Shown: piece after piece, positions 1 to 64,000 of the stretch
Layout: each line of letters begins with the position of its first letter
Position numbering within the stretch: position 1 is the first letter of the stretch
IMG/VR virus record: IMGVR_UViG_3300027848_000009
Coordinates: 62,001 to 126,000 of that record
Length of the DNA stretch: 64,000 nucleotides
From: a virus
Reading direction: 5' to 3' (one strand)
The notes under the pieces: model-generated
What the model was told of the DNA's origin: nothing
What the model saw: the letters and a program-made list of their open reading frames with translations, nothing else
The model's database searches: none
Made by a program: the position numbers and the translations under genes

Positions 1-1074
1 AGTTTTACCTGTGGGGAGTTTCTCCGTGTAGGACATCCCGTCGCCGGTTTCTTCAACTAGGTATTTTAGTCGCGCTGCCGGGTCTGAACTGTTGTCTGTT
101 TTGATTGCCTTGTTTACTGTTCGACCAAGTTTTCGACGTTCACCAACAGTAAGTTTTCGAACCTTTTTGATTTCGACGACCCCACCGTTGTTCAGGACAT
201 ACGTCACGTTGGTTACACCAGTATTCGACATCAGGCCAAGTTCTTCCCCACCGAAATTGTCGACCGACTGCAACCGCATGACATAGGTTGCATCCTCCAT
301 GTCACGGTTGTCTGGAATTGTTCGTAGAACCGCGCTACTCACAACTGGTTCCAGAACGAAACTGTCTCGTCGGACAAGGCGAACAGCGTCTCCATCAACT
401 TTGCTCATCCCTTTGATGATTTCGCCAACCGCCTTATCGCGGGCGACCGCATTCGTTTTTGGCGAGACCCGAGGAATTTGTGGACGTCGAACCGTCGTTA
501 CATTGCCCACGCCCGGGGAGCCAGTGATTGGATCGCCCTCAACGGTGTCGACTTGCATAGCACGCGGACCCCTGAGCGCCCTGCGAATGGCGGAAATTGC
601 CCGACCGAGCGGTCCGGGAAGACCGAACAGTTTTGCTCCACACGTCGACAAACGGTTATCGGTGAAACGGCCACCATACTGGTATCCCTCTGGACATCTG
701 CTTGTTCCGTTGCCGGGAGACCTGCGCCGTCTCCCACCCCCGCCGCCGGGAGTAAGTGCCCGCGCGATTCCGGAGCGAATGGGGCTCCTGTAGGGGGAAA
801 TGTTTCCCGGAAGGATTGCTGATCCGACCGACTGGGCGGCCTGTCCGGCCCGGCTACTTGACCCGATGAGCCCAACGCGCTTTACTCGGTAGTTGCCATT
901 GCGGACCGAAAGACCCTTGTACTCGATGACTTCTTCTAGTCGGGCGCCGACTCCACGCAGATACGGCGTGTTGACTTTCGTGTTCAGATCGACCAGTATC
1001 ACCCTTTTCACGCTGATGGCTGGACACGCCTCGCATCCTGTTTCTTTGTCGTACAAGAATGACTCAACCATCAT
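1..1074 (-). CDS. Unknown head-module protein (C-terminus off the left edge)
   Basis: The frame is open from an ATG at 1074 to the window edge, so at least 358 residues are present and the stop is not seen. The ATG overlaps the stop of the upstream gene as ATGA, which fixes the start. I do not recognise a family. Visible features are a Gly/Arg-rich stretch near residues 110-120 and a cysteine motif near residues 126-150 (Cys-Pro-x-Gly, then FTD, then a second Cys before KLF). A related pattern occurs in the 1,680-residue protein at 4643-9685. Its place in the leftward head operon suggests a virion structural or virion-packaged protein. The opposite strand also shows open frames, but these are shadows of this gene. 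Confidence 0.75.
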   Translation of the reverse strand, partial: MMVESFLYDKETGCEACPAISVKRVILVDLNTKVNTPYLRGVGARLEEVIEYKGLSVRNGNYRVKRVGLIGSSSRAGQAAQSVGSAILPGNISPYRSPIRSGIARALTPGGGGGRRRRSPGNGTSRCPEGYQYGGRFTDNRLSTCGAKLFGLPGPLGRAISAIRRALRGPRAMQVDTVEGDPITGSPGVGNVTTVRRPQIPRVSPKTNAVARDKAVGEIIKGMSKVDGDAVRLVRRDSFVLEPVVSSAVLRTIPDNRDMEDATYVMRLQSVDNFGGEELGLMSNTGVTNVTYVLNNGGVVEIKKVRKLTVGERRKLGRTVNKAIKTDNSSDPAARLKYLVEETGDGMSYTEKLPTGKT

Positions 1075-1721
1075 GCGCACTCTCTGCAGTCGTCGTCTCG
1101 CGTGAACTCGTTTACGAGTTTTGTTCCATCAGACATCTCGACCTCAAGTTCCCAGTTATCGTAATCGCGGAGATAGTTGGCAAAGGTTGGCTCCATTGCG
1201 ACAAAGTCGGTTAGCACAGAAAATGCATGCTTGTAATCCATTTCGGTTACGACAGGTGGAATACCGTCGTCGAATCCAAGGCTTTTCATTTCTTGAAAAT
1301 CGCTAAAGAAGACATCATCGCTGTCTTCCCAGTATCCTTCGAGAGACTTCTTGCCCTTTTTGAACCGTTTCTTCATCCTGCGATTGAAGTCGCCGTCGCT
1401 CCAATTCTTCAGTTTCTTGAGTTTCCCTTTACAGTTCTTCATGGTTGGATGGTGGCAGCCTTCATTCGGCCACAAACCAGTAGTTTCATGATGAAGCCAA
1501 GCGCATATTCTGCTCAACGGATACAACTCCGGATGGTTCTTCAGGATTACCCTGCAGCGCGTGAAGCCTCCCGGCTTCCTCATGATTGGGCGCCAGTAGC
1601 GAAGAAGTCGCTCTAGGTTGCCGCGTCTTGGTCCACGTCCGCGAAGGACGTCGCCAGTGATACGCTCCTGAGGGAGGTCCAAAAGTATATCTTGAATTGC
1701 TTTGATCTCTAGATCAATCAT
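1071..1721 (-). CDS. Unknown basic head-module protein
   Basis: A 216-residue protein with no family I can name. The N-terminal half is strongly basic, with an RGRGPRRGNLERLL segment near residues 27-40 and a lysine-rich stretch near 98-127. The C-terminal half is acidic and ends in a Cys-x-x-Cys (residues 212-215). His and Cys residues near 76-95 could bind a metal, but this is speculative. An AGGT sits upstream of the start ATG. The stop overlaps the next gene's start by four bases (ATGA), so the two are probably translationally coupled. A nucleic-acid contact in the capsid is possible from the charge pattern but unproven. Confidence 0.7.
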   Translation of the reverse strand: MIDLEIKAIQDILLDLPQERITGDVLRGRGPRRGNLERLLRYWRPIMRKPGGFTRCRVILKNHPELYPLSRICAWLHHETTGLWPNEGCHHPTMKNCKGKLKKLKNWSDGDFNRRMKKRFKKGKKSLEGYWEDSDDVFFSDFQEMKSLGFDDGIPPVVTEMDYKHAFSVLTDFVAMEPTFANYLRDYDNWELEVEMSDGTKLVNEFTRDDDCRECA

Positions 1722-1738
1722 GATACCTACAGTTTAGT

Positions 1739-2140
1739 TTATTCAGTGCCTTCTTCGGCGTTGGAACCCGAAGTCAACCGCTTGTGCCGCTCTTGTGATG
1801 CAATGCGTTCTTCGAGGGATCGAGTTGCTATAAGTTTTTTTGGGCGCTGCGATTTAGGTACATTTAGAAAACCGTACCTGAAACTGTTCCAAATCTGCTC
1901 ATCTGTCTCGTCCCTGAATAGATTGGTATGAGAAGTGTAAGAAATGTTGTAATCGTTATACATTTCTCGAATCAGAGTTATACGTTTTTCTGTATGCGGA
2001 TCGCTACCAAACTCAATTTTGCGGAAAGCACCAATAATTTGGTCGCGCGACAAAACCTTTTCGGCCTGCGATCGGGTCACGCCAAGCACTTTTTCCACTT
2101 TCTCGTTCCAGTCAATTAACCACTTTGGTTCTGAACCCAT
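1739..2140 (-). CDS. Unknown small head-module protein
   Basis: A 133-residue, charged, predicted soluble protein without a recognisable domain, signal peptide or membrane segment. It lies 7 nt after the stop of the 832-residue zincin-motif protein and 17 nt before the next gene, so it is part of the same leftward operon. A GAGGA sequence stands five bases before its ATG and acts as a clear ribosome-binding site. No function can be assigned; a capsid-associated or assembly role is inferred only from position. Confidence 0.65.
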   Translation of the reverse strand: MGSEPKWLIDWNEKVEKVLGVTRSQAEKVLSRDQIIGAFRKIEFGSDPHTEKRITLIREMYNDYNISYTSHTNLFRDETDEQIWNSFRYGFLNVPKSQRPKKLIATRSLEERIASQERHKRLTSGSNAEEGTE

Positions 2141-2147
2141 AAAATCC

Positions 2148-4646
2148 TCAATTAATCCTCATGTCGGCGTCCGGGAAAAGCCACTTCTGTACCTTCGCTA
2201 CCACCGCCAGCTCTTCGTCGTTCAGGCCGCGGGTGCTATCTCCCCACTTAATAAATATTTCGTTGCCAAGAGCGTTCGCTGCCCCAAGTTCAGCAAACAA
2301 CTCCATGTCATGAAAGTCAAACAATATATCCGCGTCGCGGGCTATGTGCGCAGCCATATAGCTGGCCCATGGACCTTGTGATCCAAGTTTTGCGATCATT
2401 CGAACGAGTTCCCGCTCCCGTTCTGTCAGGTCATCGAAACGTTTTGTCCCAGCAAAGAATTGTTCGAGCAATGCGCGTAGCGCTGCTAGGTCGCCTATGC
2501 TCATCTTTCCCTGTAGATCACTTAGGATGATCGCCAGATCGTCGTACGCCGCTTTGGTAAGAGCTTCTCGAACGTTGATCGAACCGAGGCTGGAATCCAG
2601 AAGTTGCCGAACCGTAATGGCACCATCTGTTCCGGGTACCCGAAGTGGCCTAACGGTGTCAACTTCTCCCCGCTGTTTGGCCATGTCGCCGAGTCGTATC
2701 ATTGCTTCGACGATTGGCTTTACATCCTCAGCGGTAACAGCTGGCGTATCCTTGGTTTTGGGCAGGCCATGTTCGAGCATCAACGCCAAGTCGGGCACGG
2801 GGATTGGGGTCCCGTCCGAGAGTTTTAGGATTGGTGCAACGACCCTGCCATTCCATGGCGTCTTACTCATGTAAGACATTGGGGTTGAAAATAACTCGCT
2901 ATTTTGACCCACCAGTTTAGCGAAAAACATTTGGTGGATTTGATCCCACGCGATTGGATCGCCAGCCTTCCACGAGTGGCCAGTTGGGTTGGGGAAAACC
3001 CGACGACCCAGTGCGTTAAAAAAGTCTGCGATCCCCTGCGACGCTCCAATTTTCTGACCGCTCCCATCGGCTTTCGCGATCGGATTGTTCCAGAGGCCAT
3101 CGAGGCGGGGATTCTCGGAGTCCATCCCGGCCAACAAATGCTGCATAACGGCGTAATCCCCATACTTTCGCACCAATATTTGTTCTCTGAGCGCCCGTTT
3201 TACTTCCGTGTCCGACATCGATTTTTCGATATGTTCTTTTACTCTGTTGTGTACGTCTAGAACGGTTAGTCCTTCATCTCGATCGAAGCCCGCAGCAGAA
3301 AGAGCGTCATCCATCGACATTGTCATGTGGGCAACGTGCGTCATTTCATGACTGGTGATAGCGCGTTGAGCCATAGCCCGGGCCTCCTGCCATGCTTGCA
3401 CCGATTCAGCGTCGCCGAAGTCGCCGGGAGTGTCTTCCAGCATGGTGAAAAACATTTTGTTTACTTCCAACTGGAAATTGCCGAAATCATCCAAATTCCC
3501 GCGTTTGTCGTAACTCGTCTCCTCTTGATATTTTACCTTAAACATCATCGATGGTGTGTCATCGGGTCCGACCGGGACGAAGTCGAAGCCATTGGTGAAT
3601 TTCGCGAGCCTCTGCCTTCCCTTATACTCGATCGATCCATCGGCGGTATTGAATCCGGGCTGATTTAGACTATAAGCGGAAATGTCGAATCTCATGTCGT
3701 TGAGTCGCTGGTTCCAACTCAATGCCAACATGAAGCCCATCGCGTGCTCGTAATGCGCTGGAAGAAGCTCATTATTGGCTAACTTGTCAGCAAAATAGTC
3801 TGCTTTTGAAACTCCGCTAATAAAGTTTGGGTGCGCTTGGTTCATCGCTGAACGAAGGTCTCCGTACGTTTTGATTGGTTTTCCGCCATGGAACATGTCG
3901 AGAACGCGCTTCGTATCCTTCTCGTAAATGTTACTGTAATGCTCCTTTGATCGCTGCACCCAACGGTCACTCGGAGTACTAGGCAGATAATTCCGAATAG
4001 AGGCCATTCCGGTTACTTGCCGTGCCTCAATACGGTTTTGTGCCCGCCGAAACTTTTTTGCTCGCCTCACCTGACGAGAGGAAACGTCCGCAACCGCACC
4101 CGAAACGCGTCGAGCAAACTGTGTTCCCTCCTGCACGAAACCGTCACCGTCCGCATCTCCCGAATCGGGATCGAACGTTGCCCCACGAACGAAACCGCGA
4201 ACGGCGCCCGTCGCCCGATCACCAATGCGCCCTGCTCCGCGCCTAAGCGCCCGACCGAGGGCTTTCTCGTGATTGCCGCTGGACATCAGCGACTTCAACT
4301 CGCTCGCGCGCACTTCCTTTTCTTCGATGATCTCTTCTGCCGATTTCGAGTTTGTCTTGGGAAACTTTAAAATGGTTTCAGTTCCAGCCAGCATGCTGTC
4401 GGGGATTGGCTGCACTCGGCTTTCGATGATGTTCCGCCAACGATCATTAGGGGAATCGACACCAGACCACAGGAATTCGTGAAAATCTGACGTCAAGATG
4501 CGCTTTACCGGCTTGTGCGCGATGAAGGATAAAAAATTTACGTTATGGGTTTTCCGTTCCTTGTCGACGAGCACACCATCTGACTCTCCATCGATAACAA
4601 AATAAAGTGTTCCTACACTGGTTCTACCTACGGGGATCGCTTTCAT
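2148..4646 (-). CDS. Large head-module protein with HEXXH zincin motif
   Basis: An 832-residue protein. Around residues 157-180 is an Asp/Gly-rich loop of the calcium-binding type (D-x-D-x-D-G followed by QEG), which also occurs in the protease polyprotein at 11246-16177. Near residues 431-436 is S-HEMTH, matching the HEXXH zinc-binding motif of zincin metallopeptidases, with a further His shortly after (HVAHM). Known family logic makes a metallopeptidase domain plausible, but the third zinc ligand is not assigned. The start ATG overlaps the stop of the 1,680-residue gene (ATGA). Large multi-domain proteins next to capsid genes are often packaged in the head and injected; that role is inferred here. 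Confidence 0.75.
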   Translation of the reverse strand: MKAIPVGRTSVGTLYFVIDGESDGVLVDKERKTHNVNFLSFIAHKPVKRILTSDFHEFLWSGVDSPNDRWRNIIESRVQPIPDSMLAGTETILKFPKTNSKSAEEIIEEKEVRASELKSLMSSGNHEKALGRALRRGAGRIGDRATGAVRGFVRGATFDPDSGDADGDGFVQEGTQFARRVSGAVADVSSRQVRRAKKFRRAQNRIEARQVTGMASIRNYLPSTPSDRWVQRSKEHYSNIYEKDTKRVLDMFHGGKPIKTYGDLRSAMNQAHPNFISGVSKADYFADKLANNELLPAHYEHAMGFMLALSWNQRLNDMRFDISAYSLNQPGFNTADGSIEYKGRQRLAKFTNGFDFVPVGPDDTPSMMFKVKYQEETSYDKRGNLDDFGNFQLEVNKMFFTMLEDTPGDFGDAESVQAWQEARAMAQRAITSHEMTHVAHMTMSMDDALSAAGFDRDEGLTVLDVHNRVKEHIEKSMSDTEVKRALREQILVRKYGDYAVMQHLLAGMDSENPRLDGLWNNPIAKADGSGQKIGASQGIADFFNALGRRVFPNPTGHSWKAGDPIAWDQIHQMFFAKLVGQNSELFSTPMSYMSKTPWNGRVVAPILKLSDGTPIPVPDLALMLEHGLPKTKDTPAVTAEDVKPIVEAMIRLGDMAKQRGEVDTVRPLRVPGTDGAITVRQLLDSSLGSINVREALTKAAYDDLAIILSDLQGKMSIGDLAALRALLEQFFAGTKRFDDLTERERELVRMIAKLGSQGPWASYMAAHIARDADILFDFHDMELFAELGAANALGNEIFIKWGDSTRGLNDEELAVVAKVQKWLFPDADMRIN

Positions 4647-7600
4647 TCGCCAACCTCACGTAATGCCGCTTCGTACACTGGGCTATGACTATCTAAGGAT
4701 TTGGAACCACGCATGTTTCGCATCCCCTGTTGAACGATGGGTCGGAGGGTGGCTTGGCGTGCGGAAACTTCATCGTCCAAGCGAACAAGCAGTGCTTCCT
4801 CGACGTTACGGACACGACCGATTCGTGCGCCAGAATCCGTTGAGGAGGTGAGGTCTCTTCTACTGAAGAGATCGATGCCATCCGCGTTCGTGTACCTGAC
4901 GTTTACGCCCGCACGATCAAATCGAATCCGATCGGCATTTGCGGCGCGATGCTGGCGAAGCAGGTTTGCGCTTTTGATGTTTGGTAGGCGACCGTTTGAA
5001 AGCGACTCTAACAAGAAGTCGATTTCTGCATCGGACCATCCTGCTCTTTTTAGATTCTGTGCGGTTCCGCTCGCTTGGAAGTCGATATCTCCGCGACGCA
5101 ATTCGAGCCTCTTCCAGCCAAGGGAATCGATCGGAACATCAATCCGCTCGATGTCCGCAATGTCGAATCCGCCAGCGATTGCTGTTTCCATTGGAATGTC
5201 TGCCGAACCAAAACTTCTTGGAAGACGTGTCATCATCCCGTTTTGTTCGACTTCGGGCGGCATGTCACGCATCTGCACGCCACGAAAATCGCCGGTAAGT
5301 CCAGCGTGTAAAAGATTTCCCATCCGTAAGGCTGTATCGCCTTCGCCTCGTCTAGAAACTGCCAACTGGGAAGCGTAGCGACGAGGGTCGGTGTCGTTCA
5401 GGCGGGTCATCGCGGCGGGATCTCGGAGAATGTCGCCAAGAGCGTATGCCGACCTCATCGACACTTCCGGTCGGAGAACGATGTCTGACTCCCCATACGG
5501 GGAAAGAGGTCCATGTGGAGAGTCGCCACTGTGGTCGAAGAAGCCGGAGCGACGCAATGCGGGGAATCCGCCACGTCCGCTTCGCTCTAGGAGGTCGTCG
5601 ACAATATTATCGTGTACGGCATGGGTGGCGTGTCCAATGAGTGGTCGACTATCGGGTGGCGCACCCGTCGGCCAGCCATTGTTCCGTTCGAATTCGGCCA
5701 TCATCATTGAACGATCCGCCCGCGTTGGACTTCCTGTTTCAAGCAGGTCATTCAACTCGTCGGAAGAAACGCGGCTGCGAACCCGGCGGTCAACGCCCTC
5801 ATGCCATTGCTCTGCCGCCTCGGCAACCTTTTTGGTGACAGCGTCGCTTCCTGATCGCTCGATGAAATCGCGAGTTTCCGGCGTCATCGAAAATTCACGA
5901 CCATCTGCGGTGCGTAGGTTGTCGCTGAGGTCGCCGTCTGCAAGTCTGTCGGCGGTGAGGATCATGCTTGTCGCGGTGGAGCGGTCGAGCGTCTGGTCGC
6001 GGGCCGAAAAGTCTGGGTTGAACGGCTCGATGGAGTTGTCCGCAAAGCCTCGATCCATGTCATTGCGACGCTTGATCATTTTTGTTCGGACAGCAGAATC
6101 TTGGCTGAAGTGAGACCTGACGTGACGGGGTTGTTCAACCTGCCGACCACGAAGGACTCTTTCTAGGTCAGAGCGTTCACGCATTTCGGCGACGCTTCCC
6201 GGATTGCCCCATTCGGACATGTCTCCGAGTAGCCGACCAGCGAAGTCGGAGGATGATTCCTGACGCGAAGGAATCATGGTTTGGACTCCGTCGACGTCTT
6301 CGACGACGTCGAACGAGCCGGGGGGCAGGGTGAGTTTAGAATTTTCTCCGTCCTCATTTTCGCGCCACATTCCACGCGATCCCTTCGGCACAACTATTTT
6401 TGTGCGGTTTCCGGAATTCGCGTAGTCGATGTTGCTTTCCTCGCGGGAAGAAACTACTTGCAGTTCTACGAAACCTCTGGACCTCTTTGACCGCAGTCCA
6501 TCGAGTAGGAGTTGGAAACTCCGTCCGTCCTCCGCTTCGATGTAGGTGTCGATCGGGATCAGGTCGTCGCCGTCGTCAAATATGACGTATCCTTCAACAG
6601 TTTCAGATACTGGGTTCCGTTCCATCGCATCCAAAACAGGAAGAATGGTTTCGGCAATTTCTTTTGAAGGAGATGGATGTGGGCCAGTGTTGTCCACTTC
6701 CTGCCCGCGAACCTCTGCCGCTCGCTTAACCGCATCTTCGAGGTCGGTTCCACCATGAACGTAACTTTTGTTCCGTTCCTTTAGGTCTTTGGTCATTGCG
6801 GCTTGTTCGACATTGTTCATGGAGCGCATCGCTTCCATCGACTGCTCCGAACCGTGCCCTGCTGGATCCTCTGTCCACGATTTTGGCGCATCCGGGTAGC
6901 GTCCGGGAATGCTTTGTTCGGTTTGGATCATCGCCTGCCGATAGCGGTCATCGTCGTAAATTTCGTCGTCGTCGCCAGCATTCTTTTTGTAAGGCTTCTT
7001 CGACTTGCGGAAAATTTTTCCAGAATCGTTCCGTTCAAATTTGCTGGAACGTTCTTGCCTGATTTTATCGCTGGCGTTACGGCGTCGAGCATTCTCGTCG
7101 GCGATCTGCGCCATTCCCTTTGACGCCATCCACAGGCGTGCGGTGTCGTCGTCGTCTAATTGCTCTCCGGCGTCAATTCGTTCGAGCAGTTGATCGGCGT
7201 CAGTCTGTAAGACCTTAAATCTGCCATCTAGGCCGTCGGCGCCCAACTGACTGTAAGGGACGTCAGGCCATCCCCATGTTCTGGCAATTGATTTGCGTGG
7301 AATCTCTTGGTTGCCGCCTCTCTTGTCATCAGGTCGACCGCCGTGGCGGGCAATGAAGTAACGCTCCATGAGATCCCATGGTCCCTGAGTCGAAAGAATT
7401 TCTCCCGTTTCCTTATCAACCATCCATGTAATTTCACTTGGAATGATGCTCAGTTCCGTGTCGTCCGGAACGGGTGAGCCCGGAGGGCTGTTCGGTGGAT
7501 TCGTGGCAGGGATGTTGGGTGGGGTTGGCGGGGGTGTATTTCCCGGAGGTGCAGGCGACCATTTCGGAGGTCCGGATGGAGTTACGGGCGAGTTGATATC

Positions 7601-9685
7601 CGACTTCCCATTCATCCACTCGATTTGCTGATCAATCAGATCACTGTCGATGACGCCCATTTTCTGAAGAGCACGAAGTTCGGTCATGCCCTCCATGAGC
7701 ATGACTGCAAGGGTGATCCCTGATTCTTGTCTGAGCGGGCCCTCTCCGTTTTCTCCCCAGAATTCCTTGACTTTGTCTTGGTAGTATTTACCGGACAGGA
7801 TGTGAAGCATGCTTCCTTCGAAGGCATGGATGCCGACGGGAGGAAAACCCTCCGGCAGGTATTCCGCTGGAAGGAGACCCTGTATGACGCTGTTCAATGC
7901 CTCCCCCCACTGCTCGTTACTCCACTGATCAGGTGGATCCGTCAAAGCCACCACCCCATTTTTACCCACCGCATAGGTGACACCACGATTGTTCCAATCG
8001 TCAATGACCAGTTTCTGAACAGCGGCGTACTGCTGCAGATGGCCCATTTCGTGGTAACCAATATGTCGCGCCTGCGCTTGGAGCGATCCATGCCGCGCGG
8101 CAGAAAGGTCAGACGCGTACCTGTCCTTCCAACGCTCTAGATCGATCTCGCCCTGAAAGAATTCTTGAAGCGCCTGCCATTGCTGACCCTCGCTGCCGGT
8201 TCCATCCGTTGAGACGATCCTGATCTTTCCGTCGTCCAGATAGAAGGCTCCATCATCATCGATCATTGGTCGCAGAACTTGGACGAGCGGGTTGACCTCC
8301 ATGGTCATGCCGAAACCAGTAGTGTTTTGGTAACTAATTGGAGAGAGTTCCGCTTCGGTCAACCAGTAATTTTCGAGATTCCCATTTTCGCGACCGGCAT
8401 CGTATGGCCTGAAAGTTATTTTTTTGAGGAGGCGCACTGATTCAGGGTCGTCATGGAACTCGTGGAGGATGGACTCAAGAGTCCCTCTGAGTACATCGTG
8501 ATGTCGATCAACGAGGATCTCCACCATCTTTGCCGCGTCCGCTGGGTCAACTGACGGATCAACGTAGTCGAGGTAATCCTGACGAAGCCTCGCATCCAGA
8601 TTCTGGAGATTCTCCAAAAGAGTTTTGTTCGGGTCGTAGACGGAATCTCCAAAAATGCCGGAGAACAAGCCTTCGAATTCGACATCCCACATGCCGTTGT
8701 TCCTCAGACCCAAAATGGTGTCCCACAAGTCTGCGTTTAGGTCGGTATCACCAGTTGCAGACACCATCTTTCGCAACGTGTCCAGCGCTGCATCTTTTTC
8801 CGCAAGCCGTTGATCGAAAACGCTTTTTGGGGCAAGCATCTGCGAGGCCGCTTCCATTGCGCGCCTGTTGGAAGCAAAACGCGGATCATCCGCATCAGCT
8901 TCCAGCATCTCCATGTACCGCCCCATCGCTACATGGTTGTTGAACCAACTACCTACACGACCAAGCCGTCGGATGGCGGATACTGGGGCCACGAAACAGT
9001 TGGTCCCGAACTCGTCCGTGAACTGGTTTGCTGCCGGAGTTCCGGGAGGACAACGGAATTTTCCTAGTTCGTCGACGATGACACCAATTGCTCTCGCTGA
9101 GCGGGAACCGAGACTGCCGCCGGGGACAACTGAGCCGATGCTCCTACCGAGAGCTTTCGTTTCCACTCCGTCAGGAAGAGACTTGACGTTTACCGTTCGC
9201 TTCGAATCTTCGATCCTTGCGCCAGTTCTTGGGTCCGCTTCGTATTCGTTGACAATAATTTTCGGCGTCTTTTTTTTGAAGGCAAGCGCCTCCATCATCC
9301 CCAATCGCCGCTCGTCTGGTCGAAGTTCCTTGGGGGGAGAAACCCACCCGAAGTTTGGTTCATCGCCCTTGCGGAGCATATCCTTTGCGGTCACATGCAA
9401 TTTTAGAACATCGCCGGGTTGACGCGTCTTGTTCGGCGCAAACCTTACTTCTGGTATGGTCTCCTTGACACCGGAACCGGCGGTCCTCTTCTGGGACTCC
9501 TTGTCGTTCCCGCCGACGGCGTCGCCGATGAGCGCTTTGACGGACCACTCTGCATCAATCTCTGATCTGGTGCTGGAGATTGCAGCGTGAATACGGAACT
9601 GTTGGCCTAGCCACTCGTAATCACGACGGTGGGTGCCTAAAACTCGTTCCGAATGTATATATCTGGTGGCTCGGGTTAGGGCCAT
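4643..9685 (-). CDS. Giant head-module polyprotein with HEXXH motif
   Basis: A 1,680-residue multi-domain protein with no single family I recognise. Visible pieces in order: an N-terminal region; a Cys-Pro-Pro-Gly ... FTD ... Cys motif near residue 210; a YHEMGH segment near residues 542-547 that matches the HEXXH zincin motif; a Pro-rich linker near 715-760; very charged Arg/Asp/Ser-rich segments; and a long C-terminal part of unknown fold. One copy of a [GA][LM]RSx[RK] motif (GLRSKR, about 6480-6503) is shared with the protease polyprotein. It is flanked by other large head genes and overlaps the next gene by four bases. A capsid-packaged, possibly ejected effector is the best inference. 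Confidence 0.75.
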   Translation of the reverse strand: MALTRATRYIHSERVLGTHRRDYEWLGQQFRIHAAISSTRSEIDAEWSVKALIGDAVGGNDKESQKRTAGSGVKETIPEVRFAPNKTRQPGDVLKLHVTAKDMLRKGDEPNFGWVSPPKELRPDERRLGMMEALAFKKKTPKIIVNEYEADPRTGARIEDSKRTVNVKSLPDGVETKALGRSIGSVVPGGSLGSRSARAIGVIVDELGKFRCPPGTPAANQFTDEFGTNCFVAPVSAIRRLGRVGSWFNNHVAMGRYMEMLEADADDPRFASNRRAMEAASQMLAPKSVFDQRLAEKDAALDTLRKMVSATGDTDLNADLWDTILGLRNNGMWDVEFEGLFSGIFGDSVYDPNKTLLENLQNLDARLRQDYLDYVDPSVDPADAAKMVEILVDRHHDVLRGTLESILHEFHDDPESVRLLKKITFRPYDAGRENGNLENYWLTEAELSPISYQNTTGFGMTMEVNPLVQVLRPMIDDDGAFYLDDGKIRIVSTDGTGSEGQQWQALQEFFQGEIDLERWKDRYASDLSAARHGSLQAQARHIGYHEMGHLQQYAAVQKLVIDDWNNRGVTYAVGKNGVVALTDPPDQWSNEQWGEALNSVIQGLLPAEYLPEGFPPVGIHAFEGSMLHILSGKYYQDKVKEFWGENGEGPLRQESGITLAVMLMEGMTELRALQKMGVIDSDLIDQQIEWMNGKSDINSPVTPSGPPKWSPAPPGNTPPPTPPNIPATNPPNSPPGSPVPDDTELSIIPSEITWMVDKETGEILSTQGPWDLMERYFIARHGGRPDDKRGGNQEIPRKSIARTWGWPDVPYSQLGADGLDGRFKVLQTDADQLLERIDAGEQLDDDDTARLWMASKGMAQIADENARRRNASDKIRQERSSKFERNDSGKIFRKSKKPYKKNAGDDDEIYDDDRYRQAMIQTEQSIPGRYPDAPKSWTEDPAGHGSEQSMEAMRSMNNVEQAAMTKDLKERNKSYVHGGTDLEDAVKRAAEVRGQEVDNTGPHPSPSKEIAETILPVLDAMERNPVSETVEGYVIFDDGDDLIPIDTYIEAEDGRSFQLLLDGLRSKRSRGFVELQVVSSREESNIDYANSGNRTKIVVPKGSRGMWRENEDGENSKLTLPPGSFDVVEDVDGVQTMIPSRQESSSDFAGRLLGDMSEWGNPGSVAEMRERSDLERVLRGRQVEQPRHVRSHFSQDSAVRTKMIKRRNDMDRGFADNSIEPFNPDFSARDQTLDRSTATSMILTADRLADGDLSDNLRTADGREFSMTPETRDFIERSGSDAVTKKVAEAAEQWHEGVDRRVRSRVSSDELNDLLETGSPTRADRSMMMAEFERNNGWPTGAPPDSRPLIGHATHAVHDNIVDDLLERSGRGGFPALRRSGFFDHSGDSPHGPLSPYGESDIVLRPEVSMRSAYALGDILRDPAAMTRLNDTDPRRYASQLAVSRRGEGDTALRMGNLLHAGLTGDFRGVQMRDMPPEVEQNGMMTRLPRSFGSADIPMETAIAGGFDIADIERIDVPIDSLGWKRLELRRGDIDFQASGTAQNLKRAGWSDAEIDFLLESLSNGRLPNIKSANLLRQHRAANADRIRFDRAGVNVRYTNADGIDLFSRRDLTSSTDSGARIGRVRNVEEALLVRLDDEVSARQATLRPIVQQGMRNMRGSKSLDSHSPVYEAALREVGE

Positions 9686-9708
9686 TGGGACCCACTCTTT
9701 CCCGGCGC

Positions 9709-11061
9709 TCAGGCGAGACCGTCGACGTCGCCGTCCTCGTTGGTTAGCATTTCGAACTCCGCAATCGACTGCATGAACGCGGCATCAACGTCCGAAAGGA
9801 CATCTGCCTTCTTTGAGGCCGACCAGTTGGCGGGAAGCATGTCTTCCTTGCCCATTTCACGAGCGCGCTTCATGATGTGCTTCTTCGCCGTCTCCTTGTC
9901 GGCTGCGCGACCGTGGGCCATGATGGCGTTACGGAGATCGTCGACGTTGGAGATAGGGAACGAACCGTCAGACATGGCGAGGCCCTCTTTGGCCATCTCC
10001 TCACGCTGTTCCTCGTTGAAGGCGCGCTTGAGGGCGATCTCTGCGGCTTCCGCCTCGATTTCTTCTGCCTCGTCCGGCTCGTAAGCGTCGTATCCAAGAA
10101 CCTCGCCGTCGAGGGCGACGAACACGTCGTACGACTTTCCGTCAATTCCATCAATCTCGACTGCGTAGCAGTCAAAACCTTCGAAGGTGTCTGGTTCGAC
10201 CGCCATCACTGAACCATCGAGCCCGTCGAGGCTTTTCACTGCGATATCGCATGCCTCGGTGAAGCCGATAAGTTCCGTTTCCTCGTACAAAGACTTCTGC
10301 TCGAAAACTGAATCGTCGAGGCGATGGAAGGCGAGAACTTCGCCCGTAGTTCCTTCCATGTAGACCTCGATCGCTCGCCCATCCTTGACTTGAAGATCGA
10401 CGATGTAGACGTCGCTGCTCTGGGCGTAGCCGGAATCAATAACCGTTCCGTCGAACTCGGCCTCCGCTTTGCCTTCAATCTCGATGAGACCCGGCATCCC
10501 CTTCTCCGACATGCACCCGCCCGGGCAGTCGTCGCACATGCCGCTGCTTCCGGAGTAAACCTTGCGATCGATTGCGCAAAGGAATCCGGATTTACCGACG
10601 TTTGCTGTTTTCTTGCCCATCGTATTCAGGCGACGCTTGCGGGCATCACCCATCCAGCGCTTGGCGACGGGGGCGTCCTCTTCGTCTTCGTCGTCTTCGT
10701 CGTCTTCGTCGTCTACGGCGGTGTCGTCGTCGGTCTCGGGATCTGACTCGACGTCGGTGGCGTCTTCCTCGTCGGCCTCGGGATCAACGTCGGGGGCGTC
10801 CTCGTCTTCCTCTTCTTCGTCGTCAATTTCAGAGCCAACGGCGGCGAGTGCCTTTTCCACCAACTCGTCCTCGTCGTCGATTTCTTCCATTTCCTCATCG
10901 GAAACTGGAACCATCTTCATGGAAACGGGTATTGCTCCGCACTTTCCACAGACTTTCGCGCCCGCCGTGTATCCGCACTCATCTCCACTGAGACCTTTTG
11001 CGCACTTAAGAACACCACCGTCAGCGTCAATCTTGACAACTGCTTTCTCGTCGTAACTCAT
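9709..11061 (-). CDS. Acidic Cys-motif / PepSY-like / DUF6582-like head protein
   Basis: I place the start at 11061 (second in-frame ATG, 450 residues), because AAGGAG lies eight bases before it while the upstream ATG at 11085 has none. Order of parts: a zinc-ribbon-like pair of Cys pairs (about residues 20-42); an extremely acidic Asp/Glu tract (about 50-135); a second Cys cluster (about 155-185); two PepSY-like alpha/beta repeats (about 190-335); and a C-terminal DUF6582-like segment (about 345-415) of the type common in phage head and protease proteins. The acidic, domain-rich make-up suggests an assembly or scaffold-like role, but this is inferred. Open frames on the other strand here are low-complexity shadows of the acidic tract. 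Confidence 0.75.
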   Translation of the reverse strand: MSYDEKAVVKIDADGGVLKCAKGLSGDECGYTAGAKVCGKCGAIPVSMKMVPVSDEEMEEIDDEDELVEKALAAVGSEIDDEEEEDEDAPDVDPEADEEDATDVESDPETDDDTAVDDEDDEDDEDEEDAPVAKRWMGDARKRRLNTMGKKTANVGKSGFLCAIDRKVYSGSSGMCDDCPGGCMSEKGMPGLIEIEGKAEAEFDGTVIDSGYAQSSDVYIVDLQVKDGRAIEVYMEGTTGEVLAFHRLDDSVFEQKSLYEETELIGFTEACDIAVKSLDGLDGSVMAVEPDTFEGFDCYAVEIDGIDGKSYDVFVALDGEVLGYDAYEPDEAEEIEAEAAEIALKRAFNEEQREEMAKEGLAMSDGSFPISNVDDLRNAIMAHGRAADKETAKKHIMKRAREMGKEDMLPANWSASKKADVLSDVDAAFMQSIAEFEMLTNEDGDVDGLA

Positions 11062-11245
11062 CGTTGCTGGCTCCTTACAGTGCATGTTCTTGAGTAGACA
11101 ATCATTTTGAAAATACTACACCTTCACATGGCATCATAGCCTTAAGGCGTGGAGACCACGCAGAAGTATTTGGGGTAATTTTCACTAAGACCGTTTGTCA
11201 AATTGTACCCTAGATTGGTGTTGGTTGAGGGGAAAGCCCAAATAA
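11062..11245 (-). promoter_or_regulatory. 184-nt leader between protease polyprotein and acidic head gene
   Basis: This is the longest gap in an otherwise tightly packed head operon. On the minus strand it holds a perfect 6-bp hairpin with a 3-nt loop (11147-11161, GCGTGG/CCACGC) without a following T-run, so it is not a classic terminator. A TAGTAT box lies at 11113-11118 and an isolated TTGACA at 11196-11201; the TTGACA has no good -10 at 16-18 nt. A secondary promoter or an RNA processing or translation-control site for the downstream gene is plausible. Confidence 0.3.
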
Positions 11246-14200
11246 TCAATTGTTCGGGATGCTGACAGTCCTTCCTTGAGAGTTTGTCCTCTCCTGTGTC
11301 CGGCTAGTTATTTCTTCAGTTGTCCCCGTTATGAATGTTCCCATCGCTGCTTCAGCAAAAATATCAAGGAGCCTCGTGAAAATGTCTACCCTTGATCCGC
11401 CTGTTTCCATTTGTCGATCGACCACGACCATGAGGGCGTCCATTATCTGGTCTACCTCGTCTTGGGTGACCGTAACTGTTCCGACGTTCGTCCTGCGGTC
11501 ACCAAGTTTTCCGGAGTCTTGACGGCCCATAATGCCCTGCAAGAGTCTAAGCGCGTCAGATGTTTGTCTGTCGCTGCTTGAGCGTGCTTCTCTAATTTCC
11601 TTGTCGAGAGAATCTTCAATCTTTTTGAAGAATGTTGCCTCTTCAATAATCTGGGTGCGACCCTTTTTCTCGGAGCGAAGGCCGCCAACGCTTCTCGAAT
11701 TCGCATATTCCTGAACAGATTCACTTGGCTTATAGTTGCGCATTGAGCGCATGCCAGCCTCTGAAAGGAAACGCGCAGCCCCCGTTCCGGTATTAGGGAT
11801 ATCGTCTTCATCAATCCCGCCGACCCGGAGGGCAGCGGCCGAGTCGCCCTGCTCGATGGCGCCATTACGTTGGTAGCCGTCGACCATCTCGCCAATAACC
11901 GTATTCAACGATCGTGCCGCTTGCATACTCGCAGACTCTTTTGCTGTGAGTTCCCTGCCTTGGAACTGCTCCATGTATTCATCGAGCGTGGCTTGCATTG
12001 ATTCGAGCATCGTCATCGTGACCTCGTCGCCCTCGTTGGTAAGATCAGAAAGAGCATCCCAAACCTCTTGATGATCCTCTGATGCATCACCGTCAGCAAC
12101 GGCGTCGGCGAGACGTGTTTGGTTCCCTGAGACACGTTTGTCAACTTTAGATAGATCCCGTTTGCGTTGTTCCGTCCATTGGGCCGGGGAGATTTCTGGC
12201 GACTGTTCCTCTGGAACTGCGTCTCCAGTGGGCTGTTCGGGTGGAGCGGATGGACTTGGTGCTGGCGGAGTATTGGCCAATTCCTGAGTGATTTGACGTC
12301 GCCGAGACTGGCGTTCTTCCCTGCGCTCCTGCTCCTCTATCTTCTTGCCTATTTCTGTGGAAAGGCGCCGGAAATCGACTTCCTTCATGCCGCTCTTCTT
12401 GGGAGAATAAAAAGCATAGAGTTCGTCAAACTGCTGATCTGGGGGTAGTTCATCCCATCCTTCGGGTTTGATTTCTTCCCACTTTTTGCCCACATTTTGG
12501 CTGTTTGCAATTCTGGTACCCATTGGGCGCCCGGGCCGGTTGGCTGTTTCTGCTACAGCCGACGAACGCTCCTCCGGGCCGGGTCGCTTACTGGAACGGA
12601 GACCGCTTCCGCGCGCCGACTGCGCTCCGTCAAGAATTGACCACCCCTTGGGGGAGATGTCGTCAACTTCTAGACCAGCAAACCGATCCCTGATGGGCGG
12701 CTCGGATTCAGACTGGCCCCATTCCAGAAGGCTGGACATGTTGCGCTTTGTCATGCCGGGAGGTGTTGGTCTTTTACCAGCAAAACCACCGCCCTTCTTG
12801 AGATTGGGTGATTCGTATGTCCCATTTGGCGACAGGGCGGCAAAGTCGATTATGTCTTTTGCCGCACGCATGGGGGCTGGGACTTCGCTGGACTCGTTCC
12901 GCTTTGCGTACTCGTTGAACCCTGACTGAATTCTTTGAGCCAAATCTTGAGGCATCTTTTCAGAGTTGCCTTGGAGCCATTTGTCGAGTTCGGAAAACGC
13001 TGTAATTCCCTGAGCATTTTTCTGCTCCCGTTCCAATGAGCGACGAATGTCGCCGCGCTCATCAGCGTTGAGTTTCAGGGAGACGCCGTTTTCTGGAATC
13101 CGAGAGTTGCTCCGGGGTCCCATGGAGTTCATTTTCTGACGGTCCGGGTCGAGATTGCCGTCAACCCATTTTCCGTTCCTTGCTCCACCCTTCATCCGTG
13201 AAAGAAAGTCCGACAGTTCAAGGATGGAACCCGAATCATCGTCGCCAATGCGAGAGTTCAGGGTGTCGATAGCAATCTGCAAATTTGAACGATCAATTAT
13301 CGACGGTCCTGTTTTGGGGTCGATCTGAGATGCGAGCGATCGCAGCGTATCTGCTACCGGTCGGTCAAGTGATGCGTTGTCGACAAAATCCTGAAGCGTC
13401 TCAGCGTAGGAGATACGATCACGTGCAGGCGCCGCCAATTCGATCTGATCGCTGTTCTTCCGCGACCTCATTCCACGTCCACGATTTTTCCGAGTAAACC
13501 ACTCTGCCGCCTCGTTCACTCCGTCGCGAAGTTTTTTGCTTTTATCTCTAGTGCTGTAAGGGCTATTGTTTGCGGCGCCGGTCAAGGTTGGTTGTTGGAC
13601 GAATTCTCTCGCCTCGTCAGCCGACGGGATTCTTTCATTGATCCAACTGATGTCCTCTTCAAGAATGGACCGCTCGACTCGATTGTCATCAAGATCGTTG
13701 ATCGCCTCAAGCGTCTGATCCATGTAGTAGGCGTAGTCGCCCTCTTCGATCACGTCGGCGTCGAAGTTGTCTTTTAGCCACTTTTCTGCCGCCGCCTCCG
13801 GATTACTTGAGTTGCGGATCTCATCAAGTTCATATTTGTTCATTGACAGAGAGCGAGTAGCGGAACGCAGTTGATCGCGCATATCGCTTTCGTCTTTATT
13901 CAGATCACTGAGTTTCTCCTCGACCTGCTCTGCGTAATCAGCCAAGTCGTCAACGTGATTGCTGATTGAAGAAATTCGATCTTCGGATTCCCCAAGTTCG
14001 GACAAGTCGTCTAGGAACCATGATTCGTAATTATCTGAAAGGCGTTGAGCGTCTTCTGGGGTGAACTTGTCTGCTCCACCCAATCGATTTGCCAATATGG
14101 CTGTCGCCAGTTCCGTATTGGAACGACCTTGTTCTGTTTCAAGAATAGACATTGCCCATAAGTCGTCGTACGACTTTCCGGCACGCTTCTTCATGGCTTC

Positions 14201-16177
14201 GACTTGTGAAGAAACGATCTCTTTAGCTTCGTCAAGCTCGTCCTTGATTTCGGCGAAATCCATTTTTTCAAGACGATTCTTATATGTGTTTTTACGCATA
14301 GACCGAAGACCTTCATCTCCGGTTCCAGTGTTTGCGGATGGCGCCTGCGGAAGGTTCGGTAACTTTGGTGTTGACGGCGTGGCTGGGCGCTCAAAGGGCG
14401 AGCCCTCCTGAACCAAGCCATCGTTGTCGCCGTCTATTGCGTTTGGATCGAACCGTTGCGTTACGGCCCGCAGGGACCTAAGTGCTTTTTTTGAACCACC
14501 CCCAAAGATGTTCTTGCTGGCATTATAGATTGCCTGCATGAACTCTTCGGTTGTCCCTGAGAGCACTTTGATTCCGTGCTCGGTCACCTCGACTTCGGTT
14601 TTGTGATACTCGAAGATTGGATCGAGGGCTTCTTTGACCCTGAAAACCTGCGAGGGGTCGCACTCAATGATGACGTTTTGCTGTTCCTCATTGAAACCCG
14701 ACATTTCTGACATGTATTCGAGTGACTTCTCGTCGTCGTCGTGATGCTTCTCTCGCTGACGGAAAATGTCGGCCATCGTCGGCTCGGGCGTTTCCTGAGC
14801 GTAAGCCCTACTCGTGGAATGATTCGGCTTTGTCCGCATAGAGATCGCTGGCATCCGGGGAGGGACAACGGCACTCATGGGCTGGAAGGTCATCTGAGGA
14901 ACGACCCTTTCCGGCTTTCCGAACATGTACTGCTGCGTTTCCCGGTCCCAATGATACGGAAGGCGGTAGTACTTCTTCATTCCTTCTTTCATCTTCGCAA
15001 AGACGACGAGGTTCCCGGTTGCGGTCATCAATTGGATTGGAGCCTGAACCCGTGAAGCGATCTCTATTTCAAGAGAATTTCGCTTTTCTGGGCTAAGAGG
15101 CTGAGCCGCTCCGTCGGAGAAGATGTCACGATTCGGTTCCGGCTTCCTTGCCGAAATCATCTGCATCATCATGTGATTCTTCTCGGAGACATCCGTGATC
15201 TCGTCATCAAAATCGATTTCGTCGCCCCAGACGCTCTTCACTTGCTCAAGTACGTGATCGAGAGCAATTTCCTCAAACTCTTCCTCGAAAAATGATTCGT
15301 AATCAGAGAAATCGAACTCTTGTTTCCATTCAGCATCTTTTTTCTTTGAGCTTTCGTAGCGCTCAAGGAGTCGGCGACCCTTTGCGGCAAGTTTTGCGGC
15401 ATCGCTACGGTCCTGAGGGGATGGTTCTCCCCATGCTGCAGCAGAAAGCGCTAGTCGGGTCGGCTTGCCGTCCGGTTTCTTCATTGGGCCCGAAGGATTC
15501 GTGAAGAATCGCGTCAAGAAAGAGCCCTTCCTGCACATCTTCTGCGGCGTGTTTGCGGCTCCGCGAACTCCCGGCTTCAGGTTTGCGCCATCCGTCTGAG
15601 CGAAGTGACTGCGCCCCTCGGCGGTCAGACCACCCTCAGGGTCTTTGAGTTTGGCTTGCTTGATTGAGATCGTTCCAGTCAACTGGTTCGCTCCGTGGAG
15701 AACCGGGCTGACCTCGTAAAGTTCGACTTCCTTTAGGACGTTCGCCTGCTTTGAAGGGTCGAAAACTGCGTCGAGCGTTTTGTATCCAATTGACCATTCC
15801 TGCTCAAGGCCGAAGAATTGGACATTGGAAAACGCCTCGCGACCTTTTTCTGAGTTCAGGTTGAACTGAACCTTCGCGTACAGTCCGCCAATTCCTGCCC
15901 TTTTCATCTTTTCTGGGAGACGAGGGTCGGAGGCTGGAACCTCATAAATCTCAAGGATTTTCCCGATTGGGTCGTTCCAGTTGTGTCCCCATACGACGCG
16001 CGGCTTCCTGCGCTTCAGGCTTCCGTCGAACACTCCGGGTGCGCAAATATCACCGACGGAGTCCTTGTTGCCGATTCCGGCGACGAAACACTCCACGATG
16101 CCCTTGGCATCATTTACGGAAACTTGACCGGCGGGTGCCGCTTTGAACTCGATATCATCGAATTGTGAATCAGGCAT
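11246..16177 (-). CDS. Prohead protease-containing polyprotein (HK97/S78-type)
   Basis: I choose the ATG at 16177 (1,643 residues) because GGGAG precedes it at normal spacing; the ATG at 16204 lacks this. The first ~180 residues form a caudovirus prohead protease: a VWGHNW segment carrying the catalytic-type His and an ELYEVSPVLHGAN segment carrying the catalytic-type Ser. Next comes a DUF6321-like domain (about 185-270). A calcium-type D-x-D-x-D-G ... QEG loop lies near residue 580. The rest is long, charged and partly coiled coil, with six copies of [GA][LM]RSx[RK] between about residues 560 and 1500. Typical prohead proteases are about 200 residues, so this is an extreme fusion. Position after the portal fits capsid maturation. 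Confidence 0.88.
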   Translation of the reverse strand: MPDSQFDDIEFKAAPAGQVSVNDAKGIVECFVAGIGNKDSVGDICAPGVFDGSLKRRKPRVVWGHNWNDPIGKILEIYEVPASDPRLPEKMKRAGIGGLYAKVQFNLNSEKGREAFSNVQFFGLEQEWSIGYKTLDAVFDPSKQANVLKEVELYEVSPVLHGANQLTGTISIKQAKLKDPEGGLTAEGRSHFAQTDGANLKPGVRGAANTPQKMCRKGSFLTRFFTNPSGPMKKPDGKPTRLALSAAAWGEPSPQDRSDAAKLAAKGRRLLERYESSKKKDAEWKQEFDFSDYESFFEEEFEEIALDHVLEQVKSVWGDEIDFDDEITDVSEKNHMMMQMISARKPEPNRDIFSDGAAQPLSPEKRNSLEIEIASRVQAPIQLMTATGNLVVFAKMKEGMKKYYRLPYHWDRETQQYMFGKPERVVPQMTFQPMSAVVPPRMPAISMRTKPNHSTSRAYAQETPEPTMADIFRQREKHHDDDEKSLEYMSEMSGFNEEQQNVIIECDPSQVFRVKEALDPIFEYHKTEVEVTEHGIKVLSGTTEEFMQAIYNASKNIFGGGSKKALRSLRAVTQRFDPNAIDGDNDGLVQEGSPFERPATPSTPKLPNLPQAPSANTGTGDEGLRSMRKNTYKNRLEKMDFAEIKDELDEAKEIVSSQVEAMKKRAGKSYDDLWAMSILETEQGRSNTELATAILANRLGGADKFTPEDAQRLSDNYESWFLDDLSELGESEDRISSISNHVDDLADYAEQVEEKLSDLNKDESDMRDQLRSATRSLSMNKYELDEIRNSSNPEAAAEKWLKDNFDADVIEEGDYAYYMDQTLEAINDLDDNRVERSILEEDISWINERIPSADEAREFVQQPTLTGAANNSPYSTRDKSKKLRDGVNEAAEWFTRKNRGRGMRSRKNSDQIELAAPARDRISYAETLQDFVDNASLDRPVADTLRSLASQIDPKTGPSIIDRSNLQIAIDTLNSRIGDDDSGSILELSDFLSRMKGGARNGKWVDGNLDPDRQKMNSMGPRSNSRIPENGVSLKLNADERGDIRRSLEREQKNAQGITAFSELDKWLQGNSEKMPQDLAQRIQSGFNEYAKRNESSEVPAPMRAAKDIIDFAALSPNGTYESPNLKKGGGFAGKRPTPPGMTKRNMSSLLEWGQSESEPPIRDRFAGLEVDDISPKGWSILDGAQSARGSGLRSSKRPGPEERSSAVAETANRPGRPMGTRIANSQNVGKKWEEIKPEGWDELPPDQQFDELYAFYSPKKSGMKEVDFRRLSTEIGKKIEEQERREERQSRRRQITQELANTPPAPSPSAPPEQPTGDAVPEEQSPEISPAQWTEQRKRDLSKVDKRVSGNQTRLADAVADGDASEDHQEVWDALSDLTNEGDEVTMTMLESMQATLDEYMEQFQGRELTAKESASMQAARSLNTVIGEMVDGYQRNGAIEQGDSAAALRVGGIDEDDIPNTGTGAARFLSEAGMRSMRNYKPSESVQEYANSRSVGGLRSEKKGRTQIIEEATFFKKIEDSLDKEIREARSSSDRQTSDALRLLQGIMGRQDSGKLGDRRTNVGTVTVTQDEVDQIMDALMVVVDRQMETGGSRVDIFTRLLDIFAEAAMGTFITGTTEEITSRTQERTNSQGRTVSIPNN

Positions 16178-16275
16178 GGTTTCTCTCCCTTTGATCATTA
16201 TCAATGATAAACGACTGGAGAGTAGGCTGATGCAACTACGGCATTGTAATTATTCTGTTTACGGAAACAGGGGTG

Positions 16276-18273
16276 CTATTTACGTAAACGCCATGCCCGT
16301 CGTGCCTCGGCTTCAGCGACCTTGGAAGGAGAATTAGCCAGAAGATTTACAAAATGGCTAGTGACGGATGCTTTTACAACCGTATTCCTGATCTCGGGAG
16401 AAGAAATTCCGTACGAGGAACGAATTTCCATTGTCAATTCTTCTCGCGACTGATCGACGATTGACCTGATTCGACCAAGAGCGGCATTCGCTGCCACGAC
16501 CATTTCTTCGCTGAAGTTGACAGACTTGCCTTCCATATTTTCCTTCATGATCGCCATAAGTACAGGACGAATGTCTTCGTCATATTGCTTGTACCAAACA
16601 TCTGCTGGCATGAACATGTCGACATCGAGAGTTCCTTCGAGCAACGCCTTCCTGCACTTCGACCCGGAAGCCTTCTCGATGACCACCCTTTGCTGACGCT
16701 CCATCAACCGCTCAATGCTTCGTTCAAGAATCTGAGTCCAACGCTCAAGCCCTTGTTCTTCCGCGACCTTGATTTCAATATTTTTGAATGCCGGGTCCGC
16801 CAATTGACCGTCCGGCTGTGCGGCAACAGCCGCTTGAGGTGACCCCTGCTCCGACGCCATTGATCCCTGCATCGTATTTGGATCCAATGGCGGCTGGTTC
16901 TGTGCAGCGACTTCACCCACCCCGCCCATCTCTGGGTCGCCGGACTGTTCTCCGCCCGGGTCGGCACCCGGAGGCATCCCGGGAACTCCCGGCTGAGGCC
17001 CGCCCATCTGCATCTCTGGCTTGGGCATTTCCTTTTCGGTATTGGCAACTGGCGTCAAGTTGGGGTTCATGAGCAGCGAGTCAGCAAGATCAGACTTGAC
17101 CTTCTTCTTCCCTGTTGCCGTGCGGTATTCGTTGGGGCTAATGAGGCCCTGCTGGAGTTCCTGAAGCAAATACTGCTCTCGCTCCTGCTTGTAGATCACG
17201 AGGATCGGCACTTCACTGGTGTCGAAATCGATGTAATGCTCATCGTCGAGTTCATCCAGCGACCGGGCAAGCGGCTCCAAGTGCGGCATCATGGTTTCGA
17301 TCCAGAAGACGCGGATTTCCTCTGCGGCATTCGAGAAAGTCCTGCCAGAAGCATTACCGATAACGGACTCCGGCACGCCGAAGGAGGCAAGGATCTCCTC
17401 CTTGGTTATTTGGCGCATCTGGATATAGGAAGCATCACGAGGGTTCGAAGATGTGTCCACGTAATCGACGCCATCTTCGGACGCGATTACCGTGGTTCCA
17501 CCAACGCGACCAAGGTTTCCGCGGAAGCGGTTCGCAAGTTCTGCCTTGTCGTCCTCGTCAATGTCCCCCTTGAGGACCAGCAGGCCACCCGGACGTCCAT
17601 CGTTGAGCAGGTAGTTCCGGTTGTAAAGTTTCGCCAAGTTCTCAATCTCGATAGCAACACCAGCGGATTCCATCGGAGTCAAGGAAAGGTATGGGTCAAG
17701 TGGGTGCGGTTTCCTGACCCAAATAACTTCACTAGGGGGAAGTATGATCTTGTCACCGCTTGGCATCGAAACCTCGTACCCGGAGACGAATGTCTTCGGG
17801 TCGGGGATGGGTGCCGTGTGCTGTGGCGGCAGGAGGTTGATGCCAATAATTCGCCCATCACGACCGCGAACTTTTTCGATAAAGGCCCCACGGCTACTCA
17901 TCAGCAATTGCGACGACAAGCGGTAACGGAAAGCGAACGAATTTTCACCAATATTGCTCTTGACGTTCAGTAAATCAAGGACCGAGGAGTTTTTCGCCTT
18001 AGATTTGGTGACGATTTCGCCTTCGGGGTCATTGTTTTTACGTAGCACTACCGGCAGCCGGGCTTGGTTTCCGGCGATCGCATCAATACACCGAGACACC
18101 CATACGACTTTCGCCATACCTTCTCGGTACGCCCGCTCGATGTCCCACGAATCTCGATACGCCCTGCCTGCAAAGTTGACGTTATTGGCGACAGGTGCCC
18201 CCACGCCAACTTTGGCAGCCTTGCTCGCCGAGTTTCCACCAAGCGACTTATTCTCCGTTGAGTTCCATGCCAT
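16276..18273 (-). CDS. Portal protein (HK97-type)
   Basis: A 665-residue portal protein: the dodecameric ring at the capsid vertex through which DNA is packaged and ejected. The core (about residues 40-400) shows typical phage_portal features, including the segment WVSRCIDAIAGNQARLPVVL, the EVIWVRKPHPLDP region, and the late ITKEEILASFGVPESVIG motif seen in HK97-like portals. The C-terminal third has a Pro/Gly/Gln-rich linker (about 405-485) and then a charged helical tail, making it longer than minimal portals (about 400-500). It follows the small membrane-protein gene by two bases and precedes the protease gene, which is the classical portal-protease order. Confidence 0.93.
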   Translation of the reverse strand: MAWNSTENKSLGGNSASKAAKVGVGAPVANNVNFAGRAYRDSWDIERAYREGMAKVVWVSRCIDAIAGNQARLPVVLRKNNDPEGEIVTKSKAKNSSVLDLLNVKSNIGENSFAFRYRLSSQLLMSSRGAFIEKVRGRDGRIIGINLLPPQHTAPIPDPKTFVSGYEVSMPSGDKIILPPSEVIWVRKPHPLDPYLSLTPMESAGVAIEIENLAKLYNRNYLLNDGRPGGLLVLKGDIDEDDKAELANRFRGNLGRVGGTTVIASEDGVDYVDTSSNPRDASYIQMRQITKEEILASFGVPESVIGNASGRTFSNAAEEIRVFWIETMMPHLEPLARSLDELDDEHYIDFDTSEVPILVIYKQEREQYLLQELQQGLISPNEYRTATGKKKVKSDLADSLLMNPNLTPVANTEKEMPKPEMQMGGPQPGVPGMPPGADPGGEQSGDPEMGGVGEVAAQNQPPLDPNTMQGSMASEQGSPQAAVAAQPDGQLADPAFKNIEIKVAEEQGLERWTQILERSIERLMERQQRVVIEKASGSKCRKALLEGTLDVDMFMPADVWYKQYDEDIRPVLMAIMKENMEGKSVNFSEEMVVAANAALGRIRSIVDQSREELTMEIRSSYGISSPEIRNTVVKASVTSHFVNLLANSPSKVAEAEARRAWRLRK

Positions 18274-18275
18274 AC

Positions 18276-18494
18276 TTACTCAAGTCCTAGTAACAGGCCA
18301 AATGCGCCGCTCGCAACTCCAGCGACAACAAGCCCCCATCCCGTAGAAATGGAGATGGCGACACCTGCGCTGGTAAGCACTATAAATGATAGCATCAAGA
18401 GGTTGGCGGCATTCTTTCTAGTGAATAATCTTCGAAAAAAAATTGCCAGCCGCATTCTAATTATCGCGACCTTCTTCGGTCCTTCTTTAGGCAT
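18276..18494 (-). CDS. Small membrane protein, first gene of leftward operon
   Basis: A 72-residue protein with a basic N-terminus (MPKEGPKK, then RRLFTRK) and two hydrophobic helices near residues 31-49 and 52-71, consistent with a two-pass inner-membrane protein. No family is recognisable. It is the first gene on the minus strand beside the divergent terminase, and its stop is only two bases before the portal start. No clear Shine-Dalgarno is present. A TAAGTT box seven bases before the ATG may be a leaderless-type promoter, but this is weak. Holin-like or head-docking roles are both possible and not decided by the sequence. Confidence 0.6.
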   Translation of the reverse strand: MPKEGPKKVAIIRMRLAIFFRRLFTRKNAANLLMLSFIVLTSAGVAISISTGWGLVVAGVASGAFGLLLGLE

Positions 18495-18514
18495 GGGTCA
18501 CAACTTAGCGCATC

Positions 18515-18534
18515 TTCCTACAGTATGGTAGGAA
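18515..18534. repeat. Inverted repeat in divergent head/terminase intergenic region
   Basis: A perfect 7-bp inverted repeat TTCCTAC / GTAGGAA with a 6-bp spacer lies in the only 60-bp gap between the leftward head operon and rightward TerL. Both transcripts must start near here, so an operator for a dimeric regulator or an RNA hairpin ahead of terL is plausible. It lies 20 bp before the TerL ATG, next to its AGAGGT ribosome-binding site. Confidence 0.45.
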
Positions 18535-18554
18535 CAACCACGAAGAGGTAAGCA

Positions 18555-20987
18555 ATGGCCGAACCAGACTGGGGCAAGGTTCTGGAATACCTAGAACCCA
18601 AGAAGCCCCAATACTGCCCAGAAGAAGCATCGTTGACACAGAAGGTGTTCCTGCGGACATACGCCCTTGAGGCGTTTTTTGGCGGAGCAGCTGGTGGTGG
18701 GAAAGCTGTTTCGGTAGACACACCCATACCCACACCCGAAGGTTTCAAACCAATCAAGGACATCCACCCCGGCGACGAAATCTTTGGCCTAGACGGTAAA
18801 CCATACTACGTCCTAGCCGAGTCTGAGATACACAAGAAGCCGACGTACCGTCTAACCTTTGACGACGGGTCCAGTGTCGCCGCCGCTGACGACCATGAAT
18901 GGCTCACATACGACGCCAAAGACATGGAAAGGCTCACCAAAGGAACCGACGAATACAGAGCTACCCGTAGAGCTACAAGAGAATCACGGGCCACTATGTC
19001 CCAAGGCCCCCGTAAATCGCTAGCCGTAGCCGAACGAAACAGGGTGGAATCCGCTAAGAATATCAAACCGCAACCTACCGGCAGCATCCGTACCACACAA
19101 GAAATTGTGGACACGCTCACGGTCCGCGGCGGGCGAGCTAACCACGCTATCCCTGTAGCCGCAGCTATCCAAACCCCACACGTAGACCTACCCATCGACC
19201 CCTACACGCTAGGGGCGTGGCTTGGAGACGGCTACTCTTCTGCTGGATCGATATGTGGCGAAGACCCTGAAATATGGGATGAGTGCCCATACGCAATCAA
19301 GTCTGTACGCCACCCCATTACAGACAACGCCAACTATGCCATAGTCCTGTTTGACGGCTTAAGAACACTTCTACGAACTAATAACCTCCTCAACAACAAG
19401 CATATTCCTCACGCTTACCTGTGGGCCTCTGAAGAACAACGTGTCGCAATACTCCAAGGCCTCATGGACACTGACGGAAACGTGAATGGAGCTAGCGTCG
19501 AATTCGTAAACACAAACAAAAACTTGGTAGAAGGCGTGGCGCATCTTGCACGCTCACTCGGAATGAAAGTTAATGTTCGAGAAGGACAGTCCACCCTTTA
19601 CGGTATTGTAAAGGGACTCAAATGGACGGTAAAGTTTGCTGCCAACAGGACTGTGTTCAAACTGGCACGAAAGGCCAACACGCAGAAAATTGCTGCACGC
19701 CGCACAAACAGGTTCCGCTACATCAAGGGTGTCGAACTTCTTGGGGACACCAACGTCAAATGTATCAAAGTTTCGTCCCCCGACAACCTGTTCCTATGCG
19801 ACGAGCACTTTATCCCAACACACAATTCGTCGGCCCTTCTGATGGCTGCCCTTCAGTACGTCGACGTTCCGGGCTACAGCGCGATTCTCTTCCGTCGAAC
19901 GTACGCCGACCTCGCTCTCCCCGGAGCCATCATGGACCGTTTTCAGTCGTGGCTCGCGAATGAAGAGGATGTCAGGTGGAACGCCAACAATTACACGGCG
20001 ACCTTTCCTAGTGGTGCCCGCATCACCTTCGGCTATCTAAACAATGTGAACGATTATTTACGCTATAAGGGATCAGAGTTTCAGTTTATTGGGGTGGACG
20101 AGGTGACGGAAATCAGGGAATCTGATTACCGGTACCTATTCTCTCGCCTCCGTCGCCCGGCGAGCGGCCCGCTGGCAAAGGTTCCGCTGAGGATGAGGGC
20201 GGCATCAAACCCTGCTCCCAACTGGGTCCGTCAACGGTTCATCGTTGAGGGAATGGCAGCTGGGAGAATTTTTGTCCCATCGAAACTTACCGACAACCCG
20301 GGAATTGACGCAGAGTCGTACCGTCAGTCACTGAGTGAGCTTGATCCCGTCGAGCGACGTCGGCTAGAAGAGGGCGATTGGTGGTCGACGACCCTTGGCT
20401 CGCTGTTCGAGAGGGAGAGTATCGTCCTGCTGGACCCTCACGAAGTGCCAGAAATTACGTCGGCGGCAAGGGCTGTTCGTTTTTGGGACTTGGCGGCATC
20501 GGAGCCATCTCCCTCTTATCCTGATCCGGACTGGACGGTCGGAACCTTGATGCTTTTCGATAAAGGGATCGCCCATATTTTGGATGTCCAGAGGGCGAGG
20601 GTGAAGGGCGAGAAGGTCGAGCAGCTGATCGCCCAGACCGCATACGAGGATGGTCACGCCGTTGCGATCAGGATGGAGCAGGAGCCGGGTTCGGCGGGCA
20701 AGGCGCTGGTGGATCAGTACGCCCGATATGTGCTTTCCGGTTTCGACTTTGGGGGGATTCGCTCGACGGGAGATAAATTGACTCGCGCTCGTCCGTTTGC
20801 TGCCGCGGTTGCAAATGGGAACGTGCGCTGTGTAAGATCAGTGTGGCTGACGGATTGGCTTGACGAATTGTCATCCTTTCCTGAAGCCGCGAACCACGAC
20901 GACCAAGTCGACTCCGCTGTCGGCGCTTTTACATTTTTAACCGGATTGGGTTTGCCTCAGCGGAAAAGAATCGCTATAGTCGTCTAG
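18555..20987 (+). CDS. terL: Terminase large subunit (intein-containing precursor)
   Basis: An 810-residue precursor of the ATP-driven DNA packaging motor and headful/cos nuclease. The Walker A motif (GGAAGGGK, residues 43-50) is split from its Ser-Ser continuation (425-426) by a 374-residue intein; the mature exteins add to 436 residues. Walker B is FIGVDE near residues 512-516. The RNase-H-like nuclease shows RFWDLA (Asp645), an acidic segment near 708, and HDDQVDSA (Asp782/Asp783). It opens the rightward operon and is divergent from the head genes. A ribosome-binding site (AGAGGT) precedes the ATG. No small terminase subunit was recognised next to it. Confidence 0.95.
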   Translation: MAEPDWGKVLEYLEPKKPQYCPEEASLTQKVFLRTYALEAFFGGAAGGGKAVSVDTPIPTPEGFKPIKDIHPGDEIFGLDGKPYYVLAESEIHKKPTYRLTFDDGSSVAAADDHEWLTYDAKDMERLTKGTDEYRATRRATRESRATMSQGPRKSLAVAERNRVESAKNIKPQPTGSIRTTQEIVDTLTVRGGRANHAIPVAAAIQTPHVDLPIDPYTLGAWLGDGYSSAGSICGEDPEIWDECPYAIKSVRHPITDNANYAIVLFDGLRTLLRTNNLLNNKHIPHAYLWASEEQRVAILQGLMDTDGNVNGASVEFVNTNKNLVEGVAHLARSLGMKVNVREGQSTLYGIVKGLKWTVKFAANRTVFKLARKANTQKIAARRTNRFRYIKGVELLGDTNVKCIKVSSPDNLFLCDEHFIPTHNSSALLMAALQYVDVPGYSAILFRRTYADLALPGAIMDRFQSWLANEEDVRWNANNYTATFPSGARITFGYLNNVNDYLRYKGSEFQFIGVDEVTEIRESDYRYLFSRLRRPASGPLAKVPLRMRAASNPAPNWVRQRFIVEGMAAGRIFVPSKLTDNPGIDAESYRQSLSELDPVERRRLEEGDWWSTTLGSLFERESIVLLDPHEVPEITSAARAVRFWDLAASEPSPSYPDPDWTVGTLMLFDKGIAHILDVQRARVKGEKVEQLIAQTAYEDGHAVAIRMEQEPGSAGKALVDQYARYVLSGFDFGGIRSTGDKLTRARPFAAAVANGNVRCVRSVWLTDWLDELSSFPEAANHDDQVDSAVGAFTFLTGLGLPQRKRIAIVV
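18705..19826 (+). mobile_element. Class 3 intein with LAGLIDADG homing endonuclease in TerL
   Basis: A 374-residue intein occupying TerL residues 51-424 inside the Walker A loop, between Lys50 and Ser425. It starts with Ala, not Cys or Ser. The class 3 W-C-T signature is visible: Trp116 in block B (DDHEW), Cys403 in block F (VKCIKV), and Thr422 in PTHN before the last Asn424. In class 3 inteins the block F Cys is the first nucleophile. Two LAGLIDADG motifs (LGAWLGDGY, 219-227; LQGLMDTDG, 300-308) indicate a homing endonuclease that could target intein-free terL alleles. Leu CTA codons are somewhat more frequent than in the exteins, in line with separate origin. Confidence 0.93.
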
Positions 20988-21022
20988 TAATCCACCCACT
21001 CCAACTACTACCGGAGACATAA

Positions 21023-21523
21023 ATGACTACTAACCCGATTGAGGACGTGAAGACTCTTCGTCGCCTCATCATGACACTTGACAAAATCGTCACCGATTAC
21101 ATCGAGGGAGATCCGGACCCAGCCGAAGCAGCCGGTCTGTTCCTTGAAATGAACCTCGCAAAGCTCGACGTTTCATACCTGTATTCGTCCGTCGAGGGTC
21201 GATTGATCTCTCTCTTGAAGGACGACATCATGACGTTGCGTGACGGAGCCATAATCGAGCGCAGGACCGCTTCGTCTCGAACCAAATGGCAGCACAAAGA
21301 GATTGCGTCAGCCGTAGTTGACCGCATCATCCGCTCGTCCGTCGACGTCGATACCGGTGAAGTGATGCTCGCTCCGACGGATATCGCCATGAAAATTCTG
21401 GACTATGTCCAGCCTTCGTACTGGCGTGCAAAAAAACTCGGAGAAATTGGGATCAACCCAGACATGTACTGCGAGTCCGAACACAAAACCAACATCGTCG
21501 TTCGAAAGGGGAACGCAGAATGA
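21023..21523 (+). CDS. Unknown protein upstream of Rad52-like gene
   Basis: A 166-residue, mostly helical, soluble protein with no domain I can name. It has a GGAG ribosome-binding site and its stop overlaps the start of the Rad52-like gene (ATGA), so it is probably co-translated with it. This pairing suggests a helper in recombination or replication, though nothing in the sequence proves it. The segment around residues 95-140 has helix-rich, evenly charged character; there are no cysteine clusters or nuclease motifs. Confidence 0.65.
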   Translation: MTTNPIEDVKTLRRLIMTLDKIVTDYIEGDPDPAEAAGLFLEMNLAKLDVSYLYSSVEGRLISLLKDDIMTLRDGAIIERRTASSRTKWQHKEIASAVVDRIIRSSVDVDTGEVMLAPTDIAMKILDYVQPSYWRAKKLGEIGINPDMYCESEHKTNIVVRKGNAE

Positions 21524-22185
21524 CCGTCAGTCACCTACTCCAACAATTTTCGGAACCATTTCCGAAAGAAGTTGAACGAAGCCTCAAAAAGGGTGGAGTC
21601 AACCTCATCTACATCCCAGTCAGCGAAGTGATCACTCGCCTCAATAATGTTCTGGGTCCTGACAACTGGACCTCGGAAATCATCCGTTGCGAACGCGATT
21701 CGCTTGATCCCGAGTTCGTCGTCGCCCATGTCCGACTTGTCATAACATTCGAGGGCGAAGACGGCTTCCAGAAAATGGTTGCAAAGGATGGCGTCGGAGG
21801 TCAGAAGATTAAGCGCACGAAGCAGGGCGACATTGTCGACCTTGGTGACGAATTCAAGGGCGCTGTTTCCGATGCTCTCAAAAAAACCGCCCAGCAGTTA
21901 GGCATCGGTCTCTACCTTGCTCGCACCGGCGAGTCTCTAGCCATCGAAGTCGAAGCGTCGCGTCCTGTTATCGACGAAGCAACAGTTGAGTTGTGGACCA
22001 AATTCTTGGGCTACACGAAAGAGATGAACGCTGACCAAAAGGCCGAGTTGGGTAACGTTTGGTCGGAGTTCTCTGACGGAGCACCAAAACCGACCCTCGA
22101 TACGGCTACGGCAGAAGATTTGGAGTTCCTGATCGTTGAGTCCACCCGCATCTCGCTTGGGGGCGAATGGACTGAACAGGAATGA
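21520..22185 (+). CDS. Rad52/Rad22-family single-strand annealing protein
   Basis: A 221-residue protein resembling phage Rad52/Rad22 annealing proteins, which coat single-stranded DNA and anneal complementary strands during recombination-dependent replication or repair. The diagnostic region is residues about 85-140, with the basic KIKRTKQG turn followed by LGDEFKGAVSDALKKTAQQL and GIGLYLAR. The N-terminal segment INVLGPDNW-like (LNNVLGPDNWTSEI) also fits the family. It sits between an unknown gene and a Cas4/RecB-like nuclease, overlapping both by four bases; such annealase-exonuclease pairs are typical of phage recombination modules. Confidence 0.85.
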   Translation: MTVSHLLQQFSEPFPKEVERSLKKGGVNLIYIPVSEVITRLNNVLGPDNWTSEIIRCERDSLDPEFVVAHVRLVITFEGEDGFQKMVAKDGVGGQKIKRTKQGDIVDLGDEFKGAVSDALKKTAQQLGIGLYLARTGESLAIEVEASRPVIDEATVELWTKFLGYTKEMNADQKAELGNVWSEFSDGAPKPTLDTATAEDLEFLIVESTRISLGGEWTEQE

Positions 22186-22967
22186 CGAATTTGGTGGTCG
22201 AGCCACTCGTTCCCCCTCCGCATCTTTCTCCATCGTCAATGGGGACGTTCAATCAGTGCCCGCAGAAATTTAGGTACAGCAAGATTGAACAAATATCCGA
22301 TGAGCCAACTTCTGCAACCCTGATGGGCAACTTCGTACACGAAGTCCTCGAATATTTTTACGCCGCCCAAAGCGAACACAGGACAATCGGAACGCTTAAG
22401 ACTTTGGCGAGTACAACGTGGGAGAAGAGCGATTGGCTGGATCGAGTCACCCCTTGGATCGGCAATGACGCTGAAGTGATCAGAATGTTCCGTTGGAACT
22501 CTTGGTGGTGTCTGGAAAACATCTTCAAGGTCGAACAACCAGAGACCGTAGATCCAACCTATATCGAATACGAACTGAATGGCGATCTCGCAGGGGTGAG
22601 GTTGAAGGGATTCATTGACCGTCTGACGATCAACGACACAGAGACGGTCATCGCCGATTACAAGACAGGCAAAACTCCGCAACCGAAGTGGGTTGCCGAC
22701 AAGTTTTTGCAGTTGAAGATTTATGGTTCCCTAACTGTCGAACTTGGTGTTGGGCGACCCGATTATCTTTCCCTGTTGTATCTAAAAGACGGAACCCTTT
22801 TCCGTCACGAATTCACGGATGACGACATCGAGGAGACTCGCGTCTACGTCAGGACAACAAAAGATGCCATCGATAAGGCGTGCGCCACTCACGAGTTCGA
22901 AACCCGAAAGTCACGATTGTGTGACTGGTGCGCATACAAGCGCATCTGCCCAGCATGGAGACGTTAA
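22182..22967 (+). CDS. Cas4/RecB-family PD-(D/E)XK nuclease with Fe-S cysteines
   Basis: A 261-residue single-strand-type exonuclease of the Cas4/AddB-like class. Visible catalytic parts are His53 (GNFVHEVLE), Asp146 (GFIDRL), the Asp159-x-Lys161 pair (IADYKTGK) and Gln177/Tyr181 (QLKIYG). Cys26 near the N-terminus plus Cys247, Cys250 and Cys256 at the C-terminus match the split four-Cys iron-sulphur cluster of this family. It overlaps the Rad52-like gene by four bases, so it probably makes the single-stranded ends that the annealase uses. Confidence 0.88.
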   Translation: MTNLVVEPLVPPPHLSPSSMGTFNQCPQKFRYSKIEQISDEPTSATLMGNFVHEVLEYFYAAQSEHRTIGTLKTLASTTWEKSDWLDRVTPWIGNDAEVIRMFRWNSWWCLENIFKVEQPETVDPTYIEYELNGDLAGVRLKGFIDRLTINDTETVIADYKTGKTPQPKWVADKFLQLKIYGSLTVELGVGRPDYLSLLYLKDGTLFRHEFTDDDIEETRVYVRTTKDAIDKACATHEFETRKSRLCDWCAYKRICPAWRR

Positions 22968-23470
22968 TGCTTACCGATGACATTTTTGCGCAGATGGTCG
23001 CCGAGGAAGTGAAGAACAAACTTACACCATCGCGAAGATCAGAGTTGATGCAAAAAGAGAATTGGGACAGGTGGAAGCGCGCCCTAGGAGGTCTCATGAA
23101 CAACATCAACGAACAGATCGACTCCCTAAAAATTGACGCCGAGGCGGACCATTCCCGCTATCGGGCAATGGGTAGCGATGGCAAGAATCTTGTGGAGATG
23201 GCGGAGGCTGCATATTCGCAGCGGTTAAAGAAAATCAATCGCTTTAGATTCCATGTAGAGAATCGTCTCGCTCAAGTTGACAGCATGATTCAGGGTAAGG
23301 GATTGGTTGAGGAGGCGTCATCTAATGATGTCGAGTTCTACAGGAACGCGATTGAAGAGCATCGAAAGCTGCTAGACCAGCACGACATAGAGGCAACGGC
23401 GGTGGATAAAGCCCTGTGGGCGGCTCTTGAGCGCAGATGGGAATTCGATCAGATTAAGGTGGATTGGTAA
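22967..23470 (+). CDS. Unknown coiled-coil protein in recombination operon
   Basis: A 167-residue, strongly charged and helical protein, with heptad-like patterns suggesting coiled coil through the central part (about residues 35-140). The start is set at the ATG overlapping the upstream stop (TAATG) with GGAG six bases before it; longer in-frame starts inside the nuclease gene are less likely. It lies between the Cas4-like nuclease and the HNH gene, with one-base overlaps on both sides. No catalytic motif is visible and no function is assigned. Confidence 0.7.
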   Translation: MLTDDIFAQMVAEEVKNKLTPSRRSELMQKENWDRWKRALGGLMNNINEQIDSLKIDAEADHSRYRAMGSDGKNLVEMAEAAYSQRLKKINRFRFHVENRLAQVDSMIQGKGLVEEASSNDVEFYRNAIEEHRKLLDQHDIEATAVDKALWAALERRWEFDQIKVDW

Positions 23471-23823
23471 TGAAAAGAACTCCCTTGAATAAGAAATCCT
23501 CCCTAAAGCGAAGTGGCTTTTCTCGCCGCCGGAGCAAGAAAATGGAGGAGACTTACAAGGAGCGTCGAAAGCTGGTGGAACGCATGTTGGGCGAGCAGCC
23601 GTATTGCCAAGCGTGCCCTGTTTTCGCCAGACATGATGGAGTTGCTACATATGTCAGGAATGGGAGCGTTGACATCCATGAACTTGTTCGACGAAGTCAG
23701 GGTGGATCGATCTTGGATGAGTCGAACTGTATGGCTGTGTGTCGGCCTTGTCATATGCGTATTGGAAATAACCCACAACTTGCTTTCGATTTAGGTCTCG
23801 CTAAAAAGAGTTGGGAAAGATGA
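23470..23823 (+). CDS. HNH endonuclease-like protein
   Basis: A 117-residue protein with a very basic N-terminus (about residues 1-35) followed by a zinc-finger-type HNH fold: a CQAC pair near residue 47, DIHE carrying the first catalytic His near 69-72, and a CRPCH pair-plus-His near 93-97. HNH proteins are DNA nickases or cutters; in phages they can assist packaging, recombination or homing. The start overlaps the upstream stop as TAATG with an AGGTGG ribosome-binding site, and its stop overlaps the RuvC-like start, so it belongs to the recombination operon rather than being an inserted free homing gene. Confidence 0.83.
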   Translation: MKRTPLNKKSSLKRSGFSRRRSKKMEETYKERRKLVERMLGEQPYCQACPVFARHDGVATYVRNGSVDIHELVRRSQGGSILDESNCMAVCRPCHMRIGNNPQLAFDLGLAKKSWER

Positions 23824-24332
23824 TTCCTTTAGGTATCGATCCTTCGCTTACGTCATCTGGTTTCTGTGTTGGGGACAAGATGTTTAGCTATAACCCTAAA
23901 ACGAAAGGCGTGGAGAGACTTATCGAGATCCGGGATTTGATGATTTCGCTGATCGAAGATGAATCTGTTGATGCCGTAGTAATCGAAGGTTACGCCTTTG
24001 GCGCACGCAACTCTCATGCGCATGGGCTTGGAGAACTTGGCGGAGTGCTGCGGGTTGCTGTACGCGAAGCAGATATTTGCTTGGTGGACGTCCCACCCAC
24101 TCTTCGCGCGAAGTTTGCTACTGGTAGAGGAAACGCAAGTAAATCTGAGGTCGTCAGCGCCGTTTCTGCTCGAACCGGAATCCTTTTCGAGGGCAGAGGC
24201 GCTGATGACATGTGTGACGCTTGGCTGTTTAGGGAGATGGCGTGGGCGGCGAAGGGTAGAAGCAAATATGAGTGGCCAAAACTGAACTTGGACGCTTTGG
24301 AAAAAATTGACTGGACCGAACTTCCATTTTAA
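23820..24332 (+). CDS. RuvC-like Holliday junction resolvase
   Basis: A 170-residue RNase-H-fold resolvase. The start is placed at the ATG overlapping the HNH stop (ATGA); an earlier TTG is in frame but less likely. The motif order is that of RuvC: GIDPSLTSSGF at the N-terminus with the first Asp, VVIEGYAFGA with the catalytic Glu near residue 60, and ADDMCDA with the paired acidic residues near 138-145. Resolvases cut branched DNA made by recombination before packaging. Its partners are the upstream annealase and nuclease. Confidence 0.88.
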   Translation: MIPLGIDPSLTSSGFCVGDKMFSYNPKTKGVERLIEIRDLMISLIEDESVDAVVIEGYAFGARNSHAHGLGELGGVLRVAVREADICLVDVPPTLRAKFATGRGNASKSEVVSAVSARTGILFEGRGADDMCDAWLFREMAWAAKGRSKYEWPKLNLDALEKIDWTELPF

Positions 24333-24340
24333 GGAGCATT

Positions 24341-24685
24341 ATGAACAGGCGATCACAACCTATTAGTCAAGTTGAGATTGAAGAAAGTCTTTTGCGTCTC
24401 GTAGACGATCTGGAAGATGAGACTGAAGCATTCGAAGTCCTCTCAGAAGATCTCGCAAAGAAAGAGTCGCTCTACAAAGCAAATTGGGCGAAAGAGTACC
24501 TTGGTGCAAAAGGCTCCATCAAGGAACGCGAGTCATGGGCTGATTACAAAATGGCTGACGCTCACTACGACTACAAGATTGCCGAGGCTCTACTGAAGGC
24601 AAAGCGTGAAAAATTGTTGTCGTTGCGGACGGCTATCGACGCCATGAGAACACTGAATGCAAATGTTCGCGCTCAGGTTGTGTGA
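24341..24685 (+). CDS. Unknown short coiled-coil protein
   Basis: A 114-residue, highly charged protein that is almost entirely helical, with probable coiled coil at about residues 8-50 and 70-110. It has a good AAGGAG ribosome-binding site and follows the RuvC-like gene by 8 nt. It has no metal-binding or enzymatic motif. Its stop overlaps the start of the following oxygenase (TGATG). A structural or partner role within the recombination group is possible, but no function is assigned. Confidence 0.65.
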   Translation: MNRRSQPISQVEIEESLLRLVDDLEDETEAFEVLSEDLAKKESLYKANWAKEYLGAKGSIKERESWADYKMADAHYDYKIAEALLKAKREKLLSLRTAIDAMRTLNANVRAQVV

Positions 24686-25302
24686 TGAGTTCTGATCGTT
24701 ACAACTCGTTCCCTATAGTGTCGCTGAATGGGTACGTTGCAGATTTAAGTTCCGGCTACGGCATCAAAAATGACGTAATTGTTTCTCAGATCATCGACTA
24801 TGACCAAGTGGTTGATCCAACCGGAAAGATGTCGCTAGAGAACAACCACACCTATTACGAGGACAACCTTCTCCCTGACACCGAAGAAATAGAGCATCTG
24901 AAGAGTGTCATCGTTGAAATCATGTCGGACATAACCGGGCGAGATTATCTGATCACCGAAAGTTGGTCGATCATTCTCGAATCGGGCCAATCGATATCCG
25001 CTCACTCTCATAACGTCCACGCCGCGGTCGACCTGAACGAATATTTCGCTTTTGCATACTATCCGTTCGCTCCCGCCGGGTCGTGCTCCCTGCAGTTTCT
25101 TTCGACCCACAGCAACACGATCAGCACGACTGTTTCAGCGGGAATCAAAACTGGGACTTTGTTGATCTTCAACTCCTACCTCCTCCACTGGACCAACCGT
25201 CAAATGGGTGGATCGGACAGGGTCAGCGTGAGTGGCAATCTTGCTCCAGTTTCCCCGACTACGGTGCCAATGGACGACTGGTCGAAATACTCTAAAGGAT
25301 AA
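24685..25302 (+). CDS. Putative 2OG-Fe(II) oxygenase (PF13759-like)
   Basis: A 205-residue protein, start placed at the ATG overlapping the upstream stop (a GTG one codon earlier is also in frame). The double-stranded beta-helix signature is present: a His-Ser-His pair (residues 107-109) in the ESGQSISAHSHN region, the PGxLLIFNSYLLHW-type segment (TGTLLIFNSYLLHW, distal His168), and Arg179 followed by VSVSGN, typical of the PF13759 group. Such enzymes use 2-oxoglutarate, iron and oxygen to hydroxylate a substrate. It stands apart from the oxygenase cluster at 51-64 kb, inside the DNA-metabolism block. The substrate is unknown. Confidence 0.7.
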   Translation: MSSDRYNSFPIVSLNGYVADLSSGYGIKNDVIVSQIIDYDQVVDPTGKMSLENNHTYYEDNLLPDTEEIEHLKSVIVEIMSDITGRDYLITESWSIILESGQSISAHSHNVHAAVDLNEYFAFAYYPFAPAGSCSLQFLSTHSNTISTTVSAGIKTGTLLIFNSYLLHWTNRQMGGSDRVSVSGNLAPVSPTTVPMDDWSKYSKG

Positions 25303-25312
25303 ATACTTAGCC

Positions 25313-26098
25313 ATGATTGAAAACATCGATAAATCTCTCAAAAGTTTACTCGTCGACATCGACGGCCTTCGCCCCTTGGAAGGTAATCCTCGAAAGGGAA
25401 ACGTGGATGCGATCATGGCGTCGTACCGAGAGTTCGGTCAGATGAAACCCATCGTGATTCACGTAAGTGACGATGGTTCCAAAACCGTGAAAACCGTGAT
25501 TGCGGGCAACCATCAGTTGGAGGCGGCGCGACGACTGGGCTGGACGCAAATAGCGGCCGTCCAAATGGATGTCGATCCAGAAAAAGCCGTAGCGTTTGCT
25601 CTTGCTGACAATAGGACGACGGAAATGGGTCACAGCGATTCCGCTCTCGTCTACGATTTGATGCAGACGATTCAAGAGTCCGACTACGATGATCTTTTTG
25701 AAAATCTTGGGTGGGACGAATTCGAAATTGCTGTTCTCGAAGAATTTTCCTACAGCCAGTCAGGCGATGTTGCTTCCTCTGGCGGTTTCACGCCGCCGGT
25801 AATCACTGTTCCGGATCCCTTCCAGTTCAACGTTGAGCCCGCCGTTGACGGCGAGGAAGCGCGAATCGTTGCTGGCCCAGACGTCGACCACAAGCAGGTC
25901 GCGATTCAAGGGAGTACCGTGGCATCGCCGGGCTCTGCACCTCAAGCGGTCGTTCAATACACACTTGTTTTTGATGACCCGGCCCAGCAGCGACGATGGT
26001 ACGACTTTATTCGTTGGCTGCGGAACGACGTTGGTTACGACGGTGACACTACGGCTCAAAAAATAATTTCGTTCATCGATGCGCACTCGGAAGTGTGA
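25313..26098 (+). CDS. ParB/Srx-domain protein (IbrB-like)
   Basis: A 261-residue protein; the start at 25313 is the first ATG after the upstream stop. Residues about 10-125 form a ParB N-terminal (sulfiredoxin-like) domain: NPRKGNVDAI, then PIVI, then a VIAGNHQLEAARRLGW box, then FALADNRTTE. The C-terminal ~100 residues contain a Pro-rich linker and a small helical domain. ParB-like domains bind CTP/ATP or act as nucleases; in phages they often pair with PAPS-reductase-like proteins, as IbrB with IbrA. Here the PAPS-reductase-like gene follows after a mini-ORF. Confidence 0.82.
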   Translation: MIENIDKSLKSLLVDIDGLRPLEGNPRKGNVDAIMASYREFGQMKPIVIHVSDDGSKTVKTVIAGNHQLEAARRLGWTQIAAVQMDVDPEKAVAFALADNRTTEMGHSDSALVYDLMQTIQESDYDDLFENLGWDEFEIAVLEEFSYSQSGDVASSGGFTPPVITVPDPFQFNVEPAVDGEEARIVAGPDVDHKQVAIQGSTVASPGSAPQAVVQYTLVFDDPAQQRRWYDFIRWLRNDVGYDGDTTAQKIISFIDAHSEV

Positions 26099-26099
26099 T

Positions 26100-26219
26100 G
26101 TGGTTTACGAATATGGATTTGTTGAACTCGATGACGCGATGGCAGATGAAGCATTCTTCAAGAAAAAAACTCCGGTAACATTTGCATCTTGGGTGGGAAA
26201 CGGTACAGTTGGTCCATGA
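26100..26219 (+). CDS. 39-residue mini-ORF between ParB and PAPS-reductase-like genes
   Basis: A GTG-started frame encoding 39 residues, acidic in its first half (YGFVELDDAMADEAFF) and then KKKTPVTFASW. It fills the only gap in the ParB/PAPS group. Its GTG lies one base after the ParB stop (TGA ends at 26098), and its TGA overlaps the next ATG (ATGA at 26216-26219), the coupling pattern used all along this operon. Amino-acid composition is protein-like. Function unknown; a small regulator or bridge between the two flanking enzymes is possible. Confidence 0.55.
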   Translation: MVYEYGFVELDDAMADEAFFKKKTPVTFASWVGNGTVGP

Positions 26220-27364
26220 CTCGACAGAGAATGTTCTTAGACATGAGTTGCGTAGACGCCGCTCGCGAGCGCATCCGTCACGTCTACGACACGTTCGACA
26301 CTGTCTGCGTCCAGTTTTCCGGAGGCAAAGATTCGACGGCTGTCCTGTACCTTGCCAAGGAGCTTCACGAAGAGCGTGGCCTCGGTCCGGTCAAGGTTAT
26401 TTTTAGAGACGAGGAGATGGTCTCGCCCGTCGTCCTTGATTACGTCGAAAAGGTACGCAACTTCGACTGGATTGACATGGAGTGGTACTGCCTCCCATAC
26501 GGAGCAGAGATCTGGGTTCTGGGCCGTCGCGAACCAATCCTTCTCTGGGACGAAAAACGCCGCAAAAACGGGCGCCTCGTGCGGGATTTCCCCGAAGGTG
26601 CAATTACTGGATACCACTTCGGTATTGATCACACCGAGGGCTTGCCTGAGTCGGTTGACTATTACACGATGCAGGGCAAAAAGGGTTCAACCGCATTCAT
26701 TACTGGCGTTCGCGCCGCGGAGTCAATGGTTCGCTATAGATCATGTGTTCAGAAGTTGCATGAAAATTACATCGTGAAGCCGTATCGGATGAAGAGCAGC
26801 ATTCCGATGAAATTTGCAAAGATTATCTACGACTGGAACACGAACGACGTTTTTAAATTCATCTCGGAAGAGCATGACGCCCCCTATTGTGAGTACTACG
26901 ACTTGGCGGCGATTACGGGGTCGAACACCAGAGTTGGCATCCCACTCCACTCCGTGGCAATCAGGAGAATCGGTGATCTCGTAGCGACTGAGCCAGATTT
27001 CTACGATCGGCTATGGGAGTGCTTCCCCCAGATCGACGCTCAGCGCAGATGGTGGAAGGATTATGACATCGAGGCTGTTATTGAGAACTATTCCCAGATG
27101 GGCTGGGATGGGGTCAAGCAGGTTATCGATACGTTAATGCTTGGATCCGCCGAGCGTTCGCGGGCGCAGGCGTATACGGCTGATTTTCGTCGCAAGCACG
27201 CTAAGGACCCATATTCGTATCCAATGAACTGGCTAATACGAAACCTGATACTGAATGAAATTACAGTTGCTGCTGCAGCGCCAGTAGGACCGGGGACGAG
27301 GGCCGATACCCTGCGTAAGAAGGCTCGTCAAAAACTAGCGGAAGAGCAAATTAATGCAAATTGA
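26216..27364 (+). CDS. PAPS-reductase/PP-loop family protein (IbrA-like, DUF3440-type)
   Basis: A 382-residue protein with the PP-loop SGGKDS at residues 35-40, which binds the ATP/PAPS-type nucleotide in this superfamily. The remainder (FRDEEMVSP, the YRSCVQKLH and RVGIPLHS regions) fits phage and IbrA-type members rather than sulphate-assimilation reductases. The start is the ATG at 26216 overlapping the mini-ORF stop; an upstream TTG is less likely. A ParB-like gene lies on each side. Possible roles are sulphur transfer or nucleotide-dependent DNA modification, or IbrA-like regulation. The sequence does not decide. Confidence 0.82.
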   Translation: MTRQRMFLDMSCVDAARERIRHVYDTFDTVCVQFSGGKDSTAVLYLAKELHEERGLGPVKVIFRDEEMVSPVVLDYVEKVRNFDWIDMEWYCLPYGAEIWVLGRREPILLWDEKRRKNGRLVRDFPEGAITGYHFGIDHTEGLPESVDYYTMQGKKGSTAFITGVRAAESMVRYRSCVQKLHENYIVKPYRMKSSIPMKFAKIIYDWNTNDVFKFISEEHDAPYCEYYDLAAITGSNTRVGIPLHSVAIRRIGDLVATEPDFYDRLWECFPQIDAQRRWWKDYDIEAVIENYSQMGWDGVKQVIDTLMLGSAERSRAQAYTADFRRKHAKDPYSYPMNWLIRNLILNEITVAAAAPVGPGTRADTLRKKARQKLAEEQINAN

Positions 27365-27905
27365 AATGGTTCCAACCGAAGAGTTGAACATTCCATCTTG
27401 GAACGCAACACATATTCTTAGACCGGATCTTCTGGTTTTAGCGGAGTCGATGGCCACTGACGGAGCGCTTTCGCCCTTGATCGTTCAGCGTTCTGGCTCG
27501 AACATCATTGATGGCTCTCAACGGCTAAAGTTGATTCTTGGCAACAAGCACCTTTTAGAGATGTTTCCTGAGGTTCCGGTTCTCTGGAAAGATGTTTCAG
27601 ACACAAAGGCCATGGTTATGCACGTCCAACTCAATCGCGGTCGCGGTTCAGTTGTGGCGAAACGATTGTCGGCGATTGTTCGGACCTTGTTTCGCAGCCG
27701 GGCCATGAATGTTGTCGACTTTAAAAATAGTTTTTGCATGAAGGGCGATGAATTGGAACTGCTGCTTGATGGAACAATTCTCAAGCAGCGGAAAGTCGCA
27801 AACCATAGATATTCTCGTGCTTGGGTTCCCGTCGAAGCACCTCCGGGGACGATTGAGTCGGAAGGGTCCTTTAGGGCCGAGGTGCCTCCAAATCAGGACC
27901 GGTAA
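27354..27905 (+). CDS. Second ParB/Srx-domain protein
   Basis: A 183-residue protein with a short ParB/Srx core in the first ~100 residues: LAESMATDGALSPLIV followed by NIIDGSQRLKLI, which matches the G-x-x-R nucleotide-binding box. The C-terminal part is basic then Pro/Glu-rich and unlike the first ParB protein (25313-26098), so the two are not recent duplicates. It overlaps the end of the PAPS-reductase-like gene by 11 nt. Together the ParB, mini-ORF, PAPS and ParB genes make a four-gene unit. Confidence 0.75.
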   Translation: MQIEMVPTEELNIPSWNATHILRPDLLVLAESMATDGALSPLIVQRSGSNIIDGSQRLKLILGNKHLLEMFPEVPVLWKDVSDTKAMVMHVQLNRGRGSVVAKRLSAIVRTLFRSRAMNVVDFKNSFCMKGDELELLLDGTILKQRKVANHRYSRAWVPVEAPPGTIESEGSFRAEVPPNQDR

Positions 27906-27973
27906 AAACCCGACGAAGTCTTTATTGGTGCTACAATTGGCATGTAACAACCACTTTTCGAAAGGGGTGCAAC

Positions 27974-28126
27974 ATGAATCAACCGAAGAAAAGAAGTCGA
28001 GCCTTTAGACGTTCTGGTAAAAAGCGTCGTGTAGCCCGCTCAATTCGTCAGCTTCTAACACGCAAGCTGACACGAGATAAACGGATTCGAGATATCGTCA
28101 AAAAACGTCGTTTGAAGATAGTCTAA
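27974..28126 (+). CDS. 50-residue highly basic protein
   Basis: A short frame with an AAAGGGG ribosome-binding site and an ATG at 27974. Over 40 percent of the residues are Lys or Arg, spread along the whole chain in patterns such as KKRSR, RRSGKKRR and KKRRLK. It lies in the 224-nt gap between the ParB gene and the neck genes. A TACAAT box (27932-27937) lies upstream and may be a promoter. The charge points to nucleic-acid binding: DNA condensation in the capsid, ribosome association, or a decoy. It is not a known family to me. Confidence 0.65.
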   Translation: MNQPKKRSRAFRRSGKKRRVARSIRQLLTRKLTRDKRIRDIVKKRRLKIV

Positions 28127-28129
28127 TTT

Positions 28130-28756
28130 GTGCTCGTTTCAATTTACGATTTGACGACTTATATGGACATCACGTTTTCGCTGCGTCAACAAGATGCGGC
28201 GGAAATGGTGTTGGATGGTCTTCAGAGTGAAATGGAGACCTATCTTCGTCGCCCAATCGAGGCATCCAGTTCTGTAGAGGAGCACACGCTCGACAACAAC
28301 CATGTTGGCGTTCCGATGTCGTCGTTTTTCTACAATACGTCTCTTGGTGCGACGATGTCGCCGATCAGTTATACCCAGCCGCCCACCACCCTCTACCTTG
28401 CGAACACTCCGATTGTTGGCGTTTCTCAAGTTCGGATCAAGCAGAATCTCCAAACTGAGTGGGTTGTAATGGAGAACGAACGTGACTATGTCGTCCGGCG
28501 TTATGGTCTAGATTTATACAGAGGCTGGGCAGATGATCGCGTCGAGATCACCTACAGCGCCGGTCTAGATGGTGAAAATATCAAGGTTTTCAAGTTGATG
28601 ATCTTGCGTGCCGCTACTCGGGAAATGCAAAACATGCATGACGATGTCGTGGGCGTCAAAGATCTCGAACCAAGAAATGTTGCAGTCGCAGAAACTGGCT
28701 TCCTTGACAGAGAACTTATGATCTTGAAGAAGTATCGACGTGTGCGAGTTGGCTGA
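28130..28756 (+). CDS. Head-tail adaptor (connector) protein, putative
   Basis: A 208-residue protein, GTG start, in the first position of the neck module. Its N-terminal helical segment (SIYDLTTYM then QQDAAEMVLDGLQSEMETYLRRPI) resembles gp6/gp15-like connectors, which form a ring under the portal and bring the neck to the head. The central part is beta-rich. It is followed with a one-base overlap by a gpG-like neck protein, which is the usual neck-gene order in myoviruses. No catalytic motif is expected. Confidence 0.65.
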   Translation: MLVSIYDLTTYMDITFSLRQQDAAEMVLDGLQSEMETYLRRPIEASSSVEEHTLDNNHVGVPMSSFFYNTSLGATMSPISYTQPPTTLYLANTPIVGVSQVRIKQNLQTEWVVMENERDYVVRRYGLDLYRGWADDRVEITYSAGLDGENIKVFKLMILRAATREMQNMHDDVVGVKDLEPRNVAVAETGFLDRELMILKKYRRVRVG

Positions 28757-29214
28757 TGGGTAAAATCCACATCGATCTCGATTGGGATCCGACGGACATG
28801 CGAGATCAGGTCACCGACATGGATGACAGATCTGACGAATTCAAACCTATTTTCCGAAAAATGCAGCGATACTTTGAAAACGAATGGTCTGAGAATATAA
28901 TGGCGAACGGCCTAAAAGTCGGTGGGTGGAAACCTCTCGATGCAGAATATGCTGCATGGAAATCTAAGCATGTTCCCGGCGCTCCACCCATGATCAGATC
29001 TGGATCCCTTTTCTCAAGCCTTCGAGACCTTCGCGGAGCCCCAAACGAAATAAACAAAACCTCAGCCACGTTCGGGACAAACATAAAATACGCCAAGTTC
29101 CATCAATACGGTACAACCAAAATGTCGAAGCGTGAAATTGTTTACGAACCAGTCGAGTTCCGCAGAGACTGGGGAGACAAGATCGCTAGATACATCGCGG
29201 ACGGGCAAGTCTAA
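28756..29214 (+). CDS. Phage virion morphogenesis (gpG/tail-completion) protein
   Basis: A 152-residue protein matching the Mu gpG-type virion morphogenesis family: a helical N-terminal part with WKPLDAEYAAWK (residues about 54-66), then PPMIRSGSLFSSL, then ATFGTNIKYAKFHQYGT (about 103-119), and a KREIVY segment that stands where gpG proteins have MPxR. It acts in the neck, joining tail and head. Start and stop overlap the neighbours as TGATG and TAATG, so all neck genes are translationally coupled. Confidence 0.78.
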   Translation: MGKIHIDLDWDPTDMRDQVTDMDDRSDEFKPIFRKMQRYFENEWSENIMANGLKVGGWKPLDAEYAAWKSKHVPGAPPMIRSGSLFSSLRDLRGAPNEINKTSATFGTNIKYAKFHQYGTTKMSKREIVYEPVEFRRDWGDKIARYIADGQV

Positions 29215-29813
29215 TGTTTCTCATGCATGGCGCACATTTCGCCAAATCCTATGTTTCAACATATCTTAATAACGATATTCCGACACGGATCGTCTCCTAT
29301 CGGAACGGATGGAACTTGGATAGCGAACAACTTCCTTCTCCGGAAAAATACCTCACGTACGAGCCGATAGCACTGGATGCGTGGCCAACGATTATCACGG
29401 TCGCAATCTCAATGTCTGGGATGGAGAGGGACGGCTGGTATAAAGGCAACCCTGAGTATCGGGTCAAATACAGTATGCGTACATACGTATGGGTGCGTGA
29501 CGAGGGCTCCGATGCAGCAACAATGATGCGCGACAGGTTGACGACAGTTGTTCGTTCTGCTCTTCTTGATCGCCCGTGCTTGAAGGCCACCGATCCTAGA
29601 GAAACTTTCATGGCGTTGATTGACGAGGGAACCTTGCGGGAGGAGTACTCGGACCTCACGCTCCTGAAGGGTGACAGGGTTCTCGCTGGGGCGTATCTTT
29701 CTTACGATCTTGAAATCAATGAGATCGTTGCTCGCGAGGACGTTGGGACCGTCTCCGAATTCCAGTTGATGGAAGTTGTTGCTGGCCCGACTGGGGGGGC
29801 GTTTGATTTATGA
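29214..29813 (+). CDS. Putative tail terminator / neck protein
   Basis: A 199-residue alpha/beta protein without a definitive motif. It follows the gpG-like neck gene and precedes two small genes and the tail sheath, which is the usual site for a tail terminator that caps the tube and binds the neck. The internal part around residues 70-135 (RTYVWVRDEGSD, then ATMMRDRLTTVVRSAL) has the strand-helix pattern of gpU-like proteins. Assignment is mainly by synteny. Confidence 0.5.
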   Translation: MFLMHGAHFAKSYVSTYLNNDIPTRIVSYRNGWNLDSEQLPSPEKYLTYEPIALDAWPTIITVAISMSGMERDGWYKGNPEYRVKYSMRTYVWVRDEGSDAATMMRDRLTTVVRSALLDRPCLKATDPRETFMALIDEGTLREEYSDLTLLKGDRVLAGAYLSYDLEINEIVAREDVGTVSEFQLMEVVAGPTGGAFDL

Positions 29814-30067
29814 GTGACTGTTCGTGCATCAAGTTGATGAATGGGCTTTCTGACGTGTTTGGCTTCGATCACGCACGACAGAATTGTTTCGTCATCGCAA
29901 ATTCAAGTCAAAACCCTGTTGAACTCTGCGGCGGTGGCCATAGCGCCGCACCCGGTGACATTTGGCTGATTTTTAAAGACGACTACGTATCTGGGGTTTC
30001 GAGTTCGAACTCGAAGGTGAAGGTTTTAGCAAAATTTGGCGCAAAATCCCAATTGCTCAAGTCCTAG
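29810..30067 (+). CDS. Unknown small protein in neck/tail module
   Basis: An 85-residue protein whose start overlaps the tail-terminator stop as ATGA. It has four Cys residues, three in the first third and one in a CGGGH segment near residue 40. No signal peptide or membrane segment is visible. It is beta-rich in the C-terminal half and may be a small virion protein, but no family is recognised. Confidence 0.55.
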   Translation: MSDCSCIKLMNGLSDVFGFDHARQNCFVIANSSQNPVELCGGGHSAAPGDIWLIFKDDYVSGVSSSNSKVKVLAKFGAKSQLLKS

Positions 30068-30072
30068 TACGG

Positions 30073-30078
30073 TACAAT
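30073..30078 (+). promoter_or_regulatory. TACAAT box, leaderless-type promoter
   Basis: TACAAT stands exactly six bases before the ATG at 30085 and the gene has no Shine-Dalgarno, the geometry of an actinobacterial leaderless promoter. The wider sequence TACAATAAATAG recurs identically on the minus strand at 59978-59989 and with one change at 45807-45818. Confidence 0.5.
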
Positions 30079-30084
30079 AAATAG

Positions 30085-30432
30085 ATGGCGAAAAATATTT
30101 TCAAACAGGTCTCTAAAGCTGAGTGCCTTGCAGCAGCAGCAGAGGGAAATATTGGTATCTGCAATTTGACGTCACAAAAAGTCGAAATCGACGATGAAGG
30201 CCATTTCGTCGAGGCGCGAGGTCACGCAATCGTTGGCAAAACGAACCCGATGATTGAAGTTCTTTCCGCTAGGGGAACCATCGCAGTCAACGAAAAGAAG
30301 GCCGAGGATTCGAAAAAAGTCTTCAAGTCTTCCAAGCGGACTGATACAAAGGAATTGGAAGTAGAAAGTGCGGTTGAAGACGATCCCGCAATTTCCGAGG
30401 AAGAAGTATCGTCAAAGATCGATAACGTCTGA
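30085..30432 (+). CDS. Unknown protein upstream of tail sheath
   Basis: A 115-residue acidic protein with a folded-looking N-terminal half (about residues 1-70, beta-rich, with GNIGICNLTSQKVEI) and a charged, probably disordered C-terminal tail rich in Lys, Glu and Ser. Small proteins of this kind are frequent immediately before the sheath in contractile phages, but I know no function. It lacks a ribosome-binding site and appears to be expressed from the TACAAT box six bases before its ATG. Confidence 0.55.
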   Translation: MAKNIFKQVSKAECLAAAAEGNIGICNLTSQKVEIDDEGHFVEARGHAIVGKTNPMIEVLSARGTIAVNEKKAEDSKKVFKSSKRTDTKELEVESAVEDDPAISEEEVSSKIDNV

Positions 30433-30517
30433 TAATCTATAAGTGACAGTTCAGTTTCAGAGCATAAAGTTCTGAAACTTAAATCAGTCGCCAGCAAACG
30501 GAAGAAAAGGAAGCCCT

Positions 30518-31993
30518 ATGCCGGGAGTCGTAATCAGCACAGCAGTCCGCACGGGTCCCGCCGGGAACACCGTTCGGGAAACATCGCAGGCCTTCTTCGT
30601 CGGCTTGTCCGATCGTGGATCCTCGACGCGGGCGGTGAAAGTAACCAGCACCGAGGAATTTCAGAACGTCTATGGCGGATATGTCAGTTATGCATATCTC
30701 CATGACACTGTTCAGACTTTCTTCGAAGAGGGCGGAACACAGTGCTACATCGGTCGCGCTGTCGGCCCTGGTGCCACTACCGGCTTCCTGACGCTCGAAG
30801 ACGACGCGCAGACAGATTCCCTCACCATCACCGCAAATGGTGCTGGTGCATGGAGCGCCAATGTCAGGGTGGCCGTCATCGCTGGCCTCGCCGCTGGATC
30901 CCGTCAGCTTCAGTTGACCTACGCCAACGTCATCATCTTCAACACTGGCGATATTCTCACCGTTGCGGAAATGGCCGGAAAGATCAACCGAGACACGACC
31001 GCGTCCCACTACATCACAGCAGAAGTCGTCGGTGCAAACCTTCCCGCAATTCTCACGGCCACGGCGATTTCGACCGGCGATGATGATCGCGCGAATGTGA
31101 CACACGCCGAGTACAACAGCGCGCTCACGCTTTTCCTTGACTCATACGGCGCTGGCGTTGTAGCCAACCCTGAGAGCACGGTCGATCAGGTCAAGGCCGG
31201 ATTGATTACGCACGCGAATTCATACAACCGAATCTGCTACATCCACCTCCCGGCCGGAACGCCGGTCGCGGACGACGGGGCAGACAATGTCGCAGATGTG
31301 GCGCGTTCGCTGACGGCTTCGACGGAAAACGCCGAGCATGCTCAGCTGATTTTCCCTTGGGTATACAAGCCGACAGACATCGCTGGCGTCAACCGTATGA
31401 TCCCGCCGGTCGGCTATGCCGCCGGTTGTCGGTCACGGGCACACAACCAGATTGGTGCCCAGCAGGCCGGTGCAGGAATCATTTCAAGCGCCCGCTACAT
31501 CAACGGACTTGAGTATGACCTCGACAAGGCGAATGGCGATCGACTCGATAGCGCAAACGTTGTCGCTATCCGCCGAATCAACAATGCGATTCGCATCTAC
31601 GGGGCTCGCACACTGTCTTCCGACACGTCGAACTTCCGGTACATCACCGGACAAGACTTGGTCAACCATGTGGTCGTTGAGGCCAACCGTTCGCTTGAGG
31701 ATCTCCTGTTCAGTGTGATCGACGGGCGGAACAACATTTTTGCCAGCGTCGAAGCCAAGATGATCGCAATTCTTGAGCCTCTTCGTCTCGCTGGAGCACT
31801 GTATGAGGCGTTCGACCTCTACGGGAAGCGGATCGACTACGGATACACCGTCAAGTGTGACAAATCCCTGAACCCAGTCACCCAGTTGGCTGATGGTCTC
31901 GTTAAAGCTAAGGTCGGAATCCGCGTGTCAAGCGTCGGAGACAAGATCGAGGTCGACATCGTCAAGAGCAACTTGACGGCGTCGGTCGTCTAA
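30518..31993 (+). CDS. Contractile tail sheath protein
   Basis: A 491-residue tail sheath subunit, the contractile outer tube of myoviruses. The N-terminal PGVVISTAVRTGP region, the LSDRGSSTRAVKVTSTEEF start of domain III, and the C-terminal core with FRYITGQDLVNHVVVEANRS, the I-x-D-G-R-N-x-I segment and the final YGYTVKCDKSLNP region are all typical of the family. It is followed after 15 nt by the tube gene. This gene establishes the phage as contractile-tailed. It has a ribosome-binding site (AGGAAG). Confidence 0.93.
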   Translation: MPGVVISTAVRTGPAGNTVRETSQAFFVGLSDRGSSTRAVKVTSTEEFQNVYGGYVSYAYLHDTVQTFFEEGGTQCYIGRAVGPGATTGFLTLEDDAQTDSLTITANGAGAWSANVRVAVIAGLAAGSRQLQLTYANVIIFNTGDILTVAEMAGKINRDTTASHYITAEVVGANLPAILTATAISTGDDDRANVTHAEYNSALTLFLDSYGAGVVANPESTVDQVKAGLITHANSYNRICYIHLPAGTPVADDGADNVADVARSLTASTENAEHAQLIFPWVYKPTDIAGVNRMIPPVGYAAGCRSRAHNQIGAQQAGAGIISSARYINGLEYDLDKANGDRLDSANVVAIRRINNAIRIYGARTLSSDTSNFRYITGQDLVNHVVVEANRSLEDLLFSVIDGRNNIFASVEAKMIAILEPLRLAGALYEAFDLYGKRIDYGYTVKCDKSLNPVTQLADGLVKAKVGIRVSSVGDKIEVDIVKSNLTASVV

Positions 31994-32008
31994 TCGGAGG
32001 AATAACAA

Positions 32009-32473
32009 ATGTCTAAGACTTCACAGCGACAGATTCTCGCCGACATCGCGCCGGTGGACAGCAATCATCCCAAGTGGGAGGGCTTCCGCTTCGCTCAAGT
32101 TTCGGGTGGAGAGATCACCGCTTCAGTTGAGAAGATCTATGAGGGGGGTGCGAAGTTCCCATCCGTGCTTTGCGCGCCTTTCGAGATTGGTGACATCACG
32201 CTGACGGCTCACTTCGACGACGATTACACTGAGAGCGACGGAGCCAGCGGAATTGCCAGAAAGTTGGCTTCGCTCCGCCCTCTCGTTGGTCAGGCGTACT
32301 ACAACGTCAACATCAAGACGTACGACTGCGACATCGAGGTGCTTGGCACCGACCGGGTGTACACCAGCGCCCTGCTTGTTGGGCTCACCGAGCCAGAAGG
32401 TGACTCGTCCTCTGGGGCGCCAGCGACATTCGCGCTGACGTTTGCAATCCAGAGCGTCAACTCCACCACCTGA
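32009..32473 (+). CDS. Tail tube protein
   Basis: A 154-residue beta-rich protein directly after the sheath gene, preceded by GGAGG. Size, position and beta-barrel-like strand pattern (EIGDITLTAHFDDDY, then VYTSALLVGLTEPEGD near the C-terminus) fit the inner tail tube subunit of contractile tails. A strong terminator follows at 32506-32546, closing the sheath-tube unit, as expected for genes expressed at high level. Confidence 0.85.
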   Translation: MSKTSQRQILADIAPVDSNHPKWEGFRFAQVSGGEITASVEKIYEGGAKFPSVLCAPFEIGDITLTAHFDDDYTESDGASGIARKLASLRPLVGQAYYNVNIKTYDCDIEVLGTDRVYTSALLVGLTEPEGDSSSGAPATFALTFAIQSVNSTT

Positions 32474-32505
32474 TTTATCCGCGTCTGGCTTCGGCCTAGC
32501 ACTTT

Positions 32506-32546
32506 AGAGACCCTTTTCCTTCGCTGGAGAGGGGTCTCTTTATTTT
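32506..32546 (+). terminator. Rho-independent terminator after tail tube
   Basis: A 14-bp stem (AGAGACCC pairing with GGGTCTCT, extended inward by six more pairs with two G-U wobbles) closes a 6-nt loop and is followed by TTATTTT. It is the strongest terminator seen in the window and separates the sheath-tube genes from the tail chaperones. Confidence 0.85.
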
Positions 32547-32580
32547 ATGAGGAGTTCCGTTCGGGGTAACTCCGATGTGC

Positions 32581-32586
32581 TAATTT
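32581..32586 (+). promoter_or_regulatory. TAATTT box, leaderless-type promoter for tail chaperone
   Basis: TAATTT lies exactly six bases before the ATG at 32593. The gene has no Shine-Dalgarno and a strong terminator lies just upstream, so a new start of transcription is required here. The geometry equals that of four other genes in the window. Confidence 0.5.
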
Positions 32587-32592
32587 TTCAGC

Positions 32593-33111
32593 ATGACCGA
32601 AAGCCTTTACATCGAAGAAAATGAGCCCTCCGCTGAGCCCGCAAAGGCCTCAAAAGCGAAGGCTTCCATCGTTTCCCCTCTCTCCCGTTTGAAGGAAACC
32701 ATTTCAAAGAAGGTGGAGCGATCAGTGATCCACCTTGAGGTGCCGGACCGCAAGGGGGTTTACCTCATTATCAGCCCCAACGTAGCGCAGAATCAGATGA
32801 AGAGCTGGCGGCGCAACGCTGGCGAAGATTCCAAAAAGGGCATGGATCCAACGAAGTTTGCCGCTTACGTCGTTGGCCATACGACCACCGGAATCATTAT
32901 GGATGGCGAGGAAGTGTTTGATGCGGACGGCAATTCTCTGAACTTTGCATCCAAAGACGTTTTGGAGTCGACGGACACAACGAGGCCTGTACCTGACGCC
33001 GTTTTGGCATTTTTCAATCTTGACCCACACGTCGAGCAGGGTGCTCTAGCGATTCTGGAGGCAGCTGGCTACGGTGACACCGTTGAAGCGGTGGACCCTA
33101 CGAAGGACTGA
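32593..33111 (+). CDS. Tail assembly chaperone (gpG-type)
   Basis: A 172-residue acidic protein between the tube and tape measure genes, the standard position of the tail assembly chaperone. Its first ~35 residues are Ala/Lys/Ser-rich; the rest is helical and ends VEAVDPTKD. A second frame (-1) overlaps its end and runs towards the tape measure gene, as in the lambda G/GT arrangement, so a programmed frameshift product is likely. The protein would coat the tape measure during tail assembly. Confidence 0.75.
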   Translation: MTESLYIEENEPSAEPAKASKAKASIVSPLSRLKETISKKVERSVIHLEVPDRKGVYLIISPNVAQNQMKSWRRNAGEDSKKGMDPTKFAAYVVGHTTTGIIMDGEEVFDADGNSLNFASKDVLESTDTTRPVPDAVLAFFNLDPHVEQGALAILEAAGYGDTVEAVDPTKD

Positions 33112-33296
33112 TTGACGATTTAGCCGATGATGGCTACGTAATCAGTGCTGCGCGACTAGCGGAATTGTGGGGAACTAGCCCTATCGACTTGTTATCTGTA
33201 GATGATGACGAATGGTTGGTACTTATGGCATGTGCTAAAGTGGTAGAGCGCGATCGTGAAGAATCGGAGCGTAAGCGCAAGCATAATAATCGCTAA
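33099..33296 (+). CDS. Frameshifted C-terminal part of tail assembly chaperone (gpGT-type)
   Basis: The -1 frame relative to the chaperone opens at 33087 and runs about 65 codons to TAA at 33294-33296. It reads as a protein (GYVISAARLAELW, then IDLLSVDDDEWLVLM, ending in a basic RKRKHNNR tail) and has no ATG near its beginning. The overlap is only 33087-33111. A slip of the Pro codon CCT back to CCC at 33096-33099 is the simplest path. There is no classic X-XXY-YYZ heptamer, so the site is inferred. Confidence 0.6.
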   Translation, partial: YEGLIDDLADDGYVISAARLAELWGTSPIDLLSVDDDEWLVLMACAKVVERDREESERKRKHNNR

Positions 33297-33313
33297 CCTG
33301 AGGGTTGAGACCT

Positions 33314-36300
33314 ATGGCTGATGCAAGTCTAGTAATCAAGATTAGTGCGACTGGTGAACGCAACCTCAAGTCGATCCGTAGAGACCTTGACAGGATTAGC
33401 GCCTCCGCTGTAACTACTTCTGCAGCCCTGCAGGCTTTCGCCCGGAGTTACAACGACGCTTGGGACAAACACCTCAAGAACGTCGAAAAGAACTTCACAC
33501 GGCACTTCGACGACCTCGATCGGATGGTCTCAATGGCCGGTGGCACGCTGCTGAAAGGGCTCGGCTTGGCGCTCAAGGCAACCGCTGCCGAGTTTGTCCT
33601 AATGGGCGCATCAATGCTTGGTGTTCACGCACTGTTTGCTACCGGCAACTGGTTGATGAAGGGTTACCGGGGGGCAATGGCCCTGTTGGCTGGAGCGGCA
33701 GCGTCGACTGCCGTGGCTCTTGCTTCTGTGGCGGCCGCAATCCGCGAACAGAGCGCCGCAATGTACGCTTACAAGGCGACCGGATACAAGCAGTTTGGAG
33801 ACAACCTGAATCGCGTCCGTGTAGTTATGCGCGGTCTAGAAACAGATACCCGTTTCGCTTCCGTTGGGGTGGAGAACTTAAACGCAGCGTACGCAGCAGT
33901 CTCCCAGAGGTCGACGTTCACGGCAGGTTCTCAGGGCCTACTGAGTGGTCTTATGGACTTTGCTTCAGCAGGTCAGCCATTAGAGCAAGGGGTCAAGGCC
34001 GCTGGCCAATTGATCGGCATTCTCCAAGATCCAAAAGCATCGTTTAGCGAGATAACCAAATCCGCTGAAGCGCTTGGTCCAGCCATGCAGAAGGCGATGA
34101 AGGAAGCTGAGAAGCAAGGCATCAACACCGCAACTGAACTGAAGAAAGCAATCAACGACGGCACGCTCGTTTCGATGGGTGGCGTTGAAGGCCAGTTCGA
34201 TGCAGTAAACGGAACTCTCGTGAGCATCATGAAGGGCGGCTTCAACCAAATTCGCTCAATGTTTGCTGATATGGGTCAACCTTTCCTCAAGCCGTTGAAG
34301 GAGGCTGCTGACGAGATCCTTGTCATCTTCAAGCGCACGTTCATGCGGCTACGGGGTGACCTTGGCAAGTTCGGCACGGGATCGTTTATCACCTCGCTTG
34401 TGAGTATGTCCGAGAAACTCGAAAATGTGTTCGTGAAGTTGATCCGTGATTACTTGCCTCAGGTTATCGGAATGTTCGGCAGGTGGTCCGATAAGTGGGA
34501 TTCTTTCACAAATGGATGGAACAGGCTTCTCGACGGGATGCGGCCACTTATAGATGGGGCGAAAGTTCTTGAAGGTGTTCTAAAGAACATCTTCGGTCCT
34601 GTCTGGACCCAAATTAAAGAAAAGTTTGGCTCTTTCAACGACCAGCTTAAGGAGAACGAACCTCAACTTTTATCATTCGGTACTGCTCTGGGTGACATGC
34701 TTGTCTCCTTTAGCAAAGTGACCGACAAGATGCGCGAGCTTTTCTTCACGGCGCTTCCATTCATCACCAAAATGCTTGAAGGCGTCAAGCAGATCACGGA
34801 TCTCCTCGGCACGATGCTCGGTTCTATGGGGAAAATTTTTGGTGGTAAGGGTGACGGTTTTGGTGCTTTTGGAATGTTGATGGGCCTCGGCCTTATCGGC
34901 CGTTCAATGAAAAACACTAAAGGCGGATTTGTTCAGAAATCGATGGTTTCGAGCATGAACGTTCAAGCAAATCAAGTTACCGTCACGGGCGCAACTGCAG
35001 GTGGGCAAATGTATCCGGGTGCAGCAACATCTCAGCAAGCGTTTAATACACCCTATGGTCCGGGTCGCACTGTTGGCGGGCTGGGTGGTGGTGCTGGATC
35101 TGGATTTTTGTCCGCAAGAAATGGTCCGACATCTAATTATTACCCACCCGGATCTTTAGGTGGACCTATTAGTCACCGCGCTGGAGTGGCTCAGGGTATG
35201 TCCTCGGGGCAAGTTGCTGCCTATAACAAAGGTACCCGTGCGGCAGCGGCGGCACAGGCTCCGATGACCTCTTCCGGCATGACGGGTTTGCCAAGCCGAT
35301 TGCAACAGTTCAGTGGCTCTAGAGGCCCCCGGGCCATGCGCAACAACTCTAAAATGTACGGCAATTTTAGTAAATACAATAACTCTGCAAGTGGAAAAAT
35401 GGGAACGATGGTTGGTCTCGGCCTGCTCAGTTCCGTAATGCCGGAAGAGACACAAGGCGCAATGTCCTTAGGGGCCAGTCTTGCAGTGATCAATCCTGCC
35501 CTCGGTCTTGGCGTTGCAGGCATCGGTACCGCCATGACTTCAAAGAATGCAGCTGTCGGCGTCGGCGGCGGTGTTGTTGGTGGAGCAGCATTGGGGATGA
35601 TGGTCGCTGGCCCTGTGGGTGCTGCTGTTGGTGGAATTCTTGGTGGAGTACTCGGCGGGATTAAGGCCAACAGCAACAAGCACAATGCTATGAGGGAAGA
35701 GGCTCGCGAACAGGGTCGTAGCGCAAGTAAGCAAATTCTTGAAGGGCTGATGACGGGTATAAGCGATGCGTCTAAAAACGACGACATCAAAGCGTTCACA
35801 TCGGAAAATTTGGGCGAGACGCTCGGTTTGAATCTGCTGGATGATGCGGTGAAGGATTCGTTCGACTTCCAGAAGCAGAATGGTTTGAGATCGCATGAGC
35901 AGCGTCAGGCTCTTGTTGAAAAACTTTACGCGCAACGCGACGTTCTCGGATTCGAGATGTCTGAAGAAGAAAAGAAAAAAGCACTTGAGAAGCCAAACGA
36001 ATTTTTGGAAACGATCAATAAAGAGTTGGCTCCGACGTTTGAAGCGGCAACTGAAATCACCAACAAATTCGAGTCACGAATGGACTTGTTCACGTCTTCT
36101 CTTCGCATGACAGAAGAGGAAGTGATGAGGCTTGCTCAGACCACTGGCGTGAACCTTTACGATGCCGCACAAAATACCGGAGACATGATAAAGCAACTTG
36201 CTGACGGGCTGATTACTTCAAAAGAAAAGATGGATCAAGCGATGGCAGATATCGGCGCCAGAGGGATGTCGAAGCTATCTGTAGAGAAGAGGCGCCTTGA

Positions 36301-37429
36301 AGCCCCACATGTCATGGACGAAGCAGCCCAAAACATCTTGGATATGTCACGATCTGGAAACTTCGATACCGCTAATGCGGTTGGGCTGACGGAGGACATC
36401 TATGGAGGCCTAATTGACTTTTACGAAGGTGACACTACGAAGGCGATGCTCACTTTTCTGGATCAGTTTGCGGATGGTAAAGCGTTCGAAGAGGGGAACA
36501 CGCTGTCAGCCATGAAACCTGCAGACATAGCAACTTTTCTGGCGGCTATTCAACCTGCATTGGACGAGATGCAAAGCGGTAGGGATAAAATAGGTTTCGA
36601 TCTGTTCTCTGGCATTTTTGCTGACTCTGGACTTTCTGTCGTACTCAAAGACCCTGAATACTTTTCTAAACTGACTGACAAGCAACTTATCGCATTTGGC
36701 GATAAATTTACAGCTGAAAACATTAAGGACAAGTCAGGCATCGAACTGAAAGATATGTTGGCAGAATTGTTCCCAGATATGCAAGCGAAGTTTGAAGTGG
36801 TGGAGGACATCATTGCGGGGGCGGCGCTAGATCTAGAAACAAAGTCCGCTGAGTTCGTGGCAGCATTGACCGGCATGATTACCGCACTGAGCAATGGTTT
36901 GAGCAATCTCAATATCCCGGATCCGCCAGCACCGGTTCCCGACACCGGCGTCGATCCCGATACGTCGACTCCTCGTGGGGACACGCTTTCATCGAGATAC
37001 TCGCGAACAATGTCAGCGCACAGTCAACTAGATTCGATGGCGTCGGGTAAACGATTTGTTACTTCCGGCTGGCGTAACTTCGATCTTGGCAGCCCAAGTT
37101 CAGACCACGTCAATGGCCGCGCATATGATTTGACCGGACAGAATCTTGGTGCGTACAAGTCCCTCGTTGACGCCAGCGGAGGGTTTGGGGAGTTCCATGG
37201 TTCCGCTGGAAGCCGCCATCTTCACGTTGTTCCTAATACGTCTGGTGGGGCGCCGATGGGCGATTCATCGTCACCTGCGACACTCGGTGGTGGCGGCGGC
37301 GGCGGGATGACCAACAATAATAACTACACGATAAATATTAACGGATCTGATCAGTCGCCGGAACAAATTGCTGAGGCTGTAATGCAACGGATAAAGAGCG
37401 ACGAGATGTCAATGAGTGAGCGTCGCTGA
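33314..37429 (+). CDS. Tape measure protein with C-terminal M15-like peptidase domain
   Basis: A 1,371-residue tape measure (start ATG 33314; a TTG nine bases earlier is also in frame). It fixes tail length and is ejected with the DNA. Hydrophobic stretches at about residues 80-150 and a Gly-rich membrane-like segment near 745-785 are typical. Near residues 1235-1315 is a peptidase M15-type domain: SDHVNGRAYDL with the first His and Asp, then SRHLHV with the His pair, in line with a cell-wall D-Ala peptidase used during entry. After a Gly tract the last ~40 residues carry the usual YTININGS ... MQRIKSDE tail. It overlaps the next gene by one base. Confidence 0.9.
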   Translation: MADASLVIKISATGERNLKSIRRDLDRISASAVTTSAALQAFARSYNDAWDKHLKNVEKNFTRHFDDLDRMVSMAGGTLLKGLGLALKATAAEFVLMGASMLGVHALFATGNWLMKGYRGAMALLAGAAASTAVALASVAAAIREQSAAMYAYKATGYKQFGDNLNRVRVVMRGLETDTRFASVGVENLNAAYAAVSQRSTFTAGSQGLLSGLMDFASAGQPLEQGVKAAGQLIGILQDPKASFSEITKSAEALGPAMQKAMKEAEKQGINTATELKKAINDGTLVSMGGVEGQFDAVNGTLVSIMKGGFNQIRSMFADMGQPFLKPLKEAADEILVIFKRTFMRLRGDLGKFGTGSFITSLVSMSEKLENVFVKLIRDYLPQVIGMFGRWSDKWDSFTNGWNRLLDGMRPLIDGAKVLEGVLKNIFGPVWTQIKEKFGSFNDQLKENEPQLLSFGTALGDMLVSFSKVTDKMRELFFTALPFITKMLEGVKQITDLLGTMLGSMGKIFGGKGDGFGAFGMLMGLGLIGRSMKNTKGGFVQKSMVSSMNVQANQVTVTGATAGGQMYPGAATSQQAFNTPYGPGRTVGGLGGGAGSGFLSARNGPTSNYYPPGSLGGPISHRAGVAQGMSSGQVAAYNKGTRAAAAAQAPMTSSGMTGLPSRLQQFSGSRGPRAMRNNSKMYGNFSKYNNSASGKMGTMVGLGLLSSVMPEETQGAMSLGASLAVINPALGLGVAGIGTAMTSKNAAVGVGGGVVGGAALGMMVAGPVGAAVGGILGGVLGGIKANSNKHNAMREEAREQGRSASKQILEGLMTGISDASKNDDIKAFTSENLGETLGLNLLDDAVKDSFDFQKQNGLRSHEQRQALVEKLYAQRDVLGFEMSEEEKKKALEKPNEFLETINKELAPTFEAATEITNKFESRMDLFTSSLRMTEEEVMRLAQTTGVNLYDAAQNTGDMIKQLADGLITSKEKMDQAMADIGARGMSKLSVEKRRLEAPHVMDEAAQNILDMSRSGNFDTANAVGLTEDIYGGLIDFYEGDTTKAMLTFLDQFADGKAFEEGNTLSAMKPADIATFLAAIQPALDEMQSGRDKIGFDLFSGIFADSGLSVVLKDPEYFSKLTDKQLIAFGDKFTAENIKDKSGIELKDMLAELFPDMQAKFEVVEDIIAGAALDLETKSAEFVAALTGMITALSNGLSNLNIPDPPAPVPDTGVDPDTSTPRGDTLSSRYSRTMSAHSQLDSMASGKRFVTSGWRNFDLGSPSSDHVNGRAYDLTGQNLGAYKSLVDASGGFGEFHGSAGSRHLHVVPNTSGGAPMGDSSSPATLGGGGGGGMTNNNNYTININGSDQSPEQIAEAVMQRIKSDEMSMSERR

Positions 37430-38877
37430 TGGCTGTTGGCGACTGGCCAAGTTTCAGCGGGGGCGCAGATATTTCTTTTGTCGACCGCACGCCGCCCGGA
37501 ACAATCGTCACAGCAGCGGGCGGCCCTGGGAGACGCTCTGGTGTCAAGTATATGGCGACCACCCGATTTGGACTCATCAAGATAAACGCCTTCAAGTATC
37601 AGATTGTTACAGCTTACGTCAGAGAGTCGCAGTCATTTAACGGAGCAAAAGAAAAACTTTATGACTGGCTCCCCCTTCGGGGAGGTTGTTACTTGACTGT
37701 TGCCCGACCTATCACTGGGATACATTATTATGGAACAAACTTTGGTACTGCTTCTCGTGATCGGAATTCTTATCATTTTTTAGATGGGTCAAAAAGTAGT
37801 GGCGGAGTAAGTTGCGTGAAAGAATCAGACGGGTCGTACTTATACGCCGTTAAAGCTCCGCAAGCAAAATGGATTTCGGGCACTTATTACTACCGTCAGA
37901 ATGTAGGTGTGTACATGCCCCTTTTTTCTTTTGCTACCAAAGAAGGCTCGGAGGCAAGCGGTTGGGCGTTTACGAACAGGCCGCAGGGGGGCACCCCCAA
38001 CGCAGTTGCTCCGTTGGGTCCCAATGTCGGCCCCTTGCTGCCGTTTATGCCAGCCCCACAAACAAAACTACCGTCAAGTGGCGGAGGCGGAGGCGGAGGC
38101 GGTGGAGGAGGCGGTGGAGGAGGCGGTGGCGGACAGCCATCTGCAAACGTCGCCCCAACCCCAGCAGAAACCAAAGTTGTTGTTCGCGTCCCATACGGAT
38201 ACACCAAACCACCAACCAAAGGAATCGAGAACCGTCCTCGAATCGTCCAAAACTACGTCGAATACATCAAAGACTCTTCCACCAAACTCGGATACAAACA
38301 GATCACCGGTCAAGAAACGTTCCACTTCCCGTACGTCCCCAACAACATCTCATATTCCGGTCTAGGTTCAGAGTGGACCAATATTGATAGGCAAGGAAAT
38401 TATCCCCTTGTCGAATGGTCGAAGTGGCAATTGATGAGGGTCGAGATGGAATTCTTGTTGGCCGAAGACCGTGCTGTCGGTGGGGGAATTTTAGTTCCTG
38501 ACGGCATTTTTGTTAGCGTTAAGAACCGGATCAATACCCTGCGGAAGATGGCTCAAAGGCAGGCACCAGTTTCTGTTTTCAATCTCGATGATCTTTTCCG
38601 GATTCAGGTGCGACGTGCGGCAGCAACCAGAAAGCCGATGCAGTTTGTGATTGCGGACATTAACGTCTCTTCAAGTAGAAGGTCGATGGACTCGAACGAG
38701 AAGGAGATTACAGCAGCGACAGTCAAACTGACGTTGCAGGAAATCTTGATCGAGAATGTCACTATCGTAAAAATGTCACCTCCGCAGTTTTCGGAACCAA
38801 TTTTGGCGAATCGGAGAGGGTCGGATACGACTTCTAGCGATGGTTTCAATGATCCCCTGTTCCATTGGGGCTTCTGA
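37429..38877 (+). CDS. Baseplate/tail protein with polyglycine linker
   Basis: A 482-residue protein directly after the tape measure. The N-terminal ~215 residues are beta-rich and of unknown fold. A run of about 19 glycines (nucleotides about 38082-38132) separates it from the C-terminal half, where a GYKQITGQETFHFPYVPNN region, an EWTNIDRQG segment and a late LTLQEI segment resemble tail proteins that join tube to baseplate hub (LysM/gp53-like group). It is followed by a gpD-like hub gene with a one-base overlap, which supports a baseplate hub role. The N-terminal domain looks like an added module. Confidence 0.6.
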   Translation: MAVGDWPSFSGGADISFVDRTPPGTIVTAAGGPGRRSGVKYMATTRFGLIKINAFKYQIVTAYVRESQSFNGAKEKLYDWLPLRGGCYLTVARPITGIHYYGTNFGTASRDRNSYHFLDGSKSSGGVSCVKESDGSYLYAVKAPQAKWISGTYYYRQNVGVYMPLFSFATKEGSEASGWAFTNRPQGGTPNAVAPLGPNVGPLLPFMPAPQTKLPSSGGGGGGGGGGGGGGGGGGQPSANVAPTPAETKVVVRVPYGYTKPPTKGIENRPRIVQNYVEYIKDSSTKLGYKQITGQETFHFPYVPNNISYSGLGSEWTNIDRQGNYPLVEWSKWQLMRVEMEFLLAEDRAVGGGILVPDGIFVSVKNRINTLRKMAQRQAPVSVFNLDDLFRIQVRRAAATRKPMQFVIADINVSSSRRSMDSNEKEITAATVKLTLQEILIENVTIVKMSPPQFSEPILANRRGSDTTSSDGFNDPLFHWGF

Positions 38878-39929
38878 TGGCTGCCGAAACAAATTCGGCT
38901 CCGCTCAACGAGCGCAGGAAATACATTGTTTTTGATGATCCATCACTACTCGGTGCCGAAACAGACATAACAAATAGTTTAATATCTGCAAAATTTAGTT
39001 CAGGAATTGATCTTGCCACACAGCTAACTTTAGAAATAGTTGACCCAAATTTTAGTTTTGCAAGATCAAATTACTTCTCCATAACGAGAGATGTTTACTT
39101 TAAAAGCAACTCTCTCGGATCAATCAACGAGTCATTGAAAGTATCAGGACAAATTGCGTTAGAACGACTCAAATATCACCATCTTGAGGTGTCTGCAGTT
39201 ACCTGCAGTGGAGGACCGGGAACTTCTCCAATTTGGACAATAGAATGCAGAACTAAAGCGATCCAACAGATGAGACGGGATCGCAACCCCGGAGCAATTG
39301 AGGGCGCCTCTCAGAACTATGTGATCACGGCTGGCCGAAAGTACGGAATGAACACAGTTGCCGAAACGACGTCGAAATCGAAGAATATCAACAAGGCATC
39401 AAACGACAGGCGCTCCGACTCCGCATGGGATGTCGTCAAGAGCCTCGCTAGTGAGGCCAAATTTATAACGTTCGAATCGGATGGGATTCTATTTTTTGCT
39501 TCACAAAAATGGATGCTTGGCCTATGGGGTTCAACTCGGACCAATTTTGATGCGGATTTGATTACACGTTACGGCGGACTTCTCCGAAATGGGTACAACG
39601 TCATTCCTGTTCGCTACCCCTCAAAAGAATCCGACATTATTAGGGTTCATCAAATGCCTCAGATGAGAAGATCCGATAACAATCCGCTGCTTGTTGAGGG
39701 TTCAATGGTGGTTGACTCTATTGCCGGGTCGATTCTCAGGCCGGGAATGACCATTCAACTCACCAACTACCCAACATTTGAGGGCCTGTACCTAATAAGT
39801 CAGGTTGACTACAATGTTCTTACCAACGATCCAGCGACAATCACTTTCCGCTCACCAGAACGCGAAGATAAAGACATCATAGACTACGTAGTCGGCGCAA
39901 CGAGTCCTTCGACGGCCTACTCAAACTGA
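38877..39929 (+). CDS. Baseplate hub protein (gpD/gp27-like)
   Basis: A 350-residue protein, start placed at the ATG that overlaps the upstream stop (TGATG). The fold pattern (paired beta-barrel domains with a WDVVKSLASEAKFITF segment near residue 185 and a long C-terminal part with a MTIQLTNYPTFEGLYLI region) matches late control D/XkdQ-type hubs, which form a trimer at the tail end and hold the spike. It precedes the gpV-like spike gene. Assignment is by pattern and order. Confidence 0.7.
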   Translation: MAAETNSAPLNERRKYIVFDDPSLLGAETDITNSLISAKFSSGIDLATQLTLEIVDPNFSFARSNYFSITRDVYFKSNSLGSINESLKVSGQIALERLKYHHLEVSAVTCSGGPGTSPIWTIECRTKAIQQMRRDRNPGAIEGASQNYVITAGRKYGMNTVAETTSKSKNINKASNDRRSDSAWDVVKSLASEAKFITFESDGILFFASQKWMLGLWGSTRTNFDADLITRYGGLLRNGYNVIPVRYPSKESDIIRVHQMPQMRRSDNNPLLVEGSMVVDSIAGSILRPGMTIQLTNYPTFEGLYLISQVDYNVLTNDPATITFRSPEREDKDIIDYVVGATSPSTAYSN

Positions 39930-39943
39930 GAGGATGAGTACTG

Positions 39944-40324
39944 ATGGCTGGACAATCATATTCTACTGTCGTTGGCGGTTCGTCGAATCCTGAACCGGGC
40001 GGACTACTCTATTTCGCCACAGTTCATTCGATTTCCAACGGAAAACTTCGAGTAAATGTGCCAATGCTTGGTTTCATTAGCAGTCCGTGCGATCACCTAA
40101 ATTCCTATGGGAACGACAGGTATGCAGTCGGCGATCGGGTCGTTGTCGGTTTTCTTGAAGGCGGAAAACAGTATCTGGTGCTGTTCGGTCGCGTGAACCA
40201 CACTCGGACCGCTTTCCCCACATACGGACAGTACTTGGCACTTGCCGGTCGAGTTTCTGCACTCGAATCTACCGTAGCAACACTACAAGCTGCCGTCACG
40301 GCACTCCAAGGACACACCCATTAA
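39944..40324 (+). CDS. Baseplate spike/OB-fold protein (gpV-like)
   Basis: A 126-residue protein with an OB-fold-like domain at about residues 18-85 (GKLRVNVPML, then YAVGDRVVVGFLEGG, typical of gpV/gp5 N-terminal domains), a short coiled coil (about 100-120), and a final Gly-His-Thr-His. Terminal His-x-His pairs in spike proteins bind iron at the tip. No beta-helix region is present, so it is a minimal spike or spike-adaptor, perhaps completed by another protein. Confidence 0.72.
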   Translation: MAGQSYSTVVGGSSNPEPGGLLYFATVHSISNGKLRVNVPMLGFISSPCDHLNSYGNDRYAVGDRVVVGFLEGGKQYLVLFGRVNHTRTAFPTYGQYLALAGRVSALESTVATLQAAVTALQGHTH

Positions 40325-40374
40325 TAAGAGCACATGCTAACGTCGTGTAAACTGGAGTTTGTAAGGAGATCAAC

Positions 40375-40671
40375 ATGGACGCAATCAAATTTCCGCTAAA
40401 ATTCAGCAAGGCCGGTATCGACCGCTTAACAGACGGAACAACCGACTACTACAAGCAACTACTCGCTCTTTCCATAATCACCGAACCCCACTCACTCCCA
40501 ATCACACCAGATTTTGGGATTTGGGACCCAACATTCAACACCGTGGAAAAAGGTCAATTTGTCCTGCACGCGGCAAGATTTGTGCCGGAGGTCGAGATCG
40601 GTGAGATCGACTCCAGCGTTGACGACAGCGGACAGAACATCGTATCTTTCTCATTCACGGTTAGGGGCTAA
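40375..40671 (+). CDS. Baseplate wedge protein (gp25/gpW-like)
   Basis: A 98-residue protein of the gp25-like family, which joins the sheath's first ring to the baseplate wedge. Size, position between spike and gpJ-like genes, and the segments LTDGTTDYYKQLLALSII and the EVEIGEIDSSVDD region fit the family. It has a strong ribosome-binding site (AAGGAG) and lies 5 nt before the gpJ-like gene. Confidence 0.78.
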   Translation: MDAIKFPLKFSKAGIDRLTDGTTDYYKQLLALSIITEPHSLPITPDFGIWDPTFNTVEKGQFVLHAARFVPEVEIGEIDSSVDDSGQNIVSFSFTVRG

Positions 40672-40676
40672 TCGCC

Positions 40677-41906
40677 ATGCCTGCAGATTTTTCTCAGTAC
40701 GTCGATCTGATACCATACGATCTATCCCCGACCGACGTTTATCTGGGGGCGATCGAGTTGGGTCGTGTCGTCCTGCCTGAATTCGAGATCCGCCAAGGAA
40801 CACCAGACGACGCGATGTTGCAAGCGTTCTCCTATATTACGGCACTCAACGTTGGAGCAATCAACCGGATACCACCAAGACTCATGGAGGGAATCGCCGC
40901 CCTGATGGGGGTGCCGCGGAACTATGGCCAAAAGGCTACGGTTTCGGCGACGATAACACTAAACGACTATGAGTCTTTCGTGTTGCCTATAGGGACTATT
41001 TTTATTCACTCGACTTCGACAGTCGTTGGGGTGATGACGACTCAATACGAAACGACAGAGGCGGTGAGCGTTGACCAGTCTGACGCGGAAGATGGCTCGG
41101 GAAACCCAAATCCTGTCCCAACCGTAGATGTTCAGTTGGCGGCTTCCTACGTTGGAATCAGCCCACACATTAATGCCGGAGACAATCTTCAGGTGGAAAC
41201 GATCCTCCCTCAAATTGCGTCCACCATTTATTTAGGAGACTTTTTGAATGGAAGCAATCCGGAGGACGGTTCTTATTACCTGTCACGGGCAAGAACCTAT
41301 CTTGAAAGCCTGTCGTCCAATACGGCAACCGCACGACAGGTGGAAGCGCACGTTCTGACAACTTTCAATTACGCTACGCGTTGCAAGGTGTACGATCTGA
41401 CCGATAGTGATAGTTCGGTTTTGTTCACCGCAACCGACGCTCCGGGTAATGCAGCGATATTTGTTTGGGGTGTTGAGGCCGCCGTCACCTCAAGTCGTCT
41501 TTACGATATTCTCGTTTCCGTCACAACCAAATCAACCGCAGGCCTGTACTTTACGGCTTCCAACTTTACAACGGTGAATGTGGGAGTTCAGGCCAGTGTC
41601 GCCTACAACTCTTCTTACGTTGCTGCAGATGTTGAAGATGCCATTACTGTTGCGTTGCTAGGGTTCCTGTCCCCCAATGGGTTCACTAGCAAGGCCGAGA
41701 AGATCAAAGTGACTGAACTTCAATCAATCGTTTCCAGTGTTGATGGTGTCGATTTTGTCGACAGTTTGACAATTTCCGATGCCAGCAACCTTCCTAGCGG
41801 CATTATTCAGCTGAATGCAAATGGGGACATTGAATTCTTGAGGAAAGGCCTTCTCGCCACGAGTAATGAGTTAAACATTTCAATTTCATTGTTCAGTCAA
41901 TCATGA
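40677..41906 (+). CDS. Baseplate wedge protein (gpJ/gp6-like)
   Basis: A 409-residue baseplate J-like protein. Characteristic parts are the N-terminal MLQAFSYITALNVGAINR region, the beta-rich centre starting VSATITLNDYESFVLPIGT, the QVEAHVLTTFNYATRCKVYD stretch near residues 225-240, and a C-terminal ITVTELQSIVSSVDGV-type segment. It forms the wedge that contracts the baseplate and triggers sheath shortening. It overlaps the gpI-like gene by four bases (ATGA). Confidence 0.85.
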   Translation: MPADFSQYVDLIPYDLSPTDVYLGAIELGRVVLPEFEIRQGTPDDAMLQAFSYITALNVGAINRIPPRLMEGIAALMGVPRNYGQKATVSATITLNDYESFVLPIGTIFIHSTSTVVGVMTTQYETTEAVSVDQSDAEDGSGNPNPVPTVDVQLAASYVGISPHINAGDNLQVETILPQIASTIYLGDFLNGSNPEDGSYYLSRARTYLESLSSNTATARQVEAHVLTTFNYATRCKVYDLTDSDSSVLFTATDAPGNAAIFVWGVEAAVTSSRLYDILVSVTTKSTAGLYFTASNFTTVNVGVQASVAYNSSYVAADVEDAITVALLGFLSPNGFTSKAEKIKVTELQSIVSSVDGVDFVDSLTISDASNLPSGIIQLNANGDIEFLRKGLLATSNELNISISLFSQS

Positions 41907-44900
41907 CAGTCGAAGACGCAAACCTCTTAAACGGGTATGATGCCCTTGAGGCGTTCCGACGTACCGACTTGAGTGTTCGACCGGTTTCTGAAGTGACTTC
42001 GAATCACACTTGGACCAGTAACAATGCGTCGATGGTTGTTTCAGAGGAGGAGTCGCAGCGGTACGTTGCTAACTATTTTTCACTTGCGGTTACCCCTAAT
42101 AACACAAACACTGTAACCGTGTCGCTGCCGAGTATTGCACTTCCGGCTGATAGACCCAAAAATTTTGTTTCAGAGTTGCATATTTCGGTGTACAGCAATT
42201 CCAGCATGTCAGTTTCTGCTCGCATCGCCCCAAGCGGCGAAAGCCTCCCAAGTTGGGGAGCCACAACAACGCGTCCGACGGCATGGGAGGTTGTTCGGTC
42301 AAATACATTCAGCGTGCCGACAGATGCTGGTTACACGCACGCGAAGACTTCCATTACGTTCTCCGGACATGACGGGCAACCTTTTTACATAACAATGCCG
42401 GTTTTTAGCAATGACCTCTTTTTCCGCGAAAGCGGTTTTGTGAATGTGGCTCGCCGGTTCATGCCTTCATACTACTGGGACATCGACTCTCAGCAGGAAA
42501 ATCCCAGCAACCCGATGTACCGTTTGTTCGATATTTTCACTCGCCACGCGAACGAAACATCTGTGACGTACGAAAAGTACTTCAGCTTTGAGCCAGACGA
42601 GCGTTTAGCCACCGACGTCGACGGCGAACTTACACTCAGCACTTTGGTGAACCCAAGTGTGATCGATCCGGCAAACCGGTCTTGGCTGTCCCAGTTCACG
42701 GGGGCGGCGTTGCGCTCCAACGCTGATGCAATCAACTTCGAATACGATGTGTTCACGAAAGAAACCAACGTTTCCGGCAATTCTGTAAACGCAGGTGCCC
42801 TCTGGTCTGTTGTTGACTTGCATGCCGATATGGGCGAACTTGCTACAAACGGAATTTCATCAGATGACACTCTAAGGGACATCGTTGACCAGTTCGTCAC
42901 AAGTGGATCTGCTGTTACTTGGGACATGGTAAAGGGTTCTGCCGGATCTAACAAAACTGAACTAACAACTATTACGTATACGGCGGCTACGACGTCTCCT
43001 GCATTGGCATACACTTACGAGGGTCCGTTCAGTCTGCCCGTCACTGATCCGGTCTCGTTGCGTCAATCCGATCTTCATGGCATTATCACTGCGGCTGACG
43101 ACCTTTCCAGTTCTTCGCTAACCCTGAAAAGTAGATTCTCTGACCCTGTGCTCAAAAGCAGGGTGGAAGGAAACTTTGTTTTTTCTGTAGCAAATCAATT
43201 AACCGGTGAAGACACTACGAGAATTTATGAATCATTATACGATTCTCCATCTTCGGAATTTGTCTACAGCGTGGATGCAAATTTCAGTGGCTACACAGTA
43301 GCTGGATCGACGGATGATAACTATTCAACCGACTGTGATGCTTTAGGTAAAGTGGTTGCCACCGGTCGTATTTCATATACGTCGGGAGGTTCGGACACCG
43401 GTATTTTAGAAATATTTGAAAAGCCTGACGCAGATTCTGTTTACGGTTCCCCCACAACTTTTTCGCATTCTGAAGATGCGGGCAACTCTTCTCTCGGGTT
43501 CAATCATCGCGTCAGAGTGTCCTACGACGGAACCGCCGTCGGGTCGATGCGTGGCGTCACCAATGATCTCATCCGAGTTTACGGCAAAGATCCTTCCACT
43601 GGGAACTGGGCTATTCGTGGGAGCAGCATTACTGTTGACGTATCCGATTTTTGGCTCAACTCGGATGGAACAAAATTGTTGGTCATCGGAACCAATAACA
43701 CTGTCCGATTTTTTGAATTCGATATCACCGACGGATGGGCTGAAACACGCGCACAGATAACGCCAACGTGGACAGTCACTGGACCTAATTCTTCTTCCGC
43801 CAGATGCTCCATGAATAGTGACGGATCAATAATCGCTATTTCTCACCCGTATGCAACGTTCAATGGGTTTGACGACGACGGAAACGCACTGTCGTATGCA
43901 TCCGCTGGCATTGTTGAAACTTATATGTGGTTGAATTCGGCGTGGATAGCAATAGAAACACCACAGATTGGCGTCGCATCAGATCTTTCTGGAATCGAAA
44001 TTAGACTTGATAGTTACGGGAGAACGCTTGCCGTTGGAGTTCCAAACTACGACAGTGGAGTTGGATGCGTTTTCGTTCTCGAACTATTGAAATTTGAGCC
44101 AGTTGATTCGTTTACCACACATGTGTGGAACATTAAATCGTCCATATATGATGCAAATCTTTCCAACTTTGGTCACTCGTTCGACATGAGTGACAACGGT
44201 GAAGTTCTTTTTATTCGACATCACTTGGCGAGTACAACGAGGGCGACTGCTTATCGATACGACTCGTCCACATCGCTGTATAGCAGTTCGTTTCATATCG
44301 AAATCAGTGATGCATCCGCTAACGACTCTACCCTTCAGGTTGCATGCGCCAAGGCTGCATGTCTTTGGGACCATGAAGAAATGTCTGAAAGAGTTTTGGG
44401 ATCTTCTGTTTTTGTATCGTCCGAGCAACCGGCTGACCCTTATGTCGTTGGTCAAAAAGCGGTAAGAGTTATTTTTCAAGATGCAAATGGTGCGGTCACA
44501 TCTTCATCCACCAATGCGGGTTTCGACGCTGCACTCAATTCTCTTGTAGCAGGCGACAAGATATTTATTGGAAATTCTTTAACTGATGGGTTTGGATATT
44601 TTCTTGAATATGCCGGAACGTGGTCGTTTGGCGACCCTTGGGGTGGCGTCAACTACGGGTACGTAATTGACTACAAAGATAGGCCGACTATCGCGTATGG
44701 CCAATCTTCCTCTTACCCGCAGACGGATACTTTTTATGACGCCACCACCAGTGTTCTTTCTGGTGAACTCGATAGCGTTGTAGGAACATTTTTTGCTGCA
44801 CAGTCAGCTTCTTCTTTGTCTCCCGTTTTTACGTCTTTGTCTGAGCAGGATGATTACATGAGTTGGCAGTTCTCTAACAGCTATTACGGTTTGAAGGCCG

Positions 44901-45190
44901 GTTCCAGAGAATCGATGACAGAGGCAGCAAAATTGGTTTTGTCCGCCTCTAAGGTTGTTGCCGTTTCACCAAATTACAGTGGTTTCAGAAATCGCATCCA
45001 TATCAGGACGCTGACGAGTGAAACACCCAATATCGACTCAGTGACATACGCGTCGTCTGACGTATTGTCGGTTATTGCACCAACACGTCCTGTTGGGTAT
45101 TACTTTACTCATGAAACAGTTGATAAACTGTTCTTTACACTCAACAATATCGGAATTGGGCGGCTAGGCATCTCCGTCCTCGGGAACTAA
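41903..45190 (+). CDS. gpI-like baseplate protein with propeller-like repeats
   Basis: A 1,095-residue protein, much longer than P2 gpI (about 175). The N-terminal third includes a gpI-type part (RRFMPSYYWDID, then PMYRLFDIFTRHANE, then PANRSWLSQFTG near 253-265). Residues about 530-790 carry at least five S/D-x-D-G-type turns followed by hydrophobic strands (VSYDGTAVGSM, LNSDGTKLLVIG, MNSDGSIIAIS, LDSYGRTLAVG, MSDNGEVLFI), the pattern of FG-GAP/integrin-like beta-propeller blades. The last third is beta-rich and of unknown fold. It probably links baseplate to fibres and may contribute to host-surface binding. Confidence 0.75.
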   Translation: MTVEDANLLNGYDALEAFRRTDLSVRPVSEVTSNHTWTSNNASMVVSEEESQRYVANYFSLAVTPNNTNTVTVSLPSIALPADRPKNFVSELHISVYSNSSMSVSARIAPSGESLPSWGATTTRPTAWEVVRSNTFSVPTDAGYTHAKTSITFSGHDGQPFYITMPVFSNDLFFRESGFVNVARRFMPSYYWDIDSQQENPSNPMYRLFDIFTRHANETSVTYEKYFSFEPDERLATDVDGELTLSTLVNPSVIDPANRSWLSQFTGAALRSNADAINFEYDVFTKETNVSGNSVNAGALWSVVDLHADMGELATNGISSDDTLRDIVDQFVTSGSAVTWDMVKGSAGSNKTELTTITYTAATTSPALAYTYEGPFSLPVTDPVSLRQSDLHGIITAADDLSSSSLTLKSRFSDPVLKSRVEGNFVFSVANQLTGEDTTRIYESLYDSPSSEFVYSVDANFSGYTVAGSTDDNYSTDCDALGKVVATGRISYTSGGSDTGILEIFEKPDADSVYGSPTTFSHSEDAGNSSLGFNHRVRVSYDGTAVGSMRGVTNDLIRVYGKDPSTGNWAIRGSSITVDVSDFWLNSDGTKLLVIGTNNTVRFFEFDITDGWAETRAQITPTWTVTGPNSSSARCSMNSDGSIIAISHPYATFNGFDDDGNALSYASAGIVETYMWLNSAWIAIETPQIGVASDLSGIEIRLDSYGRTLAVGVPNYDSGVGCVFVLELLKFEPVDSFTTHVWNIKSSIYDANLSNFGHSFDMSDNGEVLFIRHHLASTTRATAYRYDSSTSLYSSSFHIEISDASANDSTLQVACAKAACLWDHEEMSERVLGSSVFVSSEQPADPYVVGQKAVRVIFQDANGAVTSSSTNAGFDAALNSLVAGDKIFIGNSLTDGFGYFLEYAGTWSFGDPWGGVNYGYVIDYKDRPTIAYGQSSSYPQTDTFYDATTSVLSGELDSVVGTFFAAQSASSLSPVFTSLSEQDDYMSWQFSNSYYGLKAGSRESMTEAAKLVLSASKVVAVSPNYSGFRNRIHIRTLTSETPNIDSVTYASSDVLSVIAPTRPVGYYFTHETVDKLFFTLNNIGIGRLGISVLGN

Positions 45191-45202
45191 GAGGTATTTC
45201 TA

Positions 45203-45502
45203 ATGGCTGGACTCGGATATTACGAATTTCAGGGGGAAGCCGTTCTTACGGCGTCTCAGGTAAACGGATACCTAATGCAGCAGTCAGTGATGGTTCAAAC
45301 CACTGAGGCAGCTCTCAACAATGACTTGGGGGTAGTTAAGTCTGCAGGCATGATGGGCTACTTCATCGGCGGTAGCGACCTCGTTAGTAGACCTCACTTT
45401 TATGACGGGTCAGTCTGGAACAGAATCGCAACACAAGCAGAAGTTGAAGCTCAGGAAAACCGTACCGGTCAGGTGCTTTTGTACATGGAAGTTATCAATT
45501 AG
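45203..45502 (+). CDS. Unknown small tail-associated protein
   Basis: A 99-residue soluble protein between the gpI-like gene and the holin candidate, with an AAGAGG ribosome-binding site. The middle part (GGSDLVSRPHFYDGSVWNRI) resembles the short beta motifs of fibre proteins in which a DGS-x-W turn recurs. No enzymatic motif, signal peptide or membrane segment is visible. A fibre- or baseplate-linked role is likely from position. Confidence 0.55.
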   Translation: MAGLGYYEFQGEAVLTASQVNGYLMQQSVMVQTTEAALNNDLGVVKSAGMMGYFIGGSDLVSRPHFYDGSVWNRIATQAEVEAQENRTGQVLLYMEVIN

Positions 45503-45520
45503 CATCTTATTTGATATAAT
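45492..45520 (+). promoter_or_regulatory. Sigma70-type promoter before holin candidate
   Basis: TTATCA at 45492-45497 and a perfect TATAAT at 45515-45520 are separated by 17 bases. It lies 34 bases before the ATG of the holin candidate, which has a normal ribosome-binding site (GGAGG). It is the best canonical promoter in the plus-strand structural region. Confidence 0.55.
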
Positions 45521-45553
45521 GGTCAATACTCACTCGTATTCCTTGGAGGGAAA

Positions 45554-45769
45554 ATGCACACAACATTTCTGAAAGATGCAATCGAACGTGCAGGCAAGAC
45601 GTTCGTTCAGGCTTACCTTGCCGTCTGGATGGCCACTGGAGCCAACTTTGACAGCCTGACGAGCGGTTCGAACCTGAAGGCTGGCGTCGTCGCTGTTGCC
45701 CTCTCCGTGGCCATGAGCATGGGGCTCAAGAACGTCGGGCCGAACAAGGGTTCCGCCTCAATCGTCTGA
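45554..45769 (+). CDS. Putative holin (r1t-type)
   Basis: A 71-residue protein with an FLKDAIERAGKTFVQAYLAV start typical of r1t-like holins of actinobacterial and Gram-positive phages, a second hydrophobic segment at about residues 43-57, and a hydrophilic tail. Holins form membrane pores that release the endolysin at the end of infection. A canonical promoter lies just upstream. No endolysin gene is adjacent; the only wall-hydrolase-like domain seen is the M15 domain in the tape measure. Confidence 0.65.
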   Translation: MHTTFLKDAIERAGKTFVQAYLAVWMATGANFDSLTSGSNLKAGVVAVALSVAMSMGLKNVGPNKGSASIV

Positions 45770-45842
45770 GTCTCATCATTACCCCGAGAAATTGGGGATT
45801 TTGATCTACAATAAGTAGTAGGTCTGAAGAGAGGAGGCGTCC

Positions 45843-46220
45843 ATGATCGCAGGTACATACAACATCGTTTGCGAACAGGGAGCCACTCTCCTTCGGGTTA
45901 TCCAAGTAAGGGTACCTGATCCCACTGACACTACTGGCACCACGTACATTGATTATGACCTAGCAGGGCACACTGCCCGCATGCAGGTTCGCCGAACTCG
46001 TGATTCTGCAACGTTTCAAGTTGAGTTGACCACGGAGAATGGCGGCATCGTCCTTGAACCCGCCAGCCAGCAGGGCATGGTTCACTTGATAATGAGTGAC
46101 ACCACCACTTCTGCGCTTACCACTGATGGCGTTTATGACTTAGAAATTATCTCTTCGATCGGAGTGGTAAATCGCTTAATTCAGGGAACATTTACCCTCA
46201 ATCTTGAGGTCACACGATGA
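45843..46220 (+). CDS. Unknown beta-rich tail-associated protein
   Basis: A 125-residue protein with an excellent GAGGAGG ribosome-binding site. The pattern of alternating strands (GATLLRVIQVRV, then HTARMQVRRTRD, then GVYDLEIISSIG) suggests an immunoglobulin-like or jelly-roll fold. It precedes the fibre genes, and its stop overlaps the next start (ATGA). It may connect or decorate fibres. No known family is recognised. Confidence 0.55.
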   Translation: MIAGTYNIVCEQGATLLRVIQVRVPDPTDTTGTTYIDYDLAGHTARMQVRRTRDSATFQVELTTENGGIVLEPASQQGMVHLIMSDTTTSALTTDGVYDLEIISSIGVVNRLIQGTFTLNLEVTR

Positions 46221-46525
46221 GTGCCGCCAACAACGTCTACGTTTATCAGGATTCCCCCAATCAGGTGGTCGTGGACGAGAGTGCCCCCACGGTCATCAAT
46301 GTCATGCTGACCGGCTCGGCTGGCGTTAACACCCGCAGGACCGTTCACTCTCAGGCATCCCCGTCAATCACGTGGACAGCCACCCACGCTCTGGGCGGAA
46401 AACCGTCTGTAATGGTTGTTGATACTGCAGACACCGTAGTCGTAGGTGATGTAACATATATAAGTAGCACGGAAATAAGGATCCAGTTCACTGCTCCTTT
46501 TTCCGGATACGCATATCTCACGTAA
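46217..46525 (+). CDS. Unknown beta-rich protein upstream of tail fibres
   Basis: A 102-residue protein, four-base overlap with the gene before it. The C-terminal half (ITWTATHALGGKPSVMVVD, then FTAPFSGYAYLT) matches a short beta-sandwich module that also ends the next protein (LVHNFGTRDVTVQVYD near residues 395-410 there). It thus looks like a stand-alone copy of a fibre end domain. A structural role in the tail tip is likely. Confidence 0.55.
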   Translation: MSAANNVYVYQDSPNQVVVDESAPTVINVMLTGSAGVNTRRTVHSQASPSITWTATHALGGKPSVMVVDTADTVVVGDVTYISSTEIRIQFTAPFSGYAYLT

Positions 46526-46537
46526 CAGGGGTCTTCG

Positions 46538-47884
46538 ATGGCGCTAAAGTTTATAACAAATCTAGATCTAAATCAGAATCAACTTCTGAATAGCAGGTTT
46601 GAGAGCGTTGCCACCGACCCCACGGCCAACAATTTTGAAGGCCGACTTATCTACAACAGTACCGAAAAGGTACTGAAACTGTACACTGGGAACGCATGGC
46701 GGAAAGCCATTCATTCACTTGCGTCCACCACCACAGCCCTCGTAATCTCGGAGTCCAACGGTTCGGTCTCCTTCTTGATTGCCGACGCCGTACAATCTGG
46801 GGCATCCGGACTCCTAAATGGGACCGACAAGCAGGCGCTCGACAACAAGACATCGCAAAACACCGGCTCGACAATTGCCATCCGCGATGCTGGCGGCCGA
46901 ATTCAGGTCTCCGCCCCAGTCAACGATCTGGATGCAGCCAACAAATCATACGTCGATGCCGCCCGTACGGGCCTTGACGTCAAAGCCTCCGTTCGCGCCG
47001 CCACCACCGGAGCACTGAGTATCACCACCGATCTTGAAAACGGTGACACTGTCGACGGAATCGTCCTCGCTACAGGAGATCGTGTCCTTGTCAAAGATCA
47101 GACAAGCGGTGCAGAAAACGGTATTTACGTCGTTCAGGCGTCCGGCGCAGCCGTTCGTGCAACAGATGCCGACAGTGATGCTGAAGTCACCCCCGGGATG
47201 TTCACCTTCATCGAAGAGGGCACCGCCAACGCCGACGAAGGCTGGGTACTCACCAACAACGGTTCGGTAACAGTCGGTACGACAGCACTCGACTTTGCCA
47301 TCTTCTCCGTCGCTGGGGGAATCCTCGCTGGAGCAGGCCTCTCCAAGACCGGCGACACTTTTGATGCCAACGTAGCCAGCGATGGTGGCATCGAGATTGC
47401 CTCCGACAACCTGAAAATCAAGGTTGACGCAAACGTTGACGGACTGACCACCACCACCGACGGTCTCGCCCTCGCTTCGAACATCGCCGGTGCCGGTATC
47501 ACGTTTACCAGTGGCGTCCTCTCCGCTGACACCATCGACCTGACCAGCAACGTCAGCGGCCTACTTCCGATTGCCAATGGCGGCACCAACGCCAGCACCG
47601 AAGCAGACGCCCGCAACACAATCGCCGCGACCTCGGCTACCGGGCTCACTACCAGCACCCCCACTCTGGCCCGCGTCTCGGCTCAGACTGTCGGCAACGC
47701 AACTGACACCTCGTTCTCTTTAGTCCACAACTTTGGGACTCGCGACGTCACGGTCCAAGTATATGACGCGACCACCCATGACACCGTGTTCGCCGACGTC
47801 GTGCGAACAAACACCAATCAGGTTGACGTTTCATTCTCGGCTGCTCCCGCCTCGGGCGCATACCGGGTTGTCGTCAGCGGTTAA
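46538..47884 (+). CDS. Tail fibre protein 1
   Basis: A 448-residue fibre. The N-terminal part (MALKFITNLDLNQNQLLNSRFE) is a typical fibre attachment start. At about residues 130-255 is a module beginning AANKSYVDAARTGLD, containing GDRVLVKDQTSGAENGIYVV and ending in an F-x-F-S segment. The same module is present in the next fibre at 47935-50475. The C-terminus carries the small beta-sandwich module. Such fibres bind the host surface. Confidence 0.82.
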   Translation: MALKFITNLDLNQNQLLNSRFESVATDPTANNFEGRLIYNSTEKVLKLYTGNAWRKAIHSLASTTTALVISESNGSVSFLIADAVQSGASGLLNGTDKQALDNKTSQNTGSTIAIRDAGGRIQVSAPVNDLDAANKSYVDAARTGLDVKASVRAATTGALSITTDLENGDTVDGIVLATGDRVLVKDQTSGAENGIYVVQASGAAVRATDADSDAEVTPGMFTFIEEGTANADEGWVLTNNGSVTVGTTALDFAIFSVAGGILAGAGLSKTGDTFDANVASDGGIEIASDNLKIKVDANVDGLTTTTDGLALASNIAGAGITFTSGVLSADTIDLTSNVSGLLPIANGGTNASTEADARNTIAATSATGLTTSTPTLARVSAQTVGNATDTSFSLVHNFGTRDVTVQVYDATTHDTVFADVVRTNTNQVDVSFSAAPASGAYRVVVSG

Positions 47885-47934
47885 CACATAGCCCTGAGGG
47901 GTAGCGCAAGCGAAACAGTTGAGGCTGATTCACC

Positions 47935-50475
47935 ATGACACGATTTGTAGGGACACCTGTAAAAGGTGTTGAGTTTGCGAATGCCGGAGATGAAGCGATC
48001 TCGGCACGTGTCAGTGGTGATTCAAACGCCAGAATTCGCATTGATGCGGGTGGGCGACTGACGTGGGGTGATGGGGCTACGGCCGGAGATGCCAATCTCT
48101 ACCGCTCCGATGCTAATACCCTGAAAACCGACGACACGCTTTATGCCGTCAACGGAGTAATAACCCTGACGACTGTCGGAGCCCCCACGGCGAACCTGCC
48201 CGATGGGGCGATCGCGATCGACACGTCCGCCGACAGCCTCTACCTGCGAAGCCAGAGCGCGTGGGTCAAGGCCGGAGGCGTCGAACTTTCCACTACTGCC
48301 CCAACAGCGAATGTTTCTGATGGGGACATGTGGTTCGACACCGATGACGGCTTTCTCTATGTGAGGAACAGCGGGTCGTGGGTATCGGTTACAGCGACTT
48401 TAGCGCTGAACGGTATTTCTGATGTCACGATCACGTCTGCCACAACCGGCGACTTCCTCACGTGGAACGGTACTGCGTGGGTAAACGGTGCCGGTGACGT
48501 CGCATTCAATTCCGTGACGCTTGGCTCTGCCCCAACTCAAGCCAGTCATGCAGCAACGAAGTCATATGTAGACAATCTCGCTGCCGGAATCGATTGGCAC
48601 GAGGCCGCTCGACTGGGAACGACCTCGGCACTGCCCAATGCGCCGACATATGGCAATGGGAGCAGTGGCGAAGGCGCAACACTGACAGCCGGAACCCAGA
48701 ACCGACTTGTTGTCGATGGCGCAAACGCCAATACTGGCGACAGAATCCTTGTCAAGACTCAAGCCGTAGGTTACGAAGATGGCGTATATTCGGTAACCAA
48801 TCAAGGTGCATCTGGTTCTGCTGCATGGGTCCTCACCCGTGCCGACGATTTTGATGGAACCCAGCCCGGAGGAATCCAGCCCGGTGAAGCGGTGTTTGTT
48901 CTTAATGGATCGGTAAACGCAAACCAAGGCTTCGTCGTTACCTCAACAAATGATCCTCATACGGTCGGAACTGATTCGATCACGTTCACTCAGTTTACTG
49001 GGGCGCAGGCATTCTCCGCTGGTGCTGGCTTGACAAAGACCGGCAACACCATTGACGTAGTCACAGCAGACTCTGGTCGGATTGTGGTTAGTGCCGACAG
49101 CGTCGATCTTGGGTCGGTATCGGTTGGCGCAACCTCTGGTTCGGCGACTCAGTCTTTTGTTTCCTCGGTAGCCACTGACGCGTATGGTCGAGTCACGGGT
49201 GTGGAAACGTCAAGCCTGATTCAGGGCCTCGGAACCGCCGACTCGCCGTCGTTCACCGCAGTCACCAGTGATGTAACTGGAACGGTTTCCGATATCTCGA
49301 ATCACAACCTGAACGGCATTTCTGACGTCACGATCGCGTCGGCCGCAACTGGTGAATTCCTCAAGTGGAACGGAACTGCTTGGGTAAATGCCGCGATCAC
49401 TGGGGTCACTGGGATCGCTGCGCTCAACGATATTGGTGACGTGACGATCGCTTCCGCAACTTCAGGCGAAATTCTGTTTTGGAACGGCACTGCGTGGGTG
49501 AACGACACGATCGCTTCGGTAAATCAGATTGACGACGTAACCATTACAAGCGCCATCTCTGGGAACATTCTCACGCACAATGGAACCAATTGGATCAATT
49601 CACCATTCACTATCCAAAATGCCGGAGGAGTATCGGTTTCTGGAGAAACCTCTGGCGACGTCCTTCTGTTCAACGGATCGAATTATGTGAATACCGCCCA
49701 CACGTTGGCGAACATCACAAATGTCACTTTGACGACCGAGGCTAATGGAGAGTTCCTCAAGTACAACGGTAGCGCTTGGATCAATGCTTCCATTCCAGAA
49801 ATCAACACTTTGAACGACGTGGGGAACGTCGCAATTACCTCCGCAACTTCAGGTGATGTTCTGAAATGGAGCGGCACCCAATGGATCAATTCCGATATTT
49901 TGGCTAGTCCGGGTCTAACCGGAGTTCCGACTGCCGCGACTGCATCTACGACTACAAGCACGACCCAAATTGCGACAACCGCTTTCGTCCAGCAGGAACT
50001 TGCCGCACTGGTTGAGTCGGCGCCCGCCACACTCGACACGTTAAACGAGTTGGCTGCCGCTCTCGGTGATGACGCCAACTTCTCCACCACTGTCACCAAC
50101 TCTTTGGCGCTGAAGGCTCCGCTGGAAAGCCCGACTTTCACGGGAACGGTCACGCTTCCGGCAGGCACGAGCTTTCTTCACGACTATGACGCGTATGGTG
50201 CAAGCCATACTCTGGTTGTGGGCAACGGAGGACAGACGCTCGAATTTTCGGCTACCGGAACTCTTACCGTACCCCCCGATGCGACCGTGAACTTCACAAT
50301 CGGAACACAGGTCATGGCTATTCAGACAGGAAACGGCAATGTCACTGTCGCTGGCGGTGCCGGAGTGACCATTAACTACGCTGTGGGTCTCAAAACTCGT
50401 AAGCAGTGGTCTGCTATTGTTCTTCACAAACGTGCAGCTAATACTTGGCTCATGACTGGCGACGCAAAGGTTTGA
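47935..50475 (+). CDS. Tail fibre protein 2 with WNGxAWVN repeats
   Basis: An 846-residue fibre. It shares with fibre 1 the KSYVD ... GDRILVK ... GVYSV module (residues about 205-365). It holds seven ~22-residue repeats of the form VTIxSATSGDxLxWNGTAWVN, one near residue 165 and the rest between about 460 and 660. A coiled-coil-like segment lies near 690-735 and a distal beta-rich tip with LPAGTSFLHDY and NTWLMTGDAKV at the end. The repeats probably make a trimeric shaft and the end the receptor tip. Confidence 0.85.
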   Translation: MTRFVGTPVKGVEFANAGDEAISARVSGDSNARIRIDAGGRLTWGDGATAGDANLYRSDANTLKTDDTLYAVNGVITLTTVGAPTANLPDGAIAIDTSADSLYLRSQSAWVKAGGVELSTTAPTANVSDGDMWFDTDDGFLYVRNSGSWVSVTATLALNGISDVTITSATTGDFLTWNGTAWVNGAGDVAFNSVTLGSAPTQASHAATKSYVDNLAAGIDWHEAARLGTTSALPNAPTYGNGSSGEGATLTAGTQNRLVVDGANANTGDRILVKTQAVGYEDGVYSVTNQGASGSAAWVLTRADDFDGTQPGGIQPGEAVFVLNGSVNANQGFVVTSTNDPHTVGTDSITFTQFTGAQAFSAGAGLTKTGNTIDVVTADSGRIVVSADSVDLGSVSVGATSGSATQSFVSSVATDAYGRVTGVETSSLIQGLGTADSPSFTAVTSDVTGTVSDISNHNLNGISDVTIASAATGEFLKWNGTAWVNAAITGVTGIAALNDIGDVTIASATSGEILFWNGTAWVNDTIASVNQIDDVTITSAISGNILTHNGTNWINSPFTIQNAGGVSVSGETSGDVLLFNGSNYVNTAHTLANITNVTLTTEANGEFLKYNGSAWINASIPEINTLNDVGNVAITSATSGDVLKWSGTQWINSDILASPGLTGVPTAATASTTTSTTQIATTAFVQQELAALVESAPATLDTLNELAAALGDDANFSTTVTNSLALKAPLESPTFTGTVTLPAGTSFLHDYDAYGASHTLVVGNGGQTLEFSATGTLTVPPDATVNFTIGTQVMAIQTGNGNVTVAGGAGVTINYAVGLKTRKQWSAIVLHKRAANTWLMTGDAKV

Positions 50476-50481
50476 TGAATA

Positions 50482-50961
50482 ATGGCTCTAGATAGGTCTG
50501 GTGTTGAACTTCCGAGGAAGGGTTTCACATATCCCGATTTGGCTAACGCTTCAATCCTCGCCTCGTCGCTTGTGGGGCTTGGATTCGAGAATGCTACTGT
50601 CGCTTCAAACACTCTCAACACGACGGTGTGGTACGATGTCGGCAAGGCTCATGAAATTGTCGTAGACGGGGTCACCTCCACGGCAACCAGTTCTTACACG
50701 GATATACCTATGGGTATTGTCATTACTGTCCGGGCAATCGGACCGTTTTTCCCGCCACATTTCCCGCCCCACTTCCCGCCGTTCTTCCCGCCCCACTTCC
50801 CGCCACATTTCCCGCCGTTCTTCCCGCCCCACTTCCCGCCACATTTCCCGCCGTTCTTCCCGCCCCACTTCCCGCCACATTTCCCGCCGTTCTTCCCGCC
50901 GTTCTTCCCGCCACATTTCCCGCCACATTTCCCGCCGTTCTTCCCGCCATCGTTTAAGTGA
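50482..50961 (+). CDS. Phe-Pro-Pro-His/Phe repeat protein (fibre-associated)
   Basis: A 159-residue protein. The first ~88 residues are a folded-looking domain that starts like a fibre-tip chaperone or attachment part (MALDRSGVELPRKGF). Residues 89-156 are seventeen tandem four-residue units [F/H]FPP, then SFK. The order of the first residue is F-H-H repeated, with one extra F near the end. Nearly half of this segment is proline. A polyproline-type rod with exposed aromatic and His side chains is likely. It is followed by a membrane-protein gene and then a run of prolyl-hydroxylase-like genes, which makes it a candidate substrate for them (inference). Confidence 0.75.
   Translation: MALDRSGVELPRKGFTYPDLANASILASSLVGLGFENATVASNTLNTTVWYDVGKAHEIVVDGVTSTATSSYTDIPMGIVITVRAIGPFFPPHFPPHFPPFFPPHFPPHFPPFFPPHFPPHFPPFFPPHFPPHFPPFFPPFFPPHFPPHFPPFFPPSFK
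50746..50949 (+). repeat. Tandem 12-nt repeat array (17 units, 36-nt higher-order unit)
   Basis: Every 12 nt contains TTCCCGCC followed by a variable four-base part (CCAC, ACAT or GTTC in most units). Three exact 36-nt copies lie at 50781-50816, 50817-50852 and 50853-50888. The structure invites slippage or unequal recombination, so length may vary between isolates. It gives false long frames on the minus strand. Confidence 0.95.
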
Positions 50962-50967
50962 TTTCCG

Positions 50968-51243
50968 ATGATCAAGCGGTTCATAAGGTGGTATCTCAGG
51001 CCGATTGACCTAACTCGCGACGAACGAATCACCGGCGCTATTGGCTGGATGCTTCTGATAGTGGGCATTCTCGCCTACGACATTTTTGCTATTAGGACGC
51101 GGAAAATCGAAACGCTTTCTAGGTACTTTTGGCGATCCGCAGAGCGGACTGTATTTGGAAACACCCTGAGGTGCATCTGGGTCTGGCTAACATTTCATCT
51201 ACTTTTTGAAACAAAAGTAAGAAAAACCCTGCACCGAAGATAA
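50968..51243 (+). CDS. Small membrane protein, possible second lysis or tail-region protein
   Basis: A 91-residue protein with one clear transmembrane helix at about residues 25-43 (AIGWMLLIVGILAYDIF), flanked by basic residues, a second hydrophobic segment near 69-81 (IWVWLTFHLLF), and a basic C-terminus. Comparable small proteins lie near lysis genes of actinobacterial phages. A holin partner is possible but not shown. It ends 22 nt before the first gene of the oxygenase island. Confidence 0.6.
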   Translation: MIKRFIRWYLRPIDLTRDERITGAIGWMLLIVGILAYDIFAIRTRKIETLSRYFWRSAERTVFGNTLRCIWVWLTFHLLFETKVRKTLHRR

Positions 51244-51253
51244 CCGATCACGC

Positions 51254-51259
51254 TAATAT
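51254..51259 (+). promoter_or_regulatory. TAATAT box, leaderless-type promoter of oxygenase island
   Basis: TAATAT stands exactly six bases before the ATG at 51266, and the gene lacks a Shine-Dalgarno. This probably starts the transcript of the plus-strand oxygenase genes. No matching -35 box at 16-18 nt was found. Confidence 0.5.
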
Positions 51260-51265
51260 ACGGGC

Positions 51266-51898
51266 ATGGAAGAAACAGACGACGTCTCGTTGATCCACCC
51301 CGGACACTTTGGGGCATCAACAGACAACATCGTCCTCATCGAAGACTTTGTAGATGCAGATGATCTAATCACTCTCCAGAATTTTTTCCCCACTATCGAC
51401 GAATGGGAGAATCCCCTTGAGGATGAGTTCAACGAAGACGGAACTTGCATTTACGACGCTTCATACTGGTGGGACAGGATGTGCAGCGGAGCAATCCTTC
51501 AAAGGACCGCACCAGAAATCCACGACCTGATCGACTTCTACATCAAGAAAATGAAGAACGTCCTCGATCAAAAGTTCAACGTCTCTCTGTACCAGCGACC
51601 GCCAGTGCTAATTAGATGGATGCCCGGAAACGAGCAGCAGCCACACGCCGACAAGCAACTCAATGATGGCACCCCGAACCCTTTCCCGTTGTACGACATC
51701 AACTCGATCATCTACTGGAACGACGATTTCAACGGCGGCGATTTCTACTATCCGGAATACGACATACATCTTCCAATCAAAGCCGGTATGGCCGTCGCCC
51801 ATCCGGGAGATATTCACTACCGGCATGGTGTGAAGCCAATCATTTCCGGCGAACGCTGGACAACACCTTCTTTTTACACGATCACGGAACTGAGATAA
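51266..51898 (+). CDS. 2OG-Fe(II) oxygenase, prolyl-4-hydroxylase-like (1 of the island)
   Basis: A 210-residue dioxygenase. Iron ligands are His127 and Asp129 (QPHADK) and distal His187 (YRHGV); Arg197 (SGERW) would bind 2-oxoglutarate. Between them is IIYWNDDFNGGDFYYP, the usual GG-x-(F/L) strand of P4H-like enzymes. Substrate unknown. The gene appears leaderless. It starts a row of similar genes right after the proline-rich repeat protein. Confidence 0.85.
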   Translation: MEETDDVSLIHPGHFGASTDNIVLIEDFVDADDLITLQNFFPTIDEWENPLEDEFNEDGTCIYDASYWWDRMCSGAILQRTAPEIHDLIDFYIKKMKNVLDQKFNVSLYQRPPVLIRWMPGNEQQPHADKQLNDGTPNPFPLYDINSIIYWNDDFNGGDFYYPEYDIHLPIKAGMAVAHPGDIHYRHGVKPIISGERWTTPSFYTITELR

Positions 51899-51901
51899 AT
51901 A

Positions 51902-52612
51902 ATGCGCATCGGCGGCTACCTAGGAAACCCCACTGATGGAATTCTTCTCTACAAGGACGTTTGGCCAAAGGAATCAAACTTTGTTGAACGCTTAGAGCGT
52001 GGCCTTGAGCAAAGTTCGAGCGAATATTTTTCGTGGCAGCAGGCAACAGTCGGCGACTACGAAATAATGAAGGACTATCGAGACTGTTTTGATTTCAAAC
52101 TTCGCCAAGCCGACATTCCTGTGTCCGACGAATTTGCCGACCTTGGTCGAGTCTATGAAGAGGTTATTGAGGGAGTGCGTGAATGCGTTCTCCACTACTC
52201 GTCTCTTTACAACCTGCAACTCGACTACGAGGAAGCAACAAACTTTGTGAAGTACGGAGTTGGGCAGCACTTCTCAATCCATCCAGATTCTGGCTTTTCC
52301 TACTCGTGCGCCGTATCGTGCGTCGGATACATCAACGACGACTACGAAGGCGGTGAATATGTGATGCCGTTCAAGAACCTCAAGTTCATCCCCGAGGCCG
52401 GAGATGTAATTGTCCACCCCAGCGACTTCATCTACGCACACGCATCTCAACCAGTCTCATCTGGAATCAAGTACTCAGCAGTGACGATGTACGACTACAA
52501 CGACCGCAATCACCAAGCCCATTCTTCCGCCAAGTCGCCGGAGCCCGCCGTGACAATAAACAGCATTCCCGTCGCAAGTAATCAAACGTCAGCGTACAAC
52601 CCCGGTCCGTAA
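51902..52612 (+). CDS. 2OG-Fe(II) oxygenase, P4H-like (2)
   Basis: A 236-residue dioxygenase. His127 and Asp129 (SIHPDS) with distal His180 (YAHASQ) supply the iron ligands. The position that usually carries Arg is Lys190 (GIKYSAV), also a possible 2-oxoglutarate binder. The central YINDDYEGGEYVMP strand is nearly the same as in the enzymes at 51266 and 56925. The last ~35 residues are Pro/Ser-rich and disordered. Three bases separate it from the preceding gene. Confidence 0.83.
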   Translation: MRIGGYLGNPTDGILLYKDVWPKESNFVERLERGLEQSSSEYFSWQQATVGDYEIMKDYRDCFDFKLRQADIPVSDEFADLGRVYEEVIEGVRECVLHYSSLYNLQLDYEEATNFVKYGVGQHFSIHPDSGFSYSCAVSCVGYINDDYEGGEYVMPFKNLKFIPEAGDVIVHPSDFIYAHASQPVSSGIKYSAVTMYDYNDRNHQAHSSAKSPEPAVTINSIPVASNQTSAYNPGP

Positions 52613-52615
52613 CCT

Positions 52616-53338
52616 GTGAAAGTTTCGTTAACTAGAACACATCAGAATCCGCCCGAGATCCGTCAGGCTGCAGTACGACGCGACTGGATGGACGACACTT
52701 ACAAGAAGCACGCATACAAGTGTCTGCCACTCACCGAAGCAAACGTAAACGGTTGGGACATGATCCTCCAGCAGGACGTTGTCATCCAGTGGGATGGCGG
52801 ATTGACCGTGCCGAGAGTGCTCAGCGGCGAGAAAATGACGTTTGAGACAAATGGACAAACCTACGAACGCAACATCGTCATGCCGAGCATCGTTGGGATT
52901 ATGTCATTCACGGTTGGATGGTCTTTTTCCACTCCGCCCGGTACCGCCACGTGGATCAGTGGATCACCAAACTATTTCGTTGACGGAGCAGTTCCTCTCA
53001 CTGCCCACATCCCATCCGACTGGTGGCCGGACGAGTTCAACATGAATTGGAAAATCACCAAGATTGGAGAGCCGGTCACATTCCCGGCTGGATCTCCTTT
53101 CATGTTTTTTCAGTTCTACGACACATCCTTGATGCCAAGCGTCGAGTTCGAAGTCGAGAACTACTGGGACAAGCCAGAACTTTCTGCCGCTCGCCAGTCG
53201 TATGGCGATGCGAAAATGAAGAAACTCGAAGAGCAGCCTTGGACATGGATGGGTGGCATCAGGACTGGCCTTGACGAAAACGGAAATCAGGTCGGTCCAC
53301 GATTCGACGGGCACGTTCATTTAAAGGAACCACAGTGA
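52616..53338 (+). CDS. DUF6065-like protein
   Basis: A 240-residue protein, GTG start, resembling the DUF6065 group: RRDWMDDTYKKHAYKCLPL near residues 21-40, then ANVNGWDM, then the W-DGG strand, then a beta-rich core with aromatic residues. It has no HxD ligand pair and is not an oxygenase. Proteins of this group are often next to 2OG oxygenases and could be a substrate, partner or sensor. It overlaps the TauD-like gene by four bases (GTGA). Confidence 0.6.
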   Translation: MKVSLTRTHQNPPEIRQAAVRRDWMDDTYKKHAYKCLPLTEANVNGWDMILQQDVVIQWDGGLTVPRVLSGEKMTFETNGQTYERNIVMPSIVGIMSFTVGWSFSTPPGTATWISGSPNYFVDGAVPLTAHIPSDWWPDEFNMNWKITKIGEPVTFPAGSPFMFFQFYDTSLMPSVEFEVENYWDKPELSAARQSYGDAKMKKLEEQPWTWMGGIRTGLDENGNQVGPRFDGHVHLKEPQ

Positions 53339-54909
53339 GAAAATTTGGCGGGATTGCCTTAGGGCTTAAACTTGGAAACCTTGGCTTCAAGATCAAGGGA
53401 GTTACCCCTCAACAAGTGTTTGACGACCCCTCCTACTTCAGGGAGATTTTCAAACGCAACAAGGTGATCGGCTTTATAGGCATGCATCCCACCGACATCG
53501 AACACATGCAGTTGGTGGACTGTATCTACAAAGGTGTCAGCGATCCAGACTTTCGCACAGGACTTCTTGCCGACCAGCGACATGAAACAATTTCGGATGT
53601 CGAGGACAAATCCGATCCTGAAGGATTCCTGAAACGAAACTGGCATGTCGATAATCCATTCATGCCAGAGCCCCCATGCCTCCTCTCTATCCATATGACC
53701 ACCTACAAAGTGGATCCAGACTATGGGCACACTTTTTTTGTCAGCCTCGCCAACCTGTATGACGAATGCCCCTCCCACCTGAAAGAGCATTTGAGTGACG
53801 CTCACTTCGTGTGCCAGACGGGAGCAATCGATCAGGATATCTCGACACACCCGGCCTTGCGCACCCACCCCGACACAGGGGAAACGATGCTGTACTGGAC
53901 AGGGCCCGGAACGGCTCTTGCCGGGGGCAACACTCCATGGTTTGAAGAACTGTACGGTTGGGTGACGAAATACTGCGCAAACGAAGCGAATCGCTTCAAA
54001 TGGGTTTGGTCAGAAGGAGACGTGATCATCTGGGACAATCGGGCGGTCATGCACGGCTTCTACAATGGATGGGATCGGTCGGAACGCATCTTCCAACGCG
54101 TCGAAGTTGGACATGAGCAACCTTTCTTTGACCCCGACCATGTCGGCAACTGCGATCCGGACTTCGGTGACACCAATGAATACAAGGGTGTCGATAAAGA
54201 TAAATCGAAGGGACCCAATCCGGACCACATACCCCTCGTTTTCACGAAGGGCATCTACGCCCTCGAAGGCTTGGATCATCTTTTCCAGACAGTGACGCTC
54301 TTCGTGTTCTCGAAAGACGGTTCGATACCTGACAACGTTCGCGAGTTCAAAGAATTAATTGATGAGACTGACGACCTTTCCGACGACTTCAACGTTGTCG
54401 GAGTTCCCATCGATGAGTCCAATCGATTGTTTGCAAACTTGATGAGGTACAGCAAACACCACAATCTAGAGGACCCGGTAGAAGGACAGATGTTCCTTTT
54501 CTCTCGCAATGGAGACACACACGGTGGCTCAATGCCCGCCAGAGAAGATCTGATGAGGACAGCCCCATACGAGGGTGGGAAGTTGACGCCGATCGAAACA
54601 GTTCGCGCATATCTCCGCTGGCACCCAGAAATGAGGCATGCTGGCCACGCTTGGCACTATCCGGATTGGTTCCCTCATCAGCCTCTCCAGTTCAGGCCTT
54701 GGGATTTCCAGAACCTTTTCTTCATGACGTACGAGGGTTTTAGTGGAAAAAATCCGCCAGAAGATTTTCTGGTACAGTTCGCCATTGACACGATCTTCGG
54801 TTGCTTCAACCACCTAAGAGACAATGGCGAGCGCAGGCAGATCATCGAGCGAATCAACGATTACGTCTCATACATGCTGGAGTTGGATGAACATGAGTTC
54901 GAGCGATAA
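53335..54909 (+). CDS. TauD/TfdA-like 2OG-Fe(II) oxygenase with long C-terminal extension
   Basis: A 524-residue protein, GTG start with AAAGGA. Residues 1-260 form a TauD-type dioxygenase: His104 and Asp106 (WHVDN), distal His240 (AVMHGFY) and Arg251 (SERIFQRVE). Ordinary TauD enzymes are about 280 residues; here about 260 more follow, with unknown fold, rich in aromatic and His residues (for example HAGHAWHYPDWFPHQP near 440-455) and helical at the end. The fusion may bind a specific substrate. It overlaps the next gene by 17 nt. Confidence 0.8.
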   Translation: MRKFGGIALGLKLGNLGFKIKGVTPQQVFDDPSYFREIFKRNKVIGFIGMHPTDIEHMQLVDCIYKGVSDPDFRTGLLADQRHETISDVEDKSDPEGFLKRNWHVDNPFMPEPPCLLSIHMTTYKVDPDYGHTFFVSLANLYDECPSHLKEHLSDAHFVCQTGAIDQDISTHPALRTHPDTGETMLYWTGPGTALAGGNTPWFEELYGWVTKYCANEANRFKWVWSEGDVIIWDNRAVMHGFYNGWDRSERIFQRVEVGHEQPFFDPDHVGNCDPDFGDTNEYKGVDKDKSKGPNPDHIPLVFTKGIYALEGLDHLFQTVTLFVFSKDGSIPDNVREFKELIDETDDLSDDFNVVGVPIDESNRLFANLMRYSKHHNLEDPVEGQMFLFSRNGDTHGGSMPAREDLMRTAPYEGGKLTPIETVRAYLRWHPEMRHAGHAWHYPDWFPHQPLQFRPWDFQNLFFMTYEGFSGKNPPEDFLVQFAIDTIFGCFNHLRDNGERRQIIERINDYVSYMLELDEHEFER

Positions 54910-55729
54910 ACAACTTCCCGTCGGCAAACACCTTGGTGGTGGAGTAGTCCTATTCGAACAAGTGTTCGATCTTGACTGGGATTGGATGAGAACGTACTGC
55001 AAAGATGTTTTGCAGCGCGAGCGCGCCACCATGTACGAGCCGGGCATCGACCCGATTACTGGCGACGATGGATACATCAACAGAAGTGGATACTTCTTCA
55101 AGAAAGATTCTCTCGACGAGATGCCATGGCGCGGCAGTTTTGTTCATCAAGACAGCAGGTCCGACGTTATCGAAACCCTTGATTACATCGAAGAACGAAG
55201 AGATGCATGCCTGTTGACGTATCTCGGAATGTTCCCAATTGCGGGAAAATGTATTTGGTGGAAAATCAAGAGCCACATCGTCGCCTACCCGATTGGTGGA
55301 TTCCTCGGGATGCACGCCGACATCAGTACCGATTATGAATACGGCAAACCTCACCCCCGTGACCAACTCGCGACAAGGAACACCGTCTCAGTTGTCGCGT
55401 ACCTCAACGATTCAGTTAAATCTGCGGACGAGTTGGATGGAACCAACTTTACCGGAGGGGCGCACAACTTCACCTACCTCGACATCAATCATGAGGATAT
55501 AAAGAAGGGCGACATGCTCTTCTTCCCCTCGAACTACGTAGCGGCACATGAGGTACAGCCAGTAACTGGCGGTTGGCGCTACTCCTACTTGGGGTGGTAT
55601 TGTCAGGGAACACCGAATCCGGCGGTGTGTGAAAATGTAATGGACCCGAGCGACAACCCGGAACTCGCCAAAATCTCGACGAATGTGTACATGAAACATG
55701 GCTACTCACTCCTGCCCCCAGTCGGCTAG
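54893..55729 (+). CDS. 2OG-Fe(II) oxygenase, WW-H paralogue (3)
   Basis: A 278-residue dioxygenase. The start is placed at 54893 (MSSSDKQ), where a GGAG-type site precedes it; longer in-frame starts lie inside TauD. Ligands are His141 and Asp143 (GMHADIS), distal His219 (AAHEVQPVTG) and Arg229. It shares with the genes at 56279 and 56925 an [IV]WW[KR] segment (IWWKIKSH) before the HxD, and with the 56279 protein an NRSGY-x-F segment; these three make one paralogous subfamily. Substrate unknown. It overlaps the dehydrogenase-like gene by 32 nt. Confidence 0.83.
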   Translation: MSSSDKQLPVGKHLGGGVVLFEQVFDLDWDWMRTYCKDVLQRERATMYEPGIDPITGDDGYINRSGYFFKKDSLDEMPWRGSFVHQDSRSDVIETLDYIEERRDACLLTYLGMFPIAGKCIWWKIKSHIVAYPIGGFLGMHADISTDYEYGKPHPRDQLATRNTVSVVAYLNDSVKSADELDGTNFTGGAHNFTYLDINHEDIKKGDMLFFPSNYVAAHEVQPVTGGWRYSYLGWYCQGTPNPAVCENVMDPSDNPELAKISTNVYMKHGYSLLPPVG

Positions 55730-56279
55730 AACAATCGGAATTGTCCACCCCGGCAGGATGGGTGGCACTTTGGCGTACGATCTCAAGAAAAGTGGCCACA
55801 TCGTCTACTGGGCATCGTCAGGTCGCTCCGAAGCAACCGAAGAGCGAGCCAACGAGTTTGATCTTGTCGACCTCGTCGACGTCGACACCGTCCTTGCCAA
55901 AAGCGAAATCGTGTTCTGCATTGCCTTTGGTGGAGCACCACTTGAAATCGCCAAGCACGTCGCCACAGTTGGCTACGACGGTATCTACGTCGACGCCAAT
56001 GGCCTGTGGGGCGAAGAGTCGGAGAAAGAGATTGCGTCCATCATCAACGATGCTGGGATCACCTACGTCGAAGCCGGTCTGTACGGTTGGCCACACCCGG
56101 GTCGCGAAGGATACACGGACGAGCACACCCTGTACCTGTCAGGAGAGAAGGCTGATGAAATTGCCAATCTTTTCTCATCGGGGTATTGGACTACCGAAGT
56201 ACACCCGACGTCAGCAAAAGAAGTAAAACGCCTGAGGAACGATCGGGAACGAGGAACAGAGTTCCCCGAACAAGAGTAA
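55698..56279 (+). CDS. NAD(P)-binding Rossmann-fold dehydrogenase domain (6PGDH/NADP reductase-like)
   Basis: A 193-residue protein with a dinucleotide-binding start (TIGIVHPGRMGGTLA), the DxxG-like VDVDTVLAKSEIVFCIAF strand, and a YDGIYVDANGLWG segment typical of 6-phosphogluconate/hydroxyisobutyrate dehydrogenase N-terminal domains. The all-helical C-terminal domain of full enzymes (about 290 residues) is missing. The ATG at 55698 lies inside the preceding gene but is the only one that keeps the Rossmann motif. It could deliver reducing power, or process a substrate with the neighbouring oxygenases. Confidence 0.7.
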   Translation: MATHSCPQSARTIGIVHPGRMGGTLAYDLKKSGHIVYWASSGRSEATEERANEFDLVDLVDVDTVLAKSEIVFCIAFGGAPLEIAKHVATVGYDGIYVDANGLWGEESEKEIASIINDAGITYVEAGLYGWPHPGREGYTDEHTLYLSGEKADEIANLFSSGYWTTEVHPTSAKEVKRLRNDRERGTEFPEQE

Positions 56280-56950
56280 TGAAAGCAACTCACTACGGAT
56301 TTGGAATCGTCGAGTACGAGAACGTAGCCGACATCGATTCCGATTATCTGGAAGGCTGGCTAGAGAGGCGACGTCTTCAAGAACCTAACGACTACACGCT
56401 TCAGAGCGACGGCACCTACATGAACAGGGGTGGGTACGTCTTCACGGAAGATCAAGTGAACGCTTCGCCCGGTCGTCTACTCCGGTTGAAGGTCAACTGC
56501 AGTGATGAAGATCTCGCCTTCGCAGAAAAACTCGAAAATGTCACCGCACTCTGCATTTCCGAATATTTTAATATCTTCCCAGAGGCGCAACGAAGTGTCT
56601 GGTGGAGGGCGGATCCCCATGTGGCAACCTACAAGCCCGGAGGATACATGGGGTACCACCACGACAATCTTGTTGGGGCTGGATCGGAAAGCGAAAAAGC
56701 GATCTACAGCGTCCTCACTGCATCTATAATCCTGAAAGATCAATGTAGCGGCGGAGATTTAGGGTTCAAATACATTGACAAGCATTTTGCGCCCAAGGCT
56801 GGAACTGCTTTTGTTTACCCTGCGGGTTTTCTAGGAACACACGAAGTGTGTCCGGTAACTTCCGGTGAACGTATTTCTTATTTGGAGTTCTTTGGGCACG
56901 GAACGCTGATGGGAGCCAACCCTTTCACTCCTCCTCGTACGGAATCCTAG
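56279..56950 (+). CDS. 2OG-Fe(II) oxygenase, WW-H paralogue (4)
   Basis: A 223-residue dioxygenase; the start at 56279 overlaps the preceding stop (TAATG). Ligands: His127 and Asp129 (GYHHDN), distal His188 (GTHEVCPVTSG), Arg198. It carries NRGGYVF and VWWRADPH as in the paralogue at 54893. Its end overlaps, tail to tail, the end of the minus-strand paralogue at 56925-57923 by 26 bp. Confidence 0.83.
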   Translation: MKATHYGFGIVEYENVADIDSDYLEGWLERRRLQEPNDYTLQSDGTYMNRGGYVFTEDQVNASPGRLLRLKVNCSDEDLAFAEKLENVTALCISEYFNIFPEAQRSVWWRADPHVATYKPGGYMGYHHDNLVGAGSESEKAIYSVLTASIILKDQCSGGDLGFKYIDKHFAPKAGTAFVYPAGFLGTHEVCPVTSGERISYLEFFGHGTLMGANPFTPPRTES

Positions 56951-57923
56951 TTCCGCTGGGGCCACCCTCTTTGGAGCGTTGCTGCGTCTCGATTGTAGAG
57001 GCGTGGAACCCGAGAGCGGAGTCTTTTGATGTATCGAGATGCGAGTGCCCCGACTTCGAGAACTTCACATGATCTTGGTAAAGGTAAGGGACGTAAACCG
57101 GAGCAAGCCACATGTCGCTTTCTTGCGGTTCTGAAACTTCGGCCATGTGCTCGCCGCCATGGCCAAACTGGGTGAGGTAGCTGTAGCGCGGCGTTTCGCC
57201 TGTAACCTGCGTCACCCCATGAGTGCCAACGTAGTTTGCTGGGAAGAGAATCATGTCCCCAGTCTTGGGTTTGATGGTGACATCCAAATAGGGGAAGTGC
57301 ATTTCCCCACCCTCGTAATCGTCGTTAAAGTAGGCTAACCCGTTGACGACTTGGTACATGGCAATCTCACGACCGCTGTAGTAACGCTGGCCATCAACAA
57401 CGAACGTGTTCGTGTCATTATCGTTGTGTAGACCGAGGTTAGCCCCCGGCATGAATTTCAGGCAGTGCCCCCTCATTCGCCACCAAACCGAGTTGACCAT
57501 GAGCGGGTAGAGATCGCAATACCGGATCAAGGCGTGGTAGAACGATTCTTCGACGTGCTCGAAAAACGCCCTCACGTCGTGCCTCGTTTCCGGGCTGACC
57601 GGTTCAGGCATTCCGTGACCACCAACTCGCATTGGCAGGGCTAGAAGGTCTTTGATGTCAACGACTCTCCCGTCAAAAGTTTCGCCACGGATCATGTTGC
57701 CTTCTTCGTCCCTGATGATCTCAAGGCCACATGATGGGACGTAAGCCAACTCGTCGATGTGGGGGAGCACGACGCTTTGGTCTATGTCGAACACGTTATG
57801 AAAGTGAATGACGCCACCGGTGTGATGGGTGTATTCGATCTCGTTTACGCGTTTGCAGTCATTTTCGTCAAGACTGTAATATGCGTATTTGTTGCGATCC
57901 GGAGGGCCAAGTCGTGCGGGCAT
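56925..57923 (-). CDS. 2OG-Fe(II) oxygenase, WW-H paralogue (5), minus strand
   Basis: A 332-residue dioxygenase on the opposite strand to its paralogues. His166 and Asp168 (GLHNDND), distal His235 (GTHGVTQVTG) and Arg246 are in place, with VWWRMRGH before them and FNDDYEGGEMHFP between. The N-terminal ~100 and C-terminal ~75 residues are additional and of unknown fold. It appears to have its own TAATAT box (57931-57936) seven bases before the ATG. The convergent overlap with the paralogue at 56279 could give antisense interference. Confidence 0.85.
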   Translation of the reverse strand: MPARLGPPDRNKYAYYSLDENDCKRVNEIEYTHHTGGVIHFHNVFDIDQSVVLPHIDELAYVPSCGLEIIRDEEGNMIRGETFDGRVVDIKDLLALPMRVGGHGMPEPVSPETRHDVRAFFEHVEESFYHALIRYCDLYPLMVNSVWWRMRGHCLKFMPGANLGLHNDNDTNTFVVDGQRYYSGREIAMYQVVNGLAYFNDDYEGGEMHFPYLDVTIKPKTGDMILFPANYVGTHGVTQVTGETPRYSYLTQFGHGGEHMAEVSEPQESDMWLAPVYVPYLYQDHVKFSKSGHSHLDTSKDSALGFHASTIETQQRSKEGGPSGTRIPYEEE

Positions 57924-57930
57924 ATCTACT

Positions 57931-57936
57931 ATATTA
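57931..57936 (-). promoter_or_regulatory. TAATAT box, leaderless-type promoter on minus strand
   Basis: TAATAT on the minus strand, seven bases before the ATG at 57923. It overlaps the last codons and stop of the gene at 57934-58707. No Shine-Dalgarno is seen for the downstream gene. Confidence 0.4.
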
Positions 57937-58707
57937 TCTTACTTTGTAAGCAATAGCAGTGCCGATTTCGTCGTGCGCTAAGTGAAACACGTTGAAGTCG
58001 TCGCGCTGCAAAATTCTCCTGTTGATCCGGTGCATGTGATGTTCGTGCGCCTTTAGTCCGTCCTCGTAGAGCGACCCAAACTCGGCGAGGTCATAGATCA
58101 TCATGATTCCGCCAACTTTGATGGAGTCAAGTAGACGATCTACGATGTTCAAGTTTGGGGTAAGGAAGTCATGGGTGTGCAGTCGAGCGGAGTCGAAATA
58201 GTTGACAACGTTTCCGTCTTCGAAATCCTGAAGGTCGATTACGTTGTATTTGCATTCTGAATGATTTGGAACGGTTCCATTTTCGTCAAGCGTTTCTTCC
58301 ATAATTCTGGTTTCAAAAGTATTGATCCAGTAATAGTCCTTGGTACCTTCAGACATGGCGGGGAAGTGAGTGTTGACTGGAAAGGATCCGGAAATTAGAA
58401 TTTTTTCCGGCGTGGTCGGATCGACGGGTTTAAGGATGCCAAAAAGCGACTTGACGGCAATGTAGTTTCGCCACGCGTATTCGAGCCAAGTATTATCCTG
58501 CTCGCCAAGCCACGTAGAGTACTTCCAGAAGTACCAGTCGCGACCCATGGCCGCTTGTCGCTTGTCAGCGTTTGCTTCCGCGATTCCGGCATCAGCAAGT
58601 CTTGAGTAGTCGCGAACAAGGCTCAGTTCGTCATCCCATGTTGCGCCAGTCTGATTAGTGGAGAGGCTTCTAGCGACAATGCCTTTATGGAAAATGCTGC
58701 TAGACAT
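57934..58707 (-). CDS. Methyltransferase-like protein (putative)
   Basis: A 257-residue protein. The C-terminal part (IVDRLLDSIKVGGIMMIYDL, then helix, then EIGTAIAYKV) resembles the end of class I SAM methyltransferases, where a large GG turn follows a helix. The N-terminal half is of unknown fold and the classic GxGxG motif is not obvious, so activity is uncertain. It has GAGGT before the ATG and lies 10 nt upstream of the minus-strand oxygenase. It may methylate a product of the neighbours. Confidence 0.45.
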   Translation of the reverse strand: MSSSIFHKGIVARSLSTNQTGATWDDELSLVRDYSRLADAGIAEANADKRQAAMGRDWYFWKYSTWLGEQDNTWLEYAWRNYIAVKSLFGILKPVDPTTPEKILISGSFPVNTHFPAMSEGTKDYYWINTFETRIMEETLDENGTVPNHSECKYNVIDLQDFEDGNVVNYFDSARLHTHDFLTPNLNIVDRLLDSIKVGGIMMIYDLAEFGSLYEDGLKAHEHHMHRINRRILQRDDFNVFHLAHDEIGTAIAYKVR

Positions 58708-59035
58708 TGTTCTCTACCTCGAACGACGAAATGTGACGACGACGCCAAAACCTGCGCGATAGCAGCATCATCCAACTTTTTTGTTTACGTCCAAACGAGA
58801 ATCCGGGATCGCAGGAACGTTGCTTGTCCCCGACCGGCAGGTAGGGCTCCATTGGATGTGGTTCGAACATCCACCCACATCGATCAATCAGATCGTCGAT
58901 TGTGTACGTGTTCATGTCTTCTTCGTTCAAACCAAGAATGTAGAAGCAGGACAACAGGTGCTTGGATGACCACCCCAATTCCGAGTGCGGGCTGTAAATC
59001 TTTCCAGATGTTGGGCTTACTTGCCTAATTGTCAT
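58700..59035 (-). CDS. Unknown small protein, minus-strand cluster
   Basis: A 111-residue protein with a basic C-terminal third rich in Arg and Trp (SWMMLLSRRFWRRRH). The start overlaps the upstream stop (TAATG) and its end overlaps the methyltransferase-like gene by eight bases. No family is recognised. Confidence 0.55.
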   Translation of the reverse strand: MTIRQVSPTSGKIYSPHSELGWSSKHLLSCFYILGLNEEDMNTYTIDDLIDRCGWMFEPHPMEPYLPVGDKQRSCDPGFSFGRKQKSWMMLLSRRFWRRRHISSFEVENNV

Positions 59036-59265
59036 TACTGATCTTCTTTGAGTTTTTCACAGAGCACAAGCATCCCTTCTTCTGGGAACTCAAGCGCTCC
59101 GATCGCCGGATTGAAGACAAGCGTTTTTTCCATTCGGTTTCCAAATGGATCGACCTCCGTTGTGACGTCCTCTAACATCGACATACCGGCCGCTGCGGCA
59201 ATCTCTCGTGGATGACGATCGTCTCCACCGATTACCGAGAGAAGATGAGGTGAAGAGAATTTCAT
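59035..59265 (-). CDS. Unknown small acidic protein, minus-strand cluster
   Basis: A 76-residue acidic protein, no family recognised. The start overlaps the upstream stop as ATGA and the stop overlaps the next start. The N-terminal GGDDRHPREIAAAAGMS segment is helix-like. It belongs to a run of five short genes read towards the minus-strand oxygenase. Confidence 0.55.
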   Translation of the reverse strand: MKFSSPHLLSVIGGDDRHPREIAAAAGMSMLEDVTTEVDPFGNRMEKTLVFNPAIGALEFPEEGMLVLCEKLKEDQ

Positions 59266-59474
59266 AACAAGAGACTTTCAAGGGCCGACAACTGCCGCTT
59301 TAGTGAAAGATAGTTGGAGTAATTGAGATCCTCCTCAGTGACAGGGATCACCATATCCGAGGATGCCGTTTCAACGTCAACTTCTAGGAAAGAGCATAAA
59401 ATGTAAATGGAGTATTCCAAAAAATCTTGTGCTTCCAGTTTCGCCTGAGCAACAACTTCTGAAGTTAGTGACAT
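59262..59474 (-). CDS. Unknown small acidic protein, minus-strand cluster
   Basis: A 70-residue acidic helical protein. I choose the ATG at 59474 (AAGGA precedes it by six bases) over an in-frame TTG at 59492. No domain is visible. It overlaps the following gene by four bases. Confidence 0.55.
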   Translation of the reverse strand: MSLTSEVVAQAKLEAQDFLEYSIYILCSFLEVDVETASSDMVIPVTEEDLNYSNYLSLKRQLSALESLLL

Positions 59475-59488
59475 TTCTCGTCCTTGAG

Positions 59489-59710
59489 TCAAGATGCCTG
59501 AATTGTCGCAAGATATGACTTCGCGAGATTCAAGGTCTGCATTGATCGCAGAAGCTCTGCGTCGCTGGGGTCATCTGATGTGAAATCGTCCGCAACAGAT
59601 GATACATCAAAACCCCTGCCGAGGCAGGCGATGAGAACGTCTTCCTCAATCGCCGTGAGTGCAGTCTCTGCGGCTTCAATTTTCTGATCTTTGGTGATTG
59701 TGAAAATCAT
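59489..59710 (-). CDS. Unknown small acidic protein, minus-strand cluster
   Basis: A 73-residue acidic, helical protein with an AAAGG ribosome-binding site within the end of the upstream gene. Its helix-turn-helix-like length pattern resembles that of its neighbour at 59262-59474, so the two might be distant duplicates, but I cannot confirm this. Confidence 0.5.
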   Translation of the reverse strand: MIFTITKDQKIEAAETALTAIEEDVLIACLGRGFDVSSVADDFTSDDPSDAELLRSMQTLNLAKSYLATIQAS

Positions 59711-59712
59711 CT

Positions 59713-59946
59713 TCAGAGCCTTTCGAGAGCGATTTTTAGCCGGTTGTAAGATGCCACTCGCTCAGCCAGACCGATTTCAAGAACGCCTTCGCACTCTTCT
59801 GGCGTTGGATGACTTCCCGGGTCGATGCTGTCGGGGAGAATTCCGGCATGAAGCGCGGCGGCGATCACCAATTTCTCCTGCTCTTGCAGGACATTCCCTA
59901 GATGCCGTCGCTTTGCGTCGTTGCTAACCCTGTTAAGCGCTACCAT
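59713..59946 (-). CDS. Unknown small protein, first gene of minus-strand cluster
   Basis: A 77-residue helical protein. It has a GGAG ribosome-binding site seven bases before the ATG and a TACAATAAATAG box further up (59978-59989), so it starts the leftward transcript. No family is recognised. Confidence 0.55.
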   Translation of the reverse strand: MVALNRVSNDAKRRHLGNVLQEQEKLVIAAALHAGILPDSIDPGSHPTPEECEGVLEIGLAERVASYNRLKIALERL

Positions 59947-59977
59947 AATTTATCTCCAGAGACTGAGGTGACAACCA

Positions 59978-59989
59978 CTATTTATTGTA
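59978..59989 (-). promoter_or_regulatory. TACAATAAATAG box, promoter of minus-strand cluster
   Basis: On the minus strand, identical over 12 bases to 30073-30084 and one base different from 45807-45818. It lies 31 bases before the ATG at 59946 in the 88-bp divergent gap. TACAAT would be the -10 element; a TTGCAA lies 13 bases further up, which is not standard spacing. Confidence 0.5.
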
Positions 59990-60022
59990 GCATGCGAAGA
60001 TGTTGCAAAGGTTGTGTGATGA

Positions 60023-60028
60023 TACTAT
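60023..60028 (+). promoter_or_regulatory. TACTAT box, leaderless-type promoter
   Basis: TACTAT exactly six bases before the ATG at 60035; no Shine-Dalgarno. A TTGCAA at 60003-60008 is 14 bases upstream, shorter than a normal spacer. Confidence 0.5.
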
Positions 60029-60034
60029 GTAGGC

Positions 60035-60682
60035 ATGATTGATCTTGTTAAACCTTCACAAACGCTGATTGAAACATTGGTCGCCGAACATCACCTCGGA
60101 CCAACACCTGACGGAGAAAGCGTGTACGACATCCCCGTTGGATCGATCGATGGTTCCGTCTCCCGAATGCTCGAAAAGCGTAAAGATAACGTCACAATGA
60201 TGGTGAACGTCACCGGGGGGTGCGGCAACTCGATGCAGTACCCGATGCTGCAAGTTCTTGAGTACGACTACGCCGACTATGGATTCAAAATAATTTGCAT
60301 CCCAACAAACGACTACTGCGAATACGGGTATGGCGACTTCAAGGACAACTCAACCAGCACAGCCCAAGAAGCACACGACTACGCCTACTACAATTACAGG
60401 GTCAGGATGGACTTTACCGAACTCCTTATCTCCCGCCACAACCGGGAAGACGAAGATAGCAAAACCCCACACCGCCTCTACGCCAGACTCGGAATTGACG
60501 AAGGTCCAATTAGAGGAAATTTTGAGAAGTGGATAGTCTCTAGAGACGGCAAGCGTCGCGCCCGGTTCACCAACGGCTCCCTCCTCCCTGCGAATTTTGA
60601 GAGCGGCAACGACAACTACGCACCGCAGGAAGCACTGCGACGCATCCGTGGAGCAATCGAATATTTCCTAACAGAGGACTAA
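60035..60682 (+). CDS. Glutathione-peroxidase-fold protein with altered catalytic residues
   Basis: A 215-residue thioredoxin-fold protein of the glutathione peroxidase family: MMVNVTGGCGNSMQYPML with the peroxidatic-type Cys63, the GFKIICIPTNDY strand, and NFEKWIVSRDGKRRARF near residues 162-178. In canonical enzymes the second motif has Asn-Gln-Phe and the third Trp-Asn-Phe; here these are Asn-Asp-Tyr (Asp93) and Gly161-Asn-Phe, so the Gln and Trp of the catalytic tetrad are changed. It may have a weaker or different thiol activity. It is the first gene of the rightward unit from the divergent gap. Confidence 0.78.
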   Translation: MIDLVKPSQTLIETLVAEHHLGPTPDGESVYDIPVGSIDGSVSRMLEKRKDNVTMMVNVTGGCGNSMQYPMLQVLEYDYADYGFKIICIPTNDYCEYGYGDFKDNSTSTAQEAHDYAYYNYRVRMDFTELLISRHNREDEDSKTPHRLYARLGIDEGPIRGNFEKWIVSRDGKRRARFTNGSLLPANFESGNDNYAPQEALRRIRGAIEYFLTED

Positions 60683-60708
60683 CATCCGACGGCACGCCAA
60701 TTTGAGAG

Positions 60709-60714
60709 TAGTAT
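60709..60714 (+). promoter_or_regulatory. TAGTAT box, leaderless-type promoter
   Basis: TAGTAT exactly six bases before the ATG at 60721. No Shine-Dalgarno is visible. Confidence 0.45.
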
Positions 60715-60720
60715 CAAGCA

Positions 60721-60861
60721 ATGGATCCGCAACCATTCAACGCAAACGATGTCATCGCTGATCTTGCAGAACAAGTGAAGCAACTGTCACTAAACAACAC
60801 AATTCTGCGGGCGATGCTCAAGAAGACACAAGAGGAACCTGAAGCAAACCAAACAAACTAA
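60721..60861 (+). CDS. 46-residue coiled-coil mini-protein
   Basis: A short frame with a leaderless-type start. The middle (VIADLAEQVKQLSLNNTILRAML) is an amphipathic helix with a heptad pattern; the end is polar. Its stop overlaps the next start (TAATG at 60859-60863), as for other coupled genes here, which supports that it is real. Small coiled-coil proteins of this type are common in actinobacterial phages; no function is known to me. Confidence 0.6.
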   Translation: MDPQPFNANDVIADLAEQVKQLSLNNTILRAMLKKTQEEPEANQTN

Positions 60862-61283
60862 TGGAACGCGTAATCTACTCTCCAAGCGAAGACGAACTGG
60901 AAGAAGCACAGTCGATTGCCGAATCCAATGGACTGCTCATCCAAGTCGGCGACTCCGAAGCGACGAAAAACATGGACTTCGATCGCTCGAAAGTCCAAAT
61001 AATTAGCATCCCGAGCGTTCAGGAATTGCGCCTTTCCAACACCTTTTTCAAGTTGGGTCAGCTTTTGCGCGTCGAGTACATCGACGAGTTCGACAGCGTC
61101 AACGGACTGGAAATGCGCCTGAGACACGAAACGGGCCTAGTTGAGGATTCCAACGGGAAAGTTTCACCATGCGGTTCGATCATCGTTTTTCCCATCAGGC
61201 CAGCGAACAGTGGCAAATACGCTGGCGAAATTTTCGACAACGATGGCGTCATCGCTACATTCACATGCGAGGTGAGAGCGTGA
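60861..61283 (+). CDS. Unknown protein in oxygenase island
   Basis: A 140-residue alpha/beta protein, no recognised family. The C-terminal half (GSIIVFPIRPANSGKYAGEIFDNDGV) is beta-rich. It is coupled to the mini-protein before it (TAATG) and the oxygenase after it (GTGA). No iron-ligand motif is present. Confidence 0.6.
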   Translation: MERVIYSPSEDELEEAQSIAESNGLLIQVGDSEATKNMDFDRSKVQIISIPSVQELRLSNTFFKLGQLLRVEYIDEFDSVNGLEMRLRHETGLVEDSNGKVSPCGSIIVFPIRPANSGKYAGEIFDNDGVIATFTCEVRA

Positions 61284-61843
61284 AGTCCGACCACATCAAC
61301 GTAAGTCACATTGACGTCGACTTTTCCAATTTCATAGAGGCTTTAGAAAACTGGTCAAAAATGCCAGACATCCCGATTGACTGGAAGAAGGCCAAGGTTG
61401 GCAATGGGGACGTGAGTGACGGGAGATCCAATAGCGTCATCGATCTTATGCCAGTCCTTGAAAATGAAACCTTTTCAGGACATCCCGTATCTGTCGAGTT
61501 CAAACGTTTACATGTACTGATAGACGAAATTGTTACCGAATACAAGGAACGATTCGGCATCCCTCTCCGCTTCGACAACGGATGGGCAGTAAATCGATAC
61601 GAAATTAGTCAGGAATACGTCCCCCACTATGACTGGGCACCACTCGAAGACAGGGTGGTCAGCGTCGTCGTGATGGCTAATACCCCCACTTCCGGCGGAG
61701 AACTAATTTTCCCCGACCACGATCTCACGGTACCTGCAGCAGCAGGCACGGTCGTCGTTTTCCCGTCGTCCTTTCCTTACAGGCATGCATCAATGCCTGT
61801 GAAAGAAGGAACGAAATACTCGATTGTTTCTTGGTTGGGTTAA
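61280..61843 (+). CDS. 2OG-Fe(II) oxygenase, P4H-like (6)
   Basis: A 187-residue dioxygenase, GTG start at 61280 preceded by GAGGTGAG; longer frames upstream lie inside the preceding gene. Ligands: His116 and Asp118 (PHYDWA), distal His169 (YRHASM). Lys179 (TKYSIV) stands at the 2-oxoglutarate-binding position. The SGGELIFPDHDLTVPAAAG strand region is typical. It is followed after two bases by a protein of the same length that lacks the ligands. Confidence 0.83.
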   Translation: MKSDHINVSHIDVDFSNFIEALENWSKMPDIPIDWKKAKVGNGDVSDGRSNSVIDLMPVLENETFSGHPVSVEFKRLHVLIDEIVTEYKERFGIPLRFDNGWAVNRYEISQEYVPHYDWAPLEDRVVSVVVMANTPTSGGELIFPDHDLTVPAAAGTVVVFPSSFPYRHASMPVKEGTKYSIVSWLG

Positions 61844-61845
61844 TC

Positions 61846-62409
61846 ATGTTTCCAAAAATCTACGAAGACTACATTTACGTCTACGAAAAATCCGTTGTCA
61901 TTGAAGAAGGCATGGAGGACGTGATCAGGAGGGGGACTGCCTCGGATTGGTCTTTCGTGAGTTTTACGACAGTCGTGCCGGAATCAGCCGATGTCGCGCT
62001 CTCGGAGATCGCCTCTCTCAATCCACTATCGACCCAAGTCGACGACGTTTTCCTAAATTACTTGAGAGAGAAAATTACTTCAATAGATTTTATTTCATTA
62101 GAAAATTTCCAAGATTACTGTCTATCCCATGACATTTCTGCTAAACAATTTTCTTCTTACGACATGATTAGAATTTCTTCTACAAGCAACAATGGGTTCT
62201 CTGCAATTGTAGGAGGACTGCTGCAAGACGGAATTATATCCGAGGTTGTATCTATCTCTCCGAATGATACAAAACTTGACTTTCCCCACCTCGGAATAGA
62301 AGTACCCATTTCGCAGGGTGACACAGTTTTTATTCCGGGCGGATTCCCATACTCTTTCCGATGTTTAGCAAACCCATCCAATATCTTCCTAAAACGTTCT
62401 TGTCGGTAA
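61846..62409 (+). CDS. Degenerate 2OG-oxygenase-like twin without iron ligands
   Basis: A 187-residue protein, equal in length to the enzyme before it. The two align by eye in their C-terminal halves: YDMIRISSTSNNG against YEISQEYVPHYD, then FPHLGIEVPISQGDTVFIPGGFPY against FPDHDLTVPAAAGTVVVFPSSFPY. The HxD pair is replaced by Asn/Gly residues and the distal His by Phe or Arg. It is therefore probably a non-catalytic partner or binding protein. Start at the ATG 61846. Confidence 0.65.
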   Translation: MFPKIYEDYIYVYEKSVVIEEGMEDVIRRGTASDWSFVSFTTVVPESADVALSEIASLNPLSTQVDDVFLNYLREKITSIDFISLENFQDYCLSHDISAKQFSSYDMIRISSTSNNGFSAIVGGLLQDGIISEVVSISPNDTKLDFPHLGIEVPISQGDTVFIPGGFPYSFRCLANPSNIFLKRSCR

Positions 62410-62412
62410 AAA

Positions 62413-63897
62413 TTGGGAGTTTCAAAAATCGTCATAGTCGGATCTGGCACTGCCGGACTTGTTAACGCCCTCGTTCTTAAAAAAGTGTTGAGCAAGTTAG
62501 ATGTCACCGTCGTTTCATCTGAATCAATCGGCATTATTGGTGTAGGTGAAGGAAGCACCGAGCACTGGACAACATTCGAAAAATTGACAAATATTGATCG
62601 ATCTGAGATGGTACGAGAAACCGGAGCCACCTTCAAATTTGGAATTAGATTTCTCGACTGGACAACACACACACCCGACTACTTCCATAGCATCAGTGGC
62701 GGACAGGCCACACAGGCGACCTTCAACGGAACCTACAACTGGGCGGTCGCTCAAGAAAAGCAGTTGACTCCAACATTCGGAACACCGTCGATCATCCACA
62801 ATCTGGTCAGAGAAACCGAAGAAAACATATTAGACCAAACAAACCAGTTTCATTTCGATACGTTTCTCCTGAACAAATATCTGAAAAGCAAGTGTTCAGA
62901 TGCTGGTGTCAACTTCATTGAGGGAACAGTCGTAGGGATTCGCCGCGATCCAATCACTGGAGACGTTTCAGGGATACATCTTGAGGACCGCGAAGATGTG
63001 ATCGAAGCAGACTTCGTCGTTGACGCTTCAGGTTTCCGTCGTGAGGTCATTTCCAGACTAGGGGATGCAAGGTGGGAGTCATTCGAGGATTACCTCCCTA
63101 CCGACAGCGCTGTCGTTTTCCAAACACCAGAAGACACCGTCAACGGCATAAAGCCTTACACGTTGGCAACCGCGATGAGTTCTGGCTGGATGTGGGAAAT
63201 TCCAACTATCAGTCGCCGCGGCAATGGTTACGTTTTCTCTTCATCACATATCTCTGACGAGGATGCAGTAGATGAGGCGTCGAGAGTGAGTGGCTTCGAT
63301 GTTCCAGATACCGCTCGTATCATTAGGTACAATTCTGGATACCTGAAAGAAACATGGAAGCACAACTGCGTCGCTGTCGGTCTTTCTTCCAACTTTATTG
63401 AGCCGCTTGAAGCAACATCAATTTCCGCCTCCATAAATCAGGCGATACTTTTGACGAGTTACATTCCTGCGTACTCCCCCGATGCAAGCATTATCAGGTC
63501 TGAATATTGCCGCATTTTTGATTCCATGATGGAAAACTTATTGACAATGATTTCGCTTCACTATGTTTCCAATAGGGACGATACAAGCATGTGGGCGGAT
63601 CAGAAACATCGGCCACTACCGCCCACCCTTTCCACGATTATCGAGATTATGAAGTATCGCGGTCTGGAAGAACACGACATACCAGACTGCGGATTTGATC
63701 TATTTAGATCCTTCCATTTTTGGCACGTTGCTCAGGGGCAGGGTTTGATTTCGAAAGATGTCTGCGCCAGCAATATCTCGATGCGTGGCACCAATGACCT
63801 ACTCGAACGCAGCGTTTCAGATAGCATTTCCGGAAGCCGACACGGCAAATTGATCGGACACAAAGAAGCACTCATGAAAGGTTGCAGTCGTGGCTAA
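62413..63897 (+). CDS. Flavin-dependent tryptophan-halogenase-family enzyme
   Basis: A 494-residue FAD enzyme; a TTG at 62413 is the only start that keeps the nucleotide-binding motif, as the same frame is closed immediately upstream. Marks of the family: GSGTAG at residues 10-15 (FAD), TFKFGI with the Lys75 that forms the chlorinating or brominating species, GWMWEIP at 258-264 (the GWxWxIP halogenase motif), and IEPLEATSI near residue 330. These enzymes use FADH2 from a flavin reductase to halogenate indoles or other aromatics. No flavin reductase is seen here. Related halogenases are known from phages (for example VirX1 of a cyanophage). It lies among oxygenases. Confidence 0.9.
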   Translation: MGVSKIVIVGSGTAGLVNALVLKKVLSKLDVTVVSSESIGIIGVGEGSTEHWTTFEKLTNIDRSEMVRETGATFKFGIRFLDWTTHTPDYFHSISGGQATQATFNGTYNWAVAQEKQLTPTFGTPSIIHNLVRETEENILDQTNQFHFDTFLLNKYLKSKCSDAGVNFIEGTVVGIRRDPITGDVSGIHLEDREDVIEADFVVDASGFRREVISRLGDARWESFEDYLPTDSAVVFQTPEDTVNGIKPYTLATAMSSGWMWEIPTISRRGNGYVFSSSHISDEDAVDEASRVSGFDVPDTARIIRYNSGYLKETWKHNCVAVGLSSNFIEPLEATSISASINQAILLTSYIPAYSPDASIIRSEYCRIFDSMMENLLTMISLHYVSNRDDTSMWADQKHRPLPPTLSTIIEIMKYRGLEEHDIPDCGFDLFRSFHFWHVAQGQGLISKDVCASNISMRGTNDLLERSVSDSISGSRHGKLIGHKEALMKGCSRG

Positions 63898-64000
63898 GAA
63901 TCCAAGTTTTCACTTTCCGACCGGAAAGATTGGTCAAATCATGTATGGGGATAACTTGATCCCAAAACGAATATGTGAAGGATTGATAGATGAAAGCAGT
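63890..64000 (+). CDS. Start of a further gene, perhaps 2OG oxygenase (cut by window edge)
   Basis: A GTG-started frame, AAAGG eight bases before it, overlapping the end of the halogenase gene by eight bases. The 37 visible residues (GKIGQIMYGDNLIPKRICE region) resemble the N-terminal strand and helix that precede the core in several oxygenases here (for example ESVLLYEDV-type starts), so another member is likely. The catalytic part is outside the window. Confidence 0.5.
   Translation, partial: MAKNPSFHFPTGKIGQIMYGDNLIPKRICEGLIDESS

Follow-up and report, generated by a model that had tools for sequence, protein, structure and literature searches.

Genes for two families of 2OG/Fe(II) oxygenases and a gene for a protein with aromatic-Pro-Pro repeats are paired near-obligately across many viral contigs that share little nucleotide similarity. 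The best explanation of this pairing, and one that we consider probable, is that the oxygenase cassette hydroxylates proline in the phage's own aromatic-Pro-Pro protein, which is encoded in the tail-fibre region. The repeat would thus be the substrate and proline the modified residue, and the repeat protein would presumably be part of the virion.

The window that we analysed is a stretch of 64,000 nucleotides (positions 62001-126000) from a 155,887-base virus record, which encodes the myovirus genes for a tail sheath, baseplate wedge protein, portal, and terminase. We found no tRNA. The features considered here, in window coordinates, are as follows.

46538-47884, + strand: tail-fibre-like structural gene, 448 aa (PHROG head decoration and tail fibre matches; relatives in 83 related loci)
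47935-50475, + strand: tail-fibre gene, 846 aa, immediately preceding the repeat gene (PHROG tail fibre matches, E to 7e-35)
50482-50961, + strand: ORF of the repeat protein, 159 aa, with a PASTA-like N terminus and 17 [F/H]FPP units
50482-50745, + strand: PASTA-like N-terminal domain, residues 1-88 (no Pfam match of its own; relative at locus L430 63% identical)
50746-50949, + strand: C-terminal array of 17 [F/H]FPP units, residues 89-156 (from translation and Tandem Repeats Finder)
50968-51243, + strand: small gene, 91 aa, with hydrophobic stretches, DUF7427-like (Pfam E 1.5e-5, just under the cut-off)
51266-51898, + strand: family B oxygenase, ox1 (H127xD129, H187, R197)
51902-52612, + strand: family A oxygenase, ox2 (H127xD129, H180, K190)
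52616-53338, + strand: DUF6065 protein, recurrent third cassette member (PF19541, E 1e-42)
53335-54909, + strand: TauD-family oxygenase, 524 aa (PF02668, E 5e-24; relatives in 35 loci)
54893-55729, + strand: ox3, PF13640 oxygenase (by Pfam; relatives in 121 loci)
55698-56279, + strand: Rossmann/NAD-binding protein (PF10727, just over the cut-off; relatives in 18 loci)
56276-56950, + strand: ox4, PF13640 oxygenase (by Pfam)
56925-57923, - strand: ox5, PF13640 oxygenase (by Pfam; syntenic in L430, 63%)
61292-61843, + strand: ox6, PF13640 oxygenase (E 3.5e-13, the best Pfam score among the set)
from 62413, beyond ox6: tryptophan halogenase

The region around the repeat gene is full of further AMG-like genes.

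A sequence-only reading of this DNA had described seventeen [F/H]FPP units with more than 30 prolines in 68 residues, separated from the oxygenases by one small gene. Both descriptions proved exact, as the array contains 17 units and 34 of the 38 prolines of the protein, and the ORF at 50968-51243 is the single intervening gene. Tandem Repeats Finder detected the array independently (50743-50949, 36-bp period, score 309). The array has no Gly and does not form the Gly-X-Y triplets of collagen. It also has no internal Lys or Arg, so standard tryptic proteomics would miss aromatic-Pro-Pro proteins. The protein ends in SFK, and an xFK C terminus is common among related proteins. PASTA (PF03793) gave no Pfam match in the window protein, and a relative at locus L050 reached 20.2 bits against a cut-off of 23.2 (E 6e-4).

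The FPP array is not a chance pattern. A three-unit DNA pattern of the repeat was found in at least 119 stretches of IMG/VR viral contigs, with an FPP reading frame in nearly all among the matches listed, versus 57 stretches, most with a single match, across 257 Gb of genomes from bacteria and archaea. Among 50 contigs chosen by the tail-fibre S74 motif, none contained the pattern. The carrier proteins differ: some have FN3, PASTA-like, or PKD-like parts, and others look on inspection to have intein-like Hint or S74 tails. The repeat types also vary (FPP, FFxPP, and SFPP), with Phe beside Pro-Pro retained. In 121 arrays, the F-P-P codons of adjacent units differed synonymously in 74% of 1452 pairs, as did 14 of the 16 adjacent unit pairs of the window array. 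This scatter indicates that the amino acid repeat is maintained and argues against mere recent DNA duplication, with the absence of nonsynonymous change being partly a matter of ascertainment, since the arrays had been detected as protein repeats. The open-licence literature yielded no account of FPP repeats in phages.

PF13640 oxygenases were present in 45 of 50 repeat-bearing IMG/VR contigs, often in 5 to 11 copies, as opposed to 2 of 46 random contigs (Fisher p = 4e-19) and 1 of 50 S74 tail-fibre contigs (p = 3e-21), neither control set being lineage-matched. The co-occurrence in related phages that the sequence-only reading had put forward as a check was borne out by these counts. That reading had also taken repeats without any oxygenase as evidence against itself. 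Such contigs exist (5 of 50 without PF13640); all are fragments, as are the contigs compared generally, and two have the repeat gene at the contig end with the downstream side missing. In 50 of 68 cases, one of the first three genes downstream of the repeat encoded an oxygenase; on the upstream side this was so in 1 of 52, counting either strand. Genes beside repeats without a nearby oxygenase were mostly lysozyme-like or unassigned rather than alternative oxygenases. A random-position test of the FPP-oxygenase distance within contigs was weak because the oxygenases are themselves clustered, and the gene-order and control-contig tests were used instead.

Clustering of the repeat neighbours yielded family A (69 members, including ox2 of the window) and family B (49 members, including ox1). 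In the converse search, which sampled relatives of enzymes first found beside FPP, an FPP repeat was present at 27 of 27 family B loci and 27 of 36 family A loci with 5 kb on both sides. The FPP-less family A loci that we inspected carried aromatic-Pro repeats of other types, GFFAPP and SFPP among them, one of which, at L524, was weak. When enzyme-ascertained loci with 5 kb on both sides were grouped by nucleotide similarity, an aromatic-Pro repeat gene occurred within 5 kb in 35 of 35 independent groups for family B and 37 of 38 for family A, and none of 240 control loci reached the same aromatic-Pro score. Family B and the repeat shared a strand in 17 groups and were on opposite strands in 18, so that co-transcription does not by itself account for the pairing.

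These data bear on the idea of mere linkage: in some aquatic myoviruses the end of the tail-fibre cluster is variable and would collect repeat proteins and oxygenases alike, without the one being a substrate for the other. Such linkage would fit the location of the repeat gene behind a conserved tail-fibre gene (one similar to the 846-aa gene of the window occurs in 182 related loci), the richness of the region in other AMG-like genes, and the lineages of the control contigs, which were not matched. We nevertheless regard it as unlikely, given that family B flips strand yet stays within 5 kb of the repeat in every independent group, that the pairing survives changes of both carrier protein and repeat type, and that S74 tail-fibre contigs are nearly devoid of PF13640 and entirely devoid of the repeat.

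The enzymes themselves resemble prolyl hydroxylases. The two families are relatives; A was placed by predicted structure and B by profile only. In an AlphaFold (AF2) model with a pLDDT of 86, family A is predicted to adopt the double-stranded beta-helix fold in a form closest to prolyl hydroxylases. The best 50 of 508 significant PDB matches to this model were all prolyl hydroxylases in Foldseek, which ranks fold and not substrate, with the Pseudomonas P4H-EF-Tu complex as the best match and an algal P4H with (Ser-Pro)5 and PBCV-1 vCPH also among the matches. By sequence profile, family A is nearest to Bacillus anthracis P4H (BaP4H) and family B to prolyl 3-hydroxylase 1 (P3H1) and BaP4H. In the family A alignment, H127, D129, H180, and K190 show little or no variation, and family B conserves the iron ligands H127, D129, and H187 along with R197. 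The 2OG-binding basic residue about 10 positions after the distal His is Lys in A, as in classical P4H, and Arg in B, which speaks against our explanation. Against a PF13640 cut-off of 27 bits, ox2 scored 33.8 bits and ox1 19.8 bits, the latter being the only one of the six PF13640-like proteins of the window under the cut-off. The partnership of repeat and enzyme that had been proposed from the sequence is strongly supported by comparative genomics and by fold.

The best structural match of family A also raises the possibility that the oxygenases hydroxylate a host protein or another phage protein in favour of infection, as the Pseudomonas P4H acts on EF-Tu, with the repeat serving as a separate adhesin. 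The presence of several oxygenases per phage, which suggests several substrates, would agree with this. We consider such a target very unlikely, as it leaves unexplained why families A and B so rarely occur without the repeat.

Beyond the two enzymes, DUF6065 recurred in 113 of the 166 representative loci, and an oxygenase accompanies it in 112 of these. Fold searches with DUF6065 were uninformative, the matches being weak ones to beta-barrel, dUTPase-like structures (TM about 0.4, with rmsd values mostly of 5-8), and we found no paper on it in the open-licence literature. At L430, which has 76-80% identity in A and B, the order of fibre genes, PASTA-FPP gene, small gene (42% identity), B, A, and DUF6065 is kept and continues as in the window with TauD, ox3, the Rossmann protein, ox4, and ox5. 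The P4H-like row with intact HxD...H that had been described stands with regard to the motif, HxD being present in all six PF13640-like proteins of the window, and needs amendment with regard to its makeup, as the row also holds DUF6065, TauD, and Rossmann proteins. The suggestion that the whole array acts on the repeat is not supported either: A, B, and DUF6065, the families that were tested, are recurrent partners; ox3 to ox6, TauD, and the halogenase may have other roles. The tryptophan halogenase was rejected as a cassette member, with relatives in only two related loci. PF11397, which we take to be the family of the Skp1-hydroxyproline GlcNAc-transferase, was rejected as a core member; it occurred in 4 of 50 repeat contigs and was not found in this genome.

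The halogenase and TauD genes in the same island could also mean that these proteins, together with the oxygenases and the Rossmann protein, tailor or make small molecules, or that they shift 2OG levels and thereby host nitrogen signalling, a 2OG-level role having been published for cyanophages (PMC3037559). We give this little credence, since A and B look like hydroxylases of proteins and go together with the repeat, and since the halogenase so seldom recurs in related loci.

Within the repeat, proline is the only sensible common target, because His is in the minority before FPP and absent from other repeat types. Among 1481 units, the residue preceding FPP was F in 1087, Y in 253, H in 125, and W in 13, making it aromatic or His in more than 99%, and where family A loci lack FPP, their repeats are FFxPP or SFPP and contain no His. 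The earlier suggestion of His as a target is thus not sustained. The same counts make it extremely improbable that the rod is a His/aromatic metal-binding or membrane-active spike for which modification is unneeded, even though the HFPP units of the window could bind metal and HxH motifs serve iron binding at the tips of phage fibres.

The nearest precedents for a viral hydroxylation cassette are the PBCV-1 P4H and the collagen-modifying viruses. PBCV-1 vCPH (PDB 5c5t) is a virus-encoded small P4H with the same fold as family A, ranking 12th among its matches, and PBCV-1, like the repeat-bearing phages, encodes both a P4H-type enzyme and a Pro-rich repeat. Eriksson et al. are said to have found in 1999 that the best peptides for the PBCV-1 P4H were virus-encoded PAPK repeats. 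We know of no tight pairing of the P4H gene with the repeat in PBCV-1, which differs from the phages in being an algal giant virus whose repeats are not aromatic-Pro-Pro. It weighs against our explanation that hydroxyproline went undetected in the virion proteins of PBCV-1 despite the activity of its P4H (PMC7019647). The Mimivirus collagen lysyl hydroxylase L230 (PDB 6ax6) is a weak profile match and differs in its Lys target and fused glycosyltransferase. Mimivirus offers an example of a virus modifying its own fibrous repeat protein.

Cellular enzymes resemble the phage families in other respects. Pseudomonas putida PPHD (PDB 4iw3) and HIF PHD2, top fold matches of family A, are protein prolyl hydroxylases, but they modify EF-Tu or HIF at single sites and not repeats. 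Algal and collagen prolyl 4-hydroxylases and P3H1 do have Pro-rich repeats as substrates, and family A retains the Lys of P4H; for B, the closest sequences are those of P3H1 and BaP4H. The substrates of these cellular enzymes, however, are cellular secreted proteins, and identity in aligned structures is 13-19%.

T4-like cyanophages such as ACG-2014f likewise have PF13640-type genes near fibre genes, with genes for a collagen-like protein, a glycosyltransferase, and an oxygenase within about 10 kb. The cyanophage collagen-like proteins are Gly-X-Y and not aromatic-Pro-Pro, however, and the oxygenases are related to family A only distantly, with identity below 45% across part of the protein. 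The FPP repeat is absent from the entire records of cyanophages S-SCSM1 and ACG-2014f, both with related oxygenases, which indicates that not every phage 2OG oxygenase belongs to this system. INPHARED queries gave no match to the PASTA-like domain and only two distant single-cell viruses for ox1. Neither these queries nor the two cyanophage records revealed a cultured phage with an FPP repeat, and so none whose existing proteomics could be consulted. The open-licence literature contained no report that we could find of a prolyl hydroxylase paired with a Pro-rich repeat in phages.

In the model that we propose, this locus serves an aquatic myovirus as a cassette for modifying its fibres. Such a phage would make a small virion protein, composed of a PASTA-like head and a rigid aromatic-Phe-Pro-Pro rod, from a gene at the end of the tail-fibre cluster. 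Families A and B, as two dedicated prolyl-hydroxylase-type 2OG/Fe(II) oxygenases, would hydroxylate the rod prolines before or during assembly, with some form of assistance from DUF6065. Hydroxylation may then benefit the phage by stiffening the rod or tuning adhesion. In a more elaborate version, which we regard as possible but doubtful, the P4H-like family A and family B, nearest to P3H1, would hydroxylate the two prolines of each unit differently to create a densely oxidised, rigid adhesive rod as the phage counterpart of collagen or extensin, and the other oxygenases, halogenases, and in some phages the PF11397 GlcNAc-transferase would add decoration.

Aquatic phages commonly carry auxiliary genes for prolyl-hydroxylase-like and other 2OG oxygenases, and the viral use of prolyl 4-hydroxylase has been termed cryptic (PMC9301287). 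The near-obligate pairing, seen in many aquatic phages, offers a specific, testable substrate and singles out the aromatic-Pro-Pro proteins as a large class of repeat proteins that is enriched in phages. If our explanation is true, these would be bacteriophages with an oxygen- and 2OG-dependent posttranslational modification built into the particle, which would couple infectivity to iron and oxygen and give a reason for the several oxygenase copies kept per phage. Our findings suggest that phages modify their own particles and that such modification is the role of these abundant phage oxygenases.

Four of the repeat-bearing contigs screened for Pfam domains, namely the viral locus L104 and records G013, G035, and G047, carried GlcNAc-transferases of PF11397, the family acting on the hydroxyproline of Skp1. 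The L104 gene adjoins the repeat gene and is divided over two open frames:

L104 3079-3799, PF11397 GlcNAc-transferase

Other enzyme genes lie near the oxygenase-rich gene row of the window:

60035-60682, glutathione-peroxidase-like protein (PF00255)
62413-63897, FAD-dependent tryptophan halogenase (PF04820, E 2e-101)

The former is kept in L430, a diverged syntenic relative, and the halogenase, located within the same island as the oxygenases, has relatives in only two related loci.

Elsewhere in the window, we observed a LAGLIDADG homing-endonuclease/intein-like stretch splitting the terminase large subunit and structural genes surrounding a PAPS reductase gene:

18555-20987, terminase large subunit (810 aa)
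26189-27364, PAPS reductase, an auxiliary metabolic gene

By inspection, the repeat proteins of five compared loci (L039, L081, L085, L112, and L119) contain a Hint/intein-like domain ending in HNK C-terminal to the FPP array, which suggests autoprocessing of the fibre protein; the L119 protein gave no Pfam Hint match. Finally, cyanophage ACG-2014f (L427 6812-9601 and 11707-12300) encodes a collagen-like protein, a glycosyltransferase, and a 2OG oxygenase near one another, perhaps forming a system parallel to the repeat/oxygenase pairing.
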